NCBI GenBank assembly: GCA_021811185.1
Contig: JAJZPL010000001.1
Coordinates: forward strand, 1 to 64,000
Reading direction: 5' to 3'
Source: a bacterium
GTDB lineage: Bacteria > Elusimicrobiota > Elusimicrobia > Elusimicrobiales > UBA9959
Length of the DNA stretch: 64,000 bases
In this document: positions 1 to 64,000 of the stretch, piece after piece
Layout: the number at the start of each line of letters is the position of its first letter
How positions within the stretch are numbered: the stretch's first letter is position 1
The notes under the pieces: model-generated
Seen by the model: only the letters and a program-made list of their open reading frames with translations
Told to the model about the DNA's origin: nothing
Databases searched by the model: none
Program-made: the position numbers and the translations under genes

Positions 1-176
1 CGAAGGGCCTGTATAAAAAAGCCCGCCAGGGAAAAATAGTCAATTTTACCGGGGTCCATTCGCCTTACGAGGCGCCGGCCGCCCCGGACATAACGCTGCG
101 CACGGACAAACTAAGCGCTCCGGCCGCAGTCAGGATCGTAACCGGGTTCCTTAAAAAGAGAGGACTGCTGCCATGA
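1..176 (+). CDS. cysC: APS kinase (CysC), C-terminal fragment
   Basis: The first codon in frame begins at base 3 and the reading frame runs to a TGA at 174-176, giving the last 57 residues of a protein cut by the window start. The stretch KGLYKKARQGKIVNFTGV followed by SPYEAP and a final FLKKRGLLP is typical of the C-terminus of adenylylsulfate kinase, which phosphorylates APS to PAPS. It is not possible to tell whether it was part of a CysNC fusion. It overlaps the next gene by four bases (ATGA), so the two are probably translated together; PAPS supply next to sulfatase-fold genes may or may not be meaningful. Confidence 0.75.
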   Translation, partial: KGLYKKARQGKIVNFTGVHSPYEAPAAPDITLRTDKLSAPAAVRIVTGFLKKRGLLP

Positions 177-919
177 AGACCGCAAGATCGACCGAGTCTA
201 CTATCAGCCATTTTTCCAAGCGCGCCCGCGGCTACAACGCTTCCGCGCGCTGGGTGCGGGACGGCGCGCTCATCTCCAAGATCCGCAAAGCCGCCGGCCC
301 CCTGCGCGGCAAGGCGCTGCTCGACCTCGCCATCGGGACCGGGGCCATAGCCGGGGCTTTCAAGGGCCGGGCCGGGCTGGTGGTGGGGGTGGACAGCTGC
401 TCCGCCATGTCGGCCAGGGCCGCGGGCCGCGCGGACCTGCTGGTCTTTGCCCGCGGCGAGGAACTGCCTTTCCCCGGCGGCAGTTTCGACATCTGCACCT
501 GCAGGCAGGGCCTGCAGTTCATGGACCTCGCCGCCGCGCTGGCGGAGGTGCGGCGCGTGCTCAGGCCGGGCGGCAGGGCGGTTTTCTGCCACCTTACCTC
601 CTACGGCGGCGCGGACGACGGGCCCTCGTTCCTGATACAGAAGCTCCGGAACCCGGCCAGGAAAAATTTCTTCTCGCCCGGCGACCTGGCCGCCGCCGCG
701 AAAAAACATTTCTCCCGCGTAACGGCGCGTGAGCATATCACCCGCGAATCCGTGAATAACTGGATCTCCAACGGCGCTATCTCAGCCGCGGCGCAGAAGC
801 GCATTCTCGGGGTTTATAAGGACGCCGCTCCCGCTTTCGCCAGGACCCACCAGGTGGAGTTCAGGGGCGGAGAGGTCTTCGACTCGATGCGGATGGAAAT
901 AATCACGGCGGTAAGGTAG
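173..919 (+). CDS. Class I SAM-dependent methyltransferase
   Basis: A 248-residue soluble protein with a Rossmann methyltransferase core. Motif I is DLAIGTGAIAG at residues 51-61, the acidic ribose-binding residue is D74, and an LRPGGR turn follows near residue 127. The layout resembles UbiE/COQ5-type enzymes but the substrate cannot be read. Its last ~60 residues resemble the C-terminus of the methyltransferase half of the fusion at 5864-7807 (ES.. .WI..., then a DA/DAPA segment and a closing V/SVR), so the two are likely paralogs. It starts inside the stop of cysC and is followed after 8 bases by an exported phosphodiesterase-like gene. Confidence 0.8.
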   Translation: MKTARSTESTISHFSKRARGYNASARWVRDGALISKIRKAAGPLRGKALLDLAIGTGAIAGAFKGRAGLVVGVDSCSAMSARAAGRADLLVFARGEELPFPGGSFDICTCRQGLQFMDLAAALAEVRRVLRPGGRAVFCHLTSYGGADDGPSFLIQKLRNPARKNFFSPGDLAAAAKKHFSRVTAREHITRESVNNWISNGAISAAAQKRILGVYKDAAPAFARTHQVEFRGGEVFDSMRMEIITAVR

Positions 920-927
920 GCGACCAA

Positions 928-2907
928 ATGAACAACTCCCTGAGTTCCCGGTTCGGCAGGCTGCTTTGTCTGGTTCTGATAGCGTCGGCGTGGGGGTCAG
1001 CTTACTGCGCCGAAAAAGCGCCGGGCCTGTACTGGTTCGTGCCGGACGGCATGCGGGCCGATCTCGGCGGGAAGGACGTCTTCCAGCTTGCCGCCGAGGG
1101 CAAACTGCCTAACATCCGCAAGATGATGGAGAACGGTTCCTACGGTTATTCGGTGCCGGTCTATCCGTCCCATACCCCCGTCAATTTCGCTACGCTGATG
1201 ACCGGCTGCTACCCCGAGCTGCACGGCATCAGCGACGGGCAGATGCGCGTGGAAGGCTTCAGCCTGGCCAAGCCCTCCGTTTCCGGTTTTTCCTCCACCG
1301 CCAAGAAAGTCGCGCCCGCCTGGAAACTCTTTGAGGACGCGGGGCGCACCGTGGCCGTGGTTTCCGTGCCCGGTTCCACCCCCCCCGAGATGTCCTCCGG
1401 TATGACCATCCGCGGCCGCTGGGGCTCCTGGGGCTCCGATTTCTGGGCCGTCAATTACGAAGCTTCCCCCGACGTTAAACCCTCGGCCGGGAATTCCACG
1501 CGGCTCTTCTTCATGGGGCCGCAGCTGACGCAGCAGGTTAAGACCGCGCCGGCGCAGGGCTGGAAGAACGCGCCTGTCTCCTATTCCCCGCCCCTGGAGG
1601 CGGAACTTACCGCTTACGGGACCACGGTTTACGCCTACATCTACGACAGCACCGACGACAAGGCCGCGGACTATTCCGGCGTCCTGTTCTCTTTCGACAA
1701 GAGCTCCGCGATAGCCGACCTGGTAAAGCCGGGCTCCTGGAGCGGCTGGGTGCCTCTCAGCCTGACCTGGGGCGGCGAGCCGCTCGCGTCCAGCCTCAAG
1801 GTGTCGCTCATCAGCCTGAACCCCGCCGGCGGTATGAAGGCCCGGCTGCTGTTCGACCCGATGAACGCCACCACCGTGCAGCCTTCCGATTCCGTCCCCG
1901 GGATGGAAAAAGAACTGGGCCCGATGGTCGACTTCCCGGACAACTGGCCGGCCCAGCTGAACAATTCCCCCGAAGAAAAAGCAACGTTCTTCGCCGAGGC
2001 CAAGATGGCCCTGGACTGGCACAAGTCGCTGGTGCCTTTCATGTATTCCACTCTTAAGCCGGATATTTTCATCCAGGACACCTATACCCCCAACCAGATG
2101 CTGGAAAGCCGCTGGTGGCTGCCGTACGTTGACAAGAACAGCGCGCGCTACGCCGCCAGTACCCCCGAGGAGCGGGCGTCCGCCCTGGCCGACCTGGAGG
2201 AGATGTACCGGCGCCTGGACGCGGTGCTCGGCGAGGCGCTCAGGCACGCCGGGAAAGATTCCGTGATAGTGCTGAGCTCCGACCACGGCATCAACCCGCT
2301 CAACCGCTACGTGATGCTGAATAACCTGTTCGCCAGGGAAGGGCTGCTGAAGTTCAGCACCGACCCCGTGACCGGAGTGCCGGCCATGGACTGGGCCGGC
2401 ACGAAAGTCGCCCACCTTAAGATGATAGGCGTCTACCTGCGCCCCGACAGCCTCGCCGGGAAATGGCAGCGCGGTTCCGGCCCGGAGTACGACGCGCTGC
2501 TGGAGAAGGTCAAAACATTGCTGCTGGACCTGCGGGACGGGGAGACCGCTCCCATAGACCGCGTCGTCAAATGGATGGATGCTAAAGAGCTGAGGATGCC
2601 CAAGGAACGCATCCCGGACCTGCTGCTGGTAATGAAGCCGGGTTACGGCCTGACCGAGGATATGTCGCCCGGCCTGCCGGTGTTCCGCGACGCCCGGGAG
2701 GGAGGCTACAAGCAGGCCCTCCTGGCCGAGAAGAATCCCGCGCTCTGGACCCCGTTCGTAGTGATGGGGCCCGGAGTTAAAAAAGGCTACAGGCTGAAGA
2801 GCAACGTGAGCAACGCCGACCAGCTGCCCACCCTGCTGAAGCTTACCGGAGTCCCGGTCCCGGACTATATGCAGGGGAAGGTTATAAATGAACTCCTTGA
2901 AAAATAA
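928..2907 (+). CDS. Exported type I phosphodiesterase/nucleotide pyrophosphatase-family protein
   Basis: A 659-residue protein with an N-terminal signal peptide (hydrophobic residues 11-27). It belongs to the alkaline phosphatase superfamily: first metal-ligand region FVPDGMRAD with D40, a PSHTPVNFATLMTG segment whose T83 sits at the nucleophile position, and a late SSDHG metal motif. Such enzymes hydrolyse phosphodiester or phosphonate bonds outside the cytoplasm; the substrate is not identifiable. A middle insertion (roughly residues 150-330) is longer than in minimal members. The 3' end overlaps the next gene by 20 bases. Confidence 0.8.
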   Translation: MNNSLSSRFGRLLCLVLIASAWGSAYCAEKAPGLYWFVPDGMRADLGGKDVFQLAAEGKLPNIRKMMENGSYGYSVPVYPSHTPVNFATLMTGCYPELHGISDGQMRVEGFSLAKPSVSGFSSTAKKVAPAWKLFEDAGRTVAVVSVPGSTPPEMSSGMTIRGRWGSWGSDFWAVNYEASPDVKPSAGNSTRLFFMGPQLTQQVKTAPAQGWKNAPVSYSPPLEAELTAYGTTVYAYIYDSTDDKAADYSGVLFSFDKSSAIADLVKPGSWSGWVPLSLTWGGEPLASSLKVSLISLNPAGGMKARLLFDPMNATTVQPSDSVPGMEKELGPMVDFPDNWPAQLNNSPEEKATFFAEAKMALDWHKSLVPFMYSTLKPDIFIQDTYTPNQMLESRWWLPYVDKNSARYAASTPEERASALADLEEMYRRLDAVLGEALRHAGKDSVIVLSSDHGINPLNRYVMLNNLFAREGLLKFSTDPVTGVPAMDWAGTKVAHLKMIGVYLRPDSLAGKWQRGSGPEYDALLEKVKTLLLDLRDGETAPIDRVVKWMDAKELRMPKERIPDLLLVMKPGYGLTEDMSPGLPVFRDAREGGYKQALLAEKNPALWTPFVVMGPGVKKGYRLKSNVSNADQLPTLLKLTGVPVPDYMQGKVINELLEK

Positions 2908-3550
2908 AACAGCGCTGCTGGGGCTGCTGCTTGCCCTGGCGGGCGCGGCCGGCGCGGGCGCGCCGGTCCCGGCGCGGCCTTTCAGGGCCGCGCTTGCCGA
3001 AGCCGGCCTGGAGTACGCCGGGGCCAGGCCCTTCCTGGTAAGCAAGAATTATAAACGCGGCGACTGGAAAAGCCTGCCGCCGGCTTTCTGGACGCTAACC
3101 GCCTCCGACGGGGCCGTCAGGCTCCGCCTGGAAATGACCAAAAATATCGGTCCCGGGAAGGCCGGGAAGACCATGGCGCAGCGCTTCGCCAGGGTGGACG
3201 CGCTCTATGCCGGCGGCGCGGCTTACCCCGGCATGGTTACCACGGAATTCGAGGTGCCGCCGCAGCTGCGGCCTAAGGACCTCAGGACGGGGCCGGGCGA
3301 AAAAAAAGTAAAGGTGCTCGCCGCCACGGCGGGCCTGGCTTACGGCGCCGGTTCGGAGGACCTCGTAGCCTACAGGGGGCTTATGGGGTACGTTTATTGT
3401 GAAAAAAGCTCGCTGCTGGCGCAACTGGAGCTTTTTTTCCCGAAAGAAGGTTTCGATCAGGCGGCGGCTCTCAGGGAATTCGACGGGATCCGCTGCGCCG
3501 CGGCGCCGCAGGACGCCGTCAGCGTCAGCACCGCAATAAAAAATAGATAA
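2888..3550 (+). CDS. Exported protein of unknown function
   Basis: A 220-residue protein beginning with a lysine-containing n-region and a strongly hydrophobic, Ala/Leu/Gly-rich stretch to about residue 25, consistent with a Sec signal peptide. I do not recognise the mature domain. It overlaps the preceding phosphodiesterase-like gene by 20 bases in another frame, which indicates co-translation, so it may act with that exoenzyme. It ends 92 bases before the convergent radical SAM gene. Confidence 0.65.
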   Translation: MNSLKNKTALLGLLLALAGAAGAGAPVPARPFRAALAEAGLEYAGARPFLVSKNYKRGDWKSLPPAFWTLTASDGAVRLRLEMTKNIGPGKAGKTMAQRFARVDALYAGGAAYPGMVTTEFEVPPQLRPKDLRTGPGEKKVKVLAATAGLAYGAGSEDLVAYRGLMGYVYCEKSSLLAQLELFFPKEGFDQAAALREFDGIRCAAAPQDAVSVSTAIKNR

Positions 3551-3642
3551 ACAAGGCGAAGCTATTCTGCGCGGCTTCCTGTGCGGGCGGCCCCGTCCCC
3601 GTGCTTCGTCCCGGGGGATCCCGGCGCCGCAGCGGCCGGACT

Positions 3643-5265
3643 TTACCGCGCCGGCGCTATCTTGATGCGCGGGCGCCGGACCTCCGCGGCGACCTTCTGG
3701 CTGGTGAGGCGGGGCAGCAGGAAACGTTCGGCGCCGGGCGCGAGGGGCGCGCCCGCGTAGCTGAACTTGCTCCGCCATTCTTTCCTGGGGTCGGGGTAGA
3801 AGCCGACGAAGTTCTCGGGCCAGTGCTTGAAGTCCATCACCGGGCCTTTGCAGTAAGAGTCGGAGATCCGCTGGTACGCCCGCCGCATGACCTTTTCGGG
3901 CAGGCCGTTGTAGTTCAGGAATTCGTCGTGGACCATGGCCTGCTCGGTGGACAGCCAGCGCAGGTGTTCCACTTCGCTCCGGATGATCCCGCGCTTGAGG
4001 CCGTCGGAATAAATGTTCGTTCCGGGCATGGCGGAAAGGTATTTTACGCGCGTGATGCTCTGGGTCTCTTCGGCCCATTCGCACAGGTGTTCGAGGGATT
4101 CCTCGGTCTCCCCGGGCAGCCCGACGATGGTGAGGCCGCCGAAAACTATGCCCGCGGCCTGCGTGTTCTTAACGGTGCGCAGGATCAGGTTCTCCGTATA
4201 ACCTTTTCTTGCCTCTTTCTGCACTTCGGGAGAGAGGGATTCCACGCCGAAAAGAATGATGTCGCAGCCCGCGGCCCTCATGGCCGCAAGCACTTCGGGG
4301 TCCGCGTCCGTGCAGCGCGTCATGCAGCCCCAATGGATCTTGAATTCCTTGATGGCCTCGCAGAGCTCCAGCGTGCGCCTTTTATCGGAGGTAAAGGTGA
4401 GGTCCGCGAACATGATGAAGTTCGTCTTGTACACCTCGGTGTAGACCTTAAGTTCGGCCCGCACTTTCTCTACGGATTTTTCCCGCAGCTGGGGCGTGGT
4501 GCGGTAGCAGAACGTGCAGTCCATTTTGCAGCCCCGGCTGTGGGAAGAGATGATCTGGGGCTGCAGCCCGAGCGGGCCCTTCGCCTGGGGCCACAGGGAG
4601 AGGTTCATGGCCGGAACGCTGTTCAGGTCCTTCATCTGGCCGCGGGGGGGCGTGTGCCGCAGCTCGCCGGCGGCCGTGCGGTACCAGAGGCCGTTGATCT
4701 TCGCCAGGCGTTCCTCGGGCCATTTGCCGTCCGCGAAGGCTTCCATCAGCTCCTGGATGGTGATTTCTGCTTCGCTGATGACCGAGATGTCGGCTTTCGT
4801 GTGGCTCATGAAAACGTGCGGAACGGAAGACACCAGGGACCCGCCCAGGATAACGGGCAGTTTCGGGTCCTTTTCTTTCAGCAGGGCCGTAAGTTCCTCT
4901 ACGAAGGGGTAATCGTCTTCGCCGGTATAGAGCATTGCCACGTCCGTGGCTTCCATTACCTGCCTGCAGGCTTCCTGCAGCGGGTCTACGGCATAACGGA
5001 CGTCCACGATCCGCACCGGGTACCCGGCGTTGTGGAGCACCGTGGAGATGACGCCGAGCCCTTCCTGCGGGGAAGTTATGAAAAACTCCCAGCCGCGCAT
5101 CATGCTGAAAGGTGAGGGGCCGAGCACGAGCGTGATCCGCGGCTTGTTCTTGTCGGTGGCGCAGGGCTTTTTGGCCTGCTCCGCCATCTGCCCCATATAA
5201 TGGGCGTCCGCCGGGGAGTCGGCCTGCGCGTAAAGTCCCGAATCTAGAGAGTGTTTGTCGGACAT
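3643..5265 (-). CDS. B12-binding-domain radical SAM protein
   Basis: A 540-residue protein. Residues ~45-180 look like a cobalamin-binding Rossmann domain (ITLVLGPSPFSMM, ILGGSLVSSVPHVF). A radical SAM core follows with the 4Fe-4S ligands C246, C250 and C253 in SRGCKMDCTFCY. Proteins of this build carry out methylations or rearrangements on unactivated carbons in lipid, cofactor and secondary metabolism; the substrate is unknown. It is a single-gene unit on the minus strand with a good candidate promoter (5348-5377) and is convergent with the gene pair on its left. Confidence 0.85.
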   Translation of the reverse strand: MSDKHSLDSGLYAQADSPADAHYMGQMAEQAKKPCATDKNKPRITLVLGPSPFSMMRGWEFFITSPQEGLGVISTVLHNAGYPVRIVDVRYAVDPLQEACRQVMEATDVAMLYTGEDDYPFVEELTALLKEKDPKLPVILGGSLVSSVPHVFMSHTKADISVISEAEITIQELMEAFADGKWPEERLAKINGLWYRTAAGELRHTPPRGQMKDLNSVPAMNLSLWPQAKGPLGLQPQIISSHSRGCKMDCTFCYRTTPQLREKSVEKVRAELKVYTEVYKTNFIMFADLTFTSDKRRTLELCEAIKEFKIHWGCMTRCTDADPEVLAAMRAAGCDIILFGVESLSPEVQKEARKGYTENLILRTVKNTQAAGIVFGGLTIVGLPGETEESLEHLCEWAEETQSITRVKYLSAMPGTNIYSDGLKRGIIRSEVEHLRWLSTEQAMVHDEFLNYNGLPEKVMRRAYQRISDSYCKGPVMDFKHWPENFVGFYPDPRKEWRSKFSYAGAPLAPGAERFLLPRLTSQKVAAEVRRPRIKIAPAR

Positions 5266-5347
5266 GGTTTTTATTCCTGTAGGAGATCCGGATGGGAGCC
5301 AGGATGAACGGGGCGAAGCGGCACCCCCGGCGGTCCCTGTAAAATTT

Positions 5348-5377
5348 ATTGTATCAGTATAAAACTTGGGGTGTCAA
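5348..5377 (-). promoter_or_regulatory. Sigma-70-type promoter for the B12 radical SAM gene
   Basis: On the minus strand TTGACA (5377-5372) is followed by 18 bases and TACAAT (5353-5348). The -35 is a perfect consensus and the -10 differs at one position. The start codon of the downstream gene lies about 80 bases further on. Confidence 0.6.
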
Positions 5378-5451
5378 GGAAGAGGAGCAGGGGGGGCGCC
5401 GCCCTCCCGCACACGGCCTGCAGGTTGTTTTTTTTGTATCATGATTAAAAT

Positions 5452-5871
5452 ATGAAAGCGCCAAAACTGGAAAATAGCCGGACCTTCAAGAACGTGCGTA
5501 TGGCCTTTGCCGATGAGGCCGAGCTCGTTTTTCGCTACCTCTACTGCGCCACGCTGGCGGAATTCGAAGGGCAGGAAAAGCACGCGGCGCTTTTCAGGGA
5601 ACTCGCGGAAGGCGGCGCTTGCGGCGTCCATGGCTGCCTCGATTTTTTGAAACTCGCCCAGGACCCGGATTCCGAGATCGCTTTCGGCGGCACGCTGAAG
5701 AACCTGGAGTCGCTGCTCCAGACCGAAACGCGGCAGCACGCCCAGACCTACCCCGAGATGGCGAAGGCCGCGCGCGAGGAAGGCCTCCCCGATATCGCGA
5801 GCTGGTTCGATACGCTGGAAAAAGCCAAGCGGGCCCACGCCCGCAGGCTTAAGGGGCTCGGCCATGAATAA
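5452..5871 (+). CDS. Rubrerythrin/ferritin-like protein with degenerate iron site
   Basis: A 139-residue all-helical protein aligning along its length with the ferritin-like domain of rubrerythrins, without the rubredoxin tail. Recognisable blocks are FRYLYCATLAEFEG, LFRELAEG, HGCLDFLK, AKAAREEG and DIASWFDTLEKAKRAH. Compared with the family pattern as I remember it, the ExxH of the second helix reads GACG, the ExxE of the third helix reads ETRQ, and the ExxxH of the fourth helix keeps H but has K for E. Oxidative or peroxidase chemistry at a di-iron centre is therefore doubtful. Its last 8 bases overlap the start of the GyrB-ATPase/methyltransferase gene, so the two are translationally coupled. 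No Shine-Dalgarno is seen; a TATCAT lies 9 bases before the ATG. Confidence 0.75.
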   Translation: MKAPKLENSRTFKNVRMAFADEAELVFRYLYCATLAEFEGQEKHAALFRELAEGGACGVHGCLDFLKLAQDPDSEIAFGGTLKNLESLLQTETRQHAQTYPEMAKAAREEGLPDIASWFDTLEKAKRAHARRLKGLGHE

Positions 5872-7807
5872 AAAATATTCCGTGCGCGACATCGTGGTCC
5901 TGTCGGGGCTCGAGGCCGTCAGGAAGAACCCTTGGATGTACGTCGGCTCCGTTTCCGAGACCGGCTACCATCAATTGCTCTGGGAACTGGTCTACAATTC
6001 CGTGGACGAGGCCCTCGCCGGCGCCTGTTCGAAGATCGGAGTGACCCTCGCGGACGACCACTGCGCGGTGGAAGACGACGGCCGGGGCATACCGACGGAA
6101 CTGCACCCGGGCGAAGGCGTTTCGGCCTGCGAAGTGGTGCTGACCAAACTCCACTCGGGCAGCAAATTCTCCAGGGCTTCCTACCGGTTCAGCGCCGGCC
6201 TTCACGGCCTCGGGCTTTCCTGCGTGAACGCCCTTTCGGAACGGCTCACGGTGGAGATCCGCCGCAACGGGACGCTGTATGCCCAGGAATACCGCCGCGG
6301 CGCGCCGAAACGGCCCCTGCGGGCGGCCGGCAAGACCGCAGGCCGCGGGACGCGGATCACGTTCTGGCCGGACAAGAAGATCTTCAAGACCTTCAGGGGG
6401 TTCAACGAGGCTCTCTGCGCGGAGTTCCTGGAAGAACTGTCCTTCCTGAACCCCGGCGTGGAATTCACGCTGGCCGGCGGCCGGAACGCCGCCCCCCGTT
6501 CGTTCAGGAACGGTTCCGGGATAGCGGGGCTCCTTTCCAGGCTGAACGCGGCGGCCCGTCCGCTTTTCGCGAAGCCGCTGGAAGTCCGGCTGGAGAACAA
6601 GACGCTTTGCTGCGGCGCGGTGCTGCAATGGACCACCGGCCGGGAGCCGCTGATCCGGTCTTACGTGAACTGCGTGAACACGGTGCACGGCGGCACGCAT
6701 GTTTCCGCTTTCCGCCGGGGCCTGACCCGCGCGATCAACCGGAGCATGACGGAAACCGGCAGGCTGGCCGGCGCCGGGGACGCGGCCGAGGCGGACGAGG
6801 TGGCCGAAGGCCTGACCGCCGTTATCGACCTTAAACTTGCGCATCCGAATTTCGAGGGCCAGATCAAAACGAGGCTTACCAACGCGGACGTCTCGGCTAC
6901 GATAGAGAACGCGGTCTGCGCCCAGGTCCTCGCCGCTCTGAAAAAAGACCCGAGGACCGCCGCGGTCATCGCGGACAAGATCCTGCAGGTGCGCAAAGCC
7001 CGGCTCGCGGCCAGGCGGGTGGCGGAAAAGATCTATTTCCAGCGCGTCGACCGGAACATCGACGAAGAGGTCTACAAGGAGCAATTCGGGGCCAGGTCCA
7101 GGAACTGGCACGACTCGGCCGTCTGGATCACCGACAAGGAACTGCTGAAAAAGCACGCCGGCCTTTTCAAGCCGGACCGGGACGCGGTGGCGCTCGACGT
7201 CTGCTGCGGGAGCGGCGTCGTGGGGGCCTCGTTCAGGGGCCGCGTGAAAAAGATCGTGGGCCTGGACCTGACGCCCGAGATGGTAAATTTGGCGAAGCAG
7301 CGGCTGGACGAGGTCCGGCAGGGGACCGTTTACGATCTCCCGTTCAAGGCCAATACGTTCGACCTCGTCTGCACGAGGGAAGTGCTGCACCTGCTGCCGT
7401 GGCCGGAGAAGCCGGTTTCGGAGATCTTCCGCGTGATGAAGCCCGGCGCCCAGTTCATAGTGGGGCAGATCCTGCCCTACGGCGCCGCCGACGGGCCGTG
7501 GATGTACCGCGTTTTCAAGAAGAAGCAGCCCCTGATCTTCAACATGTTCCAGGAGGAGGATTTTAAACGCCTCCTGACGGACGCCGGGTTCGTGGACCTG
7601 GAAATGAAAGAGCTCCGCGTCTGGGAGTCCATCGACGTCTGGATCGACAGTTTTGAGACCACCAGCCTGCACCGCCACGAGATACGGCAGCTGTTCCGCG
7701 ACGCCCCGGCCGAGGCCAGGGCGGTCCACCCGTTCAAGATCTCCCCGTCGGGCGAGATACATGACCTTTGGAGATGGTGCGTTTTTTCGGTGAGAAAGCC
7801 GCTTTGA
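5864..7807 (+). CDS. GyrB-type GHKL ATPase/transducer fused to SAM methyltransferase
   Basis: A 647-residue fusion. Residues 1-395 match the N-terminal half of DNA gyrase B/ParE: GLEAVRKNPWMYVGS start block, ATPase N-box with E41 and N45 (ELVYNSVDEALAG), DDGRGIP at 71-77, ATP-lid region GLHGLGLSCVNALS from 112, the transducer HGGTHVSAFRRGLTRAIN from 275, and the switch lysine K335 in EGQIKTRL. The catalytic Glu and switch Lys are thus present. Where gyrase has its TOPRIM domain the protein instead has, from about residue 436, a class I methyltransferase (motif I ALDVCCGSGVVG 443-454, D468). No TOPRIM or tail is encoded, so it cannot be a topoisomerase. ATP-driven dimer clamping coupled to methylation is an inference. 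One uninterrupted frame; no sign of a frameshift artefact. Confidence 0.9.
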   Translation: MNKKYSVRDIVVLSGLEAVRKNPWMYVGSVSETGYHQLLWELVYNSVDEALAGACSKIGVTLADDHCAVEDDGRGIPTELHPGEGVSACEVVLTKLHSGSKFSRASYRFSAGLHGLGLSCVNALSERLTVEIRRNGTLYAQEYRRGAPKRPLRAAGKTAGRGTRITFWPDKKIFKTFRGFNEALCAEFLEELSFLNPGVEFTLAGGRNAAPRSFRNGSGIAGLLSRLNAAARPLFAKPLEVRLENKTLCCGAVLQWTTGREPLIRSYVNCVNTVHGGTHVSAFRRGLTRAINRSMTETGRLAGAGDAAEADEVAEGLTAVIDLKLAHPNFEGQIKTRLTNADVSATIENAVCAQVLAALKKDPRTAAVIADKILQVRKARLAARRVAEKIYFQRVDRNIDEEVYKEQFGARSRNWHDSAVWITDKELLKKHAGLFKPDRDAVALDVCCGSGVVGASFRGRVKKIVGLDLTPEMVNLAKQRLDEVRQGTVYDLPFKANTFDLVCTREVLHLLPWPEKPVSEIFRVMKPGAQFIVGQILPYGAADGPWMYRVFKKKQPLIFNMFQEEDFKRLLTDAGFVDLEMKELRVWESIDVWIDSFETTSLHRHEIRQLFRDAPAEARAVHPFKISPSGEIHDLWRWCVFSVRKPL

Positions 7808-7867
7808 GCCGCCAGGGCGTGCCGGCGGCAAAGCCGGCCAGGAGGGCTTTGCCGCAAACGGGCAGCT

Positions 7868-9055
7868 TCAGTATTTGGATTTCCAGACGTCGTCTTTTTC
7901 GGTGAGGTTCAGGTTCTTCAGCGCGGCGTAGACCAGGCTGTTGTCCACGAAGTTCTCTATCTTCACGTCGTTCCTGCCGATAAAATCGTATTTAACCAGC
8001 AGGTTTTTCACATCATACAGCAGGCCGGTCCCTACGGCCGGGACCAGGTCGTACTGCGGGTAGTTCAGGCCGTTCAGGTTCATTGCCATCTGCAGGCCCT
8101 TGTCCTGCACCTTGGTCCGCTCCTCGTAGCTGAGCCCGTGCTCGTATTTGACCCGCTCGATGTAAACCTCCAGCAGTTTTGTGAGTTCCGGGCGGTTGGC
8201 CTGCAGGTAGCCGGTGGTGCAGACCAGCAGCGCCTGGGAGAGTTCCGGGTTAGCGAATTCGTCCATGGACTTGATGACGTTGAATTCCCCCGCTTTTTTG
8301 GGGACGCCCATAAGGTGGAAATAGCCGCCGTCTATAACGCCGTTCTTCGCTCCCACTTTCATGTCGTCCTCGAAAACGTCCTCGGCGATCAATACTTTGC
8401 CGCGGGGCAGGCGCCTCTTCTCCGCCAGGGTCTTTGGCAGGGACTTGAGGAAGACGGCCTGGGTTTTAAGGTTAATGCCGGCCTGCCGCAGATATTCCCT
8501 TAAAAAAATGGCGTCTCCGGGGCCGGCCCGGCGCGAGACCACTATCTTGCCGAAATAATCCCCCGGCCTGGCGGTTCTCAAGCCTTTGCGCATCAGGAAG
8601 ACGTGCCCGGCCTGGCCTTTCACGTCGTGGCCCAGCTCGGCTATGGCCACGATGGGCTTGCCGGAATAGATGGAGTAGATGAACGAGGACTCGCCTACCA
8701 TGGCCAGGTCGAACTTGCCGGCCAGCATATCGTCGATAAGCTCGGTGCCCTTCGTTTTCCCTACGTTATCCGTGCCGCCCTCGTTGAACTCCTCTATGGA
8801 CCTGGGGACGATCTCATAATCCTTGCCCCGCAGCGGCGCGGCGTAGTACTCCACGTTAAGCCCGCGCTTCTCGAAAGCGTCGGTCTCGTAGGCGCGCAGC
8901 AGCAGAGCGGTGCGGCCGCCGTGGAAGTAGCCGACCCTGATGGGCCGGGCGGCGGGGGCCGTGGAAAGTTCGACGTCCGCGGCCCGGCATGGAGAATTGG
9001 CCAGCAGGAGCAGGCCGGGCAGGAGCAGGTTAAGGCAGTTTTTTTTCTTTGTCAT
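7868..9055 (-). CDS. ABC-transporter substrate-binding protein, NMT1/SsuA-like
   Basis: A 395-residue exported protein with a signal peptide (residues ~8-26, ending in CRAAD). The mature part has the periplasmic-binding fold of nitrate/sulfonate/taurine or thiamine-precursor binding proteins: an early GYFHGGRTALL strand-loop, YETDAFEKRGLNVEYY, a central FDLAMVGESSFIYS segment and AIAELGHD. No permease or ATPase gene lies nearby, so it is either an orphan receptor or partners a transporter elsewhere. Its start overlaps the end of the sulfatase-fold gene upstream (9030-10493) by 26 bases, tying it to the product of those exoenzymes. Confidence 0.8.
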   Translation of the reverse strand: MTKKKNCLNLLLPGLLLLANSPCRAADVELSTAPAARPIRVGYFHGGRTALLLRAYETDAFEKRGLNVEYYAAPLRGKDYEIVPRSIEEFNEGGTDNVGKTKGTELIDDMLAGKFDLAMVGESSFIYSIYSGKPIVAIAELGHDVKGQAGHVFLMRKGLRTARPGDYFGKIVVSRRAGPGDAIFLREYLRQAGINLKTQAVFLKSLPKTLAEKRRLPRGKVLIAEDVFEDDMKVGAKNGVIDGGYFHLMGVPKKAGEFNVIKSMDEFANPELSQALLVCTTGYLQANRPELTKLLEVYIERVKYEHGLSYEERTKVQDKGLQMAMNLNGLNYPQYDLVPAVGTGLLYDVKNLLVKYDFIGRNDVKIENFVDNSLVYAALKNLNLTEKDDVWKSKY

Positions 9056-10493
9056 TTTCTACGGTCCAGGCTTCCAGCAGGGGCCTTAATGCTTCAACCA
9101 TCTCAGGCTTCCGGCTGGTCAGGTCATTCTGCTCCGAGGGGTCGGTCCCCAGGTCGTATAATTCCGTTTTGGCGGGGGCGTCTTTGCTCTTTTCGGTAAA
9201 GATAAGTTTCCAGTCCTTCTCCCTGACGGACCGAAGGGTCAGGCCATACCCCTGGGTTTCGGAGAAGACGGGGCGGACGCCTCCGCTGAAACCTTCGCTG
9301 CTTTGTGCTCCGGATATGAGGCCTACCAGGCTTTTGCCGCTGATGCCGGGAGTTCTTGGCGCCTTTGCCAGGTCCAGGAGCGTGGGCATCAGGTCCACCA
9401 GCTCCACCGGCTGGTCTATCACCGGGGCGGCGGCCTTAAGCCATTTTCCGGGGATGGAGATTATCAGCGGCACATGGACCAGTTCCTGGTAGAGCCGGGG
9501 CGGGTTGGTGCAGTGCAGCACTCCGCCGTGGTCGCCAAGGCCCTCGCCGTGGTCCGCCATCACCACGATGACGGTGTCTTCGGGGGCGGACTTGCGCGCC
9601 CGTTCTATTATTTCGCCCACGAACTTGTCGGCGTAGTCGAGAGAAGCGTCGTAGCGCGCCGCGATATACTCCATGTCCGCCGGCCCAAGGCGCATAGGCG
9701 GTTTATTCGAAGCGGGCTGCGCCCCGCCGGGGCCGCCGTGCTCAGCGGAACCCTCCGGCGAGAAACTCCAGCCTCCGCCGTCTTTCCGTATGGTCGAAAG
9801 GACGTCCCGGGAGAGCCAGGTCGAAGCCAGCGCGCCTTTGTAGTCCCCCGCGTACTTCTTAACGAAACTCTCCGGAGCGCGGTAAGGCCGGTGCAGTTCG
9901 CTGGAATGAAGGAGGAGGAAAAAAGGCTTTGTTCTGTCGGCGGCCATCCACTTGTAAGCTTCGGGCAGAAAAGCTGGGAAGGATTTTACCGGGCTGCCCC
10001 TGTCGCTGCTCCTGTTGCGGTAATTGCGGTACAGGTCGAAGCCGTGGTCGAAGCCGTAGTCCGGCCCGTTGAAGCGCCCGGTGAAAAAACCTGCCGTGCG
10101 GTAACCGGCTTTTTTTAGCGCCTCGGGCAGGGTTATCTCGTTCCGGCCCAGCGGGAGATCCGGGTAGTCGAAGCCGCTTACTCCCTTCCCTGGCCCTAAC
10201 ATGCCGAGCGCCCGGGGATATTTGCCGGTAAGGAAGGAGGCGAAAGAAAGCAGGGTCCAATTGCTCTGGGAGCAGGCGGACCTGAACAGTACGCCGCTCC
10301 TGGACAGTTTGTCGATGTTGGGGGTAGTCGGGCGCTTGTAGCCGTAGGCGGAAACATGGTCGGCCCTGAGCGTGTCTATCACGATCATCAGGATGTTGGG
10401 CCTGGCGGGCGCGGCGTCCCCGGCGGCAAAGGCGGCCGCCTGAAGGAGGTTCAGCGCGAGCGCGGCGGCCAGGGTGAGTTTTGTCCTTTTCAC
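9030..10493 (-). CDS. Exported sulfatase-fold hydrolase (Thr nucleophile position)
   Basis: A 487-residue protein starting with GTG, three bases after the stop of the preceding gene. A signal peptide precedes a complete sulfatase (PF00884-type) domain: MIVIDTLRADH with metal ligand D40, a nucleophile region SQSNWTLLSFASFLTG in which T80 takes the place of the Cys/Ser that is converted to formylglycine in true sulfatases, and an intact MADHGEGLGDHGG metal motif. All metal ligands seem present, so it is probably an active phospho- or sulfo-ester hydrolase or transferase, but not a formylglycine sulfatase. Middle gene of a three-gene minus-strand operon. Confidence 0.85.
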   Translation of the reverse strand: MKRTKLTLAAALALNLLQAAAFAAGDAAPARPNILMIVIDTLRADHVSAYGYKRPTTPNIDKLSRSGVLFRSACSQSNWTLLSFASFLTGKYPRALGMLGPGKGVSGFDYPDLPLGRNEITLPEALKKAGYRTAGFFTGRFNGPDYGFDHGFDLYRNYRNRSSDRGSPVKSFPAFLPEAYKWMAADRTKPFFLLLHSSELHRPYRAPESFVKKYAGDYKGALASTWLSRDVLSTIRKDGGGWSFSPEGSAEHGGPGGAQPASNKPPMRLGPADMEYIAARYDASLDYADKFVGEIIERARKSAPEDTVIVVMADHGEGLGDHGGVLHCTNPPRLYQELVHVPLIISIPGKWLKAAAPVIDQPVELVDLMPTLLDLAKAPRTPGISGKSLVGLISGAQSSEGFSGGVRPVFSETQGYGLTLRSVREKDWKLIFTEKSKDAPAKTELYDLGTDPSEQNDLTSRKPEMVEALRPLLEAWTVENDKEKKLP

Positions 10494-10496
10494 GGT

Positions 10497-11534
10497 TTAT
10501 TTTTCGAACAGGGGTCTGCCGTCAAGGGCCGGTTTTATTTTTTTCAGGTCCAGGCCGCAGCTTTCCAGGATGGTCGGGGTGATATCCTTCCTGTCTCCGT
10601 CCTTGAGCTTGCGCTTATTGTTCGTGGCGAGGAAAGTTTCGGGCGCCGAGAAATGCTCGAAGCCGCCCTCCTGGAAGCCGTGGTCGGTGGTCACGTAAAT
10701 CGTGGTCTTTTCGGAGAGCCCGAGGGCCGCGAGTTTTTTAACTATCTCGCCGAGCCAGTGGTCCGCCGTTATCAGGCCTTCGCTGTATTCCTTTGAATTC
10801 TCACCGTACAGGTGGCCCTGCTCGTCCGGTTCCTCGAAGTGAAAAAAAGCGACGAACGGTTTCCCGGCGCAGGCGTCCAGGGCCGCCAGCGCCCTCTCTC
10901 CCACTTTCGCGGCGGGCCCGAGGCCGCTGGCGTATAGGTCGACGTGTTCCCGGGTGAGGAAATAGGGCTCGCCGGCGCGGCTGACCCAGGCCGGGGGCTT
11001 GCCGTCCCTGGTCTTTGCGGTGGTGACCTCCTTGTCCGACCACCATTTCGTCTTGGCCCTGGTGACGGAGTCGCGGGAAATGCAGTTTTTGCAGATCTCG
11101 TGCGGGCCCCTGGCGCCCAGGTTGTTGATCTTGCCCGTCAGGAAAACGGCGGCGATGTTGCCGGCGCCGAAGCGCGTTTTAAGCCTTTCGAACACCGTGT
11201 AGCCGGCGGGGATGGGTTTGTAGTTCCGGTTCCCGCGTATGCCCAGGCGCGGCGCGCTGTAGCCGGTAAGGATCTCGGTCCAGCCGGGCTTGGTCTGGGT
11301 TTCCCCCGTGGTTACTTCGGTGAGGACCAGACTGCCTTCCCCGGCCAGTTTCCGCAGGTTCGGGAGCTTGCCGGCGGCCAGAAGTTCCAGCACATGGTCC
11401 CTTTGAGCGCCGTCCCAGCCCACCAGTACCACGTTCCCGGCTACCGCGGGCAGCGGCGCACGCTGCGGCGCCGCGCCGGCAAGCGGCAGGGTCAGGGCGA
11501 GGAAAAAGGTTATTTTATGGCTCGTGTTCTTCAT
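10497..11534 (-). CDS. Exported alkaline-phosphatase-superfamily phosphodiesterase
   Basis: A 345-residue protein with a signal peptide and a compact alkaline-phosphatase-superfamily domain. VVLVGWDGAQRDHV carries the first metal ligand, TKPGWTEILTG has Thr at the nucleophile position, FHFEEPDEQGH and VTTDHGFQEGGF give the remaining metal ligands. It resembles the type I phosphodiesterase/phosphopentomutase side of the superfamily more than the sulfatase-fold neighbours. It is first in the minus-strand operon 11534 to 7868. Substrate unknown. Confidence 0.8.
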   Translation of the reverse strand: MKNTSHKITFFLALTLPLAGAAPQRAPLPAVAGNVVLVGWDGAQRDHVLELLAAGKLPNLRKLAGEGSLVLTEVTTGETQTKPGWTEILTGYSAPRLGIRGNRNYKPIPAGYTVFERLKTRFGAGNIAAVFLTGKINNLGARGPHEICKNCISRDSVTRAKTKWWSDKEVTTAKTRDGKPPAWVSRAGEPYFLTREHVDLYASGLGPAAKVGERALAALDACAGKPFVAFFHFEEPDEQGHLYGENSKEYSEGLITADHWLGEIVKKLAALGLSEKTTIYVTTDHGFQEGGFEHFSAPETFLATNNKRKLKDGDRKDITPTILESCGLDLKKIKPALDGRPLFEK

Positions 11535-11583
11535 GGCGATCCTTATATAATATCATACAATATCAGCAGGCCCGGCCTTCTCC

Positions 11584-13122
11584 ATGCCGCTTGGCCGCAC
11601 CCTGAATATGCCTAAAAGATCATTTTTCCCGATGTTCAAAGTCCTGCTGCTGGCCGCGCTGCTGCCGGGCGCGGCGCGCGCCGCGGGCCCTTCCCTGGCC
11701 GGACGCTACAAAGGCTACAACCTGCTGGTGGTCTCCATAACGAATATAGGCACCGACCACATGAGCCTTTACGGTTACGGCCGGAAGACTACGCCGAACC
11801 TGGATAAGTGGGCGGCCGGAGCCCTGGTGTTCGAGGACGCCTATACGCCGGCTTCCTGGACCCTGCCCGCGGCCACCTCGCTGCTGACCTCGCTGTCTCC
11901 CAACGCCCACCAGATCATGGGAAGGAACCGGGACGTGCTGCTTTCCCATAAAATAAAAACCCTGGAGGAGATCCTTAACGCCTCCGGGTACAGGACCGCC
12001 GCCTTCACCGGCGGGCTGGACTATATGCCGTCGCTGGGGCATATGCGCGGGTTCGGGACCGCGCCAGACAACGCCCCTTTTACCAGGTTCGACGTTACCA
12101 TCCCGCAGGCCGAGGGCTGGCTGGCGAAGAATAAAAACAGGAAATTTTTCCTGCTGGTGCACGGCTACGACGCCCACCCGCCCTTTCTTCCCTCAAGGTT
12201 CGAAGGGGTGTACAGCAGTACCGCCGGGCGCAGCGTTACGGTGGACCCCACACGCACCTACCGGGGCTACCGGGAAAGCAAGGACGCGAACATAACCGCC
12301 TATTACCATGAACCGCGGCCGTCGCCGGGTGTGGGCGAAAAAAAACGGGTGTCGGAATCCGTCACCATCCTGACTCCGGACGATGTGAATTACCTGCGGG
12401 ACCTTTACGACGAAAGGATACTTGACGAGGACAGCCGGGTGGGGGAGTTCCTCGCCTCGCTGGACAAGGCTTTGCTGGAGAAGACCATCGTGGTAGTGCT
12501 GTCCGAGCACGGCGAGATGTTCGCCAAGCACGGCCGCTTCGGGAGGGCCGGCGGGATACGGGGCACCCTCTTTGACGACGTGGTCCACGTCCCGCTGCTT
12601 GTCCGGCTGCCCGGCGAGCCGGGGCGGCGCGTCCGGGGCCTGGTCCAGATCGAGGACATTATGCCTACGCTGCTGGAATTGCTGGCGGTCCGCGGCCCGG
12701 CGAAGGTCCAGGGCTCTAGCCTGCTGCCGCTGGTAAGCACGGGGACGGCGGTGAACCAGTACGTATATGGGGGCACCCGGTACAATACTTACATGCCGGA
12801 GACCTACGGTCCCTACGGCATTGCCAGCGTCAACGAATATATACGCGACTATAACTGGAAACTGATACACGAGGTGACCTTCCCCGACGGCAAAAGGAAG
12901 AAGGCGGGGGACGCAGAAGAAACGTTCGAGCTTTACGACTTAAAGAACGATCCCGCCGAAGCCGTGAACGTGGCGGCCGCCAATCCCGGGGTGGTCAAGG
13001 ACCTGGCTCAAAAACTGCGCCAGTGGGTGGAAACGTCCAAAAAGTTCAACAGGGCCGGCACTTCCACCCGGGCGATCCCGAAAGAAGTGCTGGAGAAGGC
13101 TAAACAGCACGGATATTGGTAG
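11584..13122 (+). CDS. Sulfatase-fold protein, likely inactive
   Basis: A 512-residue protein; the start at 11584 is tentative because ATGs at 11608 and 11632 also precede the signal peptide and none has a clear ribosome site. The fold is that of the neighbouring sulfatases (YGYGRKTTPNLDKW, SWTLPAATSLLTS with T93), but the first metal ligand position is Thr (T53 in VVSITNIGTDH, where active members have ID/WD), and the DHGE motif is SEHGE. With one metal ligand lost and one conservatively changed, catalysis is doubtful. The C-terminal tail ends in LEKAKQHGYW, a tail shared with two other paralogs here. Confidence 0.8.
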   Translation: MPLGRTLNMPKRSFFPMFKVLLLAALLPGAARAAGPSLAGRYKGYNLLVVSITNIGTDHMSLYGYGRKTTPNLDKWAAGALVFEDAYTPASWTLPAATSLLTSLSPNAHQIMGRNRDVLLSHKIKTLEEILNASGYRTAAFTGGLDYMPSLGHMRGFGTAPDNAPFTRFDVTIPQAEGWLAKNKNRKFFLLVHGYDAHPPFLPSRFEGVYSSTAGRSVTVDPTRTYRGYRESKDANITAYYHEPRPSPGVGEKKRVSESVTILTPDDVNYLRDLYDERILDEDSRVGEFLASLDKALLEKTIVVVLSEHGEMFAKHGRFGRAGGIRGTLFDDVVHVPLLVRLPGEPGRRVRGLVQIEDIMPTLLELLAVRGPAKVQGSSLLPLVSTGTAVNQYVYGGTRYNTYMPETYGPYGIASVNEYIRDYNWKLIHEVTFPDGKRKKAGDAEETFELYDLKNDPAEAVNVAAANPGVVKDLAQKLRQWVETSKKFNRAGTSTRAIPKEVLEKAKQHGYW

Positions 13123-13141
13123 ATCCCCGGCGTCGTCGCGC

Positions 13142-14467
13142 TCAGGGGACCGGGGTCAGGGCGTCTTCCTGGTCCGAGAGCTCCATCTCGAGGACATAGG
13201 ACCTTGCGGGATCTTCTTCCGCGAGGTCTTTCTTTTCCCGCGCGTCGGCCGCGGTATCGTAAAGCTCCCTGCCCTGGGTAAAGCCGTCCTCGATAAGCTT
13301 CAGCCCGCCGCTTTTGCGTATAGCCCTCTTGCTGAAATGGAACAGATAGTCGGTTTCGGAGAAAGCCGTGCGCGCGCCCTTTTCCCCGGCCATATAACCC
13401 GCCAGGCTCGTTCCGCGCAGCTGTCCCTTCAGGCTGTCCGGCGGCTTGATGCCCAGCAGGTCGAGGACGGTGGGAAAAATGTCCAGGGTCCTGACCTGCC
13501 CTTTAATTACCCGGCCCCGGCGGCCCGGCACGCGGATAATGAGCGGAACGTGGATCATTTCGTCGTAAAGCGTCATGCCGTGGTCTACCCCGCCGTGGTC
13601 GAAAAGCTCCTCGCCATGGTCCGCAACGACGATGATCACCGTGTTCTCCGCGGTCTTCCCCCGGGCGGCCAGGTTTTTAAGGAATTCCCCGAGCAGCCTG
13701 TCCGTGCGCAGGATCTTTTCGTCGTAGACGTCGGTCCAGAGCCTGACGTCGGCGTCCGTGTGTTCCGGTTTCTTCCCGTCCAGCAGGTCCAGCCGCATTT
13801 TTTCATGGCGGGCCTTTATCCCCGCCGCGGCCTGCGCCTCGTCCTGCCCTATGAAACTGTATTTCCCGTCCATCACGAGGTTGTGGAACGGGTGGGTGTC
13901 GTAGCCGTGCACGAAAAGGAAGAAGGGCTTGTCCCCGTTCTTCTTAAGCCAGGCCAGCGCCTCGGGGAACGTGGTCCCGAAGCCGGCGAAGTTGCGGCTG
14001 TCCGCGTACACGTCGAAACCGCGGCTGAAGCCGTATTCGCCGCCCACGCCTGCCCCGCCGGTGAAGGCCGCGGTGCTGTATCCGCGGGCTTTCAGCGCCT
14101 CCGCCAGCGTTACCGCGCCGGTGGAAAGGGAAACGGGGAGGAGCTCGGAACTTCCCGGGGTTATCCGGAACTTGTTGGTCACCTGGTGTTCCGAAGGGTA
14201 AAGCGAGGTGAAGATCGACATGAAAGCGGGCAGGGTCCAGCTGGCCTGGCTGACGGCGTCCGTGAAAAGGAAGGCCCCGCCGGCGAAGGCGTCCATGTTG
14301 GGAGTGGTCTTGCGGGCGTAGCCCAGCGCGCTTACGTGGTCCGCGCGCAGCGTGTCCCAGCCGATAATGATCAGGTTCTTCCTGGCGCCGGCATAAAGCG
14401 GGGCGGTCAGCAGTAAAAAAGCCGCTGCGGCGGAAGCGGAAGCCGGCTTGAGAAAGGCAAGTTTCAT
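13142..14467 (-). CDS. Exported sulfatase-fold hydrolase (Thr nucleophile position)
   Basis: A 441-residue protein with a signal peptide. The metal ligands look complete: IIIGWDTLRADH with D38, and VVADHGEELFDHGG. The nucleophile region SQASWTLPAFMSIFTS has T78 at the position used by formylglycine in classical sulfatases. It lies 13 bases downstream of the asparagine-synthetase-like gene on the same strand, so the two are probably one transcript, and it is convergent with the inactive-looking paralog at 11584. Confidence 0.85.
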   Translation of the reverse strand: MKLAFLKPASASAAAAFLLLTAPLYAGARKNLIIIGWDTLRADHVSALGYARKTTPNMDAFAGGAFLFTDAVSQASWTLPAFMSIFTSLYPSEHQVTNKFRITPGSSELLPVSLSTGAVTLAEALKARGYSTAAFTGGAGVGGEYGFSRGFDVYADSRNFAGFGTTFPEALAWLKKNGDKPFFLFVHGYDTHPFHNLVMDGKYSFIGQDEAQAAAGIKARHEKMRLDLLDGKKPEHTDADVRLWTDVYDEKILRTDRLLGEFLKNLAARGKTAENTVIIVVADHGEELFDHGGVDHGMTLYDEMIHVPLIIRVPGRRGRVIKGQVRTLDIFPTVLDLLGIKPPDSLKGQLRGTSLAGYMAGEKGARTAFSETDYLFHFSKRAIRKSGGLKLIEDGFTQGRELYDTAADAREKKDLAEEDPARSYVLEMELSDQEDALTPVP

Positions 14468-14480
14468 GGTTTATCCGTTC

Positions 14481-16289
14481 TTATAGGTTGTTCTTCAGCC
14501 ATAGTTCCAGGTTAACGAATCTCCACAGCCCGGAAATATCCGTGGTCTCCGGCGACACCGCGGCGGCGAAAAGTTCGTCGAAATGCCGCAGCACGGCTTT
14601 CTGGTCCAGGAAGCCGGCCGAATAAAATTTGCGGCCCCCCAGGACCGCTTTAAGCTCGCCCTTGTTCCTTTTTAAAAAATCTTTCCAGGCCGCGATGGGA
14701 ACGGTGCCGCCTATCTTCTTCTTTCTCCAGCAGACGCTCTTGGGCAGAATGCCGTCCAGCGAAGTTCTTAACAGGTATTTAGTCCAGGGGTTATGGAGCT
14801 TGTAGCAGAGCGGCAAAGAAAGCGCGTAGTCGACCAGGCGGTGGTCAAGCAAGGGCCGGCGGCGCGTGAGGGCGTAATCGGTATGGAATTCGCCGCTGAG
14901 GCTTAGTGTGTCCCGGTGGAGAACTCTCTGCAGGTTCAGTTCGGGGATGGCGGTCGGGGGCGTTTCACGGTGCCGGAAGTCCCGGTAGAAGTCCCGGGCA
15001 AGGACTTCCCGCGGGAAAAGCGGCGATAACTGCGGGGAGGTGGACTGGGTTTTAAGGAAGATCCTGTAAAATCCGGCCTGGTTCTTTTTGGTTATACCGA
15101 ATTCCCTGAGCCGGCCGGCGTGCAGCGATTTGAACTCTTTAAGAAAACCGGGGAGGTTCCCGCCGCGTATAAGCTGGTTGAGGTAGATCGCGAAATATCT
15201 TTCGGGGTACCCGGCCAGCAGTTCGTCGCCTCCTTCGCCGTCGAACAGCGCGCGCAGTTTTTCTTTTTTAGCCCTTTTGAGGATCGCCAGTTCCCCGAAG
15301 AAAGGGGTCATGTGCATCGGCCGTTCCGCGGCCGCGGCCGCCGCGGCCGTCTCCTTCCAGGTCAGGCGGCGGACTTCCGAAGGCGGGATCAGGCAATGGG
15401 GGGAGCGCGCCGTCCTGGAGACCGCTTTAATATATTTATATTCGCCTTCCCAGAGGATGCTGAGGATCTTAAATTTACCCGGGCCGCCGCGGTCGGCAAG
15501 GCAGGTGACGCTGGAGGAATCCAGCCCCCCGGAAAGCATGGTGCCTATCGGGTGCGGCGGCTTCGACCTTATCCTGACGGAATCGTCCAGCAGCCGCAGG
15601 AATTCCGCGGAATATTCCTTGAGCCGCTTTTTGTCGAATTTGCCCATTTCCGGATTATAGCTGGGCTCGTAATATCTCCTGACGGCCGGCTTCCCGCCGG
15701 CCCCGAGCGTCAGCGAATTCCCGGCTTCCAGCTGTTTTATTCCCCTGATAAAAGTCCTGTTCCCGGCGTTGGCGCGGTTGAGGACCAGGTAATCGAAGAC
15801 AACCTCCGCGTCCGGCTCCTTTTTTATGAAAGGGCAGGCCGAGAAAGCCTTTATCCTCGAGCTGAAAACGAAAACGCCGCCGCCGAAAAAATAATAAAAA
15901 GGTTTCAGGCCCAGCCTGTCGCGGGAACAGAAAAGGCGCCGCTCCCCTGCGTCCCACAGGGCGAAGGCCCATTGCCCGTTGAACCTGCGCTGGCAGCCGG
16001 CGCCCCACCTGGCGTAGGCGTGGATCACAAGCTCACTGTCGAGCGTGGAGGTGAATTTGCGGCCGGCCTTTTCCAGTTCGGACCTTAATTCGGTGTAATT
16101 GTAGATCTCGCCGGAGTAAGCGACGCTCGTCTTTTCAGCGGAGAACAGCGAGCCCGCGTCCGCGCATTTGAAGACGGGGCCGCTGCCGGCGCGGGGCGGG
16201 CCGCTCAGGCCCAGTTTCCTCAGCCGTTCGCCGGCGAGGCGGCCGACAGGTCTGCCGGGCGGTTTTAAAGCGTAAGTTCCGAAGATCAT
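14481..16289 (-). CDS. Asparagine-synthetase-like amide ligase lacking the N-terminal Cys
   Basis: A 602-residue protein with the AsnB architecture: a class II glutamine-amidotransferase-like N-terminal domain (SGEIYNYTELR, FNGQWAFALWD, CSRDRLGLKPFYY) and a synthetase domain with the ATP pyrophosphatase loop MLSGGLDSSS at 251-260. Real glutaminase domains begin Met-Cys-Gly; this one begins MIFGTYA, so the cysteine nucleophile is missing and glutamine hydrolysis should not occur. Related ligases without this Cys include beta-lactam synthetase and lasso peptide cyclases; using ammonia or an internal amine is therefore possible. It is the first gene of a two-gene unit with a sulfatase-fold gene, suggesting a modification step on a small molecule or surface polymer. 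Confidence 0.85.
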   Translation of the reverse strand: MIFGTYALKPPGRPVGRLAGERLRKLGLSGPPRAGSGPVFKCADAGSLFSAEKTSVAYSGEIYNYTELRSELEKAGRKFTSTLDSELVIHAYARWGAGCQRRFNGQWAFALWDAGERRLFCSRDRLGLKPFYYFFGGGVFVFSSRIKAFSACPFIKKEPDAEVVFDYLVLNRANAGNRTFIRGIKQLEAGNSLTLGAGGKPAVRRYYEPSYNPEMGKFDKKRLKEYSAEFLRLLDDSVRIRSKPPHPIGTMLSGGLDSSSVTCLADRGGPGKFKILSILWEGEYKYIKAVSRTARSPHCLIPPSEVRRLTWKETAAAAAAAERPMHMTPFFGELAILKRAKKEKLRALFDGEGGDELLAGYPERYFAIYLNQLIRGGNLPGFLKEFKSLHAGRLREFGITKKNQAGFYRIFLKTQSTSPQLSPLFPREVLARDFYRDFRHRETPPTAIPELNLQRVLHRDTLSLSGEFHTDYALTRRRPLLDHRLVDYALSLPLCYKLHNPWTKYLLRTSLDGILPKSVCWRKKKIGGTVPIAAWKDFLKRNKGELKAVLGGRKFYSAGFLDQKAVLRHFDELFAAAVSPETTDISGLWRFVNLELWLKNNL

Positions 16290-16441
16290 AGATCGTTGTG
16301 TGCGCCCGCGGCTGGTAAGACCGGCTCTGGCGCCGGCGGCCCTTATGCTGCGCGTGGGGAATAAAGTAGTATAATTATTTGATTGTAGTATAACGAAGCC
16401 GGCCAGTACAAATAGGCGCCGGCCGGACGGACGGTGTACCT

Positions 16442-17878
16442 ATGGCTCGGCGAACGCTCACGGCGGCTATTATTCTGTTCCGGCTCGCCGCGCCCGCGTG
16501 CTTCGCCGCGGGGGCGGGCGGGACCCCAGGCAAGTACAACGTTGTGCTGGTCCTGATGGAGACCCTGCGCCCGGACCACCTGGGCTGCTACGGCTACCGA
16601 AGGGCGACCAGCCCGAACCTGGACAAGCTGGCGGCCGGCGGCGCGGTCTTCGAGAACGCTTTCGCCCAGTCGAGCCAGTCCCTGATCAGCGCGGCTTCCG
16701 TCTTTACCGGGCTTTACCCGCCCAGCCACGGCGTGACCAGGGCCGACCAGCGCCTTTCGCCGGGGATCCCCACGCTGGCGGGCGAACTCAAGGCGCGCGG
16801 GTATAAAACCGCCGCCTTCACCTCCGGCTTCTTTCTGAACCGCAGTTTCGGCCTCGACAGCGGGTTCGGGGAGTACGACGATTCCAAGGATTTCGGCACG
16901 CTGGCGGACGTGGTCCCCGGCGCGGTCAAATGGCTGCGCGCGAACAAGGATAGAAAATTCTTCCTGCTGGTCCACGGTTACGACGCCCACGCCCCCTACC
17001 GCGCCCCGAAGGAGTTCCTCTCTAAATTCGGGGGCGCTTACTCCGGGCCGCTCGCCGGCGTGCCGCTGGATTATAACCTTGCCGACCGGATCTGGGGCGA
17101 CGGGATCTATGAGGATTTCCACCTGAAAAAGAAGGTCGCTTCTCTCGAAAAGCGGGACGTGGATTTTATCGTTTCGCAGTACGACGGGGCGGTGCTTTAC
17201 GCCGACGACCGGCTGGGGGTCCTGCTGGGGGAGCTGCAGGCGCTGGGCCTTAAAGACAAGACTATCGTTCTGTTCATGTCCAGCGCGGGAGAGGCGCTGA
17301 TGGACCACGGGACGATAATCAGCTCCTTCCACGGCGGCTTATACGACGAGGGGATACACGTCCCGTTCATCGTCAGCGTTCCCGGCGCGGCCGCGCGGCG
17401 CGTTAAGGGGACGGTCCAGCTGGTGGACGTTCTGCCCACGGTGCTCGGCCTGCTGGGGTACCCCGCGCCCGCTTCCGCCCAGGGCGCGAGCCTTAAGCCC
17501 GCTCTGGAGGGCGAAGCCCGGCCGGAACGGGCGGTGTTTGCGCAGACCCTTTCCCTTAAAACGGGAGCGCCTTACGTGGGGATCCGCCGCTATCCCTGGA
17601 AACTGTTCCTGGAAGACGGCGCTTACGAATTGTACGATCTTGCCGCCGACCCCGCTGAAAAACTTAACGCCGCCCTCCGGTTCCCGGAGGAGCTGGGGGC
17701 GATGAAAGCGGAACTGGACCGGATGATAAAAGCGATGCCGCGCCGCAAACCCGGGCGCAGCCGGCGCCCCATGGCCGTGGTGGCCGAACGGATGAAAACG
17801 CTGGGCTACTGGTGGCTGGAGCGGCCCCGGTCCGACTACTGGGCGGAACAGAGACGCAAGCGTGAGGAGGGGCGGTAG
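16442..17878 (+). CDS. Sulfatase-fold protein, probably inactive
   Basis: A 478-residue exported protein. The fold markers are present (YGYRRATSPNLDKLAAGG, SLISAASVFTGLYP), but key positions differ: the first metal ligand is E40 rather than Asp (VLMETLRPDH), the nucleophile position is S80 in QSLISA with no Pro-x-Arg behind it, and the metal motif DHGE reads SSAGE. Loss of both Asp and His in the last motif makes it the most degenerate of the group. The C-terminal tail has MKTLGYWW. The stop is 46 bases before the start chosen for the next paralog. Confidence 0.8.
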   Translation: MARRTLTAAIILFRLAAPACFAAGAGGTPGKYNVVLVLMETLRPDHLGCYGYRRATSPNLDKLAAGGAVFENAFAQSSQSLISAASVFTGLYPPSHGVTRADQRLSPGIPTLAGELKARGYKTAAFTSGFFLNRSFGLDSGFGEYDDSKDFGTLADVVPGAVKWLRANKDRKFFLLVHGYDAHAPYRAPKEFLSKFGGAYSGPLAGVPLDYNLADRIWGDGIYEDFHLKKKVASLEKRDVDFIVSQYDGAVLYADDRLGVLLGELQALGLKDKTIVLFMSSAGEALMDHGTIISSFHGGLYDEGIHVPFIVSVPGAAARRVKGTVQLVDVLPTVLGLLGYPAPASAQGASLKPALEGEARPERAVFAQTLSLKTGAPYVGIRRYPWKLFLEDGAYELYDLAADPAEKLNAALRFPEELGAMKAELDRMIKAMPRRKPGRSRRPMAVVAERMKTLGYWWLERPRSDYWAEQRRKREEGR

Positions 17879-17924
17879 CCGCCGGATAGAACTTATGCTG
17901 AAAGGAGCGGGGAGCGCTTTACAG

Positions 17925-19301
17925 ATGAAAACGCGGGCCGCGCGCGCCGCCGGCTGCGCGTTATTTCTGCTGCTGGCGGCTTCGTCCTGCCGGGCCGCCG
18001 ACGCGCGCCCGAACGTGATCCTTATCAGTCTTAACGCCCTGAGGGCGGACCATCTCGGAACTTACGGCTACGCCAGGGAAACGGCGCCCAATATCGCCCT
18101 GCTCGCGCGCGGCTCCGCCGTGTTCGACAGGGCCGTTTCGCAAAGCCACTGGACCCTTTCAAGCCTGGCTTCGCTGTTCACCTCCAAATACGTGCGCAGC
18201 CACGGTCTTTACGACCGGGGCGGCCGGCTCTCGAAAAAAGAGACAACGCTGGCGGAAGCGCTGAAGGCGGGGGGCTACAAGACCGCGGCGTTCACCGGGG
18301 GGCTGGATACTTCGGGCTTCTACGGCCTGAACCAGGGTTTCGAGCTTTATGACGACGAGACGGGAAGCAGGCCGATGGGCTCGTTCAGGGAGATCATGCC
18401 GAAGGCCCTGAACTGGCTGGCCGCGCACCGCGGCGACAGGTTCTTTCTCTTCCTGGATTCTTACGACATCCACCCGCCTTTCGATAAGCCCTGGCCGGCC
18501 GGGGTCGCTTCCTCCTACGCGGGCTTGCTGAAGGGGAAGACGCTGGATTACGGCCTGTTCAGGGATTATAAGGACGGCGAGCTCCCGGTGGGCGGCGGCA
18601 AGGTAAGGCTGGGCCGTGAGGACCTGGACTACGTTAACGCCAGGTATGACAACGGTATAACCTACGCCGACGGTTTTCTCGGCGCGCTTTTTAAAAAACT
18701 CCGGGCCCTCGGGCTGGCGGACGGCACGGTGATAATACTTACCGCCGAACATGGCGAAGAATTAGGCGAGCACGGAAGTTTCGACCGTTTCGGCAGCGGC
18801 GACCTGCACGACGAAGCGGTCCGCGTTCCCCTGATCGTGAAGCTCCCGGGCAAGGACCTTAAGGGCGCGCGTGTGCGGGCCCAGGTCCAGCTGATAGACA
18901 TTATGCCCACCATCCTGGACCTGGCGGGGCTGCGTCCCGGCCCCGGGGCGCAGGGAAAAAGCCTGCGGCCGCTGCTGGAGGCCCCGGCGGCGGAGCTCGA
19001 CCGTTACGTTTATTCCGAAGCCGGCCCGCGGAAGTGCGCGGTCGGCACGGGCAAGTGGAAACTTATCTATGACAAAGGGGACTATTCCCTTTTTGATCTC
19101 GCCGCAGACAAGGCGGAGGCCGTGAACGCCGCCGCGAAGAATCCGGACGTGGTCTATGAACTCGCGCAAAAACTCGCCGCGTGGCGGCGGGAGACGGGGC
19201 CGGCCGGAGGCCGGGGCGCGCAGCGCGTAGCGCTGACGGAGGAAATGAAGCGGAAGCTGAAGGAGGCCGGGTATTGGACTTCGGACGGGCCCCGTCCCTG
19301 A
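17925..19301 (+). CDS. Sulfatase-fold protein, likely inactive
   Basis: I place the start at 17925, giving 458 residues, because the ATG there follows GGGGAG by 10 bases and is directly followed by a signal peptide (MKTRAARAAGCALFLLLAAS); longer in-frame starts at 17862 and 17895 lack a ribosome site. The nucleophile region is SHWTLSSLASLFTS with T77. The first metal ligand Asp is replaced by N37 (ISLNALRADH) and DHGE is AEHGE. The C-terminal tail ends MKRKLKEAGYW. It follows the 16442 paralog and precedes an apparently intact one, all in the same direction. Confidence 0.8.
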   Translation: MKTRAARAAGCALFLLLAASSCRAADARPNVILISLNALRADHLGTYGYARETAPNIALLARGSAVFDRAVSQSHWTLSSLASLFTSKYVRSHGLYDRGGRLSKKETTLAEALKAGGYKTAAFTGGLDTSGFYGLNQGFELYDDETGSRPMGSFREIMPKALNWLAAHRGDRFFLFLDSYDIHPPFDKPWPAGVASSYAGLLKGKTLDYGLFRDYKDGELPVGGGKVRLGREDLDYVNARYDNGITYADGFLGALFKKLRALGLADGTVIILTAEHGEELGEHGSFDRFGSGDLHDEAVRVPLIVKLPGKDLKGARVRAQVQLIDIMPTILDLAGLRPGPGAQGKSLRPLLEAPAAELDRYVYSEAGPRKCAVGTGKWKLIYDKGDYSLFDLAADKAEAVNAAAKNPDVVYELAQKLAAWRRETGPAGGRGAQRVALTEEMKRKLKEAGYWTSDGPRP

Positions 19302-19335
19302 GGCAAGGGCGGGCCGGCCCCGGCGGCTCAACGCT

Positions 19336-20796
19336 ATGTACATGACCAGAATTAAAACGCCCATCGCCCTCGCGGTCCGCCGCGCCTTCTTCGCCGCGGC
19401 CGCGCTGGCGCTTTTCCCAGGCTCCGGTTCCTGCGCGCCCGCGGAGCCCACCTGCGCGCCGGCCGGCTGCAACATCCTGGTGATCGTGGTCGATTGCCTG
19501 CGGGCCGACCACCTTTCTTTGTACGGCTACGGCAGGAAGACCAGTCCGAATATAGACGCTTTCGCGGGCGAGGCGGCCGTGTTCACCAGGGCGGCTTCCC
19601 AGGCGCCCACTACGCTGCTGAGCTTTGCCTCCATCTTCACGTCCAGGGAGGTTTCCTCCCACGGCGTGGACGGGTGGGACAAGGCTTTGGGCGATTCGGC
19701 CCTGACCCTGGCCGGGATCCTGAAGATCTACAATTACCATACGGCGGCTTTCGTTGGCGGGCTGAACCTGAACCCGCTCTTCGGGCTGGACCAGGGCTTC
19801 GGGACGTATTCCCAGATCAACCGCACCGACGCCTCTTTCAAGGACACCCTCCCGGCGGCGCTGCAGTGGGCTGTGGAAAAAGCGGCGAAGAAAGAAAAGT
19901 TCTTCCTGGTGGCGCACGGCAACGACCTCCATACCCCGTATGTTTTTCCAGCGCCGGCGCTTTACGACAGGGGGTACAAGGTAAGGAGCGGGCTCGCTTC
20001 GCTTTCCGGCAACGAGGCTATGGTCTTCGCGGCCTACAAACGCAAGCTGCGCCTGGGGAAAACCGGCCAGGTCGTAACCCTTACCGGCGATGAAACCGCC
20101 CATTACGTGGCCAGGTACGACGAAGGGATAAATTACGCCGACGGGCTCCTGGGCGGTTTTTTCAGCGGCCTGCGCGCGGCGAAACTGCTGGACGACACGA
20201 TCGTGGTGCTGACCGCCGACCACGGCGAGGGCCTTTTCGACCATGACTATTTTTTTCATGATTTCAACCTTTACGAAGATACGCTCAGGGTCCCGCTGGT
20301 CATAAGGGTTCCGGGCCTGGGGCGGCGGGAGATCTCGAGGCGGGTCCAGCTGATAGATCTCATGCCCACCCTGCTCGATCTCGCCGGCATAGCGCCGCCC
20401 GAGGGCGCCCAGGGGCGCAGTCTTAAGCCCCTGCTTGCCGGGCAGGAGCCAGGCCCTGGCTTCGACCGCGATATTTTCAGCGAGAGCGGAGTCGGAGGCA
20501 AGGTTATCCGCTCGGGCAAGTGGAAACTTATCCGGTACCCGGGCAGGACCGAACTTTATGACCTTGAAAAAGACCCGGGCGAACTTAACGATCTAGCCGG
20601 GACGGAAAAGGCTGTAGCGGCGGACCTGGAAAAAAAGCTCGCGGCCAGGCTGGCCGCCGATAAAAAAAACCAGCTGGGCGAGCCGCTGCCGGCCTCGGGC
20701 AAGTTCGCGGCCGACATGAAGCGCGACAACGCTTACCAGAAGAAATTTTACGAACGGATCCCTTCGCTGGTCGGTCTGGGGTCGGCCGCCGAATGA
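19336..20796 (+). CDS. Exported sulfatase-fold hydrolase (Thr nucleophile position)
   Basis: A 486-residue exported protein with a signal peptide. The metal ligands look complete: VIVVDCLRADH with D53 and LTADHGEGLFDHD. The nucleophile region SQAPTTLLSFASIFTS has T93 at the catalytic position. It closes a run of three same-strand paralogs, of which it is the only one with intact ligands. The N-terminal region has three cysteines (33, 40, 45) just after the signal peptide, which the others lack. Substrate unknown. Confidence 0.85.
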   Translation: MYMTRIKTPIALAVRRAFFAAAALALFPGSGSCAPAEPTCAPAGCNILVIVVDCLRADHLSLYGYGRKTSPNIDAFAGEAAVFTRAASQAPTTLLSFASIFTSREVSSHGVDGWDKALGDSALTLAGILKIYNYHTAAFVGGLNLNPLFGLDQGFGTYSQINRTDASFKDTLPAALQWAVEKAAKKEKFFLVAHGNDLHTPYVFPAPALYDRGYKVRSGLASLSGNEAMVFAAYKRKLRLGKTGQVVTLTGDETAHYVARYDEGINYADGLLGGFFSGLRAAKLLDDTIVVLTADHGEGLFDHDYFFHDFNLYEDTLRVPLVIRVPGLGRREISRRVQLIDLMPTLLDLAGIAPPEGAQGRSLKPLLAGQEPGPGFDRDIFSESGVGGKVIRSGKWKLIRYPGRTELYDLEKDPGELNDLAGTEKAVAADLEKKLAARLAADKKNQLGEPLPASGKFAADMKRDNAYQKKFYERIPSLVGLGSAAE

Positions 20797-20860
20797 CCGC
20801 TTCCGGCGGCCGCGGTCGTTTCCGGATATAAAGCAATGGGGCGCCTTAAGGAACGGGAAA

Positions 20861-22120
20861 ATGCGCATGAGTAAGGTACTGATCGCGGTGCTGCTGGCTG
20901 GTTCGGTCTTCTTTTCCGGGGTGGCGGGCTGCCTGGCGGGTTCGGGGAAGGGCGCCGTACCCGGACAGCCTGCCGGGGGATTCCGGGATATGGAGGTTTC
21001 GCTTAAAGCGGCTTCTTCCAAGGCCGTCCTCGCCTACCTGCGCGCCCCCGGCCAGGGTACGCTGCGGGCGGCGCTCCGGACCTGCCTCGACGCGCGGGAG
21101 CGCCTTTCCGCCGACATGCTGAACGATTTCCTGATAGCTTTCTGCCGGCACGAGCAGGGTGACGCCGCCGCCGAGAGCAAGGCGCTCTCGGGCTACCCGC
21201 CCGAAGCGAAAAACACTTACCGCTACATTTTTTACGAACACAGGCCGGAGCTCGCCGACGCTTTGTACCTGCTGCCAGCCTATATGTGCGCCAAGCTCCG
21301 CGAGACATCCCGGGCGGGGGAATATTTCCCGGCCGGCGCCAGGTGCCCCAGCTTCGGCGGCCCTATCACGAGTTCGAGTTACAAACGCGGCGGCCGTGTT
21401 CTCCGCAGGTTCAGCTGCGCCGAATGCGACGGCATGCTCGGGCTTGGCGGCAAGAAGGCCCTGGGCAACCTGCTGCTCCGCGCCAGGGATAACACGCTGA
21501 ACTCGCTTCTGATCCAGGTGGCGCACGGTTTGGACGACCGGCGCAGTTTCGAGGGCGAGAAAGTGGACATCGTTCCCCGGCTTCTTTCCATACTGGGCTT
21601 AAAACCGGGGCAGGTTGTCGGCGACATCGGCTGCGGCATAGGGCAGTTCACCTTCCCGGTGGGCAGGCTGGTAGGCCAAAACGGCAGGGTTTATGCGGAG
21701 GATGTGGACGTGAACGCCGTGAACCTGGTCAAATACTGCGTGCAGAAAGGAGCCCTGAAGAACGTAGTTCCCGTGCTGGGCGGCCTAACCGACACCGGCA
21801 TTCCCGCCGGGTCGCTGGATACCGCGCTGCTGTTCCATGTGTACAGGGGCATCGTGAAGGAATTCGACGCCGCGCAGGCTGAGCCTTTCCTGGATGGTTT
21901 TTTCGCCAGCGTCCGTAAGACGCTTAAAGAGGACGGTACGCTGGTGCTGGTGGACAACGTGGACCCCGCGTTCGACGTGACGGCCGTGAAAGTAACCGAA
22001 GCGCTGCGCAGGCGCGGCTTCAAGCTGGCGGCCGACAAGAGCGACGCGCGCATCCACCGGCTGGTTCTGTTGTTCAGGCTGGCCGCGCCGGCGGGCCCCA
22101 AGGAGAAAACGTTGTTATGA
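20861..22120 (+). CDS. Exported or lipid-anchored methyltransferase-like protein
   Basis: A 419-residue protein. The first 24 residues look like a signal peptide ending in VAGC (C24), a possible lipobox. Residues ~30-150 are helical and unassigned; C162, C186 and C189 (FSCAECDGM) may form a small metal or disulfide site. A class I SAM-methyltransferase domain starts about residue 235 (motif I GDIGCGIGQF at 254-263, then YAEDVDVNAV). An SAM-dependent enzyme outside the cytoplasm is unexpected because SAM is not known to be available there, so either the leader is a membrane anchor facing inward or the domain binds something else. The stop overlaps the next start by four bases (ATGA). Confidence 0.75.
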   Translation: MRMSKVLIAVLLAGSVFFSGVAGCLAGSGKGAVPGQPAGGFRDMEVSLKAASSKAVLAYLRAPGQGTLRAALRTCLDARERLSADMLNDFLIAFCRHEQGDAAAESKALSGYPPEAKNTYRYIFYEHRPELADALYLLPAYMCAKLRETSRAGEYFPAGARCPSFGGPITSSSYKRGGRVLRRFSCAECDGMLGLGGKKALGNLLLRARDNTLNSLLIQVAHGLDDRRSFEGEKVDIVPRLLSILGLKPGQVVGDIGCGIGQFTFPVGRLVGQNGRVYAEDVDVNAVNLVKYCVQKGALKNVVPVLGGLTDTGIPAGSLDTALLFHVYRGIVKEFDAAQAEPFLDGFFASVRKTLKEDGTLVLVDNVDPAFDVTAVKVTEALRRRGFKLAADKSDARIHRLVLLFRLAAPAGPKEKTLL

Positions 22121-23550
22121 GAAAAACTATCATGGACAGGGCCGACGCCCGGGTAAGGGAATTCCACGAGCTGATAGCGCAGGGGCTGGTGAACAAGGCC
22201 GGCGAGTTCGTCCCCACGCTGATGTACCCGCCGATGATGCAGCACCCGCCCATCACCGAGGAAGCCTTCCTGAAAGGCTATCGGCCGCCGAAGGACAACC
22301 GCTTCTGCGTGTACGCCCACATCCCCTTCTGCGTCGTGCAGTGCGCTTTCTGCCATTTCCCAAACATCATAGCGGCCTCGGACGGCGACAAGGACGTTTA
22401 CCTGGACCACCTGGAAAAGGAGATGAACCTGTACCTGGACAAGCTGGGCGTGGACCGGATCAAGGCGCGCTCCATGCTGCTGGGCGGCGGGACGCCCACC
22501 CATATGACCCCGGCGCAGCTGGCGCGGTTCCTCAGGTTCTTCTACGCCCGCATAGACGCGGACGCGGACACGCAGTTCTCGTGCGACCTGGACCCGCTCA
22601 CTATGCTGGGCTACGAAGGCAGGGAGCGGATGCGGCTGCTGCGCGGCGCCGGCGTGAACCGCCTGGCGCTGGGCGTGCAGTCCTTCTCCGACGACATGCT
22701 TAAGCGGATGGGCCGCCACCACAACGCCGCCGACACATTGCGCGCCATCGGCGTGGCCCGGGAGATGGGCTTCAAACTGAACATCGAGCTGATCTACGGT
22801 TACCCCGGCGAGACCTTCGAGCACTGGACGGACATGGTTAAACAGGCGCTGAGCCTGGACGTGGACGAGATCATGGTCTACCGCCTGAAGATCCTGCCTT
22901 ACGGCGCCAAGACCGGCGCCATCACCAGCCTGTTCGACTCCCGCGGCAACCCGCTGATCTCCAACGACGAGCAGATCGTGCTGAAGTCGGTGGCCATCGA
23001 CCTGCTGGAGGGCAGCGGCTACGCCGAGACCACCGCGCGCTTCTTCTCCAGGACCCCAGGGGATTATTCCCGCTACTCCAGCGACTGGATGGGGGACCAG
23101 CACGACAATATCGGCTTCGGCTATTACGCCATGAGCATGTTCCGCGACCGGTTCAAGCAGAATACCCGGGACATGAAGGAATACTGCTCCGAACTGGACG
23201 CCGGGCGCCTGCCGATAAAGACCGGAATCATCCGCACCCGCGACCAGCAGCTCAGGCGCAACATCGTTATGCCGCTCAAGAACAGGGACCTTTCCAAAAA
23301 AGGCTACCGCGAGCGGCTGGGCGTGGACGCCTCGGCGGTGTTCCCGGAGAAGATAGCCCTGCTTAAGAAGGCCGGCCTGCTGGAGGAGGACGCGGACGCG
23401 CTGCGCCCCACCAGGAAGGGCCGCTTCTTCCTGGATGAGATGACGCAGTTCTTCTACCACCCGGAGTTCATGCCTTTCAAGAAGGAACAGTACAACGAAG
23501 GCCCGCTTAACCCTTTTACGGGCCGCGAAGCGCAGGACCTTAAGGCTTGA
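22117..23550 (+). CDS. HemN/HemW-like radical SAM protein
   Basis: A 477-residue protein related to coproporphyrinogen III dehydrogenase/HemW. The cluster ligands are C72, C76 and C79 in YAHIPFCVVQCAFC, followed by LLGGGTPTHMTPAQL and a GVNRLALGVQSF block. HemN-like proteins include haem chaperones, methyltransferases and other enzymes; the family name alone does not fix the reaction. It is translationally coupled to the exported methyltransferase-like gene, which argues for a role in the same pathway rather than in haem synthesis. Confidence 0.85.
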   Translation: MRKTIMDRADARVREFHELIAQGLVNKAGEFVPTLMYPPMMQHPPITEEAFLKGYRPPKDNRFCVYAHIPFCVVQCAFCHFPNIIAASDGDKDVYLDHLEKEMNLYLDKLGVDRIKARSMLLGGGTPTHMTPAQLARFLRFFYARIDADADTQFSCDLDPLTMLGYEGRERMRLLRGAGVNRLALGVQSFSDDMLKRMGRHHNAADTLRAIGVAREMGFKLNIELIYGYPGETFEHWTDMVKQALSLDVDEIMVYRLKILPYGAKTGAITSLFDSRGNPLISNDEQIVLKSVAIDLLEGSGYAETTARFFSRTPGDYSRYSSDWMGDQHDNIGFGYYAMSMFRDRFKQNTRDMKEYCSELDAGRLPIKTGIIRTRDQQLRRNIVMPLKNRDLSKKGYRERLGVDASAVFPEKIALLKKAGLLEEDADALRPTRKGRFFLDEMTQFFYHPEFMPFKKEQYNEGPLNPFTGREAQDLKA

Positions 23551-23559
23551 AGGCCGGCT

Positions 23560-24438
23560 TTAGCGCAGGAAAATAAGGACCACGCCTGAAAAGGCCGTTA
23601 CGGCGCCCGCCAGTTCGCGGGCCGTAATTTTTTCTTTCAGCAGCAGGGCCGTGAGCGGCAGGATGAAGAGCGGTTCGGTCATGTTAAGGATGGTGGCGAT
23701 GGAGGCGTAGGTGTACTTAAGCGCCACCATGGAAAGCCAGAATCCGCCGAAGATGACGACGAAAACGGAAAAGAGGGTGAGCCTGAACAGGCGCCTGTCG
23801 CCGAACGGGGCCAGCCAGCCTTTCAGGCCGCCGGTAGCCAGGCCCCAGCCGGCCAGCGCCGCCGCGGCCCAGAGGTGGCGGATAAAAGAGCCTTGCAGGG
23901 CGGAAACCCCGGCAACCCCGCTTTTAGCCAGCACTATGCTGAGGGCCGTGCAAGCGGCCGATAGCCCGGCGTAGGTAAGGCCGGGGATTACTCGCCGCGA
24001 GGGGCCTGCGCCGCGAGGCTTCCATACCGCCAGGGCTATGCCGGTAAAGACCAGCAGCGAGCCGGCCCAGGCTGCGGCGGGAGGGCGTTCGTTGAGAAAA
24101 AAAACGGCCAACAGTATCGTTGCGGGCGGTACGCTCAGGCCGGTCAGCATCATCAGCCTGGGGCCAAGGCACAGCAGCGCCCGGAAGAAAAGAATGCCGC
24201 CCAGGGCTATGCCCAGCAGGCCGCTGACCCCGAGGATATAAAAACTGCGCTGGTCCATAGGGGCTATCCCCAGCGCCGCCAGCGCCAGCCCCATATAAAC
24301 TAGGCCTATGGCGCTGTTGGCCAGGTTCATGCCGGCGGGGGGCACCTTGTCCCCTATCTTCCTGAAAAGGATGGAACTGTAGGCCCAGGCGGCGGCCGAG
24401 CCCAGCGCCGCGGCGCAGCCTATCGTTTCTTTCAGCAT
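23560..24438 (-). CDS. DMT-superfamily (EamA) transporter
   Basis: A 292-residue integral membrane protein with about ten hydrophobic segments arranged as two EamA repeats, each ending in the family pattern of a helix after a charged loop (FLNERPPAAAW in the first half, LLLKEKITAREL in the second). Such proteins export amino acids or other small metabolites across the inner membrane. It is convergent with the HemN-like gene, with only 9 bases between the stops. Substrate not identifiable. Confidence 0.85.
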   Translation of the reverse strand: MLKETIGCAAALGSAAAWAYSSILFRKIGDKVPPAGMNLANSAIGLVYMGLALAALGIAPMDQRSFYILGVSGLLGIALGGILFFRALLCLGPRLMMLTGLSVPPATILLAVFFLNERPPAAAWAGSLLVFTGIALAVWKPRGAGPSRRVIPGLTYAGLSAACTALSIVLAKSGVAGVSALQGSFIRHLWAAAALAGWGLATGGLKGWLAPFGDRRLFRLTLFSVFVVIFGGFWLSMVALKYTYASIATILNMTEPLFILPLTALLLKEKITARELAGAVTAFSGVVLIFLR

Positions 24439-24510
24439 CGGTTCCCCATTCGTTTATTTTACCTAACTTGCCGCCGCGCGGCCCGGGTTATTTACTAAAA
24501 TTAAACAGAG

Positions 24511-25407
24511 ATGCCCGATATCCCGGTCTGGAACAAGTGCGGCAACCGCTGCGTGATGTGCGCGAACACGGTCTCGTTCAACCGCGGCCCTTCCGCGCGC
24601 TACCGGCTGCGGGCGCAGATAGGGCGCTTCGAGCGTTACCTGGCCGGCGTTCCCGCCTACGCCAAGAACGCCGGCAACCCCGCCGCGCTCAACCTGACCG
24701 GAGGAGAGCCGGCGCAGAACCCGGACTTTTTAAAACTGCTGGCTTATTTCAGGAAGAGGACCCCCGGGCGGGAGCTCGCGCTGCTGTCCAACGGGCGGCG
24801 CTTCTGCGACGCTGACTTCGCCAAAGCCGCGCTGCTGGCCGGGGGCAAACCTTTCTCGGTGGCGGTCCCGCTGCACGGCGCGGGCCCGGCCTCGCACGAC
24901 GCCGTAACCCGCGTGCCGGGCAGTTTCCGGCAGACCTTGGCCGGGCTGCGCAACCTTTTCGCTTACAAGCGCCCGGGGCAAACCGTGGAGATACGGCTGG
25001 TGCTGCACCGGGGCAGCGTAAAGAACCTGGGGCCGCTGCTCCGCCTGCTCCTGCGGGAATTTTCCGGCTTTGGCGGCTGGCGGGCGGTGGCGCTGCATTA
25101 CGAGCTGGTAGGCCGCGCGGCTCGCGGCTCCACGGCCCTGGACCTGGGGTTGGAGGCCTCGGCCGCCGCGGTGAACGCCTGTGCCCCGCTGATAAAGAAG
25201 TTCGGCGAGTTCCGGCTGTATCATTTCCCGCTCTGCCTGCTTAAGCCGGTGCTCAGGGCGAAGGCCTGGGTAAGCCTGCCGCCGGAGGACAGGGCCTATC
25301 CGCCGGCCTGCGGCGCCTGCGCGGTCAAGGGCAGCTGCGTGGGGCTTACGCCGCGCGGCCTGGCGCGCTTCGGTACGGCCGGTGTACGGCCAGTGGAGGA
25401 AAAATGA
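24511..25407 (+). CDS. Radical SAM protein
   Basis: A 298-residue protein with the 4Fe-4S ligands at its extreme N-terminus: C10, C14 and C17 in WNKCGNRCVMCAN. NLTGGEPAQNPDFLKLL gives the SAM-binding glycine-rich strand. Four more cysteines near the C-terminus (CGACAVKGSC and one upstream in the leucine-rich CLLK segment) may hold an auxiliary cluster as in SPASM-like proteins. No ribosome site precedes the ATG; a TAAAAT lies 9 bases upstream, so the message may be leaderless. It overlaps the next gene by four bases (ATGA). Confidence 0.8.
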   Translation: MPDIPVWNKCGNRCVMCANTVSFNRGPSARYRLRAQIGRFERYLAGVPAYAKNAGNPAALNLTGGEPAQNPDFLKLLAYFRKRTPGRELALLSNGRRFCDADFAKAALLAGGKPFSVAVPLHGAGPASHDAVTRVPGSFRQTLAGLRNLFAYKRPGQTVEIRLVLHRGSVKNLGPLLRLLLREFSGFGGWRAVALHYELVGRAARGSTALDLGLEASAAAVNACAPLIKKFGEFRLYHFPLCLLKPVLRAKAWVSLPPEDRAYPPACGACAVKGSCVGLTPRGLARFGTAGVRPVEEK

Positions 25408-27269
25408 AACTGCTATATCCCGTCTGTCTTTTATCTCTTACGCTGCAGGCCCCGTGCGCGGCCGCCGGCCCCGTGAAACCGGACCTGTCCCCGGTCTGCG
25501 CCGCGGCCGGCGCAGGCGTTCCAGGGCGGCCGGGGATAAAACGGGTGGTAGTGATCGGCGGCCCGGAGCAGCTGCCCGACCCCGCCGTTCTCAAGGCTTC
25601 TTTGTCCGGGGTGGAGGTGATCAACTGCGTTCTTAAGCCCGGCGGTCAGGGCGTGGAAGGCGCGTTCAGGGAGGCGCTGGGCTACCGGCCTGACCTCGCG
25701 GTAGTGCTGGGTGCCGGCCCGGCGGAACCTCCTGCGCCCGAGGGCTTTTATCTTCGGGCCAGGAAGGCCGCTTACAGGCTGCTTAAAAAAATGCGTATCC
25801 GGCGGCAGGCACCGGCCGTCGACGTCTTGGCCGAAAAGGCCGGACGCCTTCGCGCGCTGGCGGCCATAGCCCGCGCTGAAAAAGTACCGCTCCTTCTTTG
25901 CGCGCTGCCGGTGAATTTGTCGGGCCAGCCTCCCGCCTACTATCTTCCGCCGGAGAACGAGGATTTCGCCGCCGGGCTGCTGGCGCTGGGGCCCGATCCT
26001 GCCCGGGCCGCGGAGCGGTTTACCAGGGTGCTTAAGAAGGCGCCAGGCAACCCGCTCGTGGAGTTTTACCTCGCCAAGGCGCTGGAGGCCGGGGGGCGTT
26101 TCTCCGAGGCGCGTTCCCATTACTCCCTGGCGCTCGACCTGGATCTTTTGCAGGAGCGGCCCTCCCCGCGGCTGAATTCGATCATGAAAAAATCCGCCGC
26201 CGATTCCGGGGCCGGCTTTTGCGACCTCGAAGGGGCGTTCTCACGGGCCTCGGCGAACGGATTGCCCGGCTTTGAGCAGTTCTCGTACGGGGCGCGCTGG
26301 CGCCCCGCCTATAACGGCCTGGTCTGGGGGGAAATAGCCGGCGCCGCCCGGACCGCCGGCCTGGCCTGGTTCGACTATAAAGCGCCGCCCGCTCCGCCCG
26401 CGCTTACAGATAAGGACCTGCGTGACACGCTGGCCGCCGCGGCCGCCGAACTCTCCGCTTATCCCCCGGGCGGGCCGTCCGTGCTGTCCGAGCCCGCGGT
26501 TGCGGCTTTCGGTTTTGCCGAAGCTCTCCGAAAGGGGCTGCCGGCCCGCTTCATAAACGGCGGGAAGGACCTTTCCGGGGCGCCCGCAGGCCTGCTGCGG
26601 GCGCACCTGGCCGAAGCGGCCCGGCGCCGGGGAGACGGTCAGCTGGCCGCGGCCCAGGCGAAGCTGGCCCTGGCTTCCGAACCTTTTAACCCGCGGTTCC
26701 GGCTCTTGAAGGACCTTTGCCTGCTAGGCGCCGACCGGAAAAAAGAGGCCAAGGGTGATCTTGAACAGTTATTCTCGGTCCCGGCCGTCCGCACTATGGC
26801 GGTCTCCGCCGCGCGTTCTTACGGCCAGCTGGCGCCGGGCTCTCCCGACCCGGCTGTTCCTCCGGAAAAGGAGCTTTCCTCCTCCAAGAAACTGTCCGAT
26901 GAGGCCGTCGCCAAGCTGCTCAAAGGCGAAAGCGCTGCCTCCGGCCGTCTGCTACTGGAGGCCCTGAAAGCGAACCCTTTTAACGCCGAGGCGCTCATTA
27001 CCCTGTGCTCGCTTAAATATTCCGATGGGGAATTAAGGACGGCTCTGGCCTTCTGCGACGGCGTTCCCGGAGCTGCCGCCAGCCGCTACCCGGATTCCGG
27101 GCTGGTCCTTGCCGCCGATTCGCTGCGCCTTAAGGCCCTGATATACGCCAGGCTGGGACGGCAGGCCGCAGCGGCGGCGGCGCTTAAGGCGGCCCTGGCC
27201 GCGGCCCCGCAGGACTGGACCAGCCTGGCCTCGGCCCGGGCCGAACTCCGCACGGCCGAAGGCTACTAG
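25404..27269 (+). CDS. Exported TPR protein with SGNH-like region
   Basis: A 621-residue protein with a signal peptide. Residues ~45-330 resemble SGNH/GDSL hydrolase-like proteins that contain TPR units: RVVVIGGPEQ, RPDLAVVLGAG, VPLLLCALPVNLSGQPP, and a TPR-like stretch around residues 195-240. The usual terminal D-x-x-H pair (DHVHP-type) reads YGARWRPAYNG here, so hydrolase activity is doubtful. The C-terminal half has further TPR-like helices (AAAALKAALAAAPQDW at the end). It is translationally coupled to the radical SAM gene and may present or bind that enzyme's product. Confidence 0.65.
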   Translation: MKLLYPVCLLSLTLQAPCAAAGPVKPDLSPVCAAAGAGVPGRPGIKRVVVIGGPEQLPDPAVLKASLSGVEVINCVLKPGGQGVEGAFREALGYRPDLAVVLGAGPAEPPAPEGFYLRARKAAYRLLKKMRIRRQAPAVDVLAEKAGRLRALAAIARAEKVPLLLCALPVNLSGQPPAYYLPPENEDFAAGLLALGPDPARAAERFTRVLKKAPGNPLVEFYLAKALEAGGRFSEARSHYSLALDLDLLQERPSPRLNSIMKKSAADSGAGFCDLEGAFSRASANGLPGFEQFSYGARWRPAYNGLVWGEIAGAARTAGLAWFDYKAPPAPPALTDKDLRDTLAAAAAELSAYPPGGPSVLSEPAVAAFGFAEALRKGLPARFINGGKDLSGAPAGLLRAHLAEAARRRGDGQLAAAQAKLALASEPFNPRFRLLKDLCLLGADRKKEAKGDLEQLFSVPAVRTMAVSAARSYGQLAPGSPDPAVPPEKELSSSKKLSDEAVAKLLKGESAASGRLLLEALKANPFNAEALITLCSLKYSDGELRTALAFCDGVPGAAASRYPDSGLVLAADSLRLKALIYARLGRQAAAAAALKAALAAAPQDWTSLASARAELRTAEGY

Positions 27270-27333
27270 GCCGGAGATTTAGCGGACGGATTTTTTATAT
27301 CATATGGGACTGGGTTCGTTCCGGTAAAGCCTT

Positions 27334-28017
27334 ATGCGTTTTAATAAATTACCCCTGTACCTGCTGCTGCTCCTGGCCTCCGGCTGTACCTCGGACCAGG
27401 CCGCGCTGCGGCGCGGCAGGGATGCTTACCCGGACCTTTCCGCCCTCAGGGCGGCCAATACCGAGGGGCTGGATTATTCCCGGGAACTTTATAACAGGGG
27501 TTCCAAGGTGGCCGTGTTCGCCATCCACGGCGGCGACATCGAGGCGGCTACCGCGCGCGTGGCGCGCCGCGTGGCGGGCAAGGATTTCAACCTTTATATT
27601 TTTAACGGCTGGCACGGCCGGGACAGCGGCGACCTGCACGTTACCGCGGTGAATTTCGACGACCCGGAAGCCGCGGGGCTGGCCGCCTCCAGCCTGCTCG
27701 GGATCTCCATCCACGCGCAGGCCGACCGCGGCGCCTGGGTCTGCGTGGGCGGCAGCAATGCCGCCGCGGCCGAGCTGGTGGCCCGCAGGCTGGAAGCCGC
27801 CGGGTTCCAGGCCGAAACCCCCTGCGCCCGCCTGCCTGGAACTTCGGGCAGGAACATCGTGAACCGCCCCGCGGCCGGCGGGGTGCAGCTGGAGCTGACG
27901 CTGCGGCTGCTCTCCAGGCTCGACAGGGACGCGGAAGAGCTGGGGAAGTTCAGCGAAGCGGTGCGGCAGGCCGCGCTTGAATTTGTTAGTTCGGCTACAT
28001 CAATAAAAGGACAATAA
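27334..28017 (+). CDS. Lipoprotein resembling poly-gamma-glutamate hydrolase
   Basis: A 227-residue protein with a lipoprotein signal (LLLLLASGC, cysteine at residue 18). The mature region matches the phage-type poly-gamma-glutamate hydrolase family (PF05908): VAVFAIHGGDIEAATARVARRVAG carries the His/Glu zinc-ligand block, followed by NLYIFNGWHG and LHVTAVNFDDP. Such enzymes cleave gamma-glutamyl polymers. Stop and the next start are only two bases apart, so it is co-transcribed with carbamate kinase, an odd pairing with no obvious shared pathway. Confidence 0.7.
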   Translation: MRFNKLPLYLLLLLASGCTSDQAALRRGRDAYPDLSALRAANTEGLDYSRELYNRGSKVAVFAIHGGDIEAATARVARRVAGKDFNLYIFNGWHGRDSGDLHVTAVNFDDPEAAGLAASSLLGISIHAQADRGAWVCVGGSNAAAAELVARRLEAAGFQAETPCARLPGTSGRNIVNRPAAGGVQLELTLRLLSRLDRDAEELGKFSEAVRQAALEFVSSATSIKGQ

Positions 28018-28019
28018 AC

Positions 28020-29120
28020 ATGAAAAAGATAAGGATCTTCGCTTTCGGCGGAAATGAAGTTGCCCCGGTGGGCATGAAGGATAAGGACGGCAAGGCCATC
28101 AACCCCGACATCGCCATGCAGTGGCAGCGCACTGCCGAGACCGGCAAACTGGTCGCCGACATTTTCGAGAAGCACCCGCAGGACCGCTACGTGATAACCC
28201 ACGGCAACGGCCCGCAGGTGGGCAACATCCTGATGCGCGCCGAGATGTGCCGGCCGGAGCTGTTCCCGCTCCCGCTCGACGTCTGCGTGGCCGACACGCA
28301 GGGCGCGATGTCCTTCATGATGGCGCAGCTCAACAACGAGCTGAACATCCGCGGCATCGACAACCTGCTGGCCGGCATCGTGACGCAGGTGGTGGTGGAC
28401 AAGGACGACCCCGATTTCAAGCACCCCTCCAAGTACGTGGGCCAGTCCTATAACGCCGAAGAGGCCAAGCAGCGCCAGGCCGACGGCTGGACGATGAAGA
28501 TGTACAAGAAGGACGCCAGCGGCAACGAGATCTGGCGCCGCGTGGTGCCCTCCCCCGTGCCCACCGACATCGTGGAGATCGACGCCATCGAGGCCATGCT
28601 GGAGAAGGGCATAGTGCCCATCACTGTGGGCGGCGGCGGCATCCCGGTGCGCGAAGTGACCCCCGAGATCAAGGACGGCAAAGAAATTTATACTACCAAC
28701 TACGGTGTGAAGTACGTGAAGCCGTCCAAGCCCGGAGCCAAGCCGCTCAAGATGTACACCGGCGTGGAAGCCGTGATCGACAAGGACCTGGCCAGCGCCC
28801 TGCTCGGCTGCATGCTGATGAAGCGCGCCAAGGCCCGCGGCGAGGAAGTGGAGGTCAGCCTTACCATCTTCACCGGCGAGGACGGCGCCAAGCTGAACTA
28901 CCAGAAGCCCGACGAGAAGAGCCTCAGGGTGATCAAGGTTTCCGAGCTGGAAGCCATCTACAACCAGGTGCCCCCGCCTTTCCCCGCCGGATCCATGGGC
29001 CCCAAGATCAAGGCGGTCATCGAGTTCATCAAGAACGGCGGCAGCGTCGCCTATATCTCCAAGACCGAACTGTTCGAAGAGACCCTTGCCGGCAAAGCCG
29101 GCACCACGGTGCTGCCCTAA
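28020..29120 (+). CDS. arcC: Carbamate kinase
   Basis: A 366-residue member of the amino acid kinase family: FAFGGNEV start, THGNGPQVGNIL, and IVPITVGGGGIPV in the middle. Carbamate kinase makes ATP from carbamoyl phosphate in the last step of arginine deiminase and related fermentations. It is about 50 residues longer than usual, with extra sequence near residues 215-245 (YGVKYVKPSKPGAKPLKMYT). AAGGAC lies 8 bases before the ATG. No arginine deiminase or ornithine carbamoyltransferase is in the window. Confidence 0.85.
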   Translation: MKKIRIFAFGGNEVAPVGMKDKDGKAINPDIAMQWQRTAETGKLVADIFEKHPQDRYVITHGNGPQVGNILMRAEMCRPELFPLPLDVCVADTQGAMSFMMAQLNNELNIRGIDNLLAGIVTQVVVDKDDPDFKHPSKYVGQSYNAEEAKQRQADGWTMKMYKKDASGNEIWRRVVPSPVPTDIVEIDAIEAMLEKGIVPITVGGGGIPVREVTPEIKDGKEIYTTNYGVKYVKPSKPGAKPLKMYTGVEAVIDKDLASALLGCMLMKRAKARGEEVEVSLTIFTGEDGAKLNYQKPDEKSLRVIKVSELEAIYNQVPPPFPAGSMGPKIKAVIEFIKNGGSVAYISKTELFEETLAGKAGTTVLP

Positions 29121-29126
29121 GAAGGT

Positions 29127-29185
29127 GGGGACGCTGCTTACTAACTTCCTAACTGAAAGTTAGGAAGTTAGTAAGCAGCGTCCCC
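29127..29185. repeat. Perfect 28-bp inverted repeat, GGGGAC...GTCCCC
   Basis: Arms 29127-29154 and 29158-29185 are exact reverse complements with a three-base loop (GAA). The outer ends read GGGGAC and GTCCCC. It fills the 72-base gap between arcC and thrC, and is followed by TCAATTT, not a T-run. It resembles REP/MITE-like palindromes rather than an ordinary terminator. A second element with the same ends is at 35371-35417. Confidence 0.85.
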
Positions 29186-29192
29186 TCAATTT

Positions 29193-30431
29193 ATGAAAAA
29201 AATAAAAACTTTACAGTGCATTCGCTGCGGCAAGGACCATAAACTGACGGACACCAAGTACAACTGCACCTCCTGCGGCGGCAACCTGCAGGTGCTCTAC
29301 GATTATAACCTGATCAAGAAGCGCCTGAATTACGACGTGCTGAAGGACAACCCCGAGCGCAGCATCTGGCGCTACCTGGACATCCTGCCGATCACCAGCA
29401 TCAAGAACGTGCCGCCGGTGCAGGTGGGTTGGACCCCGCTGTACCGCGCCGAAAAGCTGGGCGCCGAAGTGGGCGTGTCCAACCTTTACATAAAAGACGA
29501 CGGGCGCAATCCCAGCGCCTCGTTCAAGGACCGGGCCAGCGCCGTGGTGGTGGCCCGCGCGCTGGAGCTCAAGGAGAAGGTAATCACCACCGCCTCCACC
29601 GGCAACGCCGCCGCGTCGCTCGCCTGCCTGACCGGCAGCCTCGACATGAAGACCGTGATCTTCGTGCCCGAAACGGCGCCTTCCGCCAAGGTGGCGCAGC
29701 TGCTGGTGTACGGCGCCACGGTCATCATGGTAAAGGGCACCTACGACGACGCCTTCGACCTGTGCCTGAAAGCCACCGCCGAGTACGGCTGGTACAACCG
29801 CAGCACCGGCATTAACCCCTTCACCCGCGAAGGCAAGAAGACCTGCGCTTTCGAGATCTGCGAGCAGATGAACTGGGAAACCCCGGACAAGGTGTTCGTG
29901 TCCGTGGGCGACGGCAACATCATCAGCGGCATCTGGAAGGGCTTCGTGGAGTTCCACCGCCTGGGCATCATCGAGCGCCTGCCGCAACTGGTGGCCGTGC
30001 AGGCCGAAAATTCCGACGCCATCACGCGCTCTTTCGAGACGGGCACGGAGATCCAGCCCGTGTCGGGCGCCACCATAGCCGACAGCATCTCGGTGAGCAT
30101 GCCGCGCGACGGCCTGGCCGCCGTGATGGCCATTAAGGACTCCGGCGGCTTCGCCGTAAGGGTGACCGACGCGGAAATACTCGAGGCCATCCCGCTGATA
30201 GCGCGCGGCTCCAACGTGTTCGCCGAACCGGCCGCCGCCGCTACTTACGCGGGGCTCCGCAAAGCCGTTAAGGAAGGCAAAGTGAAAGAGAACGAATCGG
30301 TGGTCCTCCTTATAAGCGGCAACGGGCTCAAGGACATCCAGAGCGCCATGAAGTCCGTGGGCAAGCCGTATATCATCAGCCCGGATATCGGCGAGCTCAA
30401 GAAGCTCGTGTCCGATAATAAACTGGCCTGA
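29193..30431 (+). CDS. thrC: Threonine synthase
   Basis: A 412-residue PLP enzyme that converts O-phosphohomoserine to threonine. An N-terminal zinc-ribbon-like segment carries C9, C12, C25 and C28; the PLP lysine is K112 in NPSASFKDRAS; TTASTGNAAASLA and the late LLISGNGLKD phosphate-loop complete the fold. Length and order fit the archaeal/bacterial short threonine synthase. The gene stands alone, bounded by the long palindrome upstream and a bidirectional terminator downstream. Confidence 0.9.
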   Translation: MKKIKTLQCIRCGKDHKLTDTKYNCTSCGGNLQVLYDYNLIKKRLNYDVLKDNPERSIWRYLDILPITSIKNVPPVQVGWTPLYRAEKLGAEVGVSNLYIKDDGRNPSASFKDRASAVVVARALELKEKVITTASTGNAAASLACLTGSLDMKTVIFVPETAPSAKVAQLLVYGATVIMVKGTYDDAFDLCLKATAEYGWYNRSTGINPFTREGKKTCAFEICEQMNWETPDKVFVSVGDGNIISGIWKGFVEFHRLGIIERLPQLVAVQAENSDAITRSFETGTEIQPVSGATIADSISVSMPRDGLAAVMAIKDSGGFAVRVTDAEILEAIPLIARGSNVFAEPAAAATYAGLRKAVKEGKVKENESVVLLISGNGLKDIQSAMKSVGKPYIISPDIGELKKLVSDNKLA

Positions 30432-30452
30432 CCTCGGGCGCAGCGGCGATAA

Positions 30453-30485
30453 AAAAACTCCCCGGCTTAAAACCGGGGAGTTTTT
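30453..30485. terminator. Bidirectional rho-independent terminator
   Basis: A 13-bp stem (30453-30465 with 30473-30485), loop of seven bases, A-run on the left and T-run on the right. It lies between the convergent thrC and histidine kinase genes and can serve both. Confidence 0.85.
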
Positions 30486-30503
30486 ATTTGTAAGGGGGAG
30501 TTA

Positions 30504-32066
30504 TCAGAGCGGCAGGGTCAGGGTGAAGGCGGAACCCTTCTGCAGCTGGGACTTGGCGAACACGCGCCCGCCGTGCGCCTCGGCCACCTTCTTCACCAGC
30601 GCCAGCCCGAGGCCCCAGCCTTCCACCTGGCCGGTGAAGGAAGCCTCTACCTGGTAGAACTTGTGGAAAATATTCTCGAGCTCTTCGCCGGGGATGCCGG
30701 GCCCGTTGTCGCCCACCGAGAGCAGCGCGTGGCCGTCGCGGGCCTGCGCCGAAAGGATCACCAGCTTGTCCTTGGCGGGGTTGAACTTTACCGCGTTCTC
30801 CACCAGGGCGCGCACCGCCGTGGCCAGCAGCTTGCGGTCCGCCTTCACTTTTACGGCTTCCTGCGCGACGAGCTTTATGTTCAGGCCTTCAGCGGCTTTC
30901 AGGCGCCCGCGCATGTCCTCGGCTATTTCGCCCAGGAACTCGGCGGCGTCGAACTCTATCTTCTCCAGCGCCGGGGCGTCCAGGCTGTCGATGGTCACGA
31001 AATCCAGCAGCCCTTCCACCAGGCCGTTCAGCTTCTGGCCCTGGCCGTAGATGGTCTCGGAGGCCTTCTCCACCAGCTCGGGCATTTCCTTGCTGGCGGC
31101 TTCTTCTTTGAGGATCTGCGCGTAGCCGTTGATGGACGCCAGGGGCGTTTTGAATTTGTGCGAGATCAGCGAGAGGAAGTTCCTGGCCATCCGTTCTTCG
31201 AGGCGCTGAGCGGTTACGTCCGTAAGGATCCAGAGGCGGCCTTCCACGTGGGAGGCGCCGTCCTTGTCTTCGGCGAAAAGCTTTATGGCCGAGCCGTCCA
31301 GGAAGAATTTCTTGGGTTTTTCCCTGTACAGTTCGAAGCGGCAGGACATCTCCCCGCAGGCCAGGAGCTGGTCCATGCCGGGCTTCATCTCGAAGTCCGG
31401 GAAGGCGCCCTTAATGTCCGTGAATTTGTACTTGTCGTGTTCCAGGTAGACCTTGGCCGAGTTGTTGATCAGCAGGATCTCGCCGTTGACGTCGGTGAGG
31501 ATGGCGCCTTCCTTGATGCGCTTGAAGACGATCTCCATCTTGCGCTTCTCTTCCTTCACGGTGGAGAAGAGCCTGGAGTTCTCGATGGCGATGGCGGCCT
31601 GGCTGGCGAAAGCCTCGAAATTGTTCTTATCGGTCTCGGTGAATTCCCCGTCCAGCTTGTTGATGGCCTGCACCACGCCGATGGCCTTGCCCTTGATGAT
31701 CATCGGGCAGGTGAGCAGCGAGCGGGTGACGTAACCGCTGCGGGAATCGGCCTTTTTGGAGTGGCGCGGGTCGGAGGCCACGTCGTTGATGATGATGGAG
31801 CGGCCTTCCTTGGCGCAGGTGCCGGCTACGCCCTCGCCCAGTTTGAAGCGCATCTTCTGCACGTCCTCGGGCAGGCCCAGGGCCACGTCGAAATAGAGTT
31901 CCTGCGCTTTCTCGTCCAGCAGGTAAAGCGAGGCGCGCTCCGCCCCTACCACGCGCGAAGCCAGGCGCATGATGGTGGTGAGCAGCTCGGAAATGTCTAA
32001 TTTGGAGGAAAGCAGCCGTGAGACCATCACGAGCATTTCAAGGCTTTCCTGCGACTGCGTTATCAT
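30504..32066 (-). CDS. GAF/PAS sensor histidine kinase
   Basis: A 520-residue cytoplasmic-looking kinase without membrane segments. A GAF domain spans ~25-165 (ERASLYLLDEKAQELYF, GVAGTCAKEGRSIII), a PAS-like domain ~175-290, then HisKA with H303 in LISHKFKTPLASI and a HATPase domain (ALVENAVKF N-box, VGDNGPGIP G1, GWGLGLALVKK G2). The residue after the phospho-acceptor His is Lys, where most HisKA proteins have Glu or Asp as general base. No response regulator is adjacent. It lies 9 bases downstream of the outer-membrane protein gene, so both are probably co-transcribed. Confidence 0.85.
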   Translation of the reverse strand: MITQSQESLEMLVMVSRLLSSKLDISELLTTIMRLASRVVGAERASLYLLDEKAQELYFDVALGLPEDVQKMRFKLGEGVAGTCAKEGRSIIINDVASDPRHSKKADSRSGYVTRSLLTCPMIIKGKAIGVVQAINKLDGEFTETDKNNFEAFASQAAIAIENSRLFSTVKEEKRKMEIVFKRIKEGAILTDVNGEILLINNSAKVYLEHDKYKFTDIKGAFPDFEMKPGMDQLLACGEMSCRFELYREKPKKFFLDGSAIKLFAEDKDGASHVEGRLWILTDVTAQRLEERMARNFLSLISHKFKTPLASINGYAQILKEEAASKEMPELVEKASETIYGQGQKLNGLVEGLLDFVTIDSLDAPALEKIEFDAAEFLGEIAEDMRGRLKAAEGLNIKLVAQEAVKVKADRKLLATAVRALVENAVKFNPAKDKLVILSAQARDGHALLSVGDNGPGIPGEELENIFHKFYQVEASFTGQVEGWGLGLALVKKVAEAHGGRVFAKSQLQKGSAFTLTLPL

Positions 32067-32075
32067 CCTGTCCCC

Positions 32076-32930
32076 TTAAAAGAATACCTGCAGCAGTATT
32101 TTATAATAATTCTTCCAAACGGCGCCTTCGTCTTTATAAAAATTGTAGGCCAGGTCGAGCGTGGATTTTTCGGTTATGCCTATCTTTATGCCGGCTATGC
32201 CCGAATTCGCCGCGTTCGCTCCCCTGTAGGATATTTTACTATATCCCGCGTAAAGGTGGCTGTCGAAATCCGGCTTCATGCTGCGGGCTATCTGTACGGC
32301 CGCGGCCCATTCCGGTATGGCGGTCACCTGGCGGAAAGTCCCCAGGTAGGCCAGTTCGGCCTGGTCCATGGCCGGGTTCAGGAGCGTGCCGTTGGAAACC
32401 CCGGAGGGCTTGGTGAAGCCGGAAGCCGAGGCCAGGAAGAAGAACTGGTTGAAGAAGGATTTCTCGACCTGCACTTCGTAGGCCGACTGGGAAAAGGTCT
32501 TGGGGGCCGCGGAGGTGGTCACCTGGGCTCGCTGGCTGGCCCAGGCGCCGGAAACCGCCAGGCGCAGGTAGCCGGCTTCGGGGTCCTCGTTCACGGCCGC
32601 CAGCAGGTAAACCTTGCCGCCGGAAGCCCCCGCGCGGGTTTTGCCCGACACCGGGTAGACGAAGGGCTTGGCCGAAACGGAGAAAAGGTCCCCGGAGTAG
32701 GTAAGGGGCAGGCGGAAGGAGTAGACCCGGTCGCGGTAGGCGGCGGTGTCTCGGTAGTAGGCGGCGTTCAGCCCGGCGGTAACCCGCGGGGCCAGGTTGG
32801 TAAAAAGGGTAAGCGAGTCTTTCTTCAGGCCGTTGGAGCCGGTGGCGTAGTCGTTCTCGGCCCACCAGGCGGCGCTGGCGCCGGGGAGAAGGCAGGCTGA
32901 AAAAAGTGCGGCCAGGAGGAGTCTCTTCAT
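32076..32930 (-). CDS. Predicted outer-membrane beta-barrel protein
   Basis: A 284-residue protein with a clean signal peptide (MKRLLLAALFSACLLPGASA). The mature part alternates polar and hydrophobic residues in many short strands rich in Tyr, Phe and Ala (for example RVTAGLNAAYY, ESTLDLAYNFYK-like) and ends in LQVFF, the terminal phenylalanine expected of barrels inserted by BamA. Function unknown; it may be a porin-like channel. Its operon partner is the histidine kinase. Confidence 0.7.
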   Translation of the reverse strand: MKRLLLAALFSACLLPGASAAWWAENDYATGSNGLKKDSLTLFTNLAPRVTAGLNAAYYRDTAAYRDRVYSFRLPLTYSGDLFSVSAKPFVYPVSGKTRAGASGGKVYLLAAVNEDPEAGYLRLAVSGAWASQRAQVTTSAAPKTFSQSAYEVQVEKSFFNQFFFLASASGFTKPSGVSNGTLLNPAMDQAELAYLGTFRQVTAIPEWAAAVQIARSMKPDFDSHLYAGYSKISYRGANAANSGIAGIKIGITEKSTLDLAYNFYKDEGAVWKNYYKILLQVFF

Positions 32931-32972
32931 CGGCTTATATTATATATTAAACCCGTCTTATAGCGAGAAAAT

Positions 32973-33000
32973 AAAAGCCCCCGGGAGGCCGGGGGCTTTT
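32973..33000 (-). terminator. Rho-independent terminator of the repeat-protein gene
   Basis: A 12-bp stem (32973-32984 with 32989-33000) with a four-base loop, rich in GC inside and A/T outside, followed on the minus strand by TTTTATTTT. It lies 17 bases past the stop of the 33018-33773 gene. Confidence 0.85.
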
Positions 33001-33017
33001 TGCGGTATAAGGCGGAC

Positions 33018-33773
33018 TTAATTGTTGAGGCCGAAGAGCGCGTTGTGCACTTTCTGGCTGACCTTTACTTCCGTTATGTAGTAGTAGCGTGCCAGGCCTA
33101 CGGCGTAATCCGCGGCGTTCAGGCCGGTTACGTCCACCATTACCATGTAGCCGCCCAGGTTGTCCTGAACGGGTTCCGCTTTAAAGCCGCCTTCGGTGAG
33201 TTCTTTTATTACCGTGTCTATGTTCGCGCTGTGGTCCACCATGCCCACCAGGGTGTTCTCCATGTCGGGCTGGGCTTCGTTAACCTTGATCTTGCGCAGG
33301 GTAAGCCACTGGTTGGGCTTGCGGTCGGCGGACTTGGTGTTGTTTAGGCCAAAGAGCTGGTTGTGCACGGCCTGACCTACCTGCACTTCGGTTATGTAGT
33401 AGTAGCGGGCCAGGCCCACGGCCAGGTCGGCGGCGTCCTGCCCGGTTACGTCCACAAGCACCATGTAGCCGCCGTGGTTATTCTGGAAGGGGGAGGCTTT
33501 AAAGCCGTTGTCGTTCAGTTCTTTAACGACCTTGTCTATGTTCTGGCCGTTCTCCACCAGGCCCACCAAGGTATCGTTCATGCCGGGCTGGGCTTCGTTG
33601 ACCTTGATCTTGCGCAGGGTCATCCAGTTATTGTTCCTGGGGGTGGCGGGGACCGGTATTTCAAGGGAGGGGAGCTGCATGCCGGCTTTATCCAGCACGC
33701 TGTTCTCAGCGGCGGTGGCGGAAATAGAGGAAACGGCTATAAGGGCCGCTACTATATAGGAAAGGTTTTTCAT
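33018..33773 (-). CDS. Secreted protein with two tandem 99-residue repeats
   Basis: A 251-residue protein: signal peptide (1-22), a short linker, then two repeats at residues 47-145 and 153-251 that are about 70% identical by eye. Each repeat contains WMTLRKIKVNEAQP or WLTLRKIKVNEAQP, a GGYMVxVDVTG core, LARYYYITEV and closes FGLNN. I do not recognise the domain; alternation of strands and helices suggests a small alpha/beta unit. A GGAGG lies 12 bases before the start. It is divergent from the C11 peptidase gene, so it could be an inhibitor, substrate or partner of it; nothing in the sequence proves this. Confidence 0.75.
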   Translation of the reverse strand: MKNLSYIVAALIAVSSISATAAENSVLDKAGMQLPSLEIPVPATPRNNNWMTLRKIKVNEAQPGMNDTLVGLVENGQNIDKVVKELNDNGFKASPFQNNHGGYMVLVDVTGQDAADLAVGLARYYYITEVQVGQAVHNQLFGLNNTKSADRKPNQWLTLRKIKVNEAQPDMENTLVGMVDHSANIDTVIKELTEGGFKAEPVQDNLGGYMVMVDVTGLNAADYAVGLARYYYITEVKVSQKVHNALFGLNN

Positions 33774-33919
33774 GCGGTATTGCCTCCGTTCTGTCTGATA
33801 CTTATATTCTGCCAGAAAACTATGTTTGCCACAACAGGCGTTGGACCCCTTGGTTTACCGTTTTAGGGCCCAGGGTATCTGGGCCTTTAGGCCTAGTAAA
33901 AATTTAGGCCCCCTAAGGC

Positions 33920-33947
33920 TTGACAGGTCAAAACTTTCTGGTATACT
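33920..33947 (+). promoter_or_regulatory. Sigma-70-type promoter for the C11 peptidase gene
   Basis: TTGACA at 33920-33925 and TATACT at 33942-33947 with a 16-base spacer. The predicted transcript starts near 33955, and CCGGAGG at 33964-33970 precedes the ATG at 33976. Confidence 0.8.
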
Positions 33948-33975
33948 ATTTGCGTAAAGGCAACCGGAGGATTTT

Positions 33976-35355
33976 ATGAAAAAGTTACTTTCAGCCCTGA
34001 TATTACTCGCCGCGCCGGCCATACTTAGCGCCGGACCCATGAAGCTGGACTTCGCGGGCAACTCCTATAGCGGGGACAACCCCGTGGCGCCAGCCGTGGC
34101 TGTTAAAGCCGCCGCCGTCACCCCCGCCAAGGCGGCTCCCAAGAAATGGACCGTCATGGTCTTTGTGAACGCCAAGAACAACCTTGAACTGGCCGGCCTT
34201 TACAACGTGAACCAGATGGAAAAGGTCGGTTCGGACGCCAATATCAACATCCTGGCCGAAATGGGCCGTATGAACGGACAGGCCCAGGGCGACACCCATC
34301 TGGACGGAGACTGGACCGGCGCGCAGCGCATCTTCGTAAAGAAAGACAATGACGAGAACGTTATAACCTCCCCGGTTATAGAGAAACTGGCGAAAGTGGA
34401 CATGGGGGATTATAAACGCGTGGTGGACTTCGTAAAATGGGCCAAGAAGAACTATCCCGCCCAGCGCTATATGCTGGTGCTCTGGGACCACGGTTCCGGC
34501 TGGATGGACCCCCAGCAGACCACCAACCCGCAGAAGGGCATTTCTTTCGACGATGAGACCAACAACTACATCCGCACCAAGCAGATCGGCGCCATCCTTA
34601 AAGAAGCCGGCGGCGTGGACGTGCTGGCTTTCGACGCCTGCCTGATGCAGATGGGCGAAGTGGCCTTCGAAGTTAAGGACAACACCAAGGTCATCATCGG
34701 CTCGGAAGAGACCGTGCCCGGCCTGGGCTACCCCTACGCCGCCTTCCTGGGCGCCCTGGCCAAGAACCCGGGCATGACCAACGAAAGCTTCGGCAAAGCC
34801 GTGGTGGCTTCCTTCAGGGCTTTCTACACCGCCAACGCCAAGCCCACGCAGCTTTCCGCTATCCGCTCGGATAAACTGAACGACCTGGCCCTCAAGATAA
34901 GGGAATTCTCGGCAGCCGCCAAAGACGCCGGCCAGCCCGAGGCTCTTAAAGCCGGCCGCGCCGGCGTGCTCCGCTACGACATGATCGGCGCCGCTTCCGA
35001 CCCCAAGATGGAGATCAGCTTCTACGGCGACCTGCACCAGTACGCAGGCCTGGTGGCCGCCGCCATGAAAGGCGACGCCCTGGCCACCAAGGCCGCGGAC
35101 GTTAAGGCCAAGGCCGCCGCGCTGCAGACCTTCATCGACCGGGACCTCGTGATCGCCAACGGCACCACCGGCGTGAACCGCGTGGGGCGCAACATGTCCG
35201 ACAGCCGCGGCATCTCGGTGTACCTGCCGCCCGTCAACCCGGCCATCGCGCAGGCCAGGCTCGAGAGCATCTTCGAGGGCAAGTACACGGACTTCGTGTT
35301 CGACGGCGCCACCAACTGGCACGACTACGTTACCTTCCTGTACGGCGTGAAGTAA
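33976..35355 (+). CDS. Clostripain-family (C11) cysteine peptidase
   Basis: A 459-residue secreted protein with a signal peptide (1-19). The C11 core starts at KKWTVMVFVNAKNNLE; the catalytic His is H172 in VLWDHGSGW and the catalytic Cys is C222 in LAFDACLMQMGEVA, followed by IIGSEETVPGLGYPY. Clostripain-like enzymes cleave after basic residues and often self-process. Strong promoter and ribosome site suggest high expression. The palindrome at 35371 follows the stop. Confidence 0.9.
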   Translation: MKKLLSALILLAAPAILSAGPMKLDFAGNSYSGDNPVAPAVAVKAAAVTPAKAAPKKWTVMVFVNAKNNLELAGLYNVNQMEKVGSDANINILAEMGRMNGQAQGDTHLDGDWTGAQRIFVKKDNDENVITSPVIEKLAKVDMGDYKRVVDFVKWAKKNYPAQRYMLVLWDHGSGWMDPQQTTNPQKGISFDDETNNYIRTKQIGAILKEAGGVDVLAFDACLMQMGEVAFEVKDNTKVIIGSEETVPGLGYPYAAFLGALAKNPGMTNESFGKAVVASFRAFYTANAKPTQLSAIRSDKLNDLALKIREFSAAAKDAGQPEALKAGRAGVLRYDMIGAASDPKMEISFYGDLHQYAGLVAAAMKGDALATKAADVKAKAAALQTFIDRDLVIANGTTGVNRVGRNMSDSRGISVYLPPVNPAIAQARLESIFEGKYTDFVFDGATNWHDYVTFLYGVK

Positions 35356-35370
35356 ACCCGCCGACGTAAT

Positions 35371-35417
35371 AAAGGGGACAGGCTACTTTATTTTAAATAA
35401 AGTAGCCTGTCCCCTTT
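35371..35417. repeat. Perfect 22-bp inverted repeat, GGGGAC...GTCCCC, with T-run
   Basis: Arms 35371-35392 and 35396-35417 are exact reverse complements with loop TTA, followed by TTT. Inside the A/T ends the arms begin GGGGACAGGC. The shape could terminate the peptidase transcript, but arm length and the GGGGAC/GTCCCC ends match the palindrome at 29127-29185, suggesting a dispersed element used as a terminator. Confidence 0.85.
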
Positions 35418-35433
35418 TTTGTAGAATTCAAAT

Positions 35434-36453
35434 ATGAAGCGCGTGCTGCTGGCTAATTTTGCCGAGTGCCCGGAGAACCTGCATTTCGAAAGGGCCTTCG
35501 TGCGCGCCGCGGCCGCGCGCGGGTTCAAGCTGGACATCATCCACGATTTCGACTACCACTACAGCTTTCTGGGCGCGCTGCCGCCCCCTGGCGGGAAGCG
35601 CCTCAAGTACGCCGGGTTGGAAAGCCTTGCGGGCTGCGCGGGCCCCTACGACCTGCTGGTGCTGCTGGACTTTCCCAAGCGCGCGCGCTGCGCCCCGGCC
35701 TTCCTGCGCCTGGCGCGCGGCAAGGCCAAAAAAAAGATCTTCGTGGCCAACCACCTGCTGCCCATGCCGGGGCATAACTTTACGGCCGATCTCTGCCGCC
35801 GGCTCAAGGTTCTGGGCGGTCTGGACGGCGCCTGCGTGCTGGACTTCGACGACGCCGGGCTCTGGGGGGAGATGGGGCTAGCCGGGGAACGGCTGACGGG
35901 GCGCGGCTATTCAACGGATTGCGAGTATTACAGCCCGCAGAAGGTGCAGGCCGGGAATTATGTGTTTTCGGCTGGTTCGGCGGGCAGGGATTTTAAGGCG
36001 CTGGCCTCCGGGGTTAAGAAGTGCGGGCTGGACCTGAAAATTTTCAGCGACGCCAAAGAGAAGGCCGGGCAGGGATTGGAGTTCCTGCCGCTGGCGAAGA
36101 ATTTACATAACCTCCGGGCCGCGGCGGCCGGGGCCAGGGCTGTGGTCATCCCTGTCAGCGACGCTCATATTAACGAGGCGGCGGGGAACTCCATAGCTTT
36201 CCTGGCCATGGCGCTCGGCAAGCCCGTGCTTACTAAGCGTACGCGTTACATGGAAAAATTTATCGCCGACGGCAGGAACGGTTTCCTCTACGACAGCCTC
36301 TCGGCCGCCTCCGTAGAAGCGGGCCTAAAGCGCATCCTCGCCCTTGGCCCGGCACGCCGGCGCGCCCTCGGCAAAGCCGCCCGCGCCGCCATCCTCGCCA
36401 AAGCCAGCCTCGACCGCTTCTGCGCCGCTTTCCTCGAACAATACGTAAAATAA
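35434..36453 (+). CDS. Glycosyltransferase-like protein (GT-B type)
   Basis: A 339-residue protein with a GT-B-like layout: N-terminal Rossmann half starting RVLLANFAECPENLHF and a C-terminal half with GNSIAFLAMALGKPVLT and KFIADGRNGFLYD, the pattern seen in family 1/4 glycosyltransferases near the nucleotide-sugar site. Donor and acceptor are unknown. A TAGAAT lies six bases before the ATG and no ribosome site is visible, so the message may be leaderless. Confidence 0.65.
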   Translation: MKRVLLANFAECPENLHFERAFVRAAAARGFKLDIIHDFDYHYSFLGALPPPGGKRLKYAGLESLAGCAGPYDLLVLLDFPKRARCAPAFLRLARGKAKKKIFVANHLLPMPGHNFTADLCRRLKVLGGLDGACVLDFDDAGLWGEMGLAGERLTGRGYSTDCEYYSPQKVQAGNYVFSAGSAGRDFKALASGVKKCGLDLKIFSDAKEKAGQGLEFLPLAKNLHNLRAAAAGARAVVIPVSDAHINEAAGNSIAFLAMALGKPVLTKRTRYMEKFIADGRNGFLYDSLSAASVEAGLKRILALGPARRRALGKAARAAILAKASLDRFCAAFLEQYVK

Positions 36454-36553
36454 TATAAAGCCGGCTTTATTGTGTGAAAAGGCGGCGAGGGTTTTAATTT
36501 GTTAGAATTTATACGGCAATCCTGCTATTTGAGCGGCGGCAAGGGGACCATCT

Positions 36554-38086
36554 ATGGAGCAGATCCTTATCTTGGACTTTGGCAGCCAGTACACCCAGCT
36601 TATCGCCCGCAGACTCCGCAGCCTGCATATCTACTGCGAAATCCTCCCTTTTAGCGCGCCCGTCGAGGACATCCTCTCCCGTTCGCCGCGCGGCCTCATA
36701 CTTTCCGGCGGCCCGTCCAGCGTTTACGACCCCGCCGCCCCCAAGCCCGACCTCGCTGTGTTCAGCCTCGGCCTGCCCGTGCTCGGAGTGTGCTACGGCA
36801 TGCAGCTGATGGCCCACCAGTACGGCGGCGCCGTCTCCAAGGCCGCCAAACGCGAGTACGGCCTCAGCGCGCTTAAAATTTTAAAAGGCTCGCGCCTGCT
36901 CGCCGGGCTGCCCGCCGGGATGAAGGTGTGGATGAGCCACGGCGACGAAGTAAAGAAAGTGCCCGCCGGCTTCCACGTTACCGCCCGCGCCGACGGCTCG
37001 GACATCTCCGCCATGGAGAACCCGGAGCTCGGCCTCTATGCCGTGCAGTTCCACCCCGAAGTGCACCACACCGAGAAAGGCGTGAAGATCCTCGAGAATT
37101 TCGCCCGCGGCATCTGCGGCTACAAAGAGCGCTGGAGCCCCTCCTCATTCCTCGCCGGCAGCGTGGCCGAAATAAAAGCGCAGGCCGCCGGCAAGACCGT
37201 GATCTGCGGCCTCTCCGGCGGCGTGGACTCCTCCGTGGCCGCCGTGCTGGCGCATAAGGCCATCGGCGATAAGCTCAAGTGCATCTTCGTCGACACCGGG
37301 CTGCTCCGCCACGGCGACAAAGAGCGAATGAAGGAAGTTTTCCAGGACAAGTTCGGCTACAGCCTCAAGATAGTGGACGCCTCGGCCCTGTTCCTCGGCC
37401 GCCTCAAAGGCGTCACCTCGCCCGAGAAGAAGCGCAAGATCATCGGCCACACCTTCATCGAGGTATTCGACAAAGAAGCCAAAAAAATAAAAGGCGCGTC
37501 TTTCCTGCTGCAGGGCACGCTTTATCCCGACGTTATCGAATCCGTTTCGGTCAAAGGCCCTTCGGCCGTTATCAAGAGCCACCACAACGTGGGCGGCCTG
37601 CCCGCCAAGATGAAGATGGGCCTGATCGAGCCGCTGCGCTACTTCTTCAAGGACGAGGTTCGCGAACTAGGCCGCTCCCTCAGGATTCCGGAACCGGTGC
37701 TGATGCAGCACCCCTTCCCCGGCCCCGGCCTGGCCATCCGCGTGCTGGGCGACGTAACTCCCGAGCGGCTTAAAATCCTGCGCGAGGCGGACCGCCTGAT
37801 GCGCGAAGAAATACAGGCCGCCGGCTGGTACTCCAAGATCTGGCAGGCCTTCTGCGTGCTGCTGCCGGTGCGCTCGGTAGGCGTGATGGGCGACGAGCGC
37901 TCTTACGAATACACCATAGCGCTCCGCTGCGTAAGTTCCGTGGACGGCATGACGGCGGACTGGTCCAAGCTGCCGCACGACCTGATGGGCAGGATCTCGT
38001 CGCGCATAGTCAGCGAGGTGCGCGGCATCAACCGCGTGGTTTACGACATCACCTCCAAACCGCCGGCCACGATAGAATGGGAGTAA
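36554..38086 (+). CDS. guaA: GMP synthase (glutamine-hydrolysing)
   Basis: A 510-residue enzyme that aminates XMP to GMP. The class I glutaminase domain has the nucleophile in LGVCYGMQLMAHQ and the His-Glu pair in QFHPEVHHT; the ATP pyrophosphatase loop is GLSGGVDSSVAA; the C-terminal dimerisation domain ends STKPPATIEWE-like (TSKPPATIEWE). Length is normal. AGGGG lies 9 bases before the ATG. It is separated from guaB by one membrane-protein gene, and the three probably form an operon. Confidence 0.95.
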   Translation: MEQILILDFGSQYTQLIARRLRSLHIYCEILPFSAPVEDILSRSPRGLILSGGPSSVYDPAAPKPDLAVFSLGLPVLGVCYGMQLMAHQYGGAVSKAAKREYGLSALKILKGSRLLAGLPAGMKVWMSHGDEVKKVPAGFHVTARADGSDISAMENPELGLYAVQFHPEVHHTEKGVKILENFARGICGYKERWSPSSFLAGSVAEIKAQAAGKTVICGLSGGVDSSVAAVLAHKAIGDKLKCIFVDTGLLRHGDKERMKEVFQDKFGYSLKIVDASALFLGRLKGVTSPEKKRKIIGHTFIEVFDKEAKKIKGASFLLQGTLYPDVIESVSVKGPSAVIKSHHNVGGLPAKMKMGLIEPLRYFFKDEVRELGRSLRIPEPVLMQHPFPGPGLAIRVLGDVTPERLKILREADRLMREEIQAAGWYSKIWQAFCVLLPVRSVGVMGDERSYEYTIALRCVSSVDGMTADWSKLPHDLMGRISSRIVSEVRGINRVVYDITSKPPATIEWE

Positions 38087-38089
38087 CCT

Positions 38090-38836
38090 ATGGATAGAAC
38101 TACTACCGGCCTGGTTTCGATCCTTATCGCCGCGGCCCTTATCCTGGGCGGCGGTTACGTGTTCATGCACGCCACGCGCGGCGGGGTGAACCCGGTCACG
38201 CTGGGCTCCTTCGGCGCGCTGCTGGCCGGCATAGTCTTGGGCTTGTTCGGGGCCTCGCGATTGGCCGCCGGTTCGCAGGAGGGATTGGCCGGAGAGCTCG
38301 GCCTGGAGATTAAAGGCGCCGTCGGCCTGCCCGGCTCCGAGCGCGTGGAGATGGAGGGGGACTTCGGCGGCTTCAAGGTGCATCTCAGCCGGCGCGAGAC
38401 CCATTCGCGCGGGCGGTATGGCGGCAGCCGGAACGAGACGGAATCTTACTTCTTCGAGATAACGCTCCCCAATCCCGCCGGGCTTTCTTTTTACGTCGGG
38501 CCCGATTCGCTGCTTAGCAGGCCCCTGGGCTTCCTGCCGCCCGAGCTGGAGCTGGCGCGGCAGTGGGCTTGGGTGGACCTGATGACCGTGCGGGGCGCGC
38601 CGCAGGGCGTTGCCGAATATTTCTTCGGCAACAGCGCCAACTGGCCGCTCTTCCGGGATTTCTTCGGCAGGACCTCGTGCCGGCTGGACGGGGAAACCAT
38701 GGAATTCAGCCTGGGGGAGGAACTGGGCGGGCTCCTGGCCCCGGACTACGCCGGCTCGCCGCAGCAGATAAAGGACCTCATAGCCCTCGGCCTGGCCGTG
38801 GCGCGCCTGGTAGCCGCCCTGCCCCCCTCGGCCTGA
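38090..38836 (+). CDS. Membrane protein of unknown function
   Basis: A 248-residue protein with two N-terminal membrane helices (about residues 6-26 and 37-58) and a ~190-residue soluble part containing ESYFFEITLPNPAGLSFYVG and a C-terminal SPQQIKDLIALGLAVARLVA. I do not recognise a family. It starts three bases after guaA and precedes guaB by 19 bases, so it is expressed with GMP synthesis genes, but nothing links it to that pathway. Confidence 0.65.
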   Translation: MDRTTTGLVSILIAAALILGGGYVFMHATRGGVNPVTLGSFGALLAGIVLGLFGASRLAAGSQEGLAGELGLEIKGAVGLPGSERVEMEGDFGGFKVHLSRRETHSRGRYGGSRNETESYFFEITLPNPAGLSFYVGPDSLLSRPLGFLPPELELARQWAWVDLMTVRGAPQGVAEYFFGNSANWPLFRDFFGRTSCRLDGETMEFSLGEELGGLLAPDYAGSPQQIKDLIALGLAVARLVAALPPSA

Positions 38837-38855
38837 CCACAGATAAGGAGATACG

Positions 38856-40313
38856 ATGCTTCAGGATAATATCCAGTTAGGTCTTACCTTTGACGATGTG
38901 TTGTTGTTGCCCGCGATGTCTTCCGTGATGCCAAGGGAGACCTTGCTCCGGACCAAGCTGACCCCTAAGATCACTTTGAATATCCCGCTGATCTCCGCGG
39001 CCATGGACACCGTGACCGAGGCTGCGCTGGCCATAGCGATGGCGCGCGAGGGGGGTATAGGCATTATCCACCGCGCCATGCCCGCCCGGCAGCAGGCGCT
39101 GGAAATAGCCAAAGTTAAGAAGCACGAGAGCGGCGTGATCACCAGCCCGGTAACTATCTCGCCGGACGAAACCCTAAAAGACGCGCTGGAACTTATGCGC
39201 AAGCACGGCATCTCCGGCCTGGTGGTAGTCTCGCAGGGCAAACTCGCCGGCATCCTCACCAACCGGGACGTCCGCTTCGAGAAAGACCTGAATAAAAAAG
39301 TTTCCGCCGTTATGACCAAAGAAGTGGTCACCGCCCGGCCCGGCATTTCCCTGGACCAGGCCGAAGTTCTGCTGCATAAACACCGTATAGAAAAACTGCC
39401 CCTGGTGGACAAGGACGGCCGCCTGAAAGGCCTGATCACCACGCGGGACATGATGAACACCAAGGATTACCCCAACGCCTGCAAGGACAAAGCGGGCCGC
39501 CTGCGCGTAGGCGCGGCCATAGGCGCGGGCGCCGACGCCGTGGAGCGCGCCGGCGAACTGGTAGCCGCCGGGGCCGACGTGATCTCGCTGGATTCCGCGC
39601 ACGGCCATTCCGCCAACGTGCTGAAGACCCTTAAAGAAGTGAAGCGCCGCTACGGCGTTGAGGTGATAGCCGGCAACGTGGCCACCTACGAAGGCGCGCT
39701 GGCGCTCATCGACGCGGGCGCCGACGCCGTAAAGGTGGGCATAGGCCCCGGCTCCATCTGCACCACGCGCATCATCTCAGGCGTGGGCGTGCCGCAGCTT
39801 ACCGCGCTGAAAGAGTGCTGCCGCGCCGCCGCCAGGAAGGGCATCCCGGTAATTGCAGACGGGGGCATCAAGTTCTCCGGGGACATCACCAAGGCCATCG
39901 CCGCCGGGGCCGGCTGCGTGATGCTGGGCACGCTCCTCGCCGGCACCGAAGAAGCTCCCGGCGACATCATCCTTTACCAGGGCCGCTCCTACAAGGCTTA
40001 CCGCGGCATGGGTTCGGTGGGCGCCATGGAAGCCGGCTCCAAGGACCGCTACGGCCAGGCGGGCGTGGAAAAAGACAAGCTGGTCCCCGAAGGCATAGAA
40101 GGCCAGGTGCCGTACAAAGGCTCCGTGGCGGATATCGTGCACCAGCTTACCGGCGGCCTGCGCTCCGGCCTGGGCTACTGCGGCTGCAGGGACCTGGCCC
40201 AGCTCAGGAAGAAAGCGCGCTTCGTGCGCATCTCCAACGCCGGCCTGAAGGAAAGCCACGTGCACGACGTAAAGCCCACCAAGGAAACCCCCAACTACAC
40301 CTCGGGCGAATAA
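38856..40313 (+). CDS. guaB: IMP dehydrogenase
   Basis: A 485-residue enzyme that oxidises IMP to XMP. The TIM barrel starts [19 protein letters not shown]; two CBS domains occupy about residues 95-210; the catalytic Cys is in [18 protein letters not shown]; the flap has GMGSVGAME and the C-terminus [17 protein letters not shown] precedes the ATG. A rho-independent terminator follows. Confidence 0.95.
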
Positions 40314-40326
40314 GAGGGGGAAAAAG

Positions 40327-40359
40327 AAAAGAACCGCCGGTTGCCTCGGCGGTTCTTTT
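40327..40359. terminator. Rho-independent terminator after guaB
   Basis: A 13-bp stem (40327-40339 with 40347-40359), loop of seven bases, followed by T's. It lies between convergent guaB and the 40375 gene and may serve both directions. Confidence 0.85.
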
Positions 40360-40374
40360 TTATATTTAAGAGGC

Positions 40375-40845
40375 TTATTTGCCTGGCTCCCCGGCGGGCT
40401 TCTCCAGTTCGAAGCTGTTCATCAGCAGGGAGTTGAAGTAGGTGTCCTTGCCTACCTGTTTTATCTTGCTGAAATATCCGCACACTTTCACCCGGTCGCC
40501 TTTTTCGAAGGCGGGCAGGCGCAGCGAGATGATGTTGATGAAATCGTAGCTGCCGTCGGGGGCGGTTTCCTGCAGGCTGAACACGGTGTAAGGGCGCACC
40601 AGCTTGTTGTCTTCCACGCGCAGGTCCAGCACCTGACCTTTTATGCAGACGGCTACGGCTTCGTACTTTGCCGGGCTGCGGTTCAGGTCCATGATCGACA
40701 CCAGCGAGTTGGCCCGCCTGAAAGACGGCAGGCTGTAGCCCCCCACAAGGAAGCCCAGCGCCGCCAGCAGCGCCAGGACCAGGATCACCCGGCCCCAGAA
40801 GTGGTTTATGAACCAGGCCAGCAGGCTCTTCTTGTTTTCGTCCAT
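40375..40845 (-). CDS. Membrane-anchored OB-fold-like protein (paralog A)
   Basis: A 156-residue protein with one membrane helix near residues 18-36 and a C-terminal domain that looks like an OB-fold-like nucleic-acid or ligand-binding unit (SIMDLNRSPAKYEAVAVCIKGQVLDL, DRVKVCGYFSKIKQVGKDTYFNSLLMN). It is clearly paralogous to the gene 9 bases upstream on the same strand (PAKY, VFSL, YDF.NIIS and KQVGKDTY.N shared). Function unknown. Confidence 0.7.
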   Translation of the reverse strand: MDENKKSLLAWFINHFWGRVILVLALLAALGFLVGGYSLPSFRRANSLVSIMDLNRSPAKYEAVAVCIKGQVLDLRVEDNKLVRPYTVFSLQETAPDGSYDFINIISLRLPAFEKGDRVKVCGYFSKIKQVGKDTYFNSLLMNSFELEKPAGEPGK

Positions 40846-40854
40846 AAGTTCCCT

Positions 40855-41352
40855 CTAGAACGCCCGGCTCCGGCGCGCCCCGGAAAGGGGGCCCTCTTCC
40901 TGGCCGCCGGCGTTCTCGACCCGGTTCAGAAAAATAACGTTGTGGTAGGTGTCCTTGCCCACCTGCTTTACCGCGCTGAAAATGCCGCAGGCCAGCACCG
41001 CGCCGTCCGCGGACAGCTGCCGCTGCGCGAAGGAGATGATGTTGACGAAGTCGTATTCGCCCGAGGCTTTGTTCTCCTTCAGGCTGAAAACGGAGTAGGG
41101 GACGTCGGCTTCGGCGGCGTTGGTCTTGAGGTTCAGCAGGGAGCCCTTCACGCAGATGCGCCTGGCGTTATATTTGGCCGGGTTGGAGTTCAGGTCGAAC
41201 ACCGAGACCACGCAGTCGGCCGGCACCCGCGCCTTGCTGAAGCAGCCGAAGGCGTAACCGGCCGCCAGCGCCCCGAAGGCGCAAAGAAGCAGCTGGGCCC
41301 TGAATTCGCGCAGGACCCAGGCAGCGAGCTGCCTGGTATTATAGTCGAGCAT
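40855..41352 (-). CDS. Membrane-anchored OB-fold-like protein (paralog B)
   Basis: I chose the ATG at 41352 (165 residues, MLDYNTRQLAAW) because it starts directly before the membrane helix, as in paralog A; an in-frame ATG 27 codons upstream would add an unusual Cys/Gly-rich segment. The soluble part has SVFDLNSNPAKYNARRICVK and SAVKQVGKDTYHNVIFLN. Tandem duplication of an uncharacterised family. Confidence 0.65.
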   Translation of the reverse strand: MLDYNTRQLAAWVLREFRAQLLLCAFGALAAGYAFGCFSKARVPADCVVSVFDLNSNPAKYNARRICVKGSLLNLKTNAAEADVPYSVFSLKENKASGEYDFVNIISFAQRQLSADGAVLACGIFSAVKQVGKDTYHNVIFLNRVENAGGQEEGPLSGARRSRAF

Positions 41353-41469
41353 ATGCCCCCGTATCGCTACGGATCCCGTTACCCCTGGCTGTCTGAAAAC
41401 GCAGCCCCCCCGGCTGCAACCCCAATATAGCAAATTAAAAAGAACGGCCGGACACGCTTTTTATTGACT

Positions 41470-42249
41470 TTATTCGCCCTTAAAGCTGGGCTTGCGCTTC
41501 TCCATGAAGGCCTTGATGCCTTCTTCATAGTCGCCGCTGTTGTAGACCTTGCGGCGCAGCGCCTGGATGCGCTCGAAGGCCTCGGGGCTTATCGGGTGCG
41601 CGTCCGAAAGGATGCGGAACTGCTCTTTGATGACGGAGACCGCCATGGGCGAATTGCCCAGGATGATCTTGGCCAGTTCGAAAGTGAAGTGCTCTATCTC
41701 GCGGGAGCTCACCAGGTGGTTCAGGATGCCGAAATGGTAGGCCCGCTCGGCCTTTACCGGTTCCGCCGTGAAGAACATCTCCTTGGCGATATTGCTGCCC
41801 ACGCGGTTGATGAAGTGCATGATGCCGGAGGCGCTGTAGGCCAGACCCATTTTCACGGGGGTGATGGCGAAGGTGGAGGTTTCGTCGCCTATGGCCATGT
41901 CGCAGGTGACTACCAGGTCCGTGGCGCCGCCCCACACGCTGCCCTGCACCATGGCGATCACCGGGCCGGGGAAGCTCTGGATCTTCCTGAAAGCCGTTTC
42001 CATGGGGCTGTCGTAGGCCAGCGGGTCGTTGTGCACCTTGGGCAGCTGGGTGATGTCGTGCCCGGCGGACCACACGCGGGCGCCCCTTTCGGCGCGGAGG
42101 ATCACCACGTTGATCTTTTTGCTTTCGAAATCGTTAAGGGCCGCTACCATTTCGGCGCAGAGTTCCAGGCTTAAAGCGTTGCGCCGGGCAGGGTTGTTGA
42201 GCGTGAGCACGCCGATGCCGTCTTTAATGTCTTTCAGAATAAGCGCCAT
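41470..42249 (-). CDS. scpB: Methylmalonyl-CoA decarboxylase-like enoyl-CoA hydratase family protein
   Basis: Start set at 42249 (259 residues) because AGGAGAG sits just upstream of that ATG; a start 10 codons earlier lacks one. It is a crotonase-fold protein closely resembling E. coli ScpB (YgfG): VWSAGHDITQLP, MVQGSVWGGATDLV (oxyanion-hole glycines), ITPVKMGLAYSASGI and a C-terminal MEKRKPSFKGE. ScpB decarboxylates methylmalonyl-CoA to propionyl-CoA. No mutase or CoA transferase is nearby. Another crotonase reaction is possible. Confidence 0.75.
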   Translation of the reverse strand: MALILKDIKDGIGVLTLNNPARRNALSLELCAEMVAALNDFESKKINVVILRAERGARVWSAGHDITQLPKVHNDPLAYDSPMETAFRKIQSFPGPVIAMVQGSVWGGATDLVVTCDMAIGDETSTFAITPVKMGLAYSASGIMHFINRVGSNIAKEMFFTAEPVKAERAYHFGILNHLVSSREIEHFTFELAKIILGNSPMAVSVIKEQFRILSDAHPISPEAFERIQALRRKVYNSGDYEEGIKAFMEKRKPSFKGE

Positions 42250-42314
42250 GGTTCTCTCCTTTGGATCCGTTAAAAACAACCCCCGTAAGTCTTATAGCAT
42301 TGTATAATTTTAAA

Positions 42315-43562
42315 ATGAAATTTTTCCCCGGGATCTGCAGCCTGTTGCTTCTTGCCGCGCCGGCCCGCGCGCGCGCGGCGGACGGCGGGCCGGATAAAGC
42401 CGCCGGGGAGATTTCCGCCCGGGTGGTCAAAGAACCGGCCGGCCTTGAGGAGCTGTTCTCTAAAAGCCTCTTCAGGCAGCTGTCGCTGAAAGAACTGGCC
42501 GGCGTGCTTTCCGGGGTGTATGAAAAGAACGGGGCGGTAACACGCGTAGTGTTGGTCAGTTCCGCCGCGGCCTCCGGCCATTATGTTTTCGAGACCTCGC
42601 TCGGGTACAGGGTGCCGGCCGCGCTCGGGCTGGACCCGGAGGGCAAGGTGAACAACCTCTTCTTCGGGACCCCTTCCCGGATAAACCCGGCGCTGGCCGC
42701 GGCGGCCGCCTCGCTGGCGGCGCTGCCCGGCCGCGCGGGCCTGCTGGTCCGCCGGCTGGACGGGAGCGGGGAAACGCTGCAGGCGCTGAACGAGAACGAG
42801 GCTTTCGCCGCGGGCGCGGCCTTCAAACTTTACGTGCTGGGCGCCCTGCTGGAGCGCAAGGTGCCGTGGAGCAGGGTCTTCACGCTGAAAGAAGAAGACA
42901 AGTCCCTGCCGCCGGGCCTGCTGAGCTCCTGGCCGGACGGGGCGCCGCTGACGGCGCACACGCTGGCCGCGCTGATGCTTTCGGCCGGGGACAACACCGC
43001 GGCCGACGCGCTGGTCTCGGGGATAGGGCGCAGGAATATCGAGAACTCGCTGGCGGCGCTGGGCGCCTCGCCCGGAGGGCTGAAGCCTTTCCTGAAAACC
43101 TCGGAGATGTTCAGGCTGCGCGCCGACACCCAGGCCGCGCTTAAATACTTTAACCTGCCGGAGGCTGAGAAATACGGTTTCCTGGCGGACTTGGCCGGGA
43201 CTCCGCTGCCGGCCGGGGAATTAAAGCCGAGCGCTTTCGGCCTGGACAAGATAGAATGGCCCGCCACGCCGGCCGGCCTGTGCCGCGTAATGGACTACCT
43301 GCGCGTAAAGGACGACCGGCGCGCGCTGGAACTTCTGGCCATGAACCCGGGCCCGGTCCCGGCCGGGGCGGCTTTCTATTACGCCGGCTACCGGGGGGCC
43401 TCGGAGCCGGGGGTGCTCTCCATGACCTGGCTCGTAAAGGATAAAAATTCCGGCTGGTACTGCCTTTCCGCCGTCTGGAACGACAACGTTGAAAAACTGG
43501 AGGAAGGCAGGTTCTTCGCCATAATGCGGTCCGCGCTGGCCGCGCTTGCCAACCCGGACTAG
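42315..43562 (+). CDS. Class A beta-lactamase-like exported protein lacking the catalytic Ser
   Basis: Start set at 42315 (415 residues, signal peptide MKFFPGICSLLLLAAPARA), the ATG nearest the leader; the longer frame from 42261 adds a hydrophilic extension. The C-terminal domain from about residue 120 follows class A beta-lactamase-like serine hydrolases: FAAGAAFKLYVLGALL, LPPGLLSSWPDG, TLAALMLSAGDNTAADAL. The S-x-x-K motif reads A168-A-F-K171 and SDN reads G225-D-N, so the nucleophile is absent. An ~80-residue N-terminal domain precedes it. TATAAT ends six bases before the ATG and there is no ribosome site. Possibly a binding protein for cell-wall peptides. Confidence 0.75.
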   Translation: MKFFPGICSLLLLAAPARARAADGGPDKAAGEISARVVKEPAGLEELFSKSLFRQLSLKELAGVLSGVYEKNGAVTRVVLVSSAAASGHYVFETSLGYRVPAALGLDPEGKVNNLFFGTPSRINPALAAAAASLAALPGRAGLLVRRLDGSGETLQALNENEAFAAGAAFKLYVLGALLERKVPWSRVFTLKEEDKSLPPGLLSSWPDGAPLTAHTLAALMLSAGDNTAADALVSGIGRRNIENSLAALGASPGGLKPFLKTSEMFRLRADTQAALKYFNLPEAEKYGFLADLAGTPLPAGELKPSAFGLDKIEWPATPAGLCRVMDYLRVKDDRRALELLAMNPGPVPAGAAFYYAGYRGASEPGVLSMTWLVKDKNSGWYCLSAVWNDNVEKLEEGRFFAIMRSALAALANPD

Positions 43563-43592
43563 AAGACCGGGCTTTGCCCCGCCTTATGGCCC

Positions 43593-43621
43593 TTGACAAT
43601 GATTTTTCACGCTATTAAACT
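43593..43621 (+). promoter_or_regulatory. Sigma-70-type promoter for the HESEH protein gene
   Basis: TTGACA at 43593-43598 and TAAACT at 43616-43621, spacer 17 bases. The ATG at 43658 is 36 bases further on. Confidence 0.7.
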
Positions 43622-43657
43622 CTAAATACAGGCTTAGTTGGTCTTAAGGGTATCCAT

Positions 43658-45517
43658 ATGAATAAACTGCTATTGGCTTTTTTCCTGGCGCTGCCGGCCT
43701 ACCCGGTTTTTGCGCAGCTTACCGAACCGGAGCAGGCTCTGGCGCAGAAGTGCCAGGACAATATCGACCCGGCCGGGAAACAGCTTTCCCCGGAAACGGC
43801 CGACGAATGCGTCAAGGGGTTCAACGCCGGCGAGCCCGAGACGATGATCAAAAGATACTCCGACGAGGACCCCGAAGCCGCCAGCCGCGCGCTGGGCTAC
43901 AATAACGCGCTGCTCGACCTGAAAAAGATAGTGGTAAAGCAGAACGGCTACAACGCGGCCAAAGCGCTGCAGCGGGTACTGGAGAACCCCAACTGCACCC
44001 TGTGCGAAATGGACCTGGGCCCCAAGCCCGAGAAGATCTTCGGCTGGGTGGAAAAATACGCCGGCGACCGCCTTGAGGAAGTAAAGAAAGGCGTCCGCAC
44101 CTGGGACGCCCTTGGCCCGGTGCGCACCAAGTCCCTTTCCTCCGAAGCGTACTCCCGGACCAGGGAGGACTGGAACGAGCAGAAAATAATGAGCCGCTAC
44201 GCGGAGCTTTCCACCTGGGCCGAGAAGGAAACCGACAAGCTGGTGGCCGCTTCCGGGCTGAGCACCGCGAGCGCAGTCGGCGCCGCCGGGCTGGTCCCGG
44301 TGCTGCGCGAGGACCTGATCTTCGCCGAGGACGCCCCTTACCGCGCCAAGCTGGACGCGCTGGGCGTAAAAGCCGCCGCCGCGGCGGCTCCCGCCAAGCC
44401 CGCGGCGCCTTCCGCGGCCGACAAGAAAGCCAAGGAGCTGGCCGCCGCCGGCGGCAAACTGGACGCCATGGCCGGGCGCACGGGCGACCAGAGCGAGTAT
44501 TTGAACCAGACTTTCGATAACACCGCGGCCGGCAAGCCCGCCGCGCTGGGCGGCGCCGGCACGGGCGCCGCGGCGGTAAAACCCGGCGCTTCCGCCGCCA
44601 TAGCCCCGGTCAAGATGACCGCGGACCAGGAAGCCGAACTGGGCAAGCAGATGATCCGCACGGAAGACGGCAAGCTCAAGGGCAGCCTGGTGGACGTGAT
44701 GGACCAGACCGAGGCAGGCAAGCGCACGATAGCTTTCTACGGGGACAAGAAATTCGCGGCGGCCGGCAGCAACAAGCTGGATTTCGGCTTCCAGCGGGAG
44801 CCGGGCGTGTTCGGCTTCTGGGACCCGGGCGCGAAGCAGATAAAGATGAACAGCGAGATCGCCGAGGAATTCGCCGCCAAGCGCGGGCTGACCCCGGAGC
44901 AGCTGCTTAAGGACCCCGCCGCCATGAAAGACCTGGCCGTTTACATCTCGCCCACTTTCGTGCACGAGTCCGAGCACCAGAACCAGACCGCTCGCGCCAT
45001 AGCGGACGGCATCGATTATAAGAAATACTCCAACGGCACCAGCGACGACCCCTATACCCGGGCCAAGGAGAACCTCTCCAACAAGTGGTCGGCCGAGCAC
45101 ATGATAGAGTACTGCTCCAAGAACGGCGGCGCGGGCTGCTTCACCAAGTTCAACGCCATGCACGCCGACAACGCCGACAAGTTCATGCAGGGCGGCATGG
45201 AAGCGCTCGACACGCTGAAGGCCCCGCTCTACCCCAAGATCGACAGCATGGAGGGCGGCACCGCCCGCGAGTTCAAGATGGCCCAGTCCTATGCCAAGCA
45301 GCTCGGCGCGCTGGAGGCCAAGCAGAAGGCCACCCCCGCCGCCATGACCGAAGAGGAAAAGCAGGACCTGAAGGACTACAAGGAAATGATGGACTCCCGC
45401 TTCAAGTGGTACACGGTGACCTACCGCGAAGCCGTGGACGGCGAGAAAGAGGCGCTGGCTTTCCGCAAGAAATACGCCTCGAGCGGGCTCGGCCTTTCCG
45501 TGCCCGCTGGCCTTTAA
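43658..45517 (+). CDS. Secreted HExxH protein, putative zinc peptidase
   Basis: A 619-residue protein with a signal peptide (MNKLLLAFFLALPAYPVFA). Residues 1-235 are helical with four cysteines (32, 51, 113, 116); an Ala/Lys/Pro-rich linker spans ~236-320; the C-terminal part contains a zinc-peptidase-like motif HESEH at 436-440 in ISPTFVHESEHQNQ, the ISPTFVHE context being typical of a membrane- or wall-acting peptidase helix. I cannot name a family; the third zinc ligand is not obvious. Followed after 16 bases by a small exported protein. Confidence 0.7.
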   Translation: MNKLLLAFFLALPAYPVFAQLTEPEQALAQKCQDNIDPAGKQLSPETADECVKGFNAGEPETMIKRYSDEDPEAASRALGYNNALLDLKKIVVKQNGYNAAKALQRVLENPNCTLCEMDLGPKPEKIFGWVEKYAGDRLEEVKKGVRTWDALGPVRTKSLSSEAYSRTREDWNEQKIMSRYAELSTWAEKETDKLVAASGLSTASAVGAAGLVPVLREDLIFAEDAPYRAKLDALGVKAAAAAAPAKPAAPSAADKKAKELAAAGGKLDAMAGRTGDQSEYLNQTFDNTAAGKPAALGGAGTGAAAVKPGASAAIAPVKMTADQEAELGKQMIRTEDGKLKGSLVDVMDQTEAGKRTIAFYGDKKFAAAGSNKLDFGFQREPGVFGFWDPGAKQIKMNSEIAEEFAAKRGLTPEQLLKDPAAMKDLAVYISPTFVHESEHQNQTARAIADGIDYKKYSNGTSDDPYTRAKENLSNKWSAEHMIEYCSKNGGAGCFTKFNAMHADNADKFMQGGMEALDTLKAPLYPKIDSMEGGTAREFKMAQSYAKQLGALEAKQKATPAAMTEEEKQDLKDYKEMMDSRFKWYTVTYREAVDGEKEALAFRKKYASSGLGLSVPAGL

Positions 45518-45533
45518 GTTCCGGAGAACAACG

Positions 45534-46109
45534 ATGAAAAACATCCTTACGGCTTTCTTGTTCTGCCTGGCGGCCGCGCCCGCGGCCGGCGGCGAGGCGC
45601 CCGGCCCGCAGCCTTATACCGAGCCCGGTTATTTCTCCGTGACCTTCCCGCAGGGGTGGGTTAAAAAAGAAGAGGGCCTGGGTCTTTCCGCCGACGAGAA
45701 GAAGGTTTACGGCACGGAGTATTTCGGTCCCTCGGCCGACGGCCTGGCCGTGCGGGTGGGCGTGTATTACTACGCCCCGGGCAACCTGGTGCAGGCCACC
45801 CCCGAGAAGTTTATCCAGCTGCATTCCAGGCCCGCCATCGGGATCAACCTGGACGGCAAGGTGTACGGCCCGGTGAAGGCGGGCCGGGCGGGGAATTTTT
45901 ACGCCAAGGTCTTCGAGCGCAAGGTCTTCGAGTACCGGCCGGCCGACGCGCTGCACCCGAAGAAGCTGCACGTGTACGAAAAGTTCGCGGTGGTGCCGGT
46001 CAAGAACGGTTTCTTCGTGCTGAATTTCTACGCGCCTATGGACCTGGCCAGGGCCAACCTCAAGTTCTACGACCAGGTCCTGGCCTCGTTCAAGCCGCTG
46101 CTGCGCTGA
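45534..46109 (+). CDS. Exported protein, PsbP/DUF1795-like
   Basis: A 191-residue protein with a signal peptide ending around residue 20. The mature part begins with EPGYFSVTFPQGW and continues as a mixed alpha/beta domain ending VLASFKPLLR, resembling PsbP/MOG1-like (DUF1795) proteins. Function unknown. GGAG lies 8 bases upstream of the ATG; it probably shares the promoter of the HESEH gene. Confidence 0.65.
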   Translation: MKNILTAFLFCLAAAPAAGGEAPGPQPYTEPGYFSVTFPQGWVKKEEGLGLSADEKKVYGTEYFGPSADGLAVRVGVYYYAPGNLVQATPEKFIQLHSRPAIGINLDGKVYGPVKAGRAGNFYAKVFERKVFEYRPADALHPKKLHVYEKFAVVPVKNGFFVLNFYAPMDLARANLKFYDQVLASFKPLLR

Positions 46110-46136
46110 ACCGGAGGCCCCGCAGCCTTAGAAACT

Positions 46137-47594
46137 ATGCCGCTTAAAAACAAAGAAAAACCCGCCGAGCTCAAGCCCCAGCCCGAGGCGCCGCTGCGGG
46201 CGCTGTATAAGAAAACTTTCGGGCGCGAGCCTGAACTTTTCGAGCCGCTCAAGGCCGACGGTTCCGCGCGCCGCCTGTTCCGGCTGAAGGACGGGGACCG
46301 CTCCGTGATCGGGGCGTTCGGCCCCGACAAGCTGGAGAACCGCGCTTTCCTGGAATTCTCCCGGAGGTTCCGTGCCGAGAAACTGCCGGTGCCCGAGATC
46401 TACGGCGAGGACCAGCCCCAGGGCGTCTACCTCGAGGAGGACCTGGGCAGCACCACGCTGTTCGAATTTCTCACCGCCGAGCGGAAAGGCCAGGACATCC
46501 CGGCGCAGGTAGGCGCGGCCTATAAAAAAACGCTGGAGTGGCTGCCGCGCTTCCAGGCGCAGGTCTCCAAAGGCATGGACCTTTCGCACTGCTACCCGCG
46601 CGCGAGCTTCGACCGCCAGTCCATCATGTGGGACCTGAACTATTTCAAGTACTACTTCCTTAAACTCGCCAAGATCCCTTTCAACGAGCAGAAGCTGGAG
46701 GACGATTTCCTGCGCTTCACGGAGTTCCTGCTGGAGGCGCCGTCGGATTCCTTCCTGTACCGGGATTTCCAGAGCCGCAACATCATGCTGCGCGGCGGCG
46801 AACCCTGGTTCATAGACTACCAGGGCGGGCGCCGGGGCGCGCCGCACTACGACGTGGCCTCGCTGCTGTACGACGCCAAGGCCGACCTGCCGCCCGAGAC
46901 GCGCGCGGCGCTGCGCCGGCATTACCTGGCGGCCGCCGGCCTGGAGACCAAGGCCTTTACGCGCCACTACCACGCTTTCGTCTATATCCGCATCATGCAG
47001 GCCATGGGCGCGTACGGCCTGCGCGGTTTCTACGAGGGGAAGACGCATTTCCTGCAGAGCGTGCCCTACGCCGTGCGCAACATCGAGTGGCTGCTCCGGA
47101 ACGCCGAGCTCGAGGTGAAGGTGCCCGAGCTGACGCAGTGCTTCAGGCATATCGCCGCCTCTTCTTACCTGCGCCAGTTTGGAAAAACTAAGCTCGGATT
47201 GACGGTGCGCATCACGAGTTTCTCGTTCAAGAACGGACTGCCGATGGACGACAAGGGGCACGGCGGCGGCTTCGTGTTCGACTGCCGCGCCTTGCCGAAC
47301 CCGGGCCGCTACGAGCAGTACGCGCAGCTGACCGGCAAGGACAAGCCGGTGATCGAGTTCCTGCAGAAGGAGCCCGAGGTGGAAAAATACCTGGGGCACG
47401 TCTTCGGCATCCTGGACGCCAGCGTGGAGAACTACCTCTCCCGGAACTTCACTTCGCTGATGGTCAACTTCGGCTGCACCGGCGGGCGGCACCGCTCGGT
47501 GTACTGCGCCGAGGCGCTGGCCGCGCACGTAAAAGAAAAATACGGCGCCAGGGTGGAGCTGACCCACCGGGAACAGCCGGAGCTGAACAAGTGA
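46137..47594 (+). CDS. AmgK-like sugar kinase fused to RapZ C-terminal domain
   Basis: A 485-residue fusion. Residues ~20-330 are an aminoglycoside-phosphotransferase-fold kinase (FLYRDFQSRNIML with catalytic D210, WFIDYQGGRRG with metal ligand D228), matching AmgK, the anomeric kinase of N-acetylmuramate/N-acetylglucosamine. Residues ~352-475 match the C-terminal domain of RapZ/YvcJ (FDCRALPNPGRYEQY, GKDKPVIEFLQ, NFGCTGGRHRSVYCAEAL); in RapZ this part binds glucosamine-6-phosphate and RNA. The RapZ kinase half is absent. It overlaps murU by four bases (GTGA). Together they suit direct salvage of MurNAc to UDP-MurNAc, perhaps with amino-sugar sensing built in. Confidence 0.85.
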   Translation: MPLKNKEKPAELKPQPEAPLRALYKKTFGREPELFEPLKADGSARRLFRLKDGDRSVIGAFGPDKLENRAFLEFSRRFRAEKLPVPEIYGEDQPQGVYLEEDLGSTTLFEFLTAERKGQDIPAQVGAAYKKTLEWLPRFQAQVSKGMDLSHCYPRASFDRQSIMWDLNYFKYYFLKLAKIPFNEQKLEDDFLRFTEFLLEAPSDSFLYRDFQSRNIMLRGGEPWFIDYQGGRRGAPHYDVASLLYDAKADLPPETRAALRRHYLAAAGLETKAFTRHYHAFVYIRIMQAMGAYGLRGFYEGKTHFLQSVPYAVRNIEWLLRNAELEVKVPELTQCFRHIAASSYLRQFGKTKLGLTVRITSFSFKNGLPMDDKGHGGGFVFDCRALPNPGRYEQYAQLTGKDKPVIEFLQKEPEVEKYLGHVFGILDASVENYLSRNFTSLMVNFGCTGGRHRSVYCAEALAAHVKEKYGARVELTHREQPELNK

Positions 47595-48304
47595 AGGCCA
47601 TGGTCTTCGCGGCCGGGCTGGGCACGCGCCTGCGCCCGCTTACGGATACTCTGCCCAAAGCGCTCGTCGACGTGAACGGCGCGCCCATGCTGGAGCTGGT
47701 TATCCGCCGCCTGGCCGCCGCCGGCGTGGGCGAGCTGGTGGTGAACACCCATCATTTCCACGAGAAGATAGCCGGCTTCCTGGCCTCGAAGAATAATTTC
47801 GGCCTGCGGATAGAACTTTCGCGCGAGGAGGCTTTCCCGCTGGAGACCGGCGGCGGGCTTAAAAAAGCCGCGGCTTTTTTCGACGACGGCAGACCATTTT
47901 TCGCCTACAACGCGGACGTTTATTCCGAGCTGGACCTGGGCGCGCTTTACGGGGCGCACCGGGCCTCCGGCGCGCTGGCCACGCTGGCGGTCAGGGAAAG
48001 GCCGTCGAAAAGGCGTTTGATGTTCGACGCCGGCATGAACCTGAAAGGCAGGGAAGGGGAAGCGGCGGACGCGGGCCTGAGGCCGCTGGCCTTCAGCGGC
48101 ATCCAGGTGCTGTCGCCTGAAATTTTTAAAAAAATTACCGAGGAAGGCGTTTTCTCGGTGACCGCGGCCTACCTGCGCCTGGCCGCCGCCGGCGAAAAGA
48201 TAAAAGGTTTCGAGGACAAGTCGCCTTTCTGGTGCGACATCGGGGACCTGGAGCGGCTGGAGGCGGTCCGTTCCCGCGCCAGGGCTCATAAAAAGGTAAA
48301 ATAG
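47591..48304 (+). CDS. murU: N-acetylmuramate-1-phosphate uridylyltransferase-like nucleotidyltransferase
   Basis: A 237-residue sugar nucleotidyltransferase starting with GTG: AMVFAAGLGTRLRPLTDTLPK is the nucleotide-binding signature, LVVNTHHFHEKI and FAYNADVYSELD follow. It is closest in form to MurU, which makes UDP-MurNAc from MurNAc-1-phosphate in the recycling route that bypasses fosfomycin-sensitive MurA. Coupling to the AmgK-like kinase supports this; a mannose-1-phosphate guanylyltransferase is the main alternative. Confidence 0.85.
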   Translation: MKAMVFAAGLGTRLRPLTDTLPKALVDVNGAPMLELVIRRLAAAGVGELVVNTHHFHEKIAGFLASKNNFGLRIELSREEAFPLETGGGLKKAAAFFDDGRPFFAYNADVYSELDLGALYGAHRASGALATLAVRERPSKRRLMFDAGMNLKGREGEAADAGLRPLAFSGIQVLSPEIFKKITEEGVFSVTAAYLRLAAAGEKIKGFEDKSPFWCDIGDLERLEAVRSRARAHKKVK

Positions 48305-48307
48305 TGC

Positions 48308-49087
48308 ATGGCTTCAAGGATAGCGGACGGCTCCGAAGTTTACTGGGACGGGCGGCATTACGACGCCTTCAACCAGCCTTACCAGGACGACCTTAAATTT
48401 TATCTCGCCGAGGCGCGCAAGGCCCGCGGCCCCGTGCTGGAACTCGCCTGCGGCACCGGCCGCCTGACCATTCCCCTTCGCAAAAAAGGCGTGGACATAA
48501 CCGGCCTGGACCTGGCCGCCCCCATGCTGGAACAGGCGCGGGCCAAGGCCGCCGCGGCCGGGGCGGAGATAGCCTTTCTGCGCGGCGACGCCCGCAAATT
48601 CCGCCTGAAGAAGAAGTTCAAGCTTGTCTTCATGGCCTTCAATTCCATGCAGCACCTGGGCAAAGCTGAGGACCTGGCCGGGCTGTTCTGCAGCGTGGCC
48701 GCCCACCTGGCCCCGGGCGGACGTTTTATTTTCGACATCTTCAATCCGGACCCCATGTACCTGATAAGGGATACGGAGGAGCTGCTGCCGGTGGCCTATT
48801 ATGACGACCCCGCGGGCGGCGGCAAAGTGCTGGTGAACGAGTCCTATTCCTATGATAAGGCCGCGCAGGTCTCGCGCCTGACCTGGCATTACCGCAGCGA
48901 GAAAACCGGCAAAACCCTTAAAAAAAGCCTTAATTTACGGTGTTTTTTTCCGCAGGAGCTGCTGGCGCTGGTGCGGTATAACGGTTTCCGGGTGCTGTCC
49001 CGCTACGGGGATTTCCTAAGGAAGCCTTTCACCGGCTCTTCCCGCAAACAGATCGTGATCTGCGCGCCCAGCGCCGGGGCCCGTTAA
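48308..49087 (+). CDS. Class I SAM-dependent methyltransferase
   Basis: A 259-residue protein with motif I VLELACGTGRLTIPL and a GLDLAAPMLEQAR ribose-binding strand, then LAPGGRFIFDIFNP. The C-terminal half has a beta-sandwich-like insertion typical of small-molecule methyltransferases of this class. It starts three bases after murU and is the last gene of the 46137-49087 unit; substrate unknown. Confidence 0.8.
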   Translation: MASRIADGSEVYWDGRHYDAFNQPYQDDLKFYLAEARKARGPVLELACGTGRLTIPLRKKGVDITGLDLAAPMLEQARAKAAAAGAEIAFLRGDARKFRLKKKFKLVFMAFNSMQHLGKAEDLAGLFCSVAAHLAPGGRFIFDIFNPDPMYLIRDTEELLPVAYYDDPAGGGKVLVNESYSYDKAAQVSRLTWHYRSEKTGKTLKKSLNLRCFFPQELLALVRYNGFRVLSRYGDFLRKPFTGSSRKQIVICAPSAGAR

Positions 49088-49115
49088 CCGTCTCTTGGCC
49101 GCTTGGCCGTCTGAT

Positions 49116-49191
49116 GCGCATAGCGCTTGTTACGGCATGGCCAAAGGCCTAACGAGCATAGCTCCTGATGCGGCACAGCCATAGGCTTGAA
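49116..49191. repeat. Two tandem 38-bp units, each with two small palindromes
   Basis: Unit 1 is 49116-49153 and unit 2 is 49154-49191. Each has an 11-base palindrome at offset 0 (GCGCATAGCGC; GAGCATAGCTC) and another at offset 23 (GGCCAAAGGCC; AGCCATAGGCT). The arms differ between units in a compensating way, so pairing is kept. A GGCC-GCTT-GGCC motif just upstream may be a decayed third copy. It lies between a methyltransferase gene and the rpsF promoter. Confidence 0.65.
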
Positions 49192-49215
49192 AAGTCTCCC
49201 GATATTTGGTATCCT
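49187..49215 (+). promoter_or_regulatory. Promoter of the rpsF operon
   Basis: TTGAAA at 49187-49192 and TATCCT at 49210-49215 with a 17-base spacer. The -10 ends only 9 bases before the rpsF ATG, so the transcript should begin within a few bases of the start codon. Confidence 0.7.
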
Positions 49216-49224
49216 AAACCTACT

Positions 49225-49533
49225 ATGAACACTTATGAGTTGATGTTGATCATTAATCCGCAGATTTCCGACGCCGAAGTCGGGGAAGCGGTGGATAAAG
49301 CCAAGAAGCTCCTCACCGACGAGAAAGCCGAGGTACTTGCCGAAGACAGGCTGGGACGCAAGAAGTTCTCCCACGCCATAGGCAAAAACCGCGACGGTTT
49401 CTACGTCTATATGAAGGTGAAGGCCGCTCCCGAGAGCGTGAAGGTTATTACCCACGGCCTCAAACTGCAGGAAACCGTGCTGCGCGCCATGATGATGAAA
49501 GCCAACGTGGAGCAGCCGGTAAAGAAAGCCTGA
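49225..49533 (+). CDS. rpsF: Ribosomal protein bS6
   Basis: Start set at 49225 (102 residues, MNTYELMLIINPQ), the normal S6 start; a longer frame from 49168 would run through the promoter. The protein shows the ferredoxin-like S6 pattern with LGRKKFSHAIGKNRDGFYVYM. bS6 pairs with bS18 in the 30S platform. First gene of rpsF-ssb-rpsR-rplI. No ribosome site precedes it, consistent with a leaderless start. Confidence 0.93.
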   Translation: MNTYELMLIINPQISDAEVGEAVDKAKKLLTDEKAEVLAEDRLGRKKFSHAIGKNRDGFYVYMKVKAAPESVKVITHGLKLQETVLRAMMMKANVEQPVKKA

Positions 49534-49555
49534 GGCAGCAGACCTCGGGCCGCCC

Positions 49556-50008
49556 ATGGAAATACGGATCCCAGAATTAAACCAGATCCTTATCGCCGGC
49601 AGGCTTACGCGCGACCCCGAGTTGCGCTTTACGCAGAAAGGCCAGGGCGTGTGTTCCTTCTCGTTGGCGGCAAACCGCCGCTACAAGGACCCGGCCACCG
49701 GCGAGTGGAAAGACGACACTACGTTCGTGTCGGTTGCGGTGTGGGGCCCGGCGGCCGAACGCTGCAAGGAAAAGCTGAGGAAAGGCAGCCCTGTAATGGT
49801 AGAGGGCAGGCTGGCGAGCTCGGAGTATACCGACAAAGCCGGCCAGAAGCGCAAAGAACTTAAGATCAACGCGCGCAGGGTGCAGTCGCTGGCATCCGGA
49901 GCGGCGGCCCCCGAAGGCGGAGAGGCCGTCCCGCACGACGCGGAAGAAGTTCCCGCCGAAACAGGGCCGAAAGGCGACTCTTCCGGCATAGAAGAAGTAC
50001 CGTTTTAA
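49556..50008 (+). CDS. ssb: Single-stranded DNA-binding protein
   Basis: A 150-residue protein: OB fold in residues 1-110 (ILIAGRLTRDPELRFT, TTFVSVAVWGPAAERC, GSPVMVEGRL), then a disordered acidic tail ending EEVPF, a variant of the usual DDDIPF tip that recruits repair proteins. Located in the conserved slot between rpsF and rpsR. Confidence 0.92.
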   Translation: MEIRIPELNQILIAGRLTRDPELRFTQKGQGVCSFSLAANRRYKDPATGEWKDDTTFVSVAVWGPAAERCKEKLRKGSPVMVEGRLASSEYTDKAGQKRKELKINARRVQSLASGAAAPEGGEAVPHDAEEVPAETGPKGDSSGIEEVPF

Positions 50009-50076
50009 ATTAAAGCCAATGGCAGCGCCGTATCGGGGGCATAGCCCGCAGAACGGCTCAGACAGGAGCAAACATT

Positions 50077-50424
50077 ATGGAGAATAACGAAACTACCCCC
50101 AAGCCGGCCGAAGCCGCCGCCCCCGCGCCCGTCGCGCGGCCCGCAGGCGCGCCGCCCATGCACCGCTCGTCCGAGGGCCCCAGGCGCCCCGGCGGCCCCG
50201 GAGGCCGCGGCCGCTTCGCCCCGCGCCGCAAGGTGTGCAGGCTCTGCGCCGAGCACATCGACCTTGTGGACTACAAGCAGGCGCAGATCGTGAAGACCTT
50301 CTGCACCGACACCGGCAAAATGCTTTCCCGGCGCATCACCGGCGCCTGCGCCAAGCACCAGCGCCAGATAATGAGGGCGGTAAAGATCAACCGCAACCTG
50401 TCCCTCATGTCCTATAACGGCTAA
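50077..50424 (+). CDS. rpsR: Ribosomal protein bS18, N-terminally extended
   Basis: 115 residues, about 40 more than usual. The core starts at about residue 48 (FAPRRKVCRLCAEHIDLVDYK) and has the typical LSRRITGACAKHQRQIMRAVK block. The first ~47 residues are Pro/Ala/Gly/Arg-rich and probably disordered. GGAG lies 10 bases before the ATG. Confidence 0.92.
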   Translation: MENNETTPKPAEAAAPAPVARPAGAPPMHRSSEGPRRPGGPGGRGRFAPRRKVCRLCAEHIDLVDYKQAQIVKTFCTDTGKMLSRRITGACAKHQRQIMRAVKINRNLSLMSYNG

Positions 50425-50438
50425 TTGGAGCAATTAAC

Positions 50439-50888
50439 ATGAAAGTAATACTGAAAAAAGACGTCAACAACCTCGGCCGTTCCGGCGAGATAAAGGTAGT
50501 GAAAGACGGCTACGCCCGCAACTTCCTGCTGCCCCGCGACATGGTGGAATTAGCCACCGAAGGCGCGCTCAAGGCCTGGAAGAACAGCGCCGACAAGCGC
50601 GCCAAGCGCGTGTCCACCGAGGACGCGGCCCTTAAAGAGCTGGCCAAGCGCCTCGACGCGGTCACCCTCTCCTTCTCCCGCCCCGTCTCCGAGGACGGCG
50701 TAATGTTCGGTTCCGTGGCCAAGAGCGATATCATAAAGAACCTGGCCGCCGCCGACATGGAAGTCAGCAAGGAAATGATAAAGCTGCCCGCTTCCCTGAA
50801 GGCCGTGGGGACCTTCGAAGTGGAAATAGCGCTCAAGATGGACATCGCGGCCAAAATAAAGGTAGCGATCTCGGCGCAGAGCAAGTAA
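50439..50888 (+). CDS. rplI: Ribosomal protein bL9
   Basis: A 149-residue protein with the L9 N-terminal domain (MKVILKKDVNNLGRSGEIK, VKDGYARNFLLPRDMVELAT), a long connecting helix and the C-terminal RNA-binding domain (DGVMFGSVAKSDI). GGAG 9 bases before the ATG. Last ribosomal gene of the unit, followed by a GC-rich hairpin. Confidence 0.93.
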   Translation: MKVILKKDVNNLGRSGEIKVVKDGYARNFLLPRDMVELATEGALKAWKNSADKRAKRVSTEDAALKELAKRLDAVTLSFSRPVSEDGVMFGSVAKSDIIKNLAAADMEVSKEMIKLPASLKAVGTFEVEIALKMDIAAKIKVAISAQSK

Positions 50889-50904
50889 CAGCCTTTCCTT
50901 TAAT

Positions 50905-50937
50905 GCCCGGGTCCTGGCTTTCCGGCCGGACCCGGGC
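50905..50937 (+). terminator. GC-rich hairpin after rplI
   Basis: A perfect 10-bp outer stem (50905-50914 with 50928-50937), with some inner pairing, followed by TTAATCTT. The weak T-run makes it an attenuator or partial terminator before dnaB. Confidence 0.55.
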
Positions 50938-50972
50938 TTAATCTTCAAAAACGCAGGGGGCGGTCCCATCTT

Positions 50973-52358
50973 ATGACCTACAGCAAGGTTCCTCCAAACT
51001 CATTAGAGGCGGAAATGGCCGTCCTCGGGGCCATGCTCATAGAGAAAGAGGTCATCGAGGGCATCACCGAGATCCTGCAGCCCAAACATTTTTACAGCGA
51101 GATCCACCGCAAGATCTACGAGGCCATCCTGGAGCTCCGCTCCCGCAACCTCCCCGTGGACGTGGTTACCCTTTCCGAAGAGCTCAGGAAGAACGGCCGC
51201 CTGGAGGAACTGGGCGGGCAGAAATACCTGGCCGACCTGATGGAGAAGGTCTCCACCGCGGCCCATACCCAGGCCTACGCCAACATCGTCAAGGACAAGG
51301 CCGTGCTGCGCGACCTGATCCGCGTCTCCACCTCCGTCGTGGAGAAATCATTCGAGGGTTCGGAGGAAGTGGACCGCATCCTGGATTACGCCCAGCAGGA
51401 AGTGCTGGGTGTGGCGCAGAAGAACACCGACCACGGCTTCGCCTCCGCCGCCGACCTGGCCAAGGAAGTGCTGGACCGGATAGAAAAATATTATTCCAAC
51501 CATTCCGCCATCACCGGCGTGCCCACCGGCTTCAGCCGCCTGGACGACATGACCGGCGGCTTCCAGAAATCGGACCTGATCATCCTGGCGGCCCGCCCGT
51601 CTATGGGCAAGACCGCCATGGCGCTGAACATGGCTTACCATGCGTGCGTGGAAAAAAAGGTCCCCACCGCTTTCTTCTCGCTGGAAATGAACAAGCATTC
51701 CATCATGCAGCGTATGATCTGCTCCGCCGCGCGCGCCAATCTCGGCGGCGTCAGGAACGGCCGCCTGCCCCGCGAGATCTGGCCCAACCTCACCCGCCAC
51801 ACGGCGGAGGTTTCCGAATCCCCGCTTTACATCGACGACTCGCCCGGCCTGAACATCCTGGACATCCGCAACCGCACCAGGAAGCTGATGAACCAGCTTA
51901 AGGCCGAGGGCAAGACGCTGGGCATCGTGATGATAGACTACCTGCAGCTGATCCGCGGCGCCGGCAAGACCGAGAGCCGCCAGCAGGAGGTCGCCGAGAT
52001 CTCCCGCCTGCTCAAGGACCTGGCCCGCAGCCTCGAGGTGCCCATCATCGCCCTCTCGCAGCTTAACCGCCGCAGCGAGGACAAAGGCCGCGAGGGCAAC
52101 CGCCCCCAGCTTTCCGACCTGCGCGACTCGGGCTCCATCGAACAGGACGCCGACGTGGTGGGCCTGATCCACCGCGAGGAATATTACAAGCGCGAGGACC
52201 CGACCCTTAAGAACAAGGCCACCCTGATCATAGCCAAGCAGCGCAACGGCCCGGTGGGCGACGTGGAGCTGCAGTTCTTCCACGAGTACACCAAGTTCGA
52301 GAACCCGGCCATGCCCGGCATCGAATCGGGCGGCGTGCCGGAAGAGGCCGTTTTTTAG
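50973..52358 (+). CDS. dnaB: Replicative DNA helicase DnaB
   Basis: A 461-residue hexameric helicase that unwinds the fork. N-terminal domain PPNSLEAEMAVLGAML; RecA-like core with Walker A AARPSMGKTAMALN, Walker B IVMIDYLQLI, and the arginine-finger block SDLRDSGSIEQDADVV. No intein. Its position after rplI is a common arrangement in bacteria. Confidence 0.95.
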   Translation: MTYSKVPPNSLEAEMAVLGAMLIEKEVIEGITEILQPKHFYSEIHRKIYEAILELRSRNLPVDVVTLSEELRKNGRLEELGGQKYLADLMEKVSTAAHTQAYANIVKDKAVLRDLIRVSTSVVEKSFEGSEEVDRILDYAQQEVLGVAQKNTDHGFASAADLAKEVLDRIEKYYSNHSAITGVPTGFSRLDDMTGGFQKSDLIILAARPSMGKTAMALNMAYHACVEKKVPTAFFSLEMNKHSIMQRMICSAARANLGGVRNGRLPREIWPNLTRHTAEVSESPLYIDDSPGLNILDIRNRTRKLMNQLKAEGKTLGIVMIDYLQLIRGAGKTESRQQEVAEISRLLKDLARSLEVPIIALSQLNRRSEDKGREGNRPQLSDLRDSGSIEQDADVVGLIHREEYYKREDPTLKNKATLIIAKQRNGPVGDVELQFFHEYTKFENPAMPGIESGGVPEEAVF

Positions 52359-52369
52359 GCCCGACCGCC

Positions 52370-53470
52370 ATGGCCATGATCCTGAGGCCGACCCGCGCCG
52401 AGATCCGGCTTTCAGCCGTAAGGAACAACCTTAAGAAGTTAGCGAAAACAGCCGCGCCCGCGCGGCTGCTTTTCGTGGTGAAGGCTAACGCCTACGGCCA
52501 CGGCGCCGCGGAACTCGCGCGCCTGGCGGAGCGCGAAAAACTCGCCTGGGGCTTCGGCGTGTCGTCGGTGGAAGAGGGCCTGGCGCTGCGCGAAGCCGGG
52601 GTGAAGAGCCCGGTACTGGTACTGGGGAGCCTGTATCCTTTCGAGAGTTTCGTGGCGGCCATCAACGCGGACCTGATGGTGACCATCGCAAGTCTCGACG
52701 CCGCGCGGCAGGTGAGCGAGGCCGCGCGCAGCCTTTCCAAAAAGGCCGTCTGCCACATGAAGCTGGAGACCGGCATGGGCCGCATAGGCGCGCGCCGCCC
52801 TTCGCTGCTTAAAATTTACGACGAGCTTTCCGCCTCCGGCAACGTTACCGTGGCCGGCATGTACACGCATCTTTCCAGCGCGGATTCGGACCCCGAATAC
52901 ACCGCCAGACAGCTCGGCTATTTCAGCGAGACGGCCGCCGACCTGAAGGCCAGGGGCGCGCGCGGGCTCACGCTGCACGCCGCCGCTTCGTGCGGCCTTC
53001 TGAATTTTCCGGAAAGCCGCTGGGACATGGTGCGCTCCGGCATAGCCGCGTACGGCCTGGCCGAGGGCTTCGAGCCGGCGCTGGCCTGGAAGACGAAGAT
53101 AGTTTTTCTCAAGAACGTGCGCGAGGGCGCCTTTATAAGCTATAACAAGTCTTTCAGGGCCGACCGGCCGCTGAAGATCGCCACTATCCCGGTAGGTTAC
53201 GCGGACGGCTATATCCGGCGTTTCTCCAATAAGGCCGACGTGCTGATAGGCGGGAAACGCTGCCGGGTGCTCGGCAACGTGACCATGGATATGACGATGG
53301 CGGACGTGACCGCGGTGAAGGACGCGGCCGTCGGGTCCGAGGCCGTGCTGCTCGGGCGGCAGGGCGGGGAGGAAGTGACGGCCCAGGAGCTGGCCGACCT
53401 CGCCGGCACCATAACGTACGAGATAGTAACGCAGATATCGGCCCGGGTGCCGAGGGTCTACGCCGAATGA
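52370..53470 (+). CDS. alr: Alanine racemase
   Basis: A 366-residue PLP enzyme making D-alanine for peptidoglycan. The PLP lysine is in LFVVKANAYGHGAAEL; the catalytic tyrosine is in AFISYNKSFRA; KLETGMGRIG and VTMDMTMADVT complete the family blocks. It overlaps mlaE by four bases (ATGA). Confidence 0.93.
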   Translation: MAMILRPTRAEIRLSAVRNNLKKLAKTAAPARLLFVVKANAYGHGAAELARLAEREKLAWGFGVSSVEEGLALREAGVKSPVLVLGSLYPFESFVAAINADLMVTIASLDAARQVSEAARSLSKKAVCHMKLETGMGRIGARRPSLLKIYDELSASGNVTVAGMYTHLSSADSDPEYTARQLGYFSETAADLKARGARGLTLHAAASCGLLNFPESRWDMVRSGIAAYGLAEGFEPALAWKTKIVFLKNVREGAFISYNKSFRADRPLKIATIPVGYADGYIRRFSNKADVLIGGKRCRVLGNVTMDMTMADVTAVKDAAVGSEAVLLGRQGGEEVTAQELADLAGTITYEIVTQISARVPRVYAE

Positions 53471-54255
53471 AACATCCAGTTCTGGACTATACCGGGCGGC
53501 ACTTTCTGAACCTGGCCGAGGCCATGGGGACGGCGGCGCTTATGCTGAAGTCCGTGGTCTTCTGGTTCTTCAGCGCCAAGTTCGAGCTGCGCGAGACCGT
53601 CAAGCAGGCGGTCAAGATCGGCGTGGATTCCATGACCGTCACCGTGCTGACCAGCTTTTTCACCGGCATGGTGCTGGCCCTGCAGATGGGCCAGTCCATG
53701 AAAAATCTTTTCAACGAGCCCATGTACATAGGCACCATGGTGGCCTTCACCATGCTGAAGGAGCTGGGCCCGGTGCTGACCTCCGTGGTGGTGGCCGGCC
53801 GCGCCGGCGCCGTAGTCACCGCCGAGATCGGCACCATGCAGGTGACCGAGCAGATAGACGCGCTGTACACGCTGGGCACCAACCCGACGCGGTACCTGCT
53901 GGTGCCGCGCTACATCGCCTTCATGCTCACGCTGCCGCTGCTCACCGTGTTCGCCGACTTCCTCGGCACGCTCGGCGGGCTCCTGGTGGCGGTGGTGAAG
54001 CTCCGGGTCTCGCCCACGGTCTACATGAACGATATTTATACGACCCTCTCCGTGAGCGACTTTATGCACGGTTTCATCAAGACTTTTTTCTTCGCGTTCA
54101 TGATCGCCACGGTGTCCTGCTACAAGGGCCTCCGGACGAAGGGCGGCGCCGAGGGCGTGGGCAAGTCTACTACGGAAGCGGTGGTGGCCAGCATGGTGCT
54201 GGTACTGGTGATGGACTATTTCATAAGCGCCATGCTGGTGGCGGCGGGCATATGA
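53467..54255 (+). CDS. mlaE: MlaE-family ABC permease
   Basis: A 262-residue inner-membrane permease with about five to six helices. GAVVTAEIGTMQVTEQIDAL and the LVVPRYIAF-like block (YLLVPRYIAFMLTLPLL) are family signatures. MlaE works with MlaF and MCE protein MlaD to move phospholipids between the membranes. It overlaps the ATPase gene by four bases. Confidence 0.92.
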   Translation: MKHPVLDYTGRHFLNLAEAMGTAALMLKSVVFWFFSAKFELRETVKQAVKIGVDSMTVTVLTSFFTGMVLALQMGQSMKNLFNEPMYIGTMVAFTMLKELGPVLTSVVVAGRAGAVVTAEIGTMQVTEQIDALYTLGTNPTRYLLVPRYIAFMLTLPLLTVFADFLGTLGGLLVAVVKLRVSPTVYMNDIYTTLSVSDFMHGFIKTFFFAFMIATVSCYKGLRTKGGAEGVGKSTTEAVVASMVLVLVMDYFISAMLVAAGI

Positions 54256-54992
54256 TAGAAATAAAGAATTTAAGCAAAGCTTTTTCCGACCGGAAGATCC
54301 TCGACGGGATCACCGTGGACATCAAGGACGGGGAACTGTTCAGCGTGATAGGCCCGTCCGGCATGGGCAAGAGCACCTTTATTAAATGCGTGATCCGCCT
54401 GCTCAGGCCCGAGAACGGGCAGATCATCGTGGACGGGCAGGATATAGGCTCCACCAACAGCGAGTTCACGCTGGCCAGGGTGAGGCGCAGCTTCGGCTAC
54501 CTGTTCCAGGAAGGCGCGCTGTTCGACTCGCTTACGGTGATGGAGAACGTGGCTTTCGGTCTCAGGTACCTTACCGACAAGCCCCGGAGCGACTACCCGC
54601 GCATCGTAAAAGAGAAGCTGGCGCTGGTGGGGCTAAAGGACGTGGAAGACCTGAAACCGTCCGAGCTTTCGGTGGGCATGAAAAAGCGCGTGTCGCTGGC
54701 GCGTTCGATCGCCGCCGAGCCGAAGTACATGCTTTACGACGAGCCCACCACCGGCCTGGACCCGGTCACCACCGGCATGGTGAAAGACCTGATCACCGAC
54801 ATGCGCGAAAAGCTCAAGATCACCTCCGTCGTGGTAACGCACGACCTCAAGCTCGCGCTCGAGATCTCCAGCCGGGTGGCCATGCTCTATAACGGCGAGT
54901 TCGTGGAAGTATCCGAGCCCGCCACGTTCCGCCGTTCCGAGAACCCCGAAGTGAAGGAATTCATGGAGATCTCGGGTCTTTCCCGCAAATAA
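54252..54992 (+). CDS. mlaF: MlaF-family ABC ATPase
   Basis: A 246-residue ATP-binding subunit: Walker A GPSGMGKSTFIK, Q-loop near YLFQEGALFDSLTV, signature PSELSVGMKKRVSLARS, Walker B YMLYDEPTTGLDP and the switch His in VVVTHDLKLA. The FQEGALFDSLTV block is typical of the Mla group. Couples ATP use to lipid movement through MlaE. Confidence 0.93.
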   Translation: MIEIKNLSKAFSDRKILDGITVDIKDGELFSVIGPSGMGKSTFIKCVIRLLRPENGQIIVDGQDIGSTNSEFTLARVRRSFGYLFQEGALFDSLTVMENVAFGLRYLTDKPRSDYPRIVKEKLALVGLKDVEDLKPSELSVGMKKRVSLARSIAAEPKYMLYDEPTTGLDPVTTGMVKDLITDMREKLKITSVVVTHDLKLALEISSRVAMLYNGEFVEVSEPATFRRSENPEVKEFMEISGLSRK

Positions 54993-55065
54993 CCGCCCCG
55001 CGGGGCCGTTCCCGCGCCAATTCCCCTTGATAAGCCCTTTTTGCCCTGTAAAAGGGGCGCGAAAA

Positions 55066-55092
55066 TTGCTATTTTATAGGCTGAAGTATAAT
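55066..55092 (+). promoter_or_regulatory. Candidate promoter for mlaD
   Basis: TTGCTA at 55066-55071 and a consensus TATAAT at 55087-55092 with a short spacer (15 bases). The ATG at 55131 has AAGGA just upstream. The short spacer lowers confidence, but the 138-base gap before mlaD makes a separate start likely. Confidence 0.4.
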
Positions 55093-55130
55093 ATAGATAT
55101 CTATCGCGGTCCGGCTGTGTTAAGGATTTC

Positions 55131-56429
55131 ATGAACGGCGAGACAAAGGTCGGCATTTTCGTGCTGGTCGGTTCCATACTTTTCGGAACCGCCATTTTTC
55201 TGCTCGGGGATTATTCCTTCGAGCGTTTTTACCCCGTTTACGCGGAATTCTCCGACGTGGCCGGCCTGCCCGACAAGGCGGTCGTAAAACTTTCCGGCGT
55301 CGAGGTCGGCAAGATCAAGAGGATCTATCTGAAAGACGACAAGGTCATAGTGCAGCTGGCCGTCCGCGACGGCGTGAAGATCTACCGCGACGCCAGGTTC
55401 CTGGTGGGCTCCACCAGCATGATCGGCTCCAAGTTCCTGGAAGTGGACCAGGGCACGCCCGCCGCCGGCGTGCTGGAGGCCGGCACCACCGTGCGCGGCG
55501 AAAGCGCCGTGCCGCTGGACCGGGCCCTGGCCAACGCGGTGGCCAGCGTGGAGGGCCTGGTAAAGGACCTGCGCGGCAACGGCGACCTGGGCCAGAATCT
55601 GAACGACGTCCTCAACAACCTCAAGGACGTCACGGCCAACATCAACGACCTCGTGGCCACCAGCCAGCCGCACGCCGAAAAGGCCATGGAGCGCCTGGAT
55701 TCCATTACCGCCAAGCTGGACGCGATGCTGACCAAGACCGACCAGATCGTGGACAAGATCAACAGCGGCCAGGGCGTGGCCGGCGCGCTGGTCTCCGACC
55801 AGAAAATGAAGGAGAACGTCTCCGACACCCTCAACAACCTGAAGGACGCCAGCGCCTCGGCGAAGGCGGCGCTCGGGCGCATAGGCGGCTACCGCACCTT
55901 CCTGAAATGGGATTTCAAGTATGACCCCGCCACCAAGGGCTCCAAGGACGATTTTGGCATAAAGATCTACCCGCGGCCGGGCCGCTATTATTACCTGGGC
56001 GGGTCCAATATGCTGAACAAGAAGGACAGGGTGCAGGGCACGGATTACGAGACGCTGAACACCATAGACGCCCAGCTCGGCTGGGAGCTGAACGCCTTCG
56101 ACCTGTACGCCGGGATCCTGCGCGGGGCCGGCGGGGCCGGCATGCGCTGGAAGCCCTTCTTTAATTCCAAGTGGGACCGCCTCGTCGTTATCGTAGAGGG
56201 CTCGGATTTCACACGGTACCGCCGCATCAAGGGCCGGATGTTCAGGAACCCGCGCTACGACGTGGGCGTGGACGTGGCGCTGAACAAGTACCTTTCCGCC
56301 GGGGTGCGGCTTAACGACCTGGCCGAGGTGAAGCGCGTGCAGTACACCACGCGGCTGGTGTTCGAGGATAAGGATATTTCCTACCTCCTGGGCTTCGCCA
56401 CGCTGGGTTCGCTGAAGAGCACCAGGTAA
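55131..56429 (+). CDS. mlaD: MCE-domain protein MlaD
   Basis: A 432-residue protein with an N-terminal membrane anchor (about residues 7-25) and one MCE domain (YAEFSDVAGLPDKAVVKLSGVEVGKI, STSMIGSKFLEVDQG). A long helical region with repeated AN..ND/LD segments follows (~140-260), probably forming the lipid tunnel, and a strand-rich C-terminus. It is the substrate-binding part of the MlaEFD transporter encoded just upstream. Confidence 0.9.
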   Translation: MNGETKVGIFVLVGSILFGTAIFLLGDYSFERFYPVYAEFSDVAGLPDKAVVKLSGVEVGKIKRIYLKDDKVIVQLAVRDGVKIYRDARFLVGSTSMIGSKFLEVDQGTPAAGVLEAGTTVRGESAVPLDRALANAVASVEGLVKDLRGNGDLGQNLNDVLNNLKDVTANINDLVATSQPHAEKAMERLDSITAKLDAMLTKTDQIVDKINSGQGVAGALVSDQKMKENVSDTLNNLKDASASAKAALGRIGGYRTFLKWDFKYDPATKGSKDDFGIKIYPRPGRYYYLGGSNMLNKKDRVQGTDYETLNTIDAQLGWELNAFDLYAGILRGAGGAGMRWKPFFNSKWDRLVVIVEGSDFTRYRRIKGRMFRNPRYDVGVDVALNKYLSAGVRLNDLAEVKRVQYTTRLVFEDKDISYLLGFATLGSLKSTR

Positions 56430-56443
56430 GCGGAAAAATTTTA

Positions 56444-57856
56444 ATGAAACTAAGGACTATCTACCGTTGCCAGCAGTGCGGCCAGTCCTCGCCCAAGTGG
56501 GCGGGGCAGTGCGCCGCTTGCGGCGGCTGGAACACGCTGGTGGAGGAAGCCGAGGAAGTGCTCACCAAGGCGGCCGCCAAGGCGCGCGGCCTTACCGATT
56601 TTTCCGAGGCGCCGGTTAAGCTTTCCGAGGCCCGGGCCATGAAGGCCGAACACGCGGCCACCGGCATTTCCGAGCTGGACCGCGCGCTGGGCGGCGGGCT
56701 GGTGGCGGGCCAGGTGGTGCTGCTGGCCGGGCCCCCCGGCATAGGCAAGAGCACGCTGACGCTGGAATGCTCCGTAGCGATGGCCTCCGGCGCCTACGCC
56801 GGCAAGAAAGTCCTTTACGTTTCGGGCGAGGAATCGCTCGCGCAGGTAGGCTCGCGCGCCGAGCGCCTGGGCGCCAAGCCGGACAACGTGTACCTGATGA
56901 GCGAGACCAACCTGGCCAAGATCGTGGAGGCCTTCCGCAATTTAAAGCCCGCTTTCCTGGTGATCGATTCCATCCAGACCGTCTATCACCCGGAGTTCGT
57001 GGGCAGTCCCGGCTCCGTCGGGCAGATCCGAGAGTGCGCCTCCGAGCTGCTGAAGACCGTGAAGGCCGCCGGCGTGCCGCTGTTCCTGCTCGGGCACGTC
57101 ACCAAGGAAGGCTCGCTGGCCGGGCCCAAGGTGCTGGAGCATATCGTGGACACCGTGCTCTATTTCGACGCGGAGAAGAACAATGCCTTCCGCGTGCTGC
57201 GGCCGCACAAGAACCGCTTCGGCCCGGTGGACGAGACCGGCATCTTCGAGATGACCGCCAAGGGGCTGCGCTCGGTGGACGACGCCGGGCTGCTGCTGGC
57301 CGAGAGCGACCGCGACCGGTCGCTGGCCGGCCGCGCCTTCACGGTGGCTTTCGAGGGCGCGCGCCCGATGCTGGCGGAGATCCAGGCGCTGGCCGCCCAT
57401 TCCTATTTGCCCTATCCGCGCCGCACCGTGACCGGCGTGGACCTGAACCGCGCGCAGATGCTGATAGCCGCGCTGGAGAAGAACGTGGGCCTGCGCTTCG
57501 ACGAGATGGACGTGTTCGTCTCGCTCGCCGGCGGCATAAAACTTAAGGACCCCGCGCTGGACCTGGCCTTCTGCGCCGCGCTGATCAGCTCGGCCAAGGA
57601 TATCCCGCTGCCGCCCGACTGCGTGTTCATGGGCGAAGTGGGGATACTGGCGCAGACCTCCAGCCCCGGCTTCCTGGACCGGCGCCTGGCCGAGGCCGAG
57701 CGGCTCGGCTTTAAAACGGCTTTTGTACCCCGGCTGCCGAAGAAGGACGAAGGGCGCTTCAAGACCCTCCGCCTCGAGGTGGTCAGGGACATGGGCGGGC
57801 TTTACGCCGCCCTGGTAAAATTAACACCCGCGAAAGCGGGCAAACAGAAAGAATAA
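56444..57856 (+). CDS. radA: DNA repair protein RadA
   Basis: A 470-residue protein: N-terminal zinc finger (CQQCGQSSPKWAGQCAACG), RecA-like ATPase with Walker A GPPGIGKSTLTLE, the RadA-specific KNRFG motif (PHKNRFGPVDETG) and a C-terminal Lon-protease-like domain (AGGIKLKDPALDLAFC). RadA promotes branch migration in recombinational repair. 14 bases after mlaD. Confidence 0.95.
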   Translation: MKLRTIYRCQQCGQSSPKWAGQCAACGGWNTLVEEAEEVLTKAAAKARGLTDFSEAPVKLSEARAMKAEHAATGISELDRALGGGLVAGQVVLLAGPPGIGKSTLTLECSVAMASGAYAGKKVLYVSGEESLAQVGSRAERLGAKPDNVYLMSETNLAKIVEAFRNLKPAFLVIDSIQTVYHPEFVGSPGSVGQIRECASELLKTVKAAGVPLFLLGHVTKEGSLAGPKVLEHIVDTVLYFDAEKNNAFRVLRPHKNRFGPVDETGIFEMTAKGLRSVDDAGLLLAESDRDRSLAGRAFTVAFEGARPMLAEIQALAAHSYLPYPRRTVTGVDLNRAQMLIAALEKNVGLRFDEMDVFVSLAGGIKLKDPALDLAFCAALISSAKDIPLPPDCVFMGEVGILAQTSSPGFLDRRLAEAERLGFKTAFVPRLPKKDEGRFKTLRLEVVRDMGGLYAALVKLTPAKAGKQKE

Positions 57857-57865
57857 GGAGCTAAC

Positions 57866-58867
57866 ATGATAGTCTGGATCTTCAGGGCTGTTGCCCTAGT
57901 GGTTACCCCGGCGCTGACCTGGCTGATGGTCTCCAAGGACCTCAAAGGCCTGGCGTTCGGCGTGCTGATAGGCCTGGTGATAATAGGCGTGGAATACGTC
58001 TTCGAGAACGTCAGCCTGTTCTCGCTGATCATCGGCATCATCGGCGCGGTAGTGGGTATTATTATTTCCAAGCTGCTGGATTACACGGTGTTCCAGATCG
58101 GCAACGACTCGCTGAACGGGGTCTGGGCCACCTACAACCCCATCATCCGCTACGCGCTGGCGCTGCTGGGCATGATGGTGAGCATCAAGAAGATCCCCGA
58201 GCTCGACGACCTGGACAAGAACCTGCTGGGCCGCAAGGGCGGCAGGGGCATGAAGGTGCTGGACCTCAGCGCCATCGTGGACGGCCGCGTGCTGGACATC
58301 TGCGACACCCACTTCATCACCGGCGGCATGGTGACGCCGCGCTTCGTGGTGCAGGAGCTGCACGCGCTGGCCGAATCCAACGAGCCCATCAACCGGGCCA
58401 AGGGCCGCCGCGGCCTCGACATCCTGGCCCGCCTGCAGGAATCGCGCGACATCCCGTTCCGCGTGCTCGACCGCGATTTCAAGGAAGTAGCCGACAACCA
58501 GATGAAACTGGTGACCATAGCCAAGGAACTGGGCGCCTCCATCATCACGATAGACTTCAACATCAACAAGCTGGCCGCGCTCGAGAACCTGACCGTGCTG
58601 AACATCAACGACCTGACCATAGCCCTGAAGCCCGTGGTGCTGCCCGGCGAGGACATGAGCGTGTTCGTGATGAAGGAAGGCAAGGAGAAGGAGCAGGGCG
58701 TGGGCTACCTGGACGACGGCACTATGATCGTGATCGAGGACGGCCACGAATACATCGGCAAGAAAGTGGACGCCGTGGTGCAGTCCATCCTGCAGACCTC
58801 GCAGGGCCGCATCATCTTTACGCGCGTGAAAGGCAAATCCGCGCAGCAGGGGCCCAAGCAGCCTTAA
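57866..58867 (+). CDS. PIN/TRAM-domain membrane protein (YacL type)
   Basis: A 333-residue protein with three to four N-terminal membrane helices (~4-100), a PIN nuclease-like domain (VLDLSAIVDGRVLDICDTHF, ASIITIDFNINKLA with acidic residues) and a C-terminal TRAM domain (GVGYLDDGTMIVIEDGHEYIGKKVDAVV). Same build as Bacillus YacL, which neighbours radA and ispD there too. AGGAG precedes the ATG. Confidence 0.9.
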   Translation: MIVWIFRAVALVVTPALTWLMVSKDLKGLAFGVLIGLVIIGVEYVFENVSLFSLIIGIIGAVVGIIISKLLDYTVFQIGNDSLNGVWATYNPIIRYALALLGMMVSIKKIPELDDLDKNLLGRKGGRGMKVLDLSAIVDGRVLDICDTHFITGGMVTPRFVVQELHALAESNEPINRAKGRRGLDILARLQESRDIPFRVLDRDFKEVADNQMKLVTIAKELGASIITIDFNINKLAALENLTVLNINDLTIALKPVVLPGEDMSVFVMKEGKEKEQGVGYLDDGTMIVIEDGHEYIGKKVDAVVQSILQTSQGRIIFTRVKGKSAQQGPKQP

Positions 58868-58882
58868 GCCGCAGGGAGCCGT

Positions 58883-60073
58883 GTGACCAAGAAAGAAAAA
58901 AAGACCGGCGGGGCCGAGGCGATAATACTCGCCGGCGGCTCCGGCTCGCGGATGGGGGCTGAAAAGCAGTACCTGCCGCTGGCCGGCCGCCCCATGATAG
59001 AGTGGACGGTGGAAGCTTTCACCTCGAGCGGTCTGTTCTCTAAGCTCATTTTGGCGCTGGGGCCGGACAACCTCGAAAAGTACGGCCCGGCCTGGGAGAA
59101 GGCCGGGGTCAGCGTGGTCCCGGCGGGAGCCACCCGCACCGGGTCGCTCCGGAACGCGTTCGAACTGGTAAGTCCCGGCGCGGAGCTGGTGGCCGTGCAC
59201 GACGGGGCCAGGCCCTTCGTGGACAAAGCGCTGATCGAGGCCTGCCTGGCCAAGGCGGCCGAGGCCGGCGCGGCCGTGCCCGCCGTGCCGCTCAAGGATA
59301 CGGTGAAAAAAGTGGCGGCGGACGGAAAGAATTTCGAGAGCACGCCGGAGCGGTCCGCGCTGCTGGCGGTGCAAACCCCGCAGTGCTACAAACGGGCGGT
59401 GCTGGCGAGCATCCTTTCACGCGCGGGCTCGAAAAAGGACTACTCGGACGAGTCGCAGGTGCTGGAGCAACTGGGGATAAAGGCCGCGGTGGTGCCCTCG
59501 AACTACCGCAATATTAAAATTACCACGCCGGAAGATCTTGTTATAGCGGAGGCTTTCATGAAAGATGCAAAAGCGGTTACAGCGCGCGTTAAAATACCGG
59601 TTTCGCGGGCCGGGTTCGGCTACGACATCCACCGCCTGGTGGAGGGCCGGCCGCTGGTGCTCGGCGGCGTGAAGATAGAGCATCCCAAGGGGCTGCTGGG
59701 ACATTCCGACGGCGACGTGGTGCTGCACTCCATCTGCGACGCGCTGCTCGGCTCCATTTCCGCCGGCGAGATCGGCGTTTACTTCCCGCCCACCGACCTG
59801 ACCCTGATGGGCATCTCCAGCGGGGTCATAGCCGAGAAGACCCTGGAAGTGCTGCTCTCGAAAAAAGCCCGCATCGTGAACGTGGACGCCACCATCGTGG
59901 CCGAAGAACCCAAGCTTAAGCCGCACTACGAGGCCATCCGCGATTCCGTGGCCAAGATCCTGAAGCTGGACCGCGCCGATGTGAGCATAAAAGCCAAAAG
60001 CCGCGAAGGCCTGGGCGACATCGGCCACGGCGAGGCCATAGTCTGCTACGCCGCCGTAAGCGTCTTAAAGTGA
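58883..60073 (+). CDS. ispDF: Bifunctional IspD/IspF
   Basis: A 396-residue fusion starting with GTG behind GGGAG. Residues ~10-225 are IspD (IILAGGSGSRMGAEKQYLPL, VHDGARPFVDKAL, TPQCYKRAVL) and ~238-396 are IspF (GFGYDIHRLVEG, LLGHSDGDVVLHSICDALLG, EGLGDIGHGEAI). They catalyse two non-consecutive steps of the MEP isoprenoid pathway. IspDF fusions are known from alpha- and epsilonproteobacteria and some other phyla. Confidence 0.95.
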   Translation: MTKKEKKTGGAEAIILAGGSGSRMGAEKQYLPLAGRPMIEWTVEAFTSSGLFSKLILALGPDNLEKYGPAWEKAGVSVVPAGATRTGSLRNAFELVSPGAELVAVHDGARPFVDKALIEACLAKAAEAGAAVPAVPLKDTVKKVAADGKNFESTPERSALLAVQTPQCYKRAVLASILSRAGSKKDYSDESQVLEQLGIKAAVVPSNYRNIKITTPEDLVIAEAFMKDAKAVTARVKIPVSRAGFGYDIHRLVEGRPLVLGGVKIEHPKGLLGHSDGDVVLHSICDALLGSISAGEIGVYFPPTDLTLMGISSGVIAEKTLEVLLSKKARIVNVDATIVAEEPKLKPHYEAIRDSVAKILKLDRADVSIKAKSREGLGDIGHGEAIVCYAAVSVLK

Positions 60074-60492
60074 AAACCGGCACAGTTATAGAACTTCTGC
60101 CGCTCTGCCTGGCCGCCGCGCTGCTGGCCGCCTGCGGCGCGCCCCGGCCCGCGGGCGAAACGCCGGTCCCGGCCCGCGGGGCCGCCGTGGTCTTCCAGAA
60201 GAAAGTGTTCAAGCTTGTAAAGACCCCGGACCCGGAGCTCGAGGCTTCGCTCGAGGGGCTGCTATCGGCCAGCTACGACGTGGCGGTGAAGAATCATTCC
60301 GGCGACAAGCCCATGGAGATAGGCTTCACCTATTCCGTCTCGCCCAGGGGCGCGGTCTATCCTTTTTCCGAAATAGAAGTTTCCTGCATCATGCAGGAAA
60401 GATACTCCCGGCGCTACGGGCCGGAACTCTGCCGGGATTTCTTCGGCGAGGTGGGCGCAAGGGTCAGGCGGGCGGTGGCCGGCAGGCAATAA
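60070..60492 (+). CDS. Small lipoprotein of unknown function
   Basis: A 140-residue protein starting with GTG that overlaps the ispDF stop by four bases (GTGA). The leader ends LLAAC, a lipobox with C22 or so as the lipid-modified cysteine. The mature domain (SYDVAVKNHSGDKPMEIGFTYS) has two further cysteines and is not recognised. Confidence 0.65.
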   Translation: MKTGTVIELLPLCLAAALLAACGAPRPAGETPVPARGAAVVFQKKVFKLVKTPDPELEASLEGLLSASYDVAVKNHSGDKPMEIGFTYSVSPRGAVYPFSEIEVSCIMQERYSRRYGPELCRDFFGEVGARVRRAVAGRQ

Positions 60493-60501
60493 GGGAACGA
60501 T

Positions 60502-61911
60502 ATGGAACTCAAGCTCTACAACACCCTCACGAGACAGAAAGAGATCTTTAACCCGCTCAAGGCGGGCGAGGCCGGCATCTACACCTGCGGCCCCACGGTG
60601 TACCACTACGCGCATATCGGCAACATGCGCACTTACATAGCCGAGGACATCCTGGTCCGCGCGCTGAACCACTTCAGATATAAAGTGAAGCGGGTGATGA
60701 ACATCACCGACGTGGGGCACCTTACCTCCGATTCCGATACCGGCGAGGACAAGATGGAAGTGGGCGCCAAGCGCGAGGGCAAGTCGGCCTGGGACGTGGC
60801 CAAGTTCTATACCGAGGCCTTCATGAAGGATTACCGGTCGCTGAACTGCCTGCCGGCGGACGTGCTCTGCCCCGCCACCGAGTACATCAAGGAAATGATC
60901 GACCTGAACCTGGTGCTGGAGAAGAAGGGCTTCGCTTACCGCATCAGCGACGGCATTTATTTCGACACGGCGAAGCTCCCCGATTACGGCAAGCTCGCCG
61001 GCAAGGGCCATATAGAGGGCATACAGGAGGGGGCGCGGGTGGAGGTGAACTCCGAGAAGCGCAACCCCGCCGACTTCGCGCTGTGGAAGTTCTCCTCACC
61101 CGAAGAACACCGCCAGATGGAGTGGGATTCCCCGTGGGGCAAAGGTTTCCCCGGCTGGCACCTGGAATGCTCGGCCATGGCCATGAAGCACCTCGGCGAT
61201 ACCATCGACATCCACTGCGGCGGCGAGGACCACGTGGCGGTGCACCACACCAACGAGATCGCCCAGTCCGAGGGCGCCACCGGCAAGCCGTTCGCGGATT
61301 ACTGGATGCATATCCGTTTCCTCGTTACCAACGACGCCGGGAAGATGTCGAAGAGCTCGGGCGAGTTCCTGACGCTGCCGCTGCTGGCGCAGAAAGGTTT
61401 CGACCCGCTGGCGTACCGCTATTTCTGCTTCAGCGCGCATTACCGCAAGCAGCTGGAGTTTAGCTGGGAATCCGTGGACTCTTCCCAGAAGAGCCTGGAA
61501 GGGCTCCGCGCCATAGTGGCCAAGCTGAAAGAAGAGGCCGGCGGCCAGGCGGCGGGAAAGGACGAGCGCTTCCAGGAATTCTACAGGGATTTCGATAACG
61601 CCCTGGCCGACGACCTGAACGTTTCGCAGGCGCTGGCCGTGCTTTGGGGCGCTCTGCGTAGCCCGTTCGGCGCCGCGGAGCGGCTGGCCTTCGCGCTGGA
61701 AGCGGACAAGGTGCTGGCCCTGGACCTGGACCGCGCGCCTGTGCAGGAAGCGCTGGCGCCGGAACTGGCCGCGCTGATCAAAGAGCGCGAGGCCGCCCGC
61801 AAAGCGAAAGATTTCAAGCGTTCCGACGAGCTGCGCAAGGAACTCTCCGACAAAGGCGTACTGATAGAAGACACCCCGAAAGGCACCACATGGAAAATAT
61901 CCCGCGGCTGA
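60502..61911 (+). CDS. cysS: Cysteinyl-tRNA synthetase
   Basis: A 469-residue class I synthetase: zinc ligand and HIGH-type motif in YTCGPTVYHYAHIGN, WHLECSAM zinc site, HHTNEIAQSE, and KMSKSSG. The C-terminal helical part is of normal length. AGGGAACG lies upstream of the ATG. Its last 22 bases overlap the next gene. Confidence 0.95.
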   Translation: MELKLYNTLTRQKEIFNPLKAGEAGIYTCGPTVYHYAHIGNMRTYIAEDILVRALNHFRYKVKRVMNITDVGHLTSDSDTGEDKMEVGAKREGKSAWDVAKFYTEAFMKDYRSLNCLPADVLCPATEYIKEMIDLNLVLEKKGFAYRISDGIYFDTAKLPDYGKLAGKGHIEGIQEGARVEVNSEKRNPADFALWKFSSPEEHRQMEWDSPWGKGFPGWHLECSAMAMKHLGDTIDIHCGGEDHVAVHHTNEIAQSEGATGKPFADYWMHIRFLVTNDAGKMSKSSGEFLTLPLLAQKGFDPLAYRYFCFSAHYRKQLEFSWESVDSSQKSLEGLRAIVAKLKEEAGGQAAGKDERFQEFYRDFDNALADDLNVSQALAVLWGALRSPFGAAERLAFALEADKVLALDLDRAPVQEALAPELAALIKEREAARKAKDFKRSDELRKELSDKGVLIEDTPKGTTWKISRG

Positions 61912-62873
61912 AGAACATACTCGCGTTCCTGCTCCTGCTGTCCGGTCTCTGCGCCCAAGCCGTTCAGGCGCAGGAGGTTTCCTCCCGGACCTATACGCTT
62001 AAGGACGGTTCCACCCTGACCTACCAGAAGCCCGGCTTCTGGCGGACCATGGGCGCCGGGCCTGCCGACATCGGCACTTTTGTGGCGGACAGTTTTAAGA
62101 AAGAGAACCTGCCCTGGGTGGCCGCCGTGGCCGCCTCCACGTTGATCCTTATAGAGTACGACCAGAAGCTTTACAATAACGCCCGGCGCGCCGGCAGGAA
62201 ACTCAGCATCTCCAGCGAGGATAAGACAAAAACTTATATCAAGATCGGCGGCGTTTCGGCTTTCCGCGGCCCGTCCGACCTGGGCTCGGCCCTGTATTTT
62301 ATCGGCGACGGCTGGATCAGTATCGGCCTGTTCGGTTATTTCAAGACGCACGGCTGGCTTAAGGACGACTGGCGCGCCTCGCAGACCGGCAACCAGCTGG
62401 CCGAGGGCCTGATAGCCACGGGCCTGGTCACCGAAGTGATGAAGAACATCACCGGCCGCGAAACCCCTTCCGCCGCTTCCGGCAAAGGCGGGGTGTGGCG
62501 CATGTTCCCCGGTTTTAAGGAATACGTGGCGCACCGCACCCGCTACGACGCCTTTCCTTCCGGCCACCTGGCCACCGGCGTAATGACGGTCACCATCATG
62601 GCCGAGAACTACCCGGACAACAAATATATAAAGCCCATCGGCTACACGCTGCTGGCGGGGCTGAGCTTCCAGATGATGAACAACGGCGTGCACTGGGCCA
62701 GCGATTATCCGCTGGGCATAGCCGTGGGCTACGGCCTGGGCAAGGCCATAGCGTCGCACGGCCGCACGGCCGCCCGCCGCGCCGGGCCTAAGACCGGCGC
62801 CCAGGCCCTGACTTTTGCCCCGTACCTGTCGCCCTACGGCGGCTTGGGCGCGGGGCTGGCTTATAAGTTTTAG
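61890..62873 (+). CDS. PAP2-family phosphatase-like protein, divergent
   Basis: A 327-residue protein with a signal peptide (residues ~8-26). The PAP2 blocks are present but altered: KNITGRETP in place of K-x6-R-P, an intact AFPSGHLATG, and NNGVHWASDYPLG with the His and Asp but without the Arg that normally precedes. Such proteins dephosphorylate lipid pyrophosphates; with both Arg positions changed, activity is uncertain. The C-terminus ends in LAYKF, which would fit an outer-membrane location, though no barrel is obvious. Confidence 0.75.
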   Translation: MENIPRLKNILAFLLLLSGLCAQAVQAQEVSSRTYTLKDGSTLTYQKPGFWRTMGAGPADIGTFVADSFKKENLPWVAAVAASTLILIEYDQKLYNNARRAGRKLSISSEDKTKTYIKIGGVSAFRGPSDLGSALYFIGDGWISIGLFGYFKTHGWLKDDWRASQTGNQLAEGLIATGLVTEVMKNITGRETPSAASGKGGVWRMFPGFKEYVAHRTRYDAFPSGHLATGVMTVTIMAENYPDNKYIKPIGYTLLAGLSFQMMNNGVHWASDYPLGIAVGYGLGKAIASHGRTAARRAGPKTGAQALTFAPYLSPYGGLGAGLAYKF

Positions 62874-62979
62874 GCGGTGAAATTAACCGAAAATTAACCC
62901 GGTACTTTTAAAAATCGGCGCTTTTTTGCTAAAATATAAAGGTACCAGTTAATCGGGTACAAGCGCAGTAACGGCAAAT

Positions 62980-63053
62980 GCGGGCGTGGTTCAGTGGTAG
63001 AACGCGACCTTGCCAAGGTTGAGATGTGGGTTCGATTCCCATCGCCCGCTCCA
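62980..63053 (+). tRNA. tRNA-Gly (anticodon GCC)
   Basis: A complete 74-base cloverleaf: acceptor GCGGGCG/CGCCCGC, D-arm with GGTTCAGTGGTAGAAC, anticodon stem CGACC/GGTTG with loop TTGCCAA (anticodon GCC at 63012-63014), T-loop TTCGATT, and an encoded CCA (63051-63053). A terminator follows immediately. Confidence 0.95.
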
Positions 63054-63060
63054 TATTTTT

Positions 63061-63087
63061 AAAGACCATCCTTACAGGATGGTCTTT
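63061..63087 (+). terminator. Terminator of tRNA-Gly
   Basis: An 11-bp stem (63061-63071 with 63077-63087), five-base loop, followed by a run of T's. Confidence 0.9.
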
Positions 63088-63099
63088 TTTTATAAGTAT

Positions 63100-63204
63100 C
63101 GGGCGATGGGAATCTTCCTTATGGGGAAGCTCGCTGCCGCTCGCTGTCGCCCGCTCAAGACGATGGGGGAGGTGATGGGAATCTGCCGCTCGCGGTCGCC
63201 CGCT
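63100..63204. repeat. Repeated fragments of the tRNA-Gly 3' end
   Basis: GATGGGAATC occurs at 63105-63114 and 63174-63183; it is the reverse complement of the tRNA T-arm/acceptor region (extended to CGGGCGATGGGAATC in the first copy, 63100-63114). Each is followed by GCCGCTCGC[TG or GG]TCGCCCGCT (63136-63155; 63185-63204), whose end matches the tRNA 3' end directly. The rest of the gap from 63088 to 63325 holds no gene I can support. Confidence 0.6.
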
Positions 63205-63325
63205 TATAATTTATTAAATCCTTATGGGGAATGTTAAAAGTTCGGTGAAGATTGAATCTCGGCGAGGATATTTAATAGCATAGTAATGTAGTATTTTCAT
63301 CATGGGTTAGCTTCAGGGGATCATT

Positions 63326-64000
63326 TTGCGTTCTTTCGTGTTGCTTCTTGCCGTGCTTTCTTTAAGCATTCCAGCCTGCTTTGCCGGGCCGGATAAGTCA
63401 TTGCTTTCCGCCCGCGAAGCCATCCTTTTATCTTCAACCACCCCGCAAGATGCGCTCGTAAAATATACAGCGGCTTCTAAGAAGTCCATTGCCGCGCCTG
63501 TCACCGCTGAATACGCCTATGCGCTGGCTTACGCAGGCTTGGGCAAAGCCGCGCTTACCAATATAGACCGCGCTCTAATAGACGATCCATTCAATGCGGA
63601 CGTGCGCTTCTACCTCTCCGAGATCTTCAATGCCTTTGGCCTTGAGAACGCCTCGTCGGAACTTTCCGCGCCGGTCCCCGCCTGGCTCAAAGCGCCTTTA
63701 AAACTCCCCGCGCTGGATCTGCCGCCTGTGGAGGGGGATTTTGACACGGCTTTTGCTTCTCTTAGCGAGCTGCTGCTCCAGAAACGTTACGCGCAAGCTT
63801 CGGTCTCATTCGACAGGCTGTGCAAAGCCAACCCGGCGGAGCCGCGCTGTCCGGCCGCTTATTCTATAGCTTTGCAGAAACTCGGCGCTTATAAGGCCGC
63901 TGTCGTCGAGGCCAAAAAGAATATGGCTTTGTCCCAGACCCAGGAACACAAAGCTGTGGCCGCCACGTACATAGCCTATCTTGAAAAACAGCCTCCGCTT
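63326..64000 (+). CDS. Exported TPR-like protein, 3' end cut by window
   Basis: An open frame of 225 codons running off the window end, starting with TTG five bases after AGGGGA. It begins with a signal peptide (MRSFVLLLAVLSLSIPACFA) and continues as paired helices of TPR type (EYAYALAYAGLGKAALTNID, SFDRLCKANPAEPRC). Codon use is less GC-rich than that of the genes to the left. Function unknown; the end of the protein lies outside the window. Confidence 0.7.
   Translation, partial: MRSFVLLLAVLSLSIPACFAGPDKSLLSAREAILLSSTTPQDALVKYTAASKKSIAAPVTAEYAYALAYAGLGKAALTNIDRALIDDPFNADVRFYLSEIFNAFGLENASSELSAPVPAWLKAPLKLPALDLPPVEGDFDTAFASLSELLLQKRYAQASVSFDRLCKANPAEPRCPAAYSIALQKLGAYKAAVVEAKKNMALSQTQEHKAVAATYIAYLEKQPPL

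Follow-up and report, generated by a model that had tools for sequence, protein, structure and literature searches.

A gyrase B-type ATPase and transducer fused to a class I methyltransferase within a conserved bacterial gene cluster

GHKL clamps drive DNA, chromatin and chaperone work, and in MutL, Hsp90, MORC and SMCHD1 a GHKL dimer gated by ATP powers the effector domain joined to it. Kinases are also found among the GHKL folds, and the ATPase of GyrB is well established as a target of antibiotics. A study of S. pneumoniae ParE found the cavity residues K291, R321, K346 and R353 to be crucial for DNA strand passage and R321 for DNA capture, and matched K291 to a GyrB residue (PMC6030046). 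Within the 64,000-nucleotide stretch of bacterial DNA analysed here (the window; Table 1), one gene, A, encodes the ATPase and transducer of a GyrB joined to a methyltransferase, and this fusion protein is real and conserved.

The reading frame of gene A opens with ATG and runs through 647 codons without an internal stop. A first-pass annotation had recognized in its product a complete GyrB ATPase and transducer, and alignment with E. coli GyrB confirms this: E41 corresponds to E42, N45 to N46, D71 of the DDGRGIP box to D73, and K335 to K337. The same annotation had placed the departure from the gyrase pattern where TOPRIM should start, in agreement with the NCBIfam GyrB models, which cover residues 2-389 and end at the TOPRIM boundary, and with the absence of TOPRIM motifs (EGDSA, DxDxDG) from all 28 aligned fusions under conditions where the E. 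coli GyrB control was positive. Beyond that point it had named a class I methyltransferase with an intact SAM motif, and there Pfam detects Methyltransf_11 (residues 444-533, E 1e-19). Pfam further detects HATPase_c (32-171) and DNA_gyraseB (219-388, E 3e-35), and residues 2-388 match GyrB 43-kDa fragments in the PDB with an E value of about 1e-86, a similarity that chance does not explain. The full-length model of A has a pLDDT of 74, and its residues 1-388 superpose on E. coli GyrB43 (4wub) with a target TM of 0.94. The predicted junction is poorly modelled (pLDDT 31-49 over approximately 386-421), so the model does not define how the two domains are placed relative to each other.

Table 1. 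Features of the fusion locus; positions are those of the window
Feature	Position	Strand	Basis or remark
Gene A, GyrB ATPase-transducer/methyltransferase fusion, 647 aa	5864..7807	+	ORF, Pfam, NCBIfam, PDB matches
GHKL ATPase domain of A with N-terminal dimerisation arm, residues 1-218	5864..6517	+	E41, N45, D71, G75, K101, T163 kept
Transducer domain of A, residues 219-388, with Q333 and switch lysine K335 (codon 6866-6868)	6518..7027	+	
Junction of A, residues 389-403: end of transducer helix and linker; point where TOPRIM starts in GyrB	7028..7072	+	
Class I methyltransferase domain of A, residues 404-647, SAM motif LDVCCGSGVVG at 444-454	7073..7804	+	
Gene B, rubrerythrin-like, di-iron ligands lost	5452..5871	+	8-base overlap with start of gene A
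Gene C, B12-binding radical SAM protein, conserved cluster member	3643..5265	-	
Gene D, stand-alone methyltransferase, 28% identical to methyltransferase half of A	173..919	+	
Gene J, type I phosphodiesterase-fold protein; near the fusion also in L035 and L037	928..2907	+	
Gene K, 220 aa, family unassigned, accompanies J	2888..3550	+	
Gene H, 3' end (CysNC, sulfate adenylyltransferase subunit 1/APS kinase)	3..173	+	contig starts here

Thirteen positions of the ATP machinery are invariant in all 28 fusions: E42, N46, E50, D73, G77, K103, G114, H116, G117, G119, T165, Q335 and K337 (E. coli numbering), among them the catalytic Glu42 and the switch Lys337. Each of the 28 therefore carries the GHKL ATP site, GxHGxG included, and the transducer K337 that mark a type IIA topoisomerase. 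The dimer-arm residues Y26 and I10 are also kept, with valine in place of I10 in a few fusions, and R136 of E. coli GyrB (EcGyrB) is retained in most.

A Rossmann fold and SAM motif I, supported by Pfam, a high-confidence model and fold matches, assign the second half of A to the class I methyltransferases, and the LDVCCGSGVVG motif was found in the fusions; the domain is predicted to transfer a methyl group from SAM. A model of the methyltransferase alone, built with 30 relatives, has a pLDDT of 95. Its best fold matches are YcgJ and BH2331 (Z about 26), followed at lower Z by a broad set that includes natural-product, lipid, phosphoethanolamine and other methyltransferases; the substrate cannot be told from the fold by itself.

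The same fusion turned up at 55-100% identity in 14 loci, and another lineage contributed 19 more. It is present in more than 30 genomes of several bacterial lineages, nearly always within one gene cluster. A scan of genome contigs detected full-length relatives (55-86% identity) in MAGs that carry, as deposited, the labels Elusimicrobia, Wallbacteria, Bacteriovorax, Desulfobulbaceae and uncultured proteobacterium, and a phylum-wide search added two more loci, L071 and L072. In the "uncultured proteobacterium" lineage (G306), the methyltransferase half occurs in 23 of 379 genomes at 58-72% identity, and the GyrB half directly adjoins it in 19 of the 20 regions retrieved; in the twentieth, L109, the contig end cuts the fusion and an apparent transducer tail remains. 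The first-pass annotation had asked whether the halves might always be separate genes in homologs, pointing to an assembly error here, and their fusion in more than 30 loci answers in the negative. Among plasmid records, none covers the fusion and only GyrB-like matches were obtained. A Streptomyces plasmid (L081, 11962-13152) encodes a GyrB ATPase-transducer protein that stands alone and lacks TOPRIM, in an unrelated gene neighbourhood.

The source genome, an Elusimicrobia-type draft of 3.09 Mb, also has a complete GyrB, encoded separately on a different contig. A normal GyrB is also encoded by the fusion-host genomes checked, none being listed for the draft of G307, a MAG labelled Wallbacteria. 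Since the checked hosts keep their normal GyrB, replacement of the host gyrase by the fusion was rejected.

Phylogenetic analysis places the GyrB halves in one clade (100/99) among GyrBs and outside those of Elusimicrobia, and the methyltransferase halves in one clade (100/100). As each half forms one clade, a single fusion event inherited as a unit is most likely. The nearest kin of the fused methyltransferase is the first member of a tandem stand-alone pair in the clusters L063 and L085 (91/86), which contain neither a GyrB half nor gene B. Between distant lineages, identity is 35-47% for the fused GyrB half, 52-56% for the host GyrB and 69-73% for the methyltransferase half, so that the fused GyrB half diverges faster than the hosts' own GyrB. 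Selection thus acts most strongly on the methyltransferase, and inside the GyrB half on the ATP machinery.

Genes E, F, G, I and H lie on contig C45, whose end shares an overlap of exactly 127 bases with the beginning of the window, giving the joined gene order E-F-G-I-H-D-J-K-C(reverse)-B-A in the source genome. E and G belong to the sulfotransferase family, I (CysD) and H (CysNC) serve PAPS synthesis, and F is DDAH-like, with Cys and His kept in the PDB alignment. B, C, D, E, F, G, I and H are the recurring neighbours of the fusion, to which subsets of loci add J, K, TPR or sulfatase-fold proteins. PAPS synthesis, two sulfotransferases, the DDAH-like protein, the B12-radical SAM protein and a second methyltransferase are encoded together in many loci with enough sequence, and the second lineage shows the order G-E-F-S-C-B-A in L118 and L119, where S is a sulfatase-fold protein. 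The composition of this conserved cluster points to small-molecule metabolism. Clusters without the GyrB half and B occur in L063, L076 and L085. In G307, A and B stand alone on one contig (L039), and a GyrB-less MT-MT-E-F cluster (MT, methyltransferase) lies on another (L085), indicating that the fusion need not adjoin its pathway genes. In L109 the fusion is followed by a tandem second methyltransferase; the presence of both weakens the idea that the clamp simply replaces the second member of the tandem pair.

Two other roles for the locus were considered. A RiPP precursor between C and B would have to fit a gap of about 30 bases in L036, leaving no conserved precursor open reading frame there, and a PADLOC search for defence systems returned only generic methyltransferase and radical-SAM matches, which does not support a known anti-phage defence system.

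Several further features of the neighbourhood were observed. An array of six Sulfatase-family genes and a type I phosphodiesterase gene occupies 9030-20796 of the window, and relatives lie just upstream of C-B-A in about 10 loci of the second lineage. In the array members that were aligned, the nucleophile position lacks the CxPxR formylglycine motif and reads PWT or SWT in most; this suggests that they act as phosphodiesterases or transferases and not as classical sulfatases. An asparagine-synthase-type amidotransferase gene adjoining the array (14481-16289) is not conserved with the fusion cluster, and a pirin-family gene is found near the fusion in L110, L118 and L120 of the second lineage. 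A B12-radical-SAM gene and a small class I methyltransferase gene of one subfamily recur as neighbours in several Elusimicrobiota clusters (C and D of the window, L064-L068 and L076-L080), with or without sulfotransferases, suggesting that the pair may be a general two-enzyme module. In Bacteriovorax MAGs, C and D are fused into a single protein (L041, 6122-8536; L045, 6082-8535).

Gene B aligns over nearly its full length with the rubrerythrin structure 4di0 (E 2e-32), a sequence match that places it in the ferritin-like fold. In every one of the 32 B proteins the di-iron ligands E53, H56 and E126 have given way to other residues, leaving the six-ligand site incomplete, and a role as a diiron enzyme was rejected on the basis of this loss. 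The fusion has B as its neighbour in 32 loci that were aligned, L121 being a locus where B was not detected adjoining the fusion, and the ortholog of B was found only in genomes that carry the fusion. Three genomes with GyrB-less clusters lack it, encoding ordinary rubrerythrin-like proteins or none.

We propose, with about even confidence, that A is a methyltransferase in the pathway of a putative sulfated small molecule, and that a gyrase-derived ATP clamp, with B as obligate partner, dimerises and gates it. In this model, a dedicated cluster would produce a methylated, sulfated small molecule, with A as a biosynthetic methyltransferase. On binding ATP, two GyrB halves would close on each other and dimerise, the way GyrB does, and the transducer helices would position both methyltransferase domains at the place of TOPRIM, where ATP binding and hydrolysis could open and close the methyltransferase pair or control substrate access. 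The rubrerythrin-fold protein B, devoid of its metal ligands, would bind A as a subunit that the clamp cannot do without. Competence for ATP hydrolysis and dimerisation is suggested by the conserved residues, and the nature of the product by the gene context.

One alternative connects the GyrB half with self-immunity or sensing, in that the cluster product would inhibit GyrB and the GyrB half would act as a decoy through which the methyltransferase inactivates or finishes that product. Such a role would fit a long-standing antibiotic target encoded within a metabolite-type cluster, and the ATP-site residues used by aminocoumarins are retained (D73, G77 and T165 throughout, R136 in most). We nevertheless consider it improbable, given that E42, Q335 and K337, which serve hydrolysis and clamp closure and not drug binding, are invariant in 28 of 28 fusions, that the GyrB half is one old clade that lies outside the host GyrBs and does not track them, that the related clusters L063, L076 and L085 lack a GyrB half, and that the methyltransferase of A groups with pathway enzymes.

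Two-step fusions are common in biosynthesis, and A could be a bifunctional enzyme of this type, in which the GyrB half itself catalyses a reaction on a pathway intermediate, such as its ATP-dependent phosphorylation or activation. The invariant ATP site and the existence of GHKL kinases are compatible with this possibility. However, the fusions keep the transducer in full along with the QTK switch loop, Y26 and I10 (V in a few), all needless for a small-molecule kinase, and no substrate pocket besides the ATP site was identified, making a catalytic GyrB half doubtful.

The first-pass annotation had instead suggested a clamp that grips DNA, RNA or protein while the methyltransferase modifies the bound target. 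By numbering, ParE K291 and R321 would correspond to EcGyrB R286 and R316. The R286 position is basic in most fusions (E, H, L or F in some), and the fusion transducers are slightly more basic overall. Yet R316, the likely counterpart of the ParE capture residue, is kept in only 3 of 28 fusions and K304 and R389 in none, so that positions basic in nearly all GyrBs vary here; the K339 position, R in most, is L, S or T in others. The basic character of R286, R316 and K339 is thus not conserved as a set. The methyltransferase half, for its part, shows no [D/N]PPY or other form of motif IV ([D/N/S]PP[Y/F/W/H]) and no C5 motif (PC..ENV) in any of the 28 fusions, and its relatives are stand-alone enzymes of the metabolic cluster. 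The varying capture residues make contact of the fusion with DNA unlikely, though the slightly more basic transducers leave it some probability. The clamp machinery is intact and a protein target is conceivable, but the suggestion of a DNA-, RNA- or protein-modifying clamp is not supported, and we regard it as quite unlikely. The remaining explanation, that A is an assembly chimera or a pseudogene, is already refuted by the recurrence of the fusion in more than 30 loci from many assemblies and by the single clade that each half forms, even though every source is a draft assembly and, among the homologs, L040 is interrupted by one in-frame stop.

If the proposal of an ATP-gated pathway methyltransferase is correct, the type IIA topoisomerase clamp can be separated from DNA and made to govern a step of biosynthesis, which would explain the purpose of the strict ATPase conservation in the fusion: the motor end of a DNA enzyme has seemingly been recruited into metabolism. 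As the GyrB half keeps the novobiocin-type drug site, the clamp idea can be tested directly with existing inhibitors. The fusion also marks an undescribed cluster for a putative sulfated metabolite in uncultured lineages. More tentatively, and at somewhat less than even confidence, we suggest that an ATP-gated small-molecule methyltransferase with a metal-free rubrerythrin-fold partner may represent a new class of metabolic enzyme, part of an undescribed B12-radical-SAM/sulfotransferase pathway in several phyla; were ATP gating of a small-molecule methyltransferase demonstrated, the fusion might prove categorically new.

The order of domains had been put forward at first pass as undescribed, and in the openly available papers that were searched, we likewise found neither the fusion nor the cluster described. 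The closest known protein is the E. coli GyrB 43-kDa fragment (PDB 4wub, 1ei1), which residues 1-388 of A resemble in fold, ATP site, QTK switch loop and N-terminal arm (TM 0.94, about 40% identity). In contrast with GyrB, A has neither TOPRIM nor the C-terminal domain, has lost several conserved basic residues, has a methyltransferase where GyrB has its DNA-cleavage part, and coexists with a normal GyrB in its host. PDB 3cwv and the Streptomyces plasmid "ATP-binding protein" WP_331746379.1 share with A a GyrB ATPase-transducer without TOPRIM, but have no methyltransferase, occur in a different gene context, and are far more diverged or fall outside the fusion clade. Residues 396-647 resemble the YcgJ/BH2331-type methyltransferases (1xxl, 1vl5) in fold (Z 26, 19-24% identity) and SAM motif I, whereas YcgJ, BH2331, RebM, AtmM and MitM are all stand-alone and none has an ATPase. 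Gene B compares over nearly its whole length with sulerythrin and the Burkholderia rubrerythrin (1j30, 4di0), differing from them at the E53, H56 and E126 positions described above. MutL, Hsp90, MORC and SMCHD1 belong to separate GHKL branches and act on DNA, chromatin or clients, while A joins a type IIA topoisomerase-derived clamp to an effector of the small-molecule methyltransferase type. The parts of A thus belong to known families, and their combination and its metabolic-cluster setting are new, an arrangement of the GHKL-clamp-plus-effector kind.
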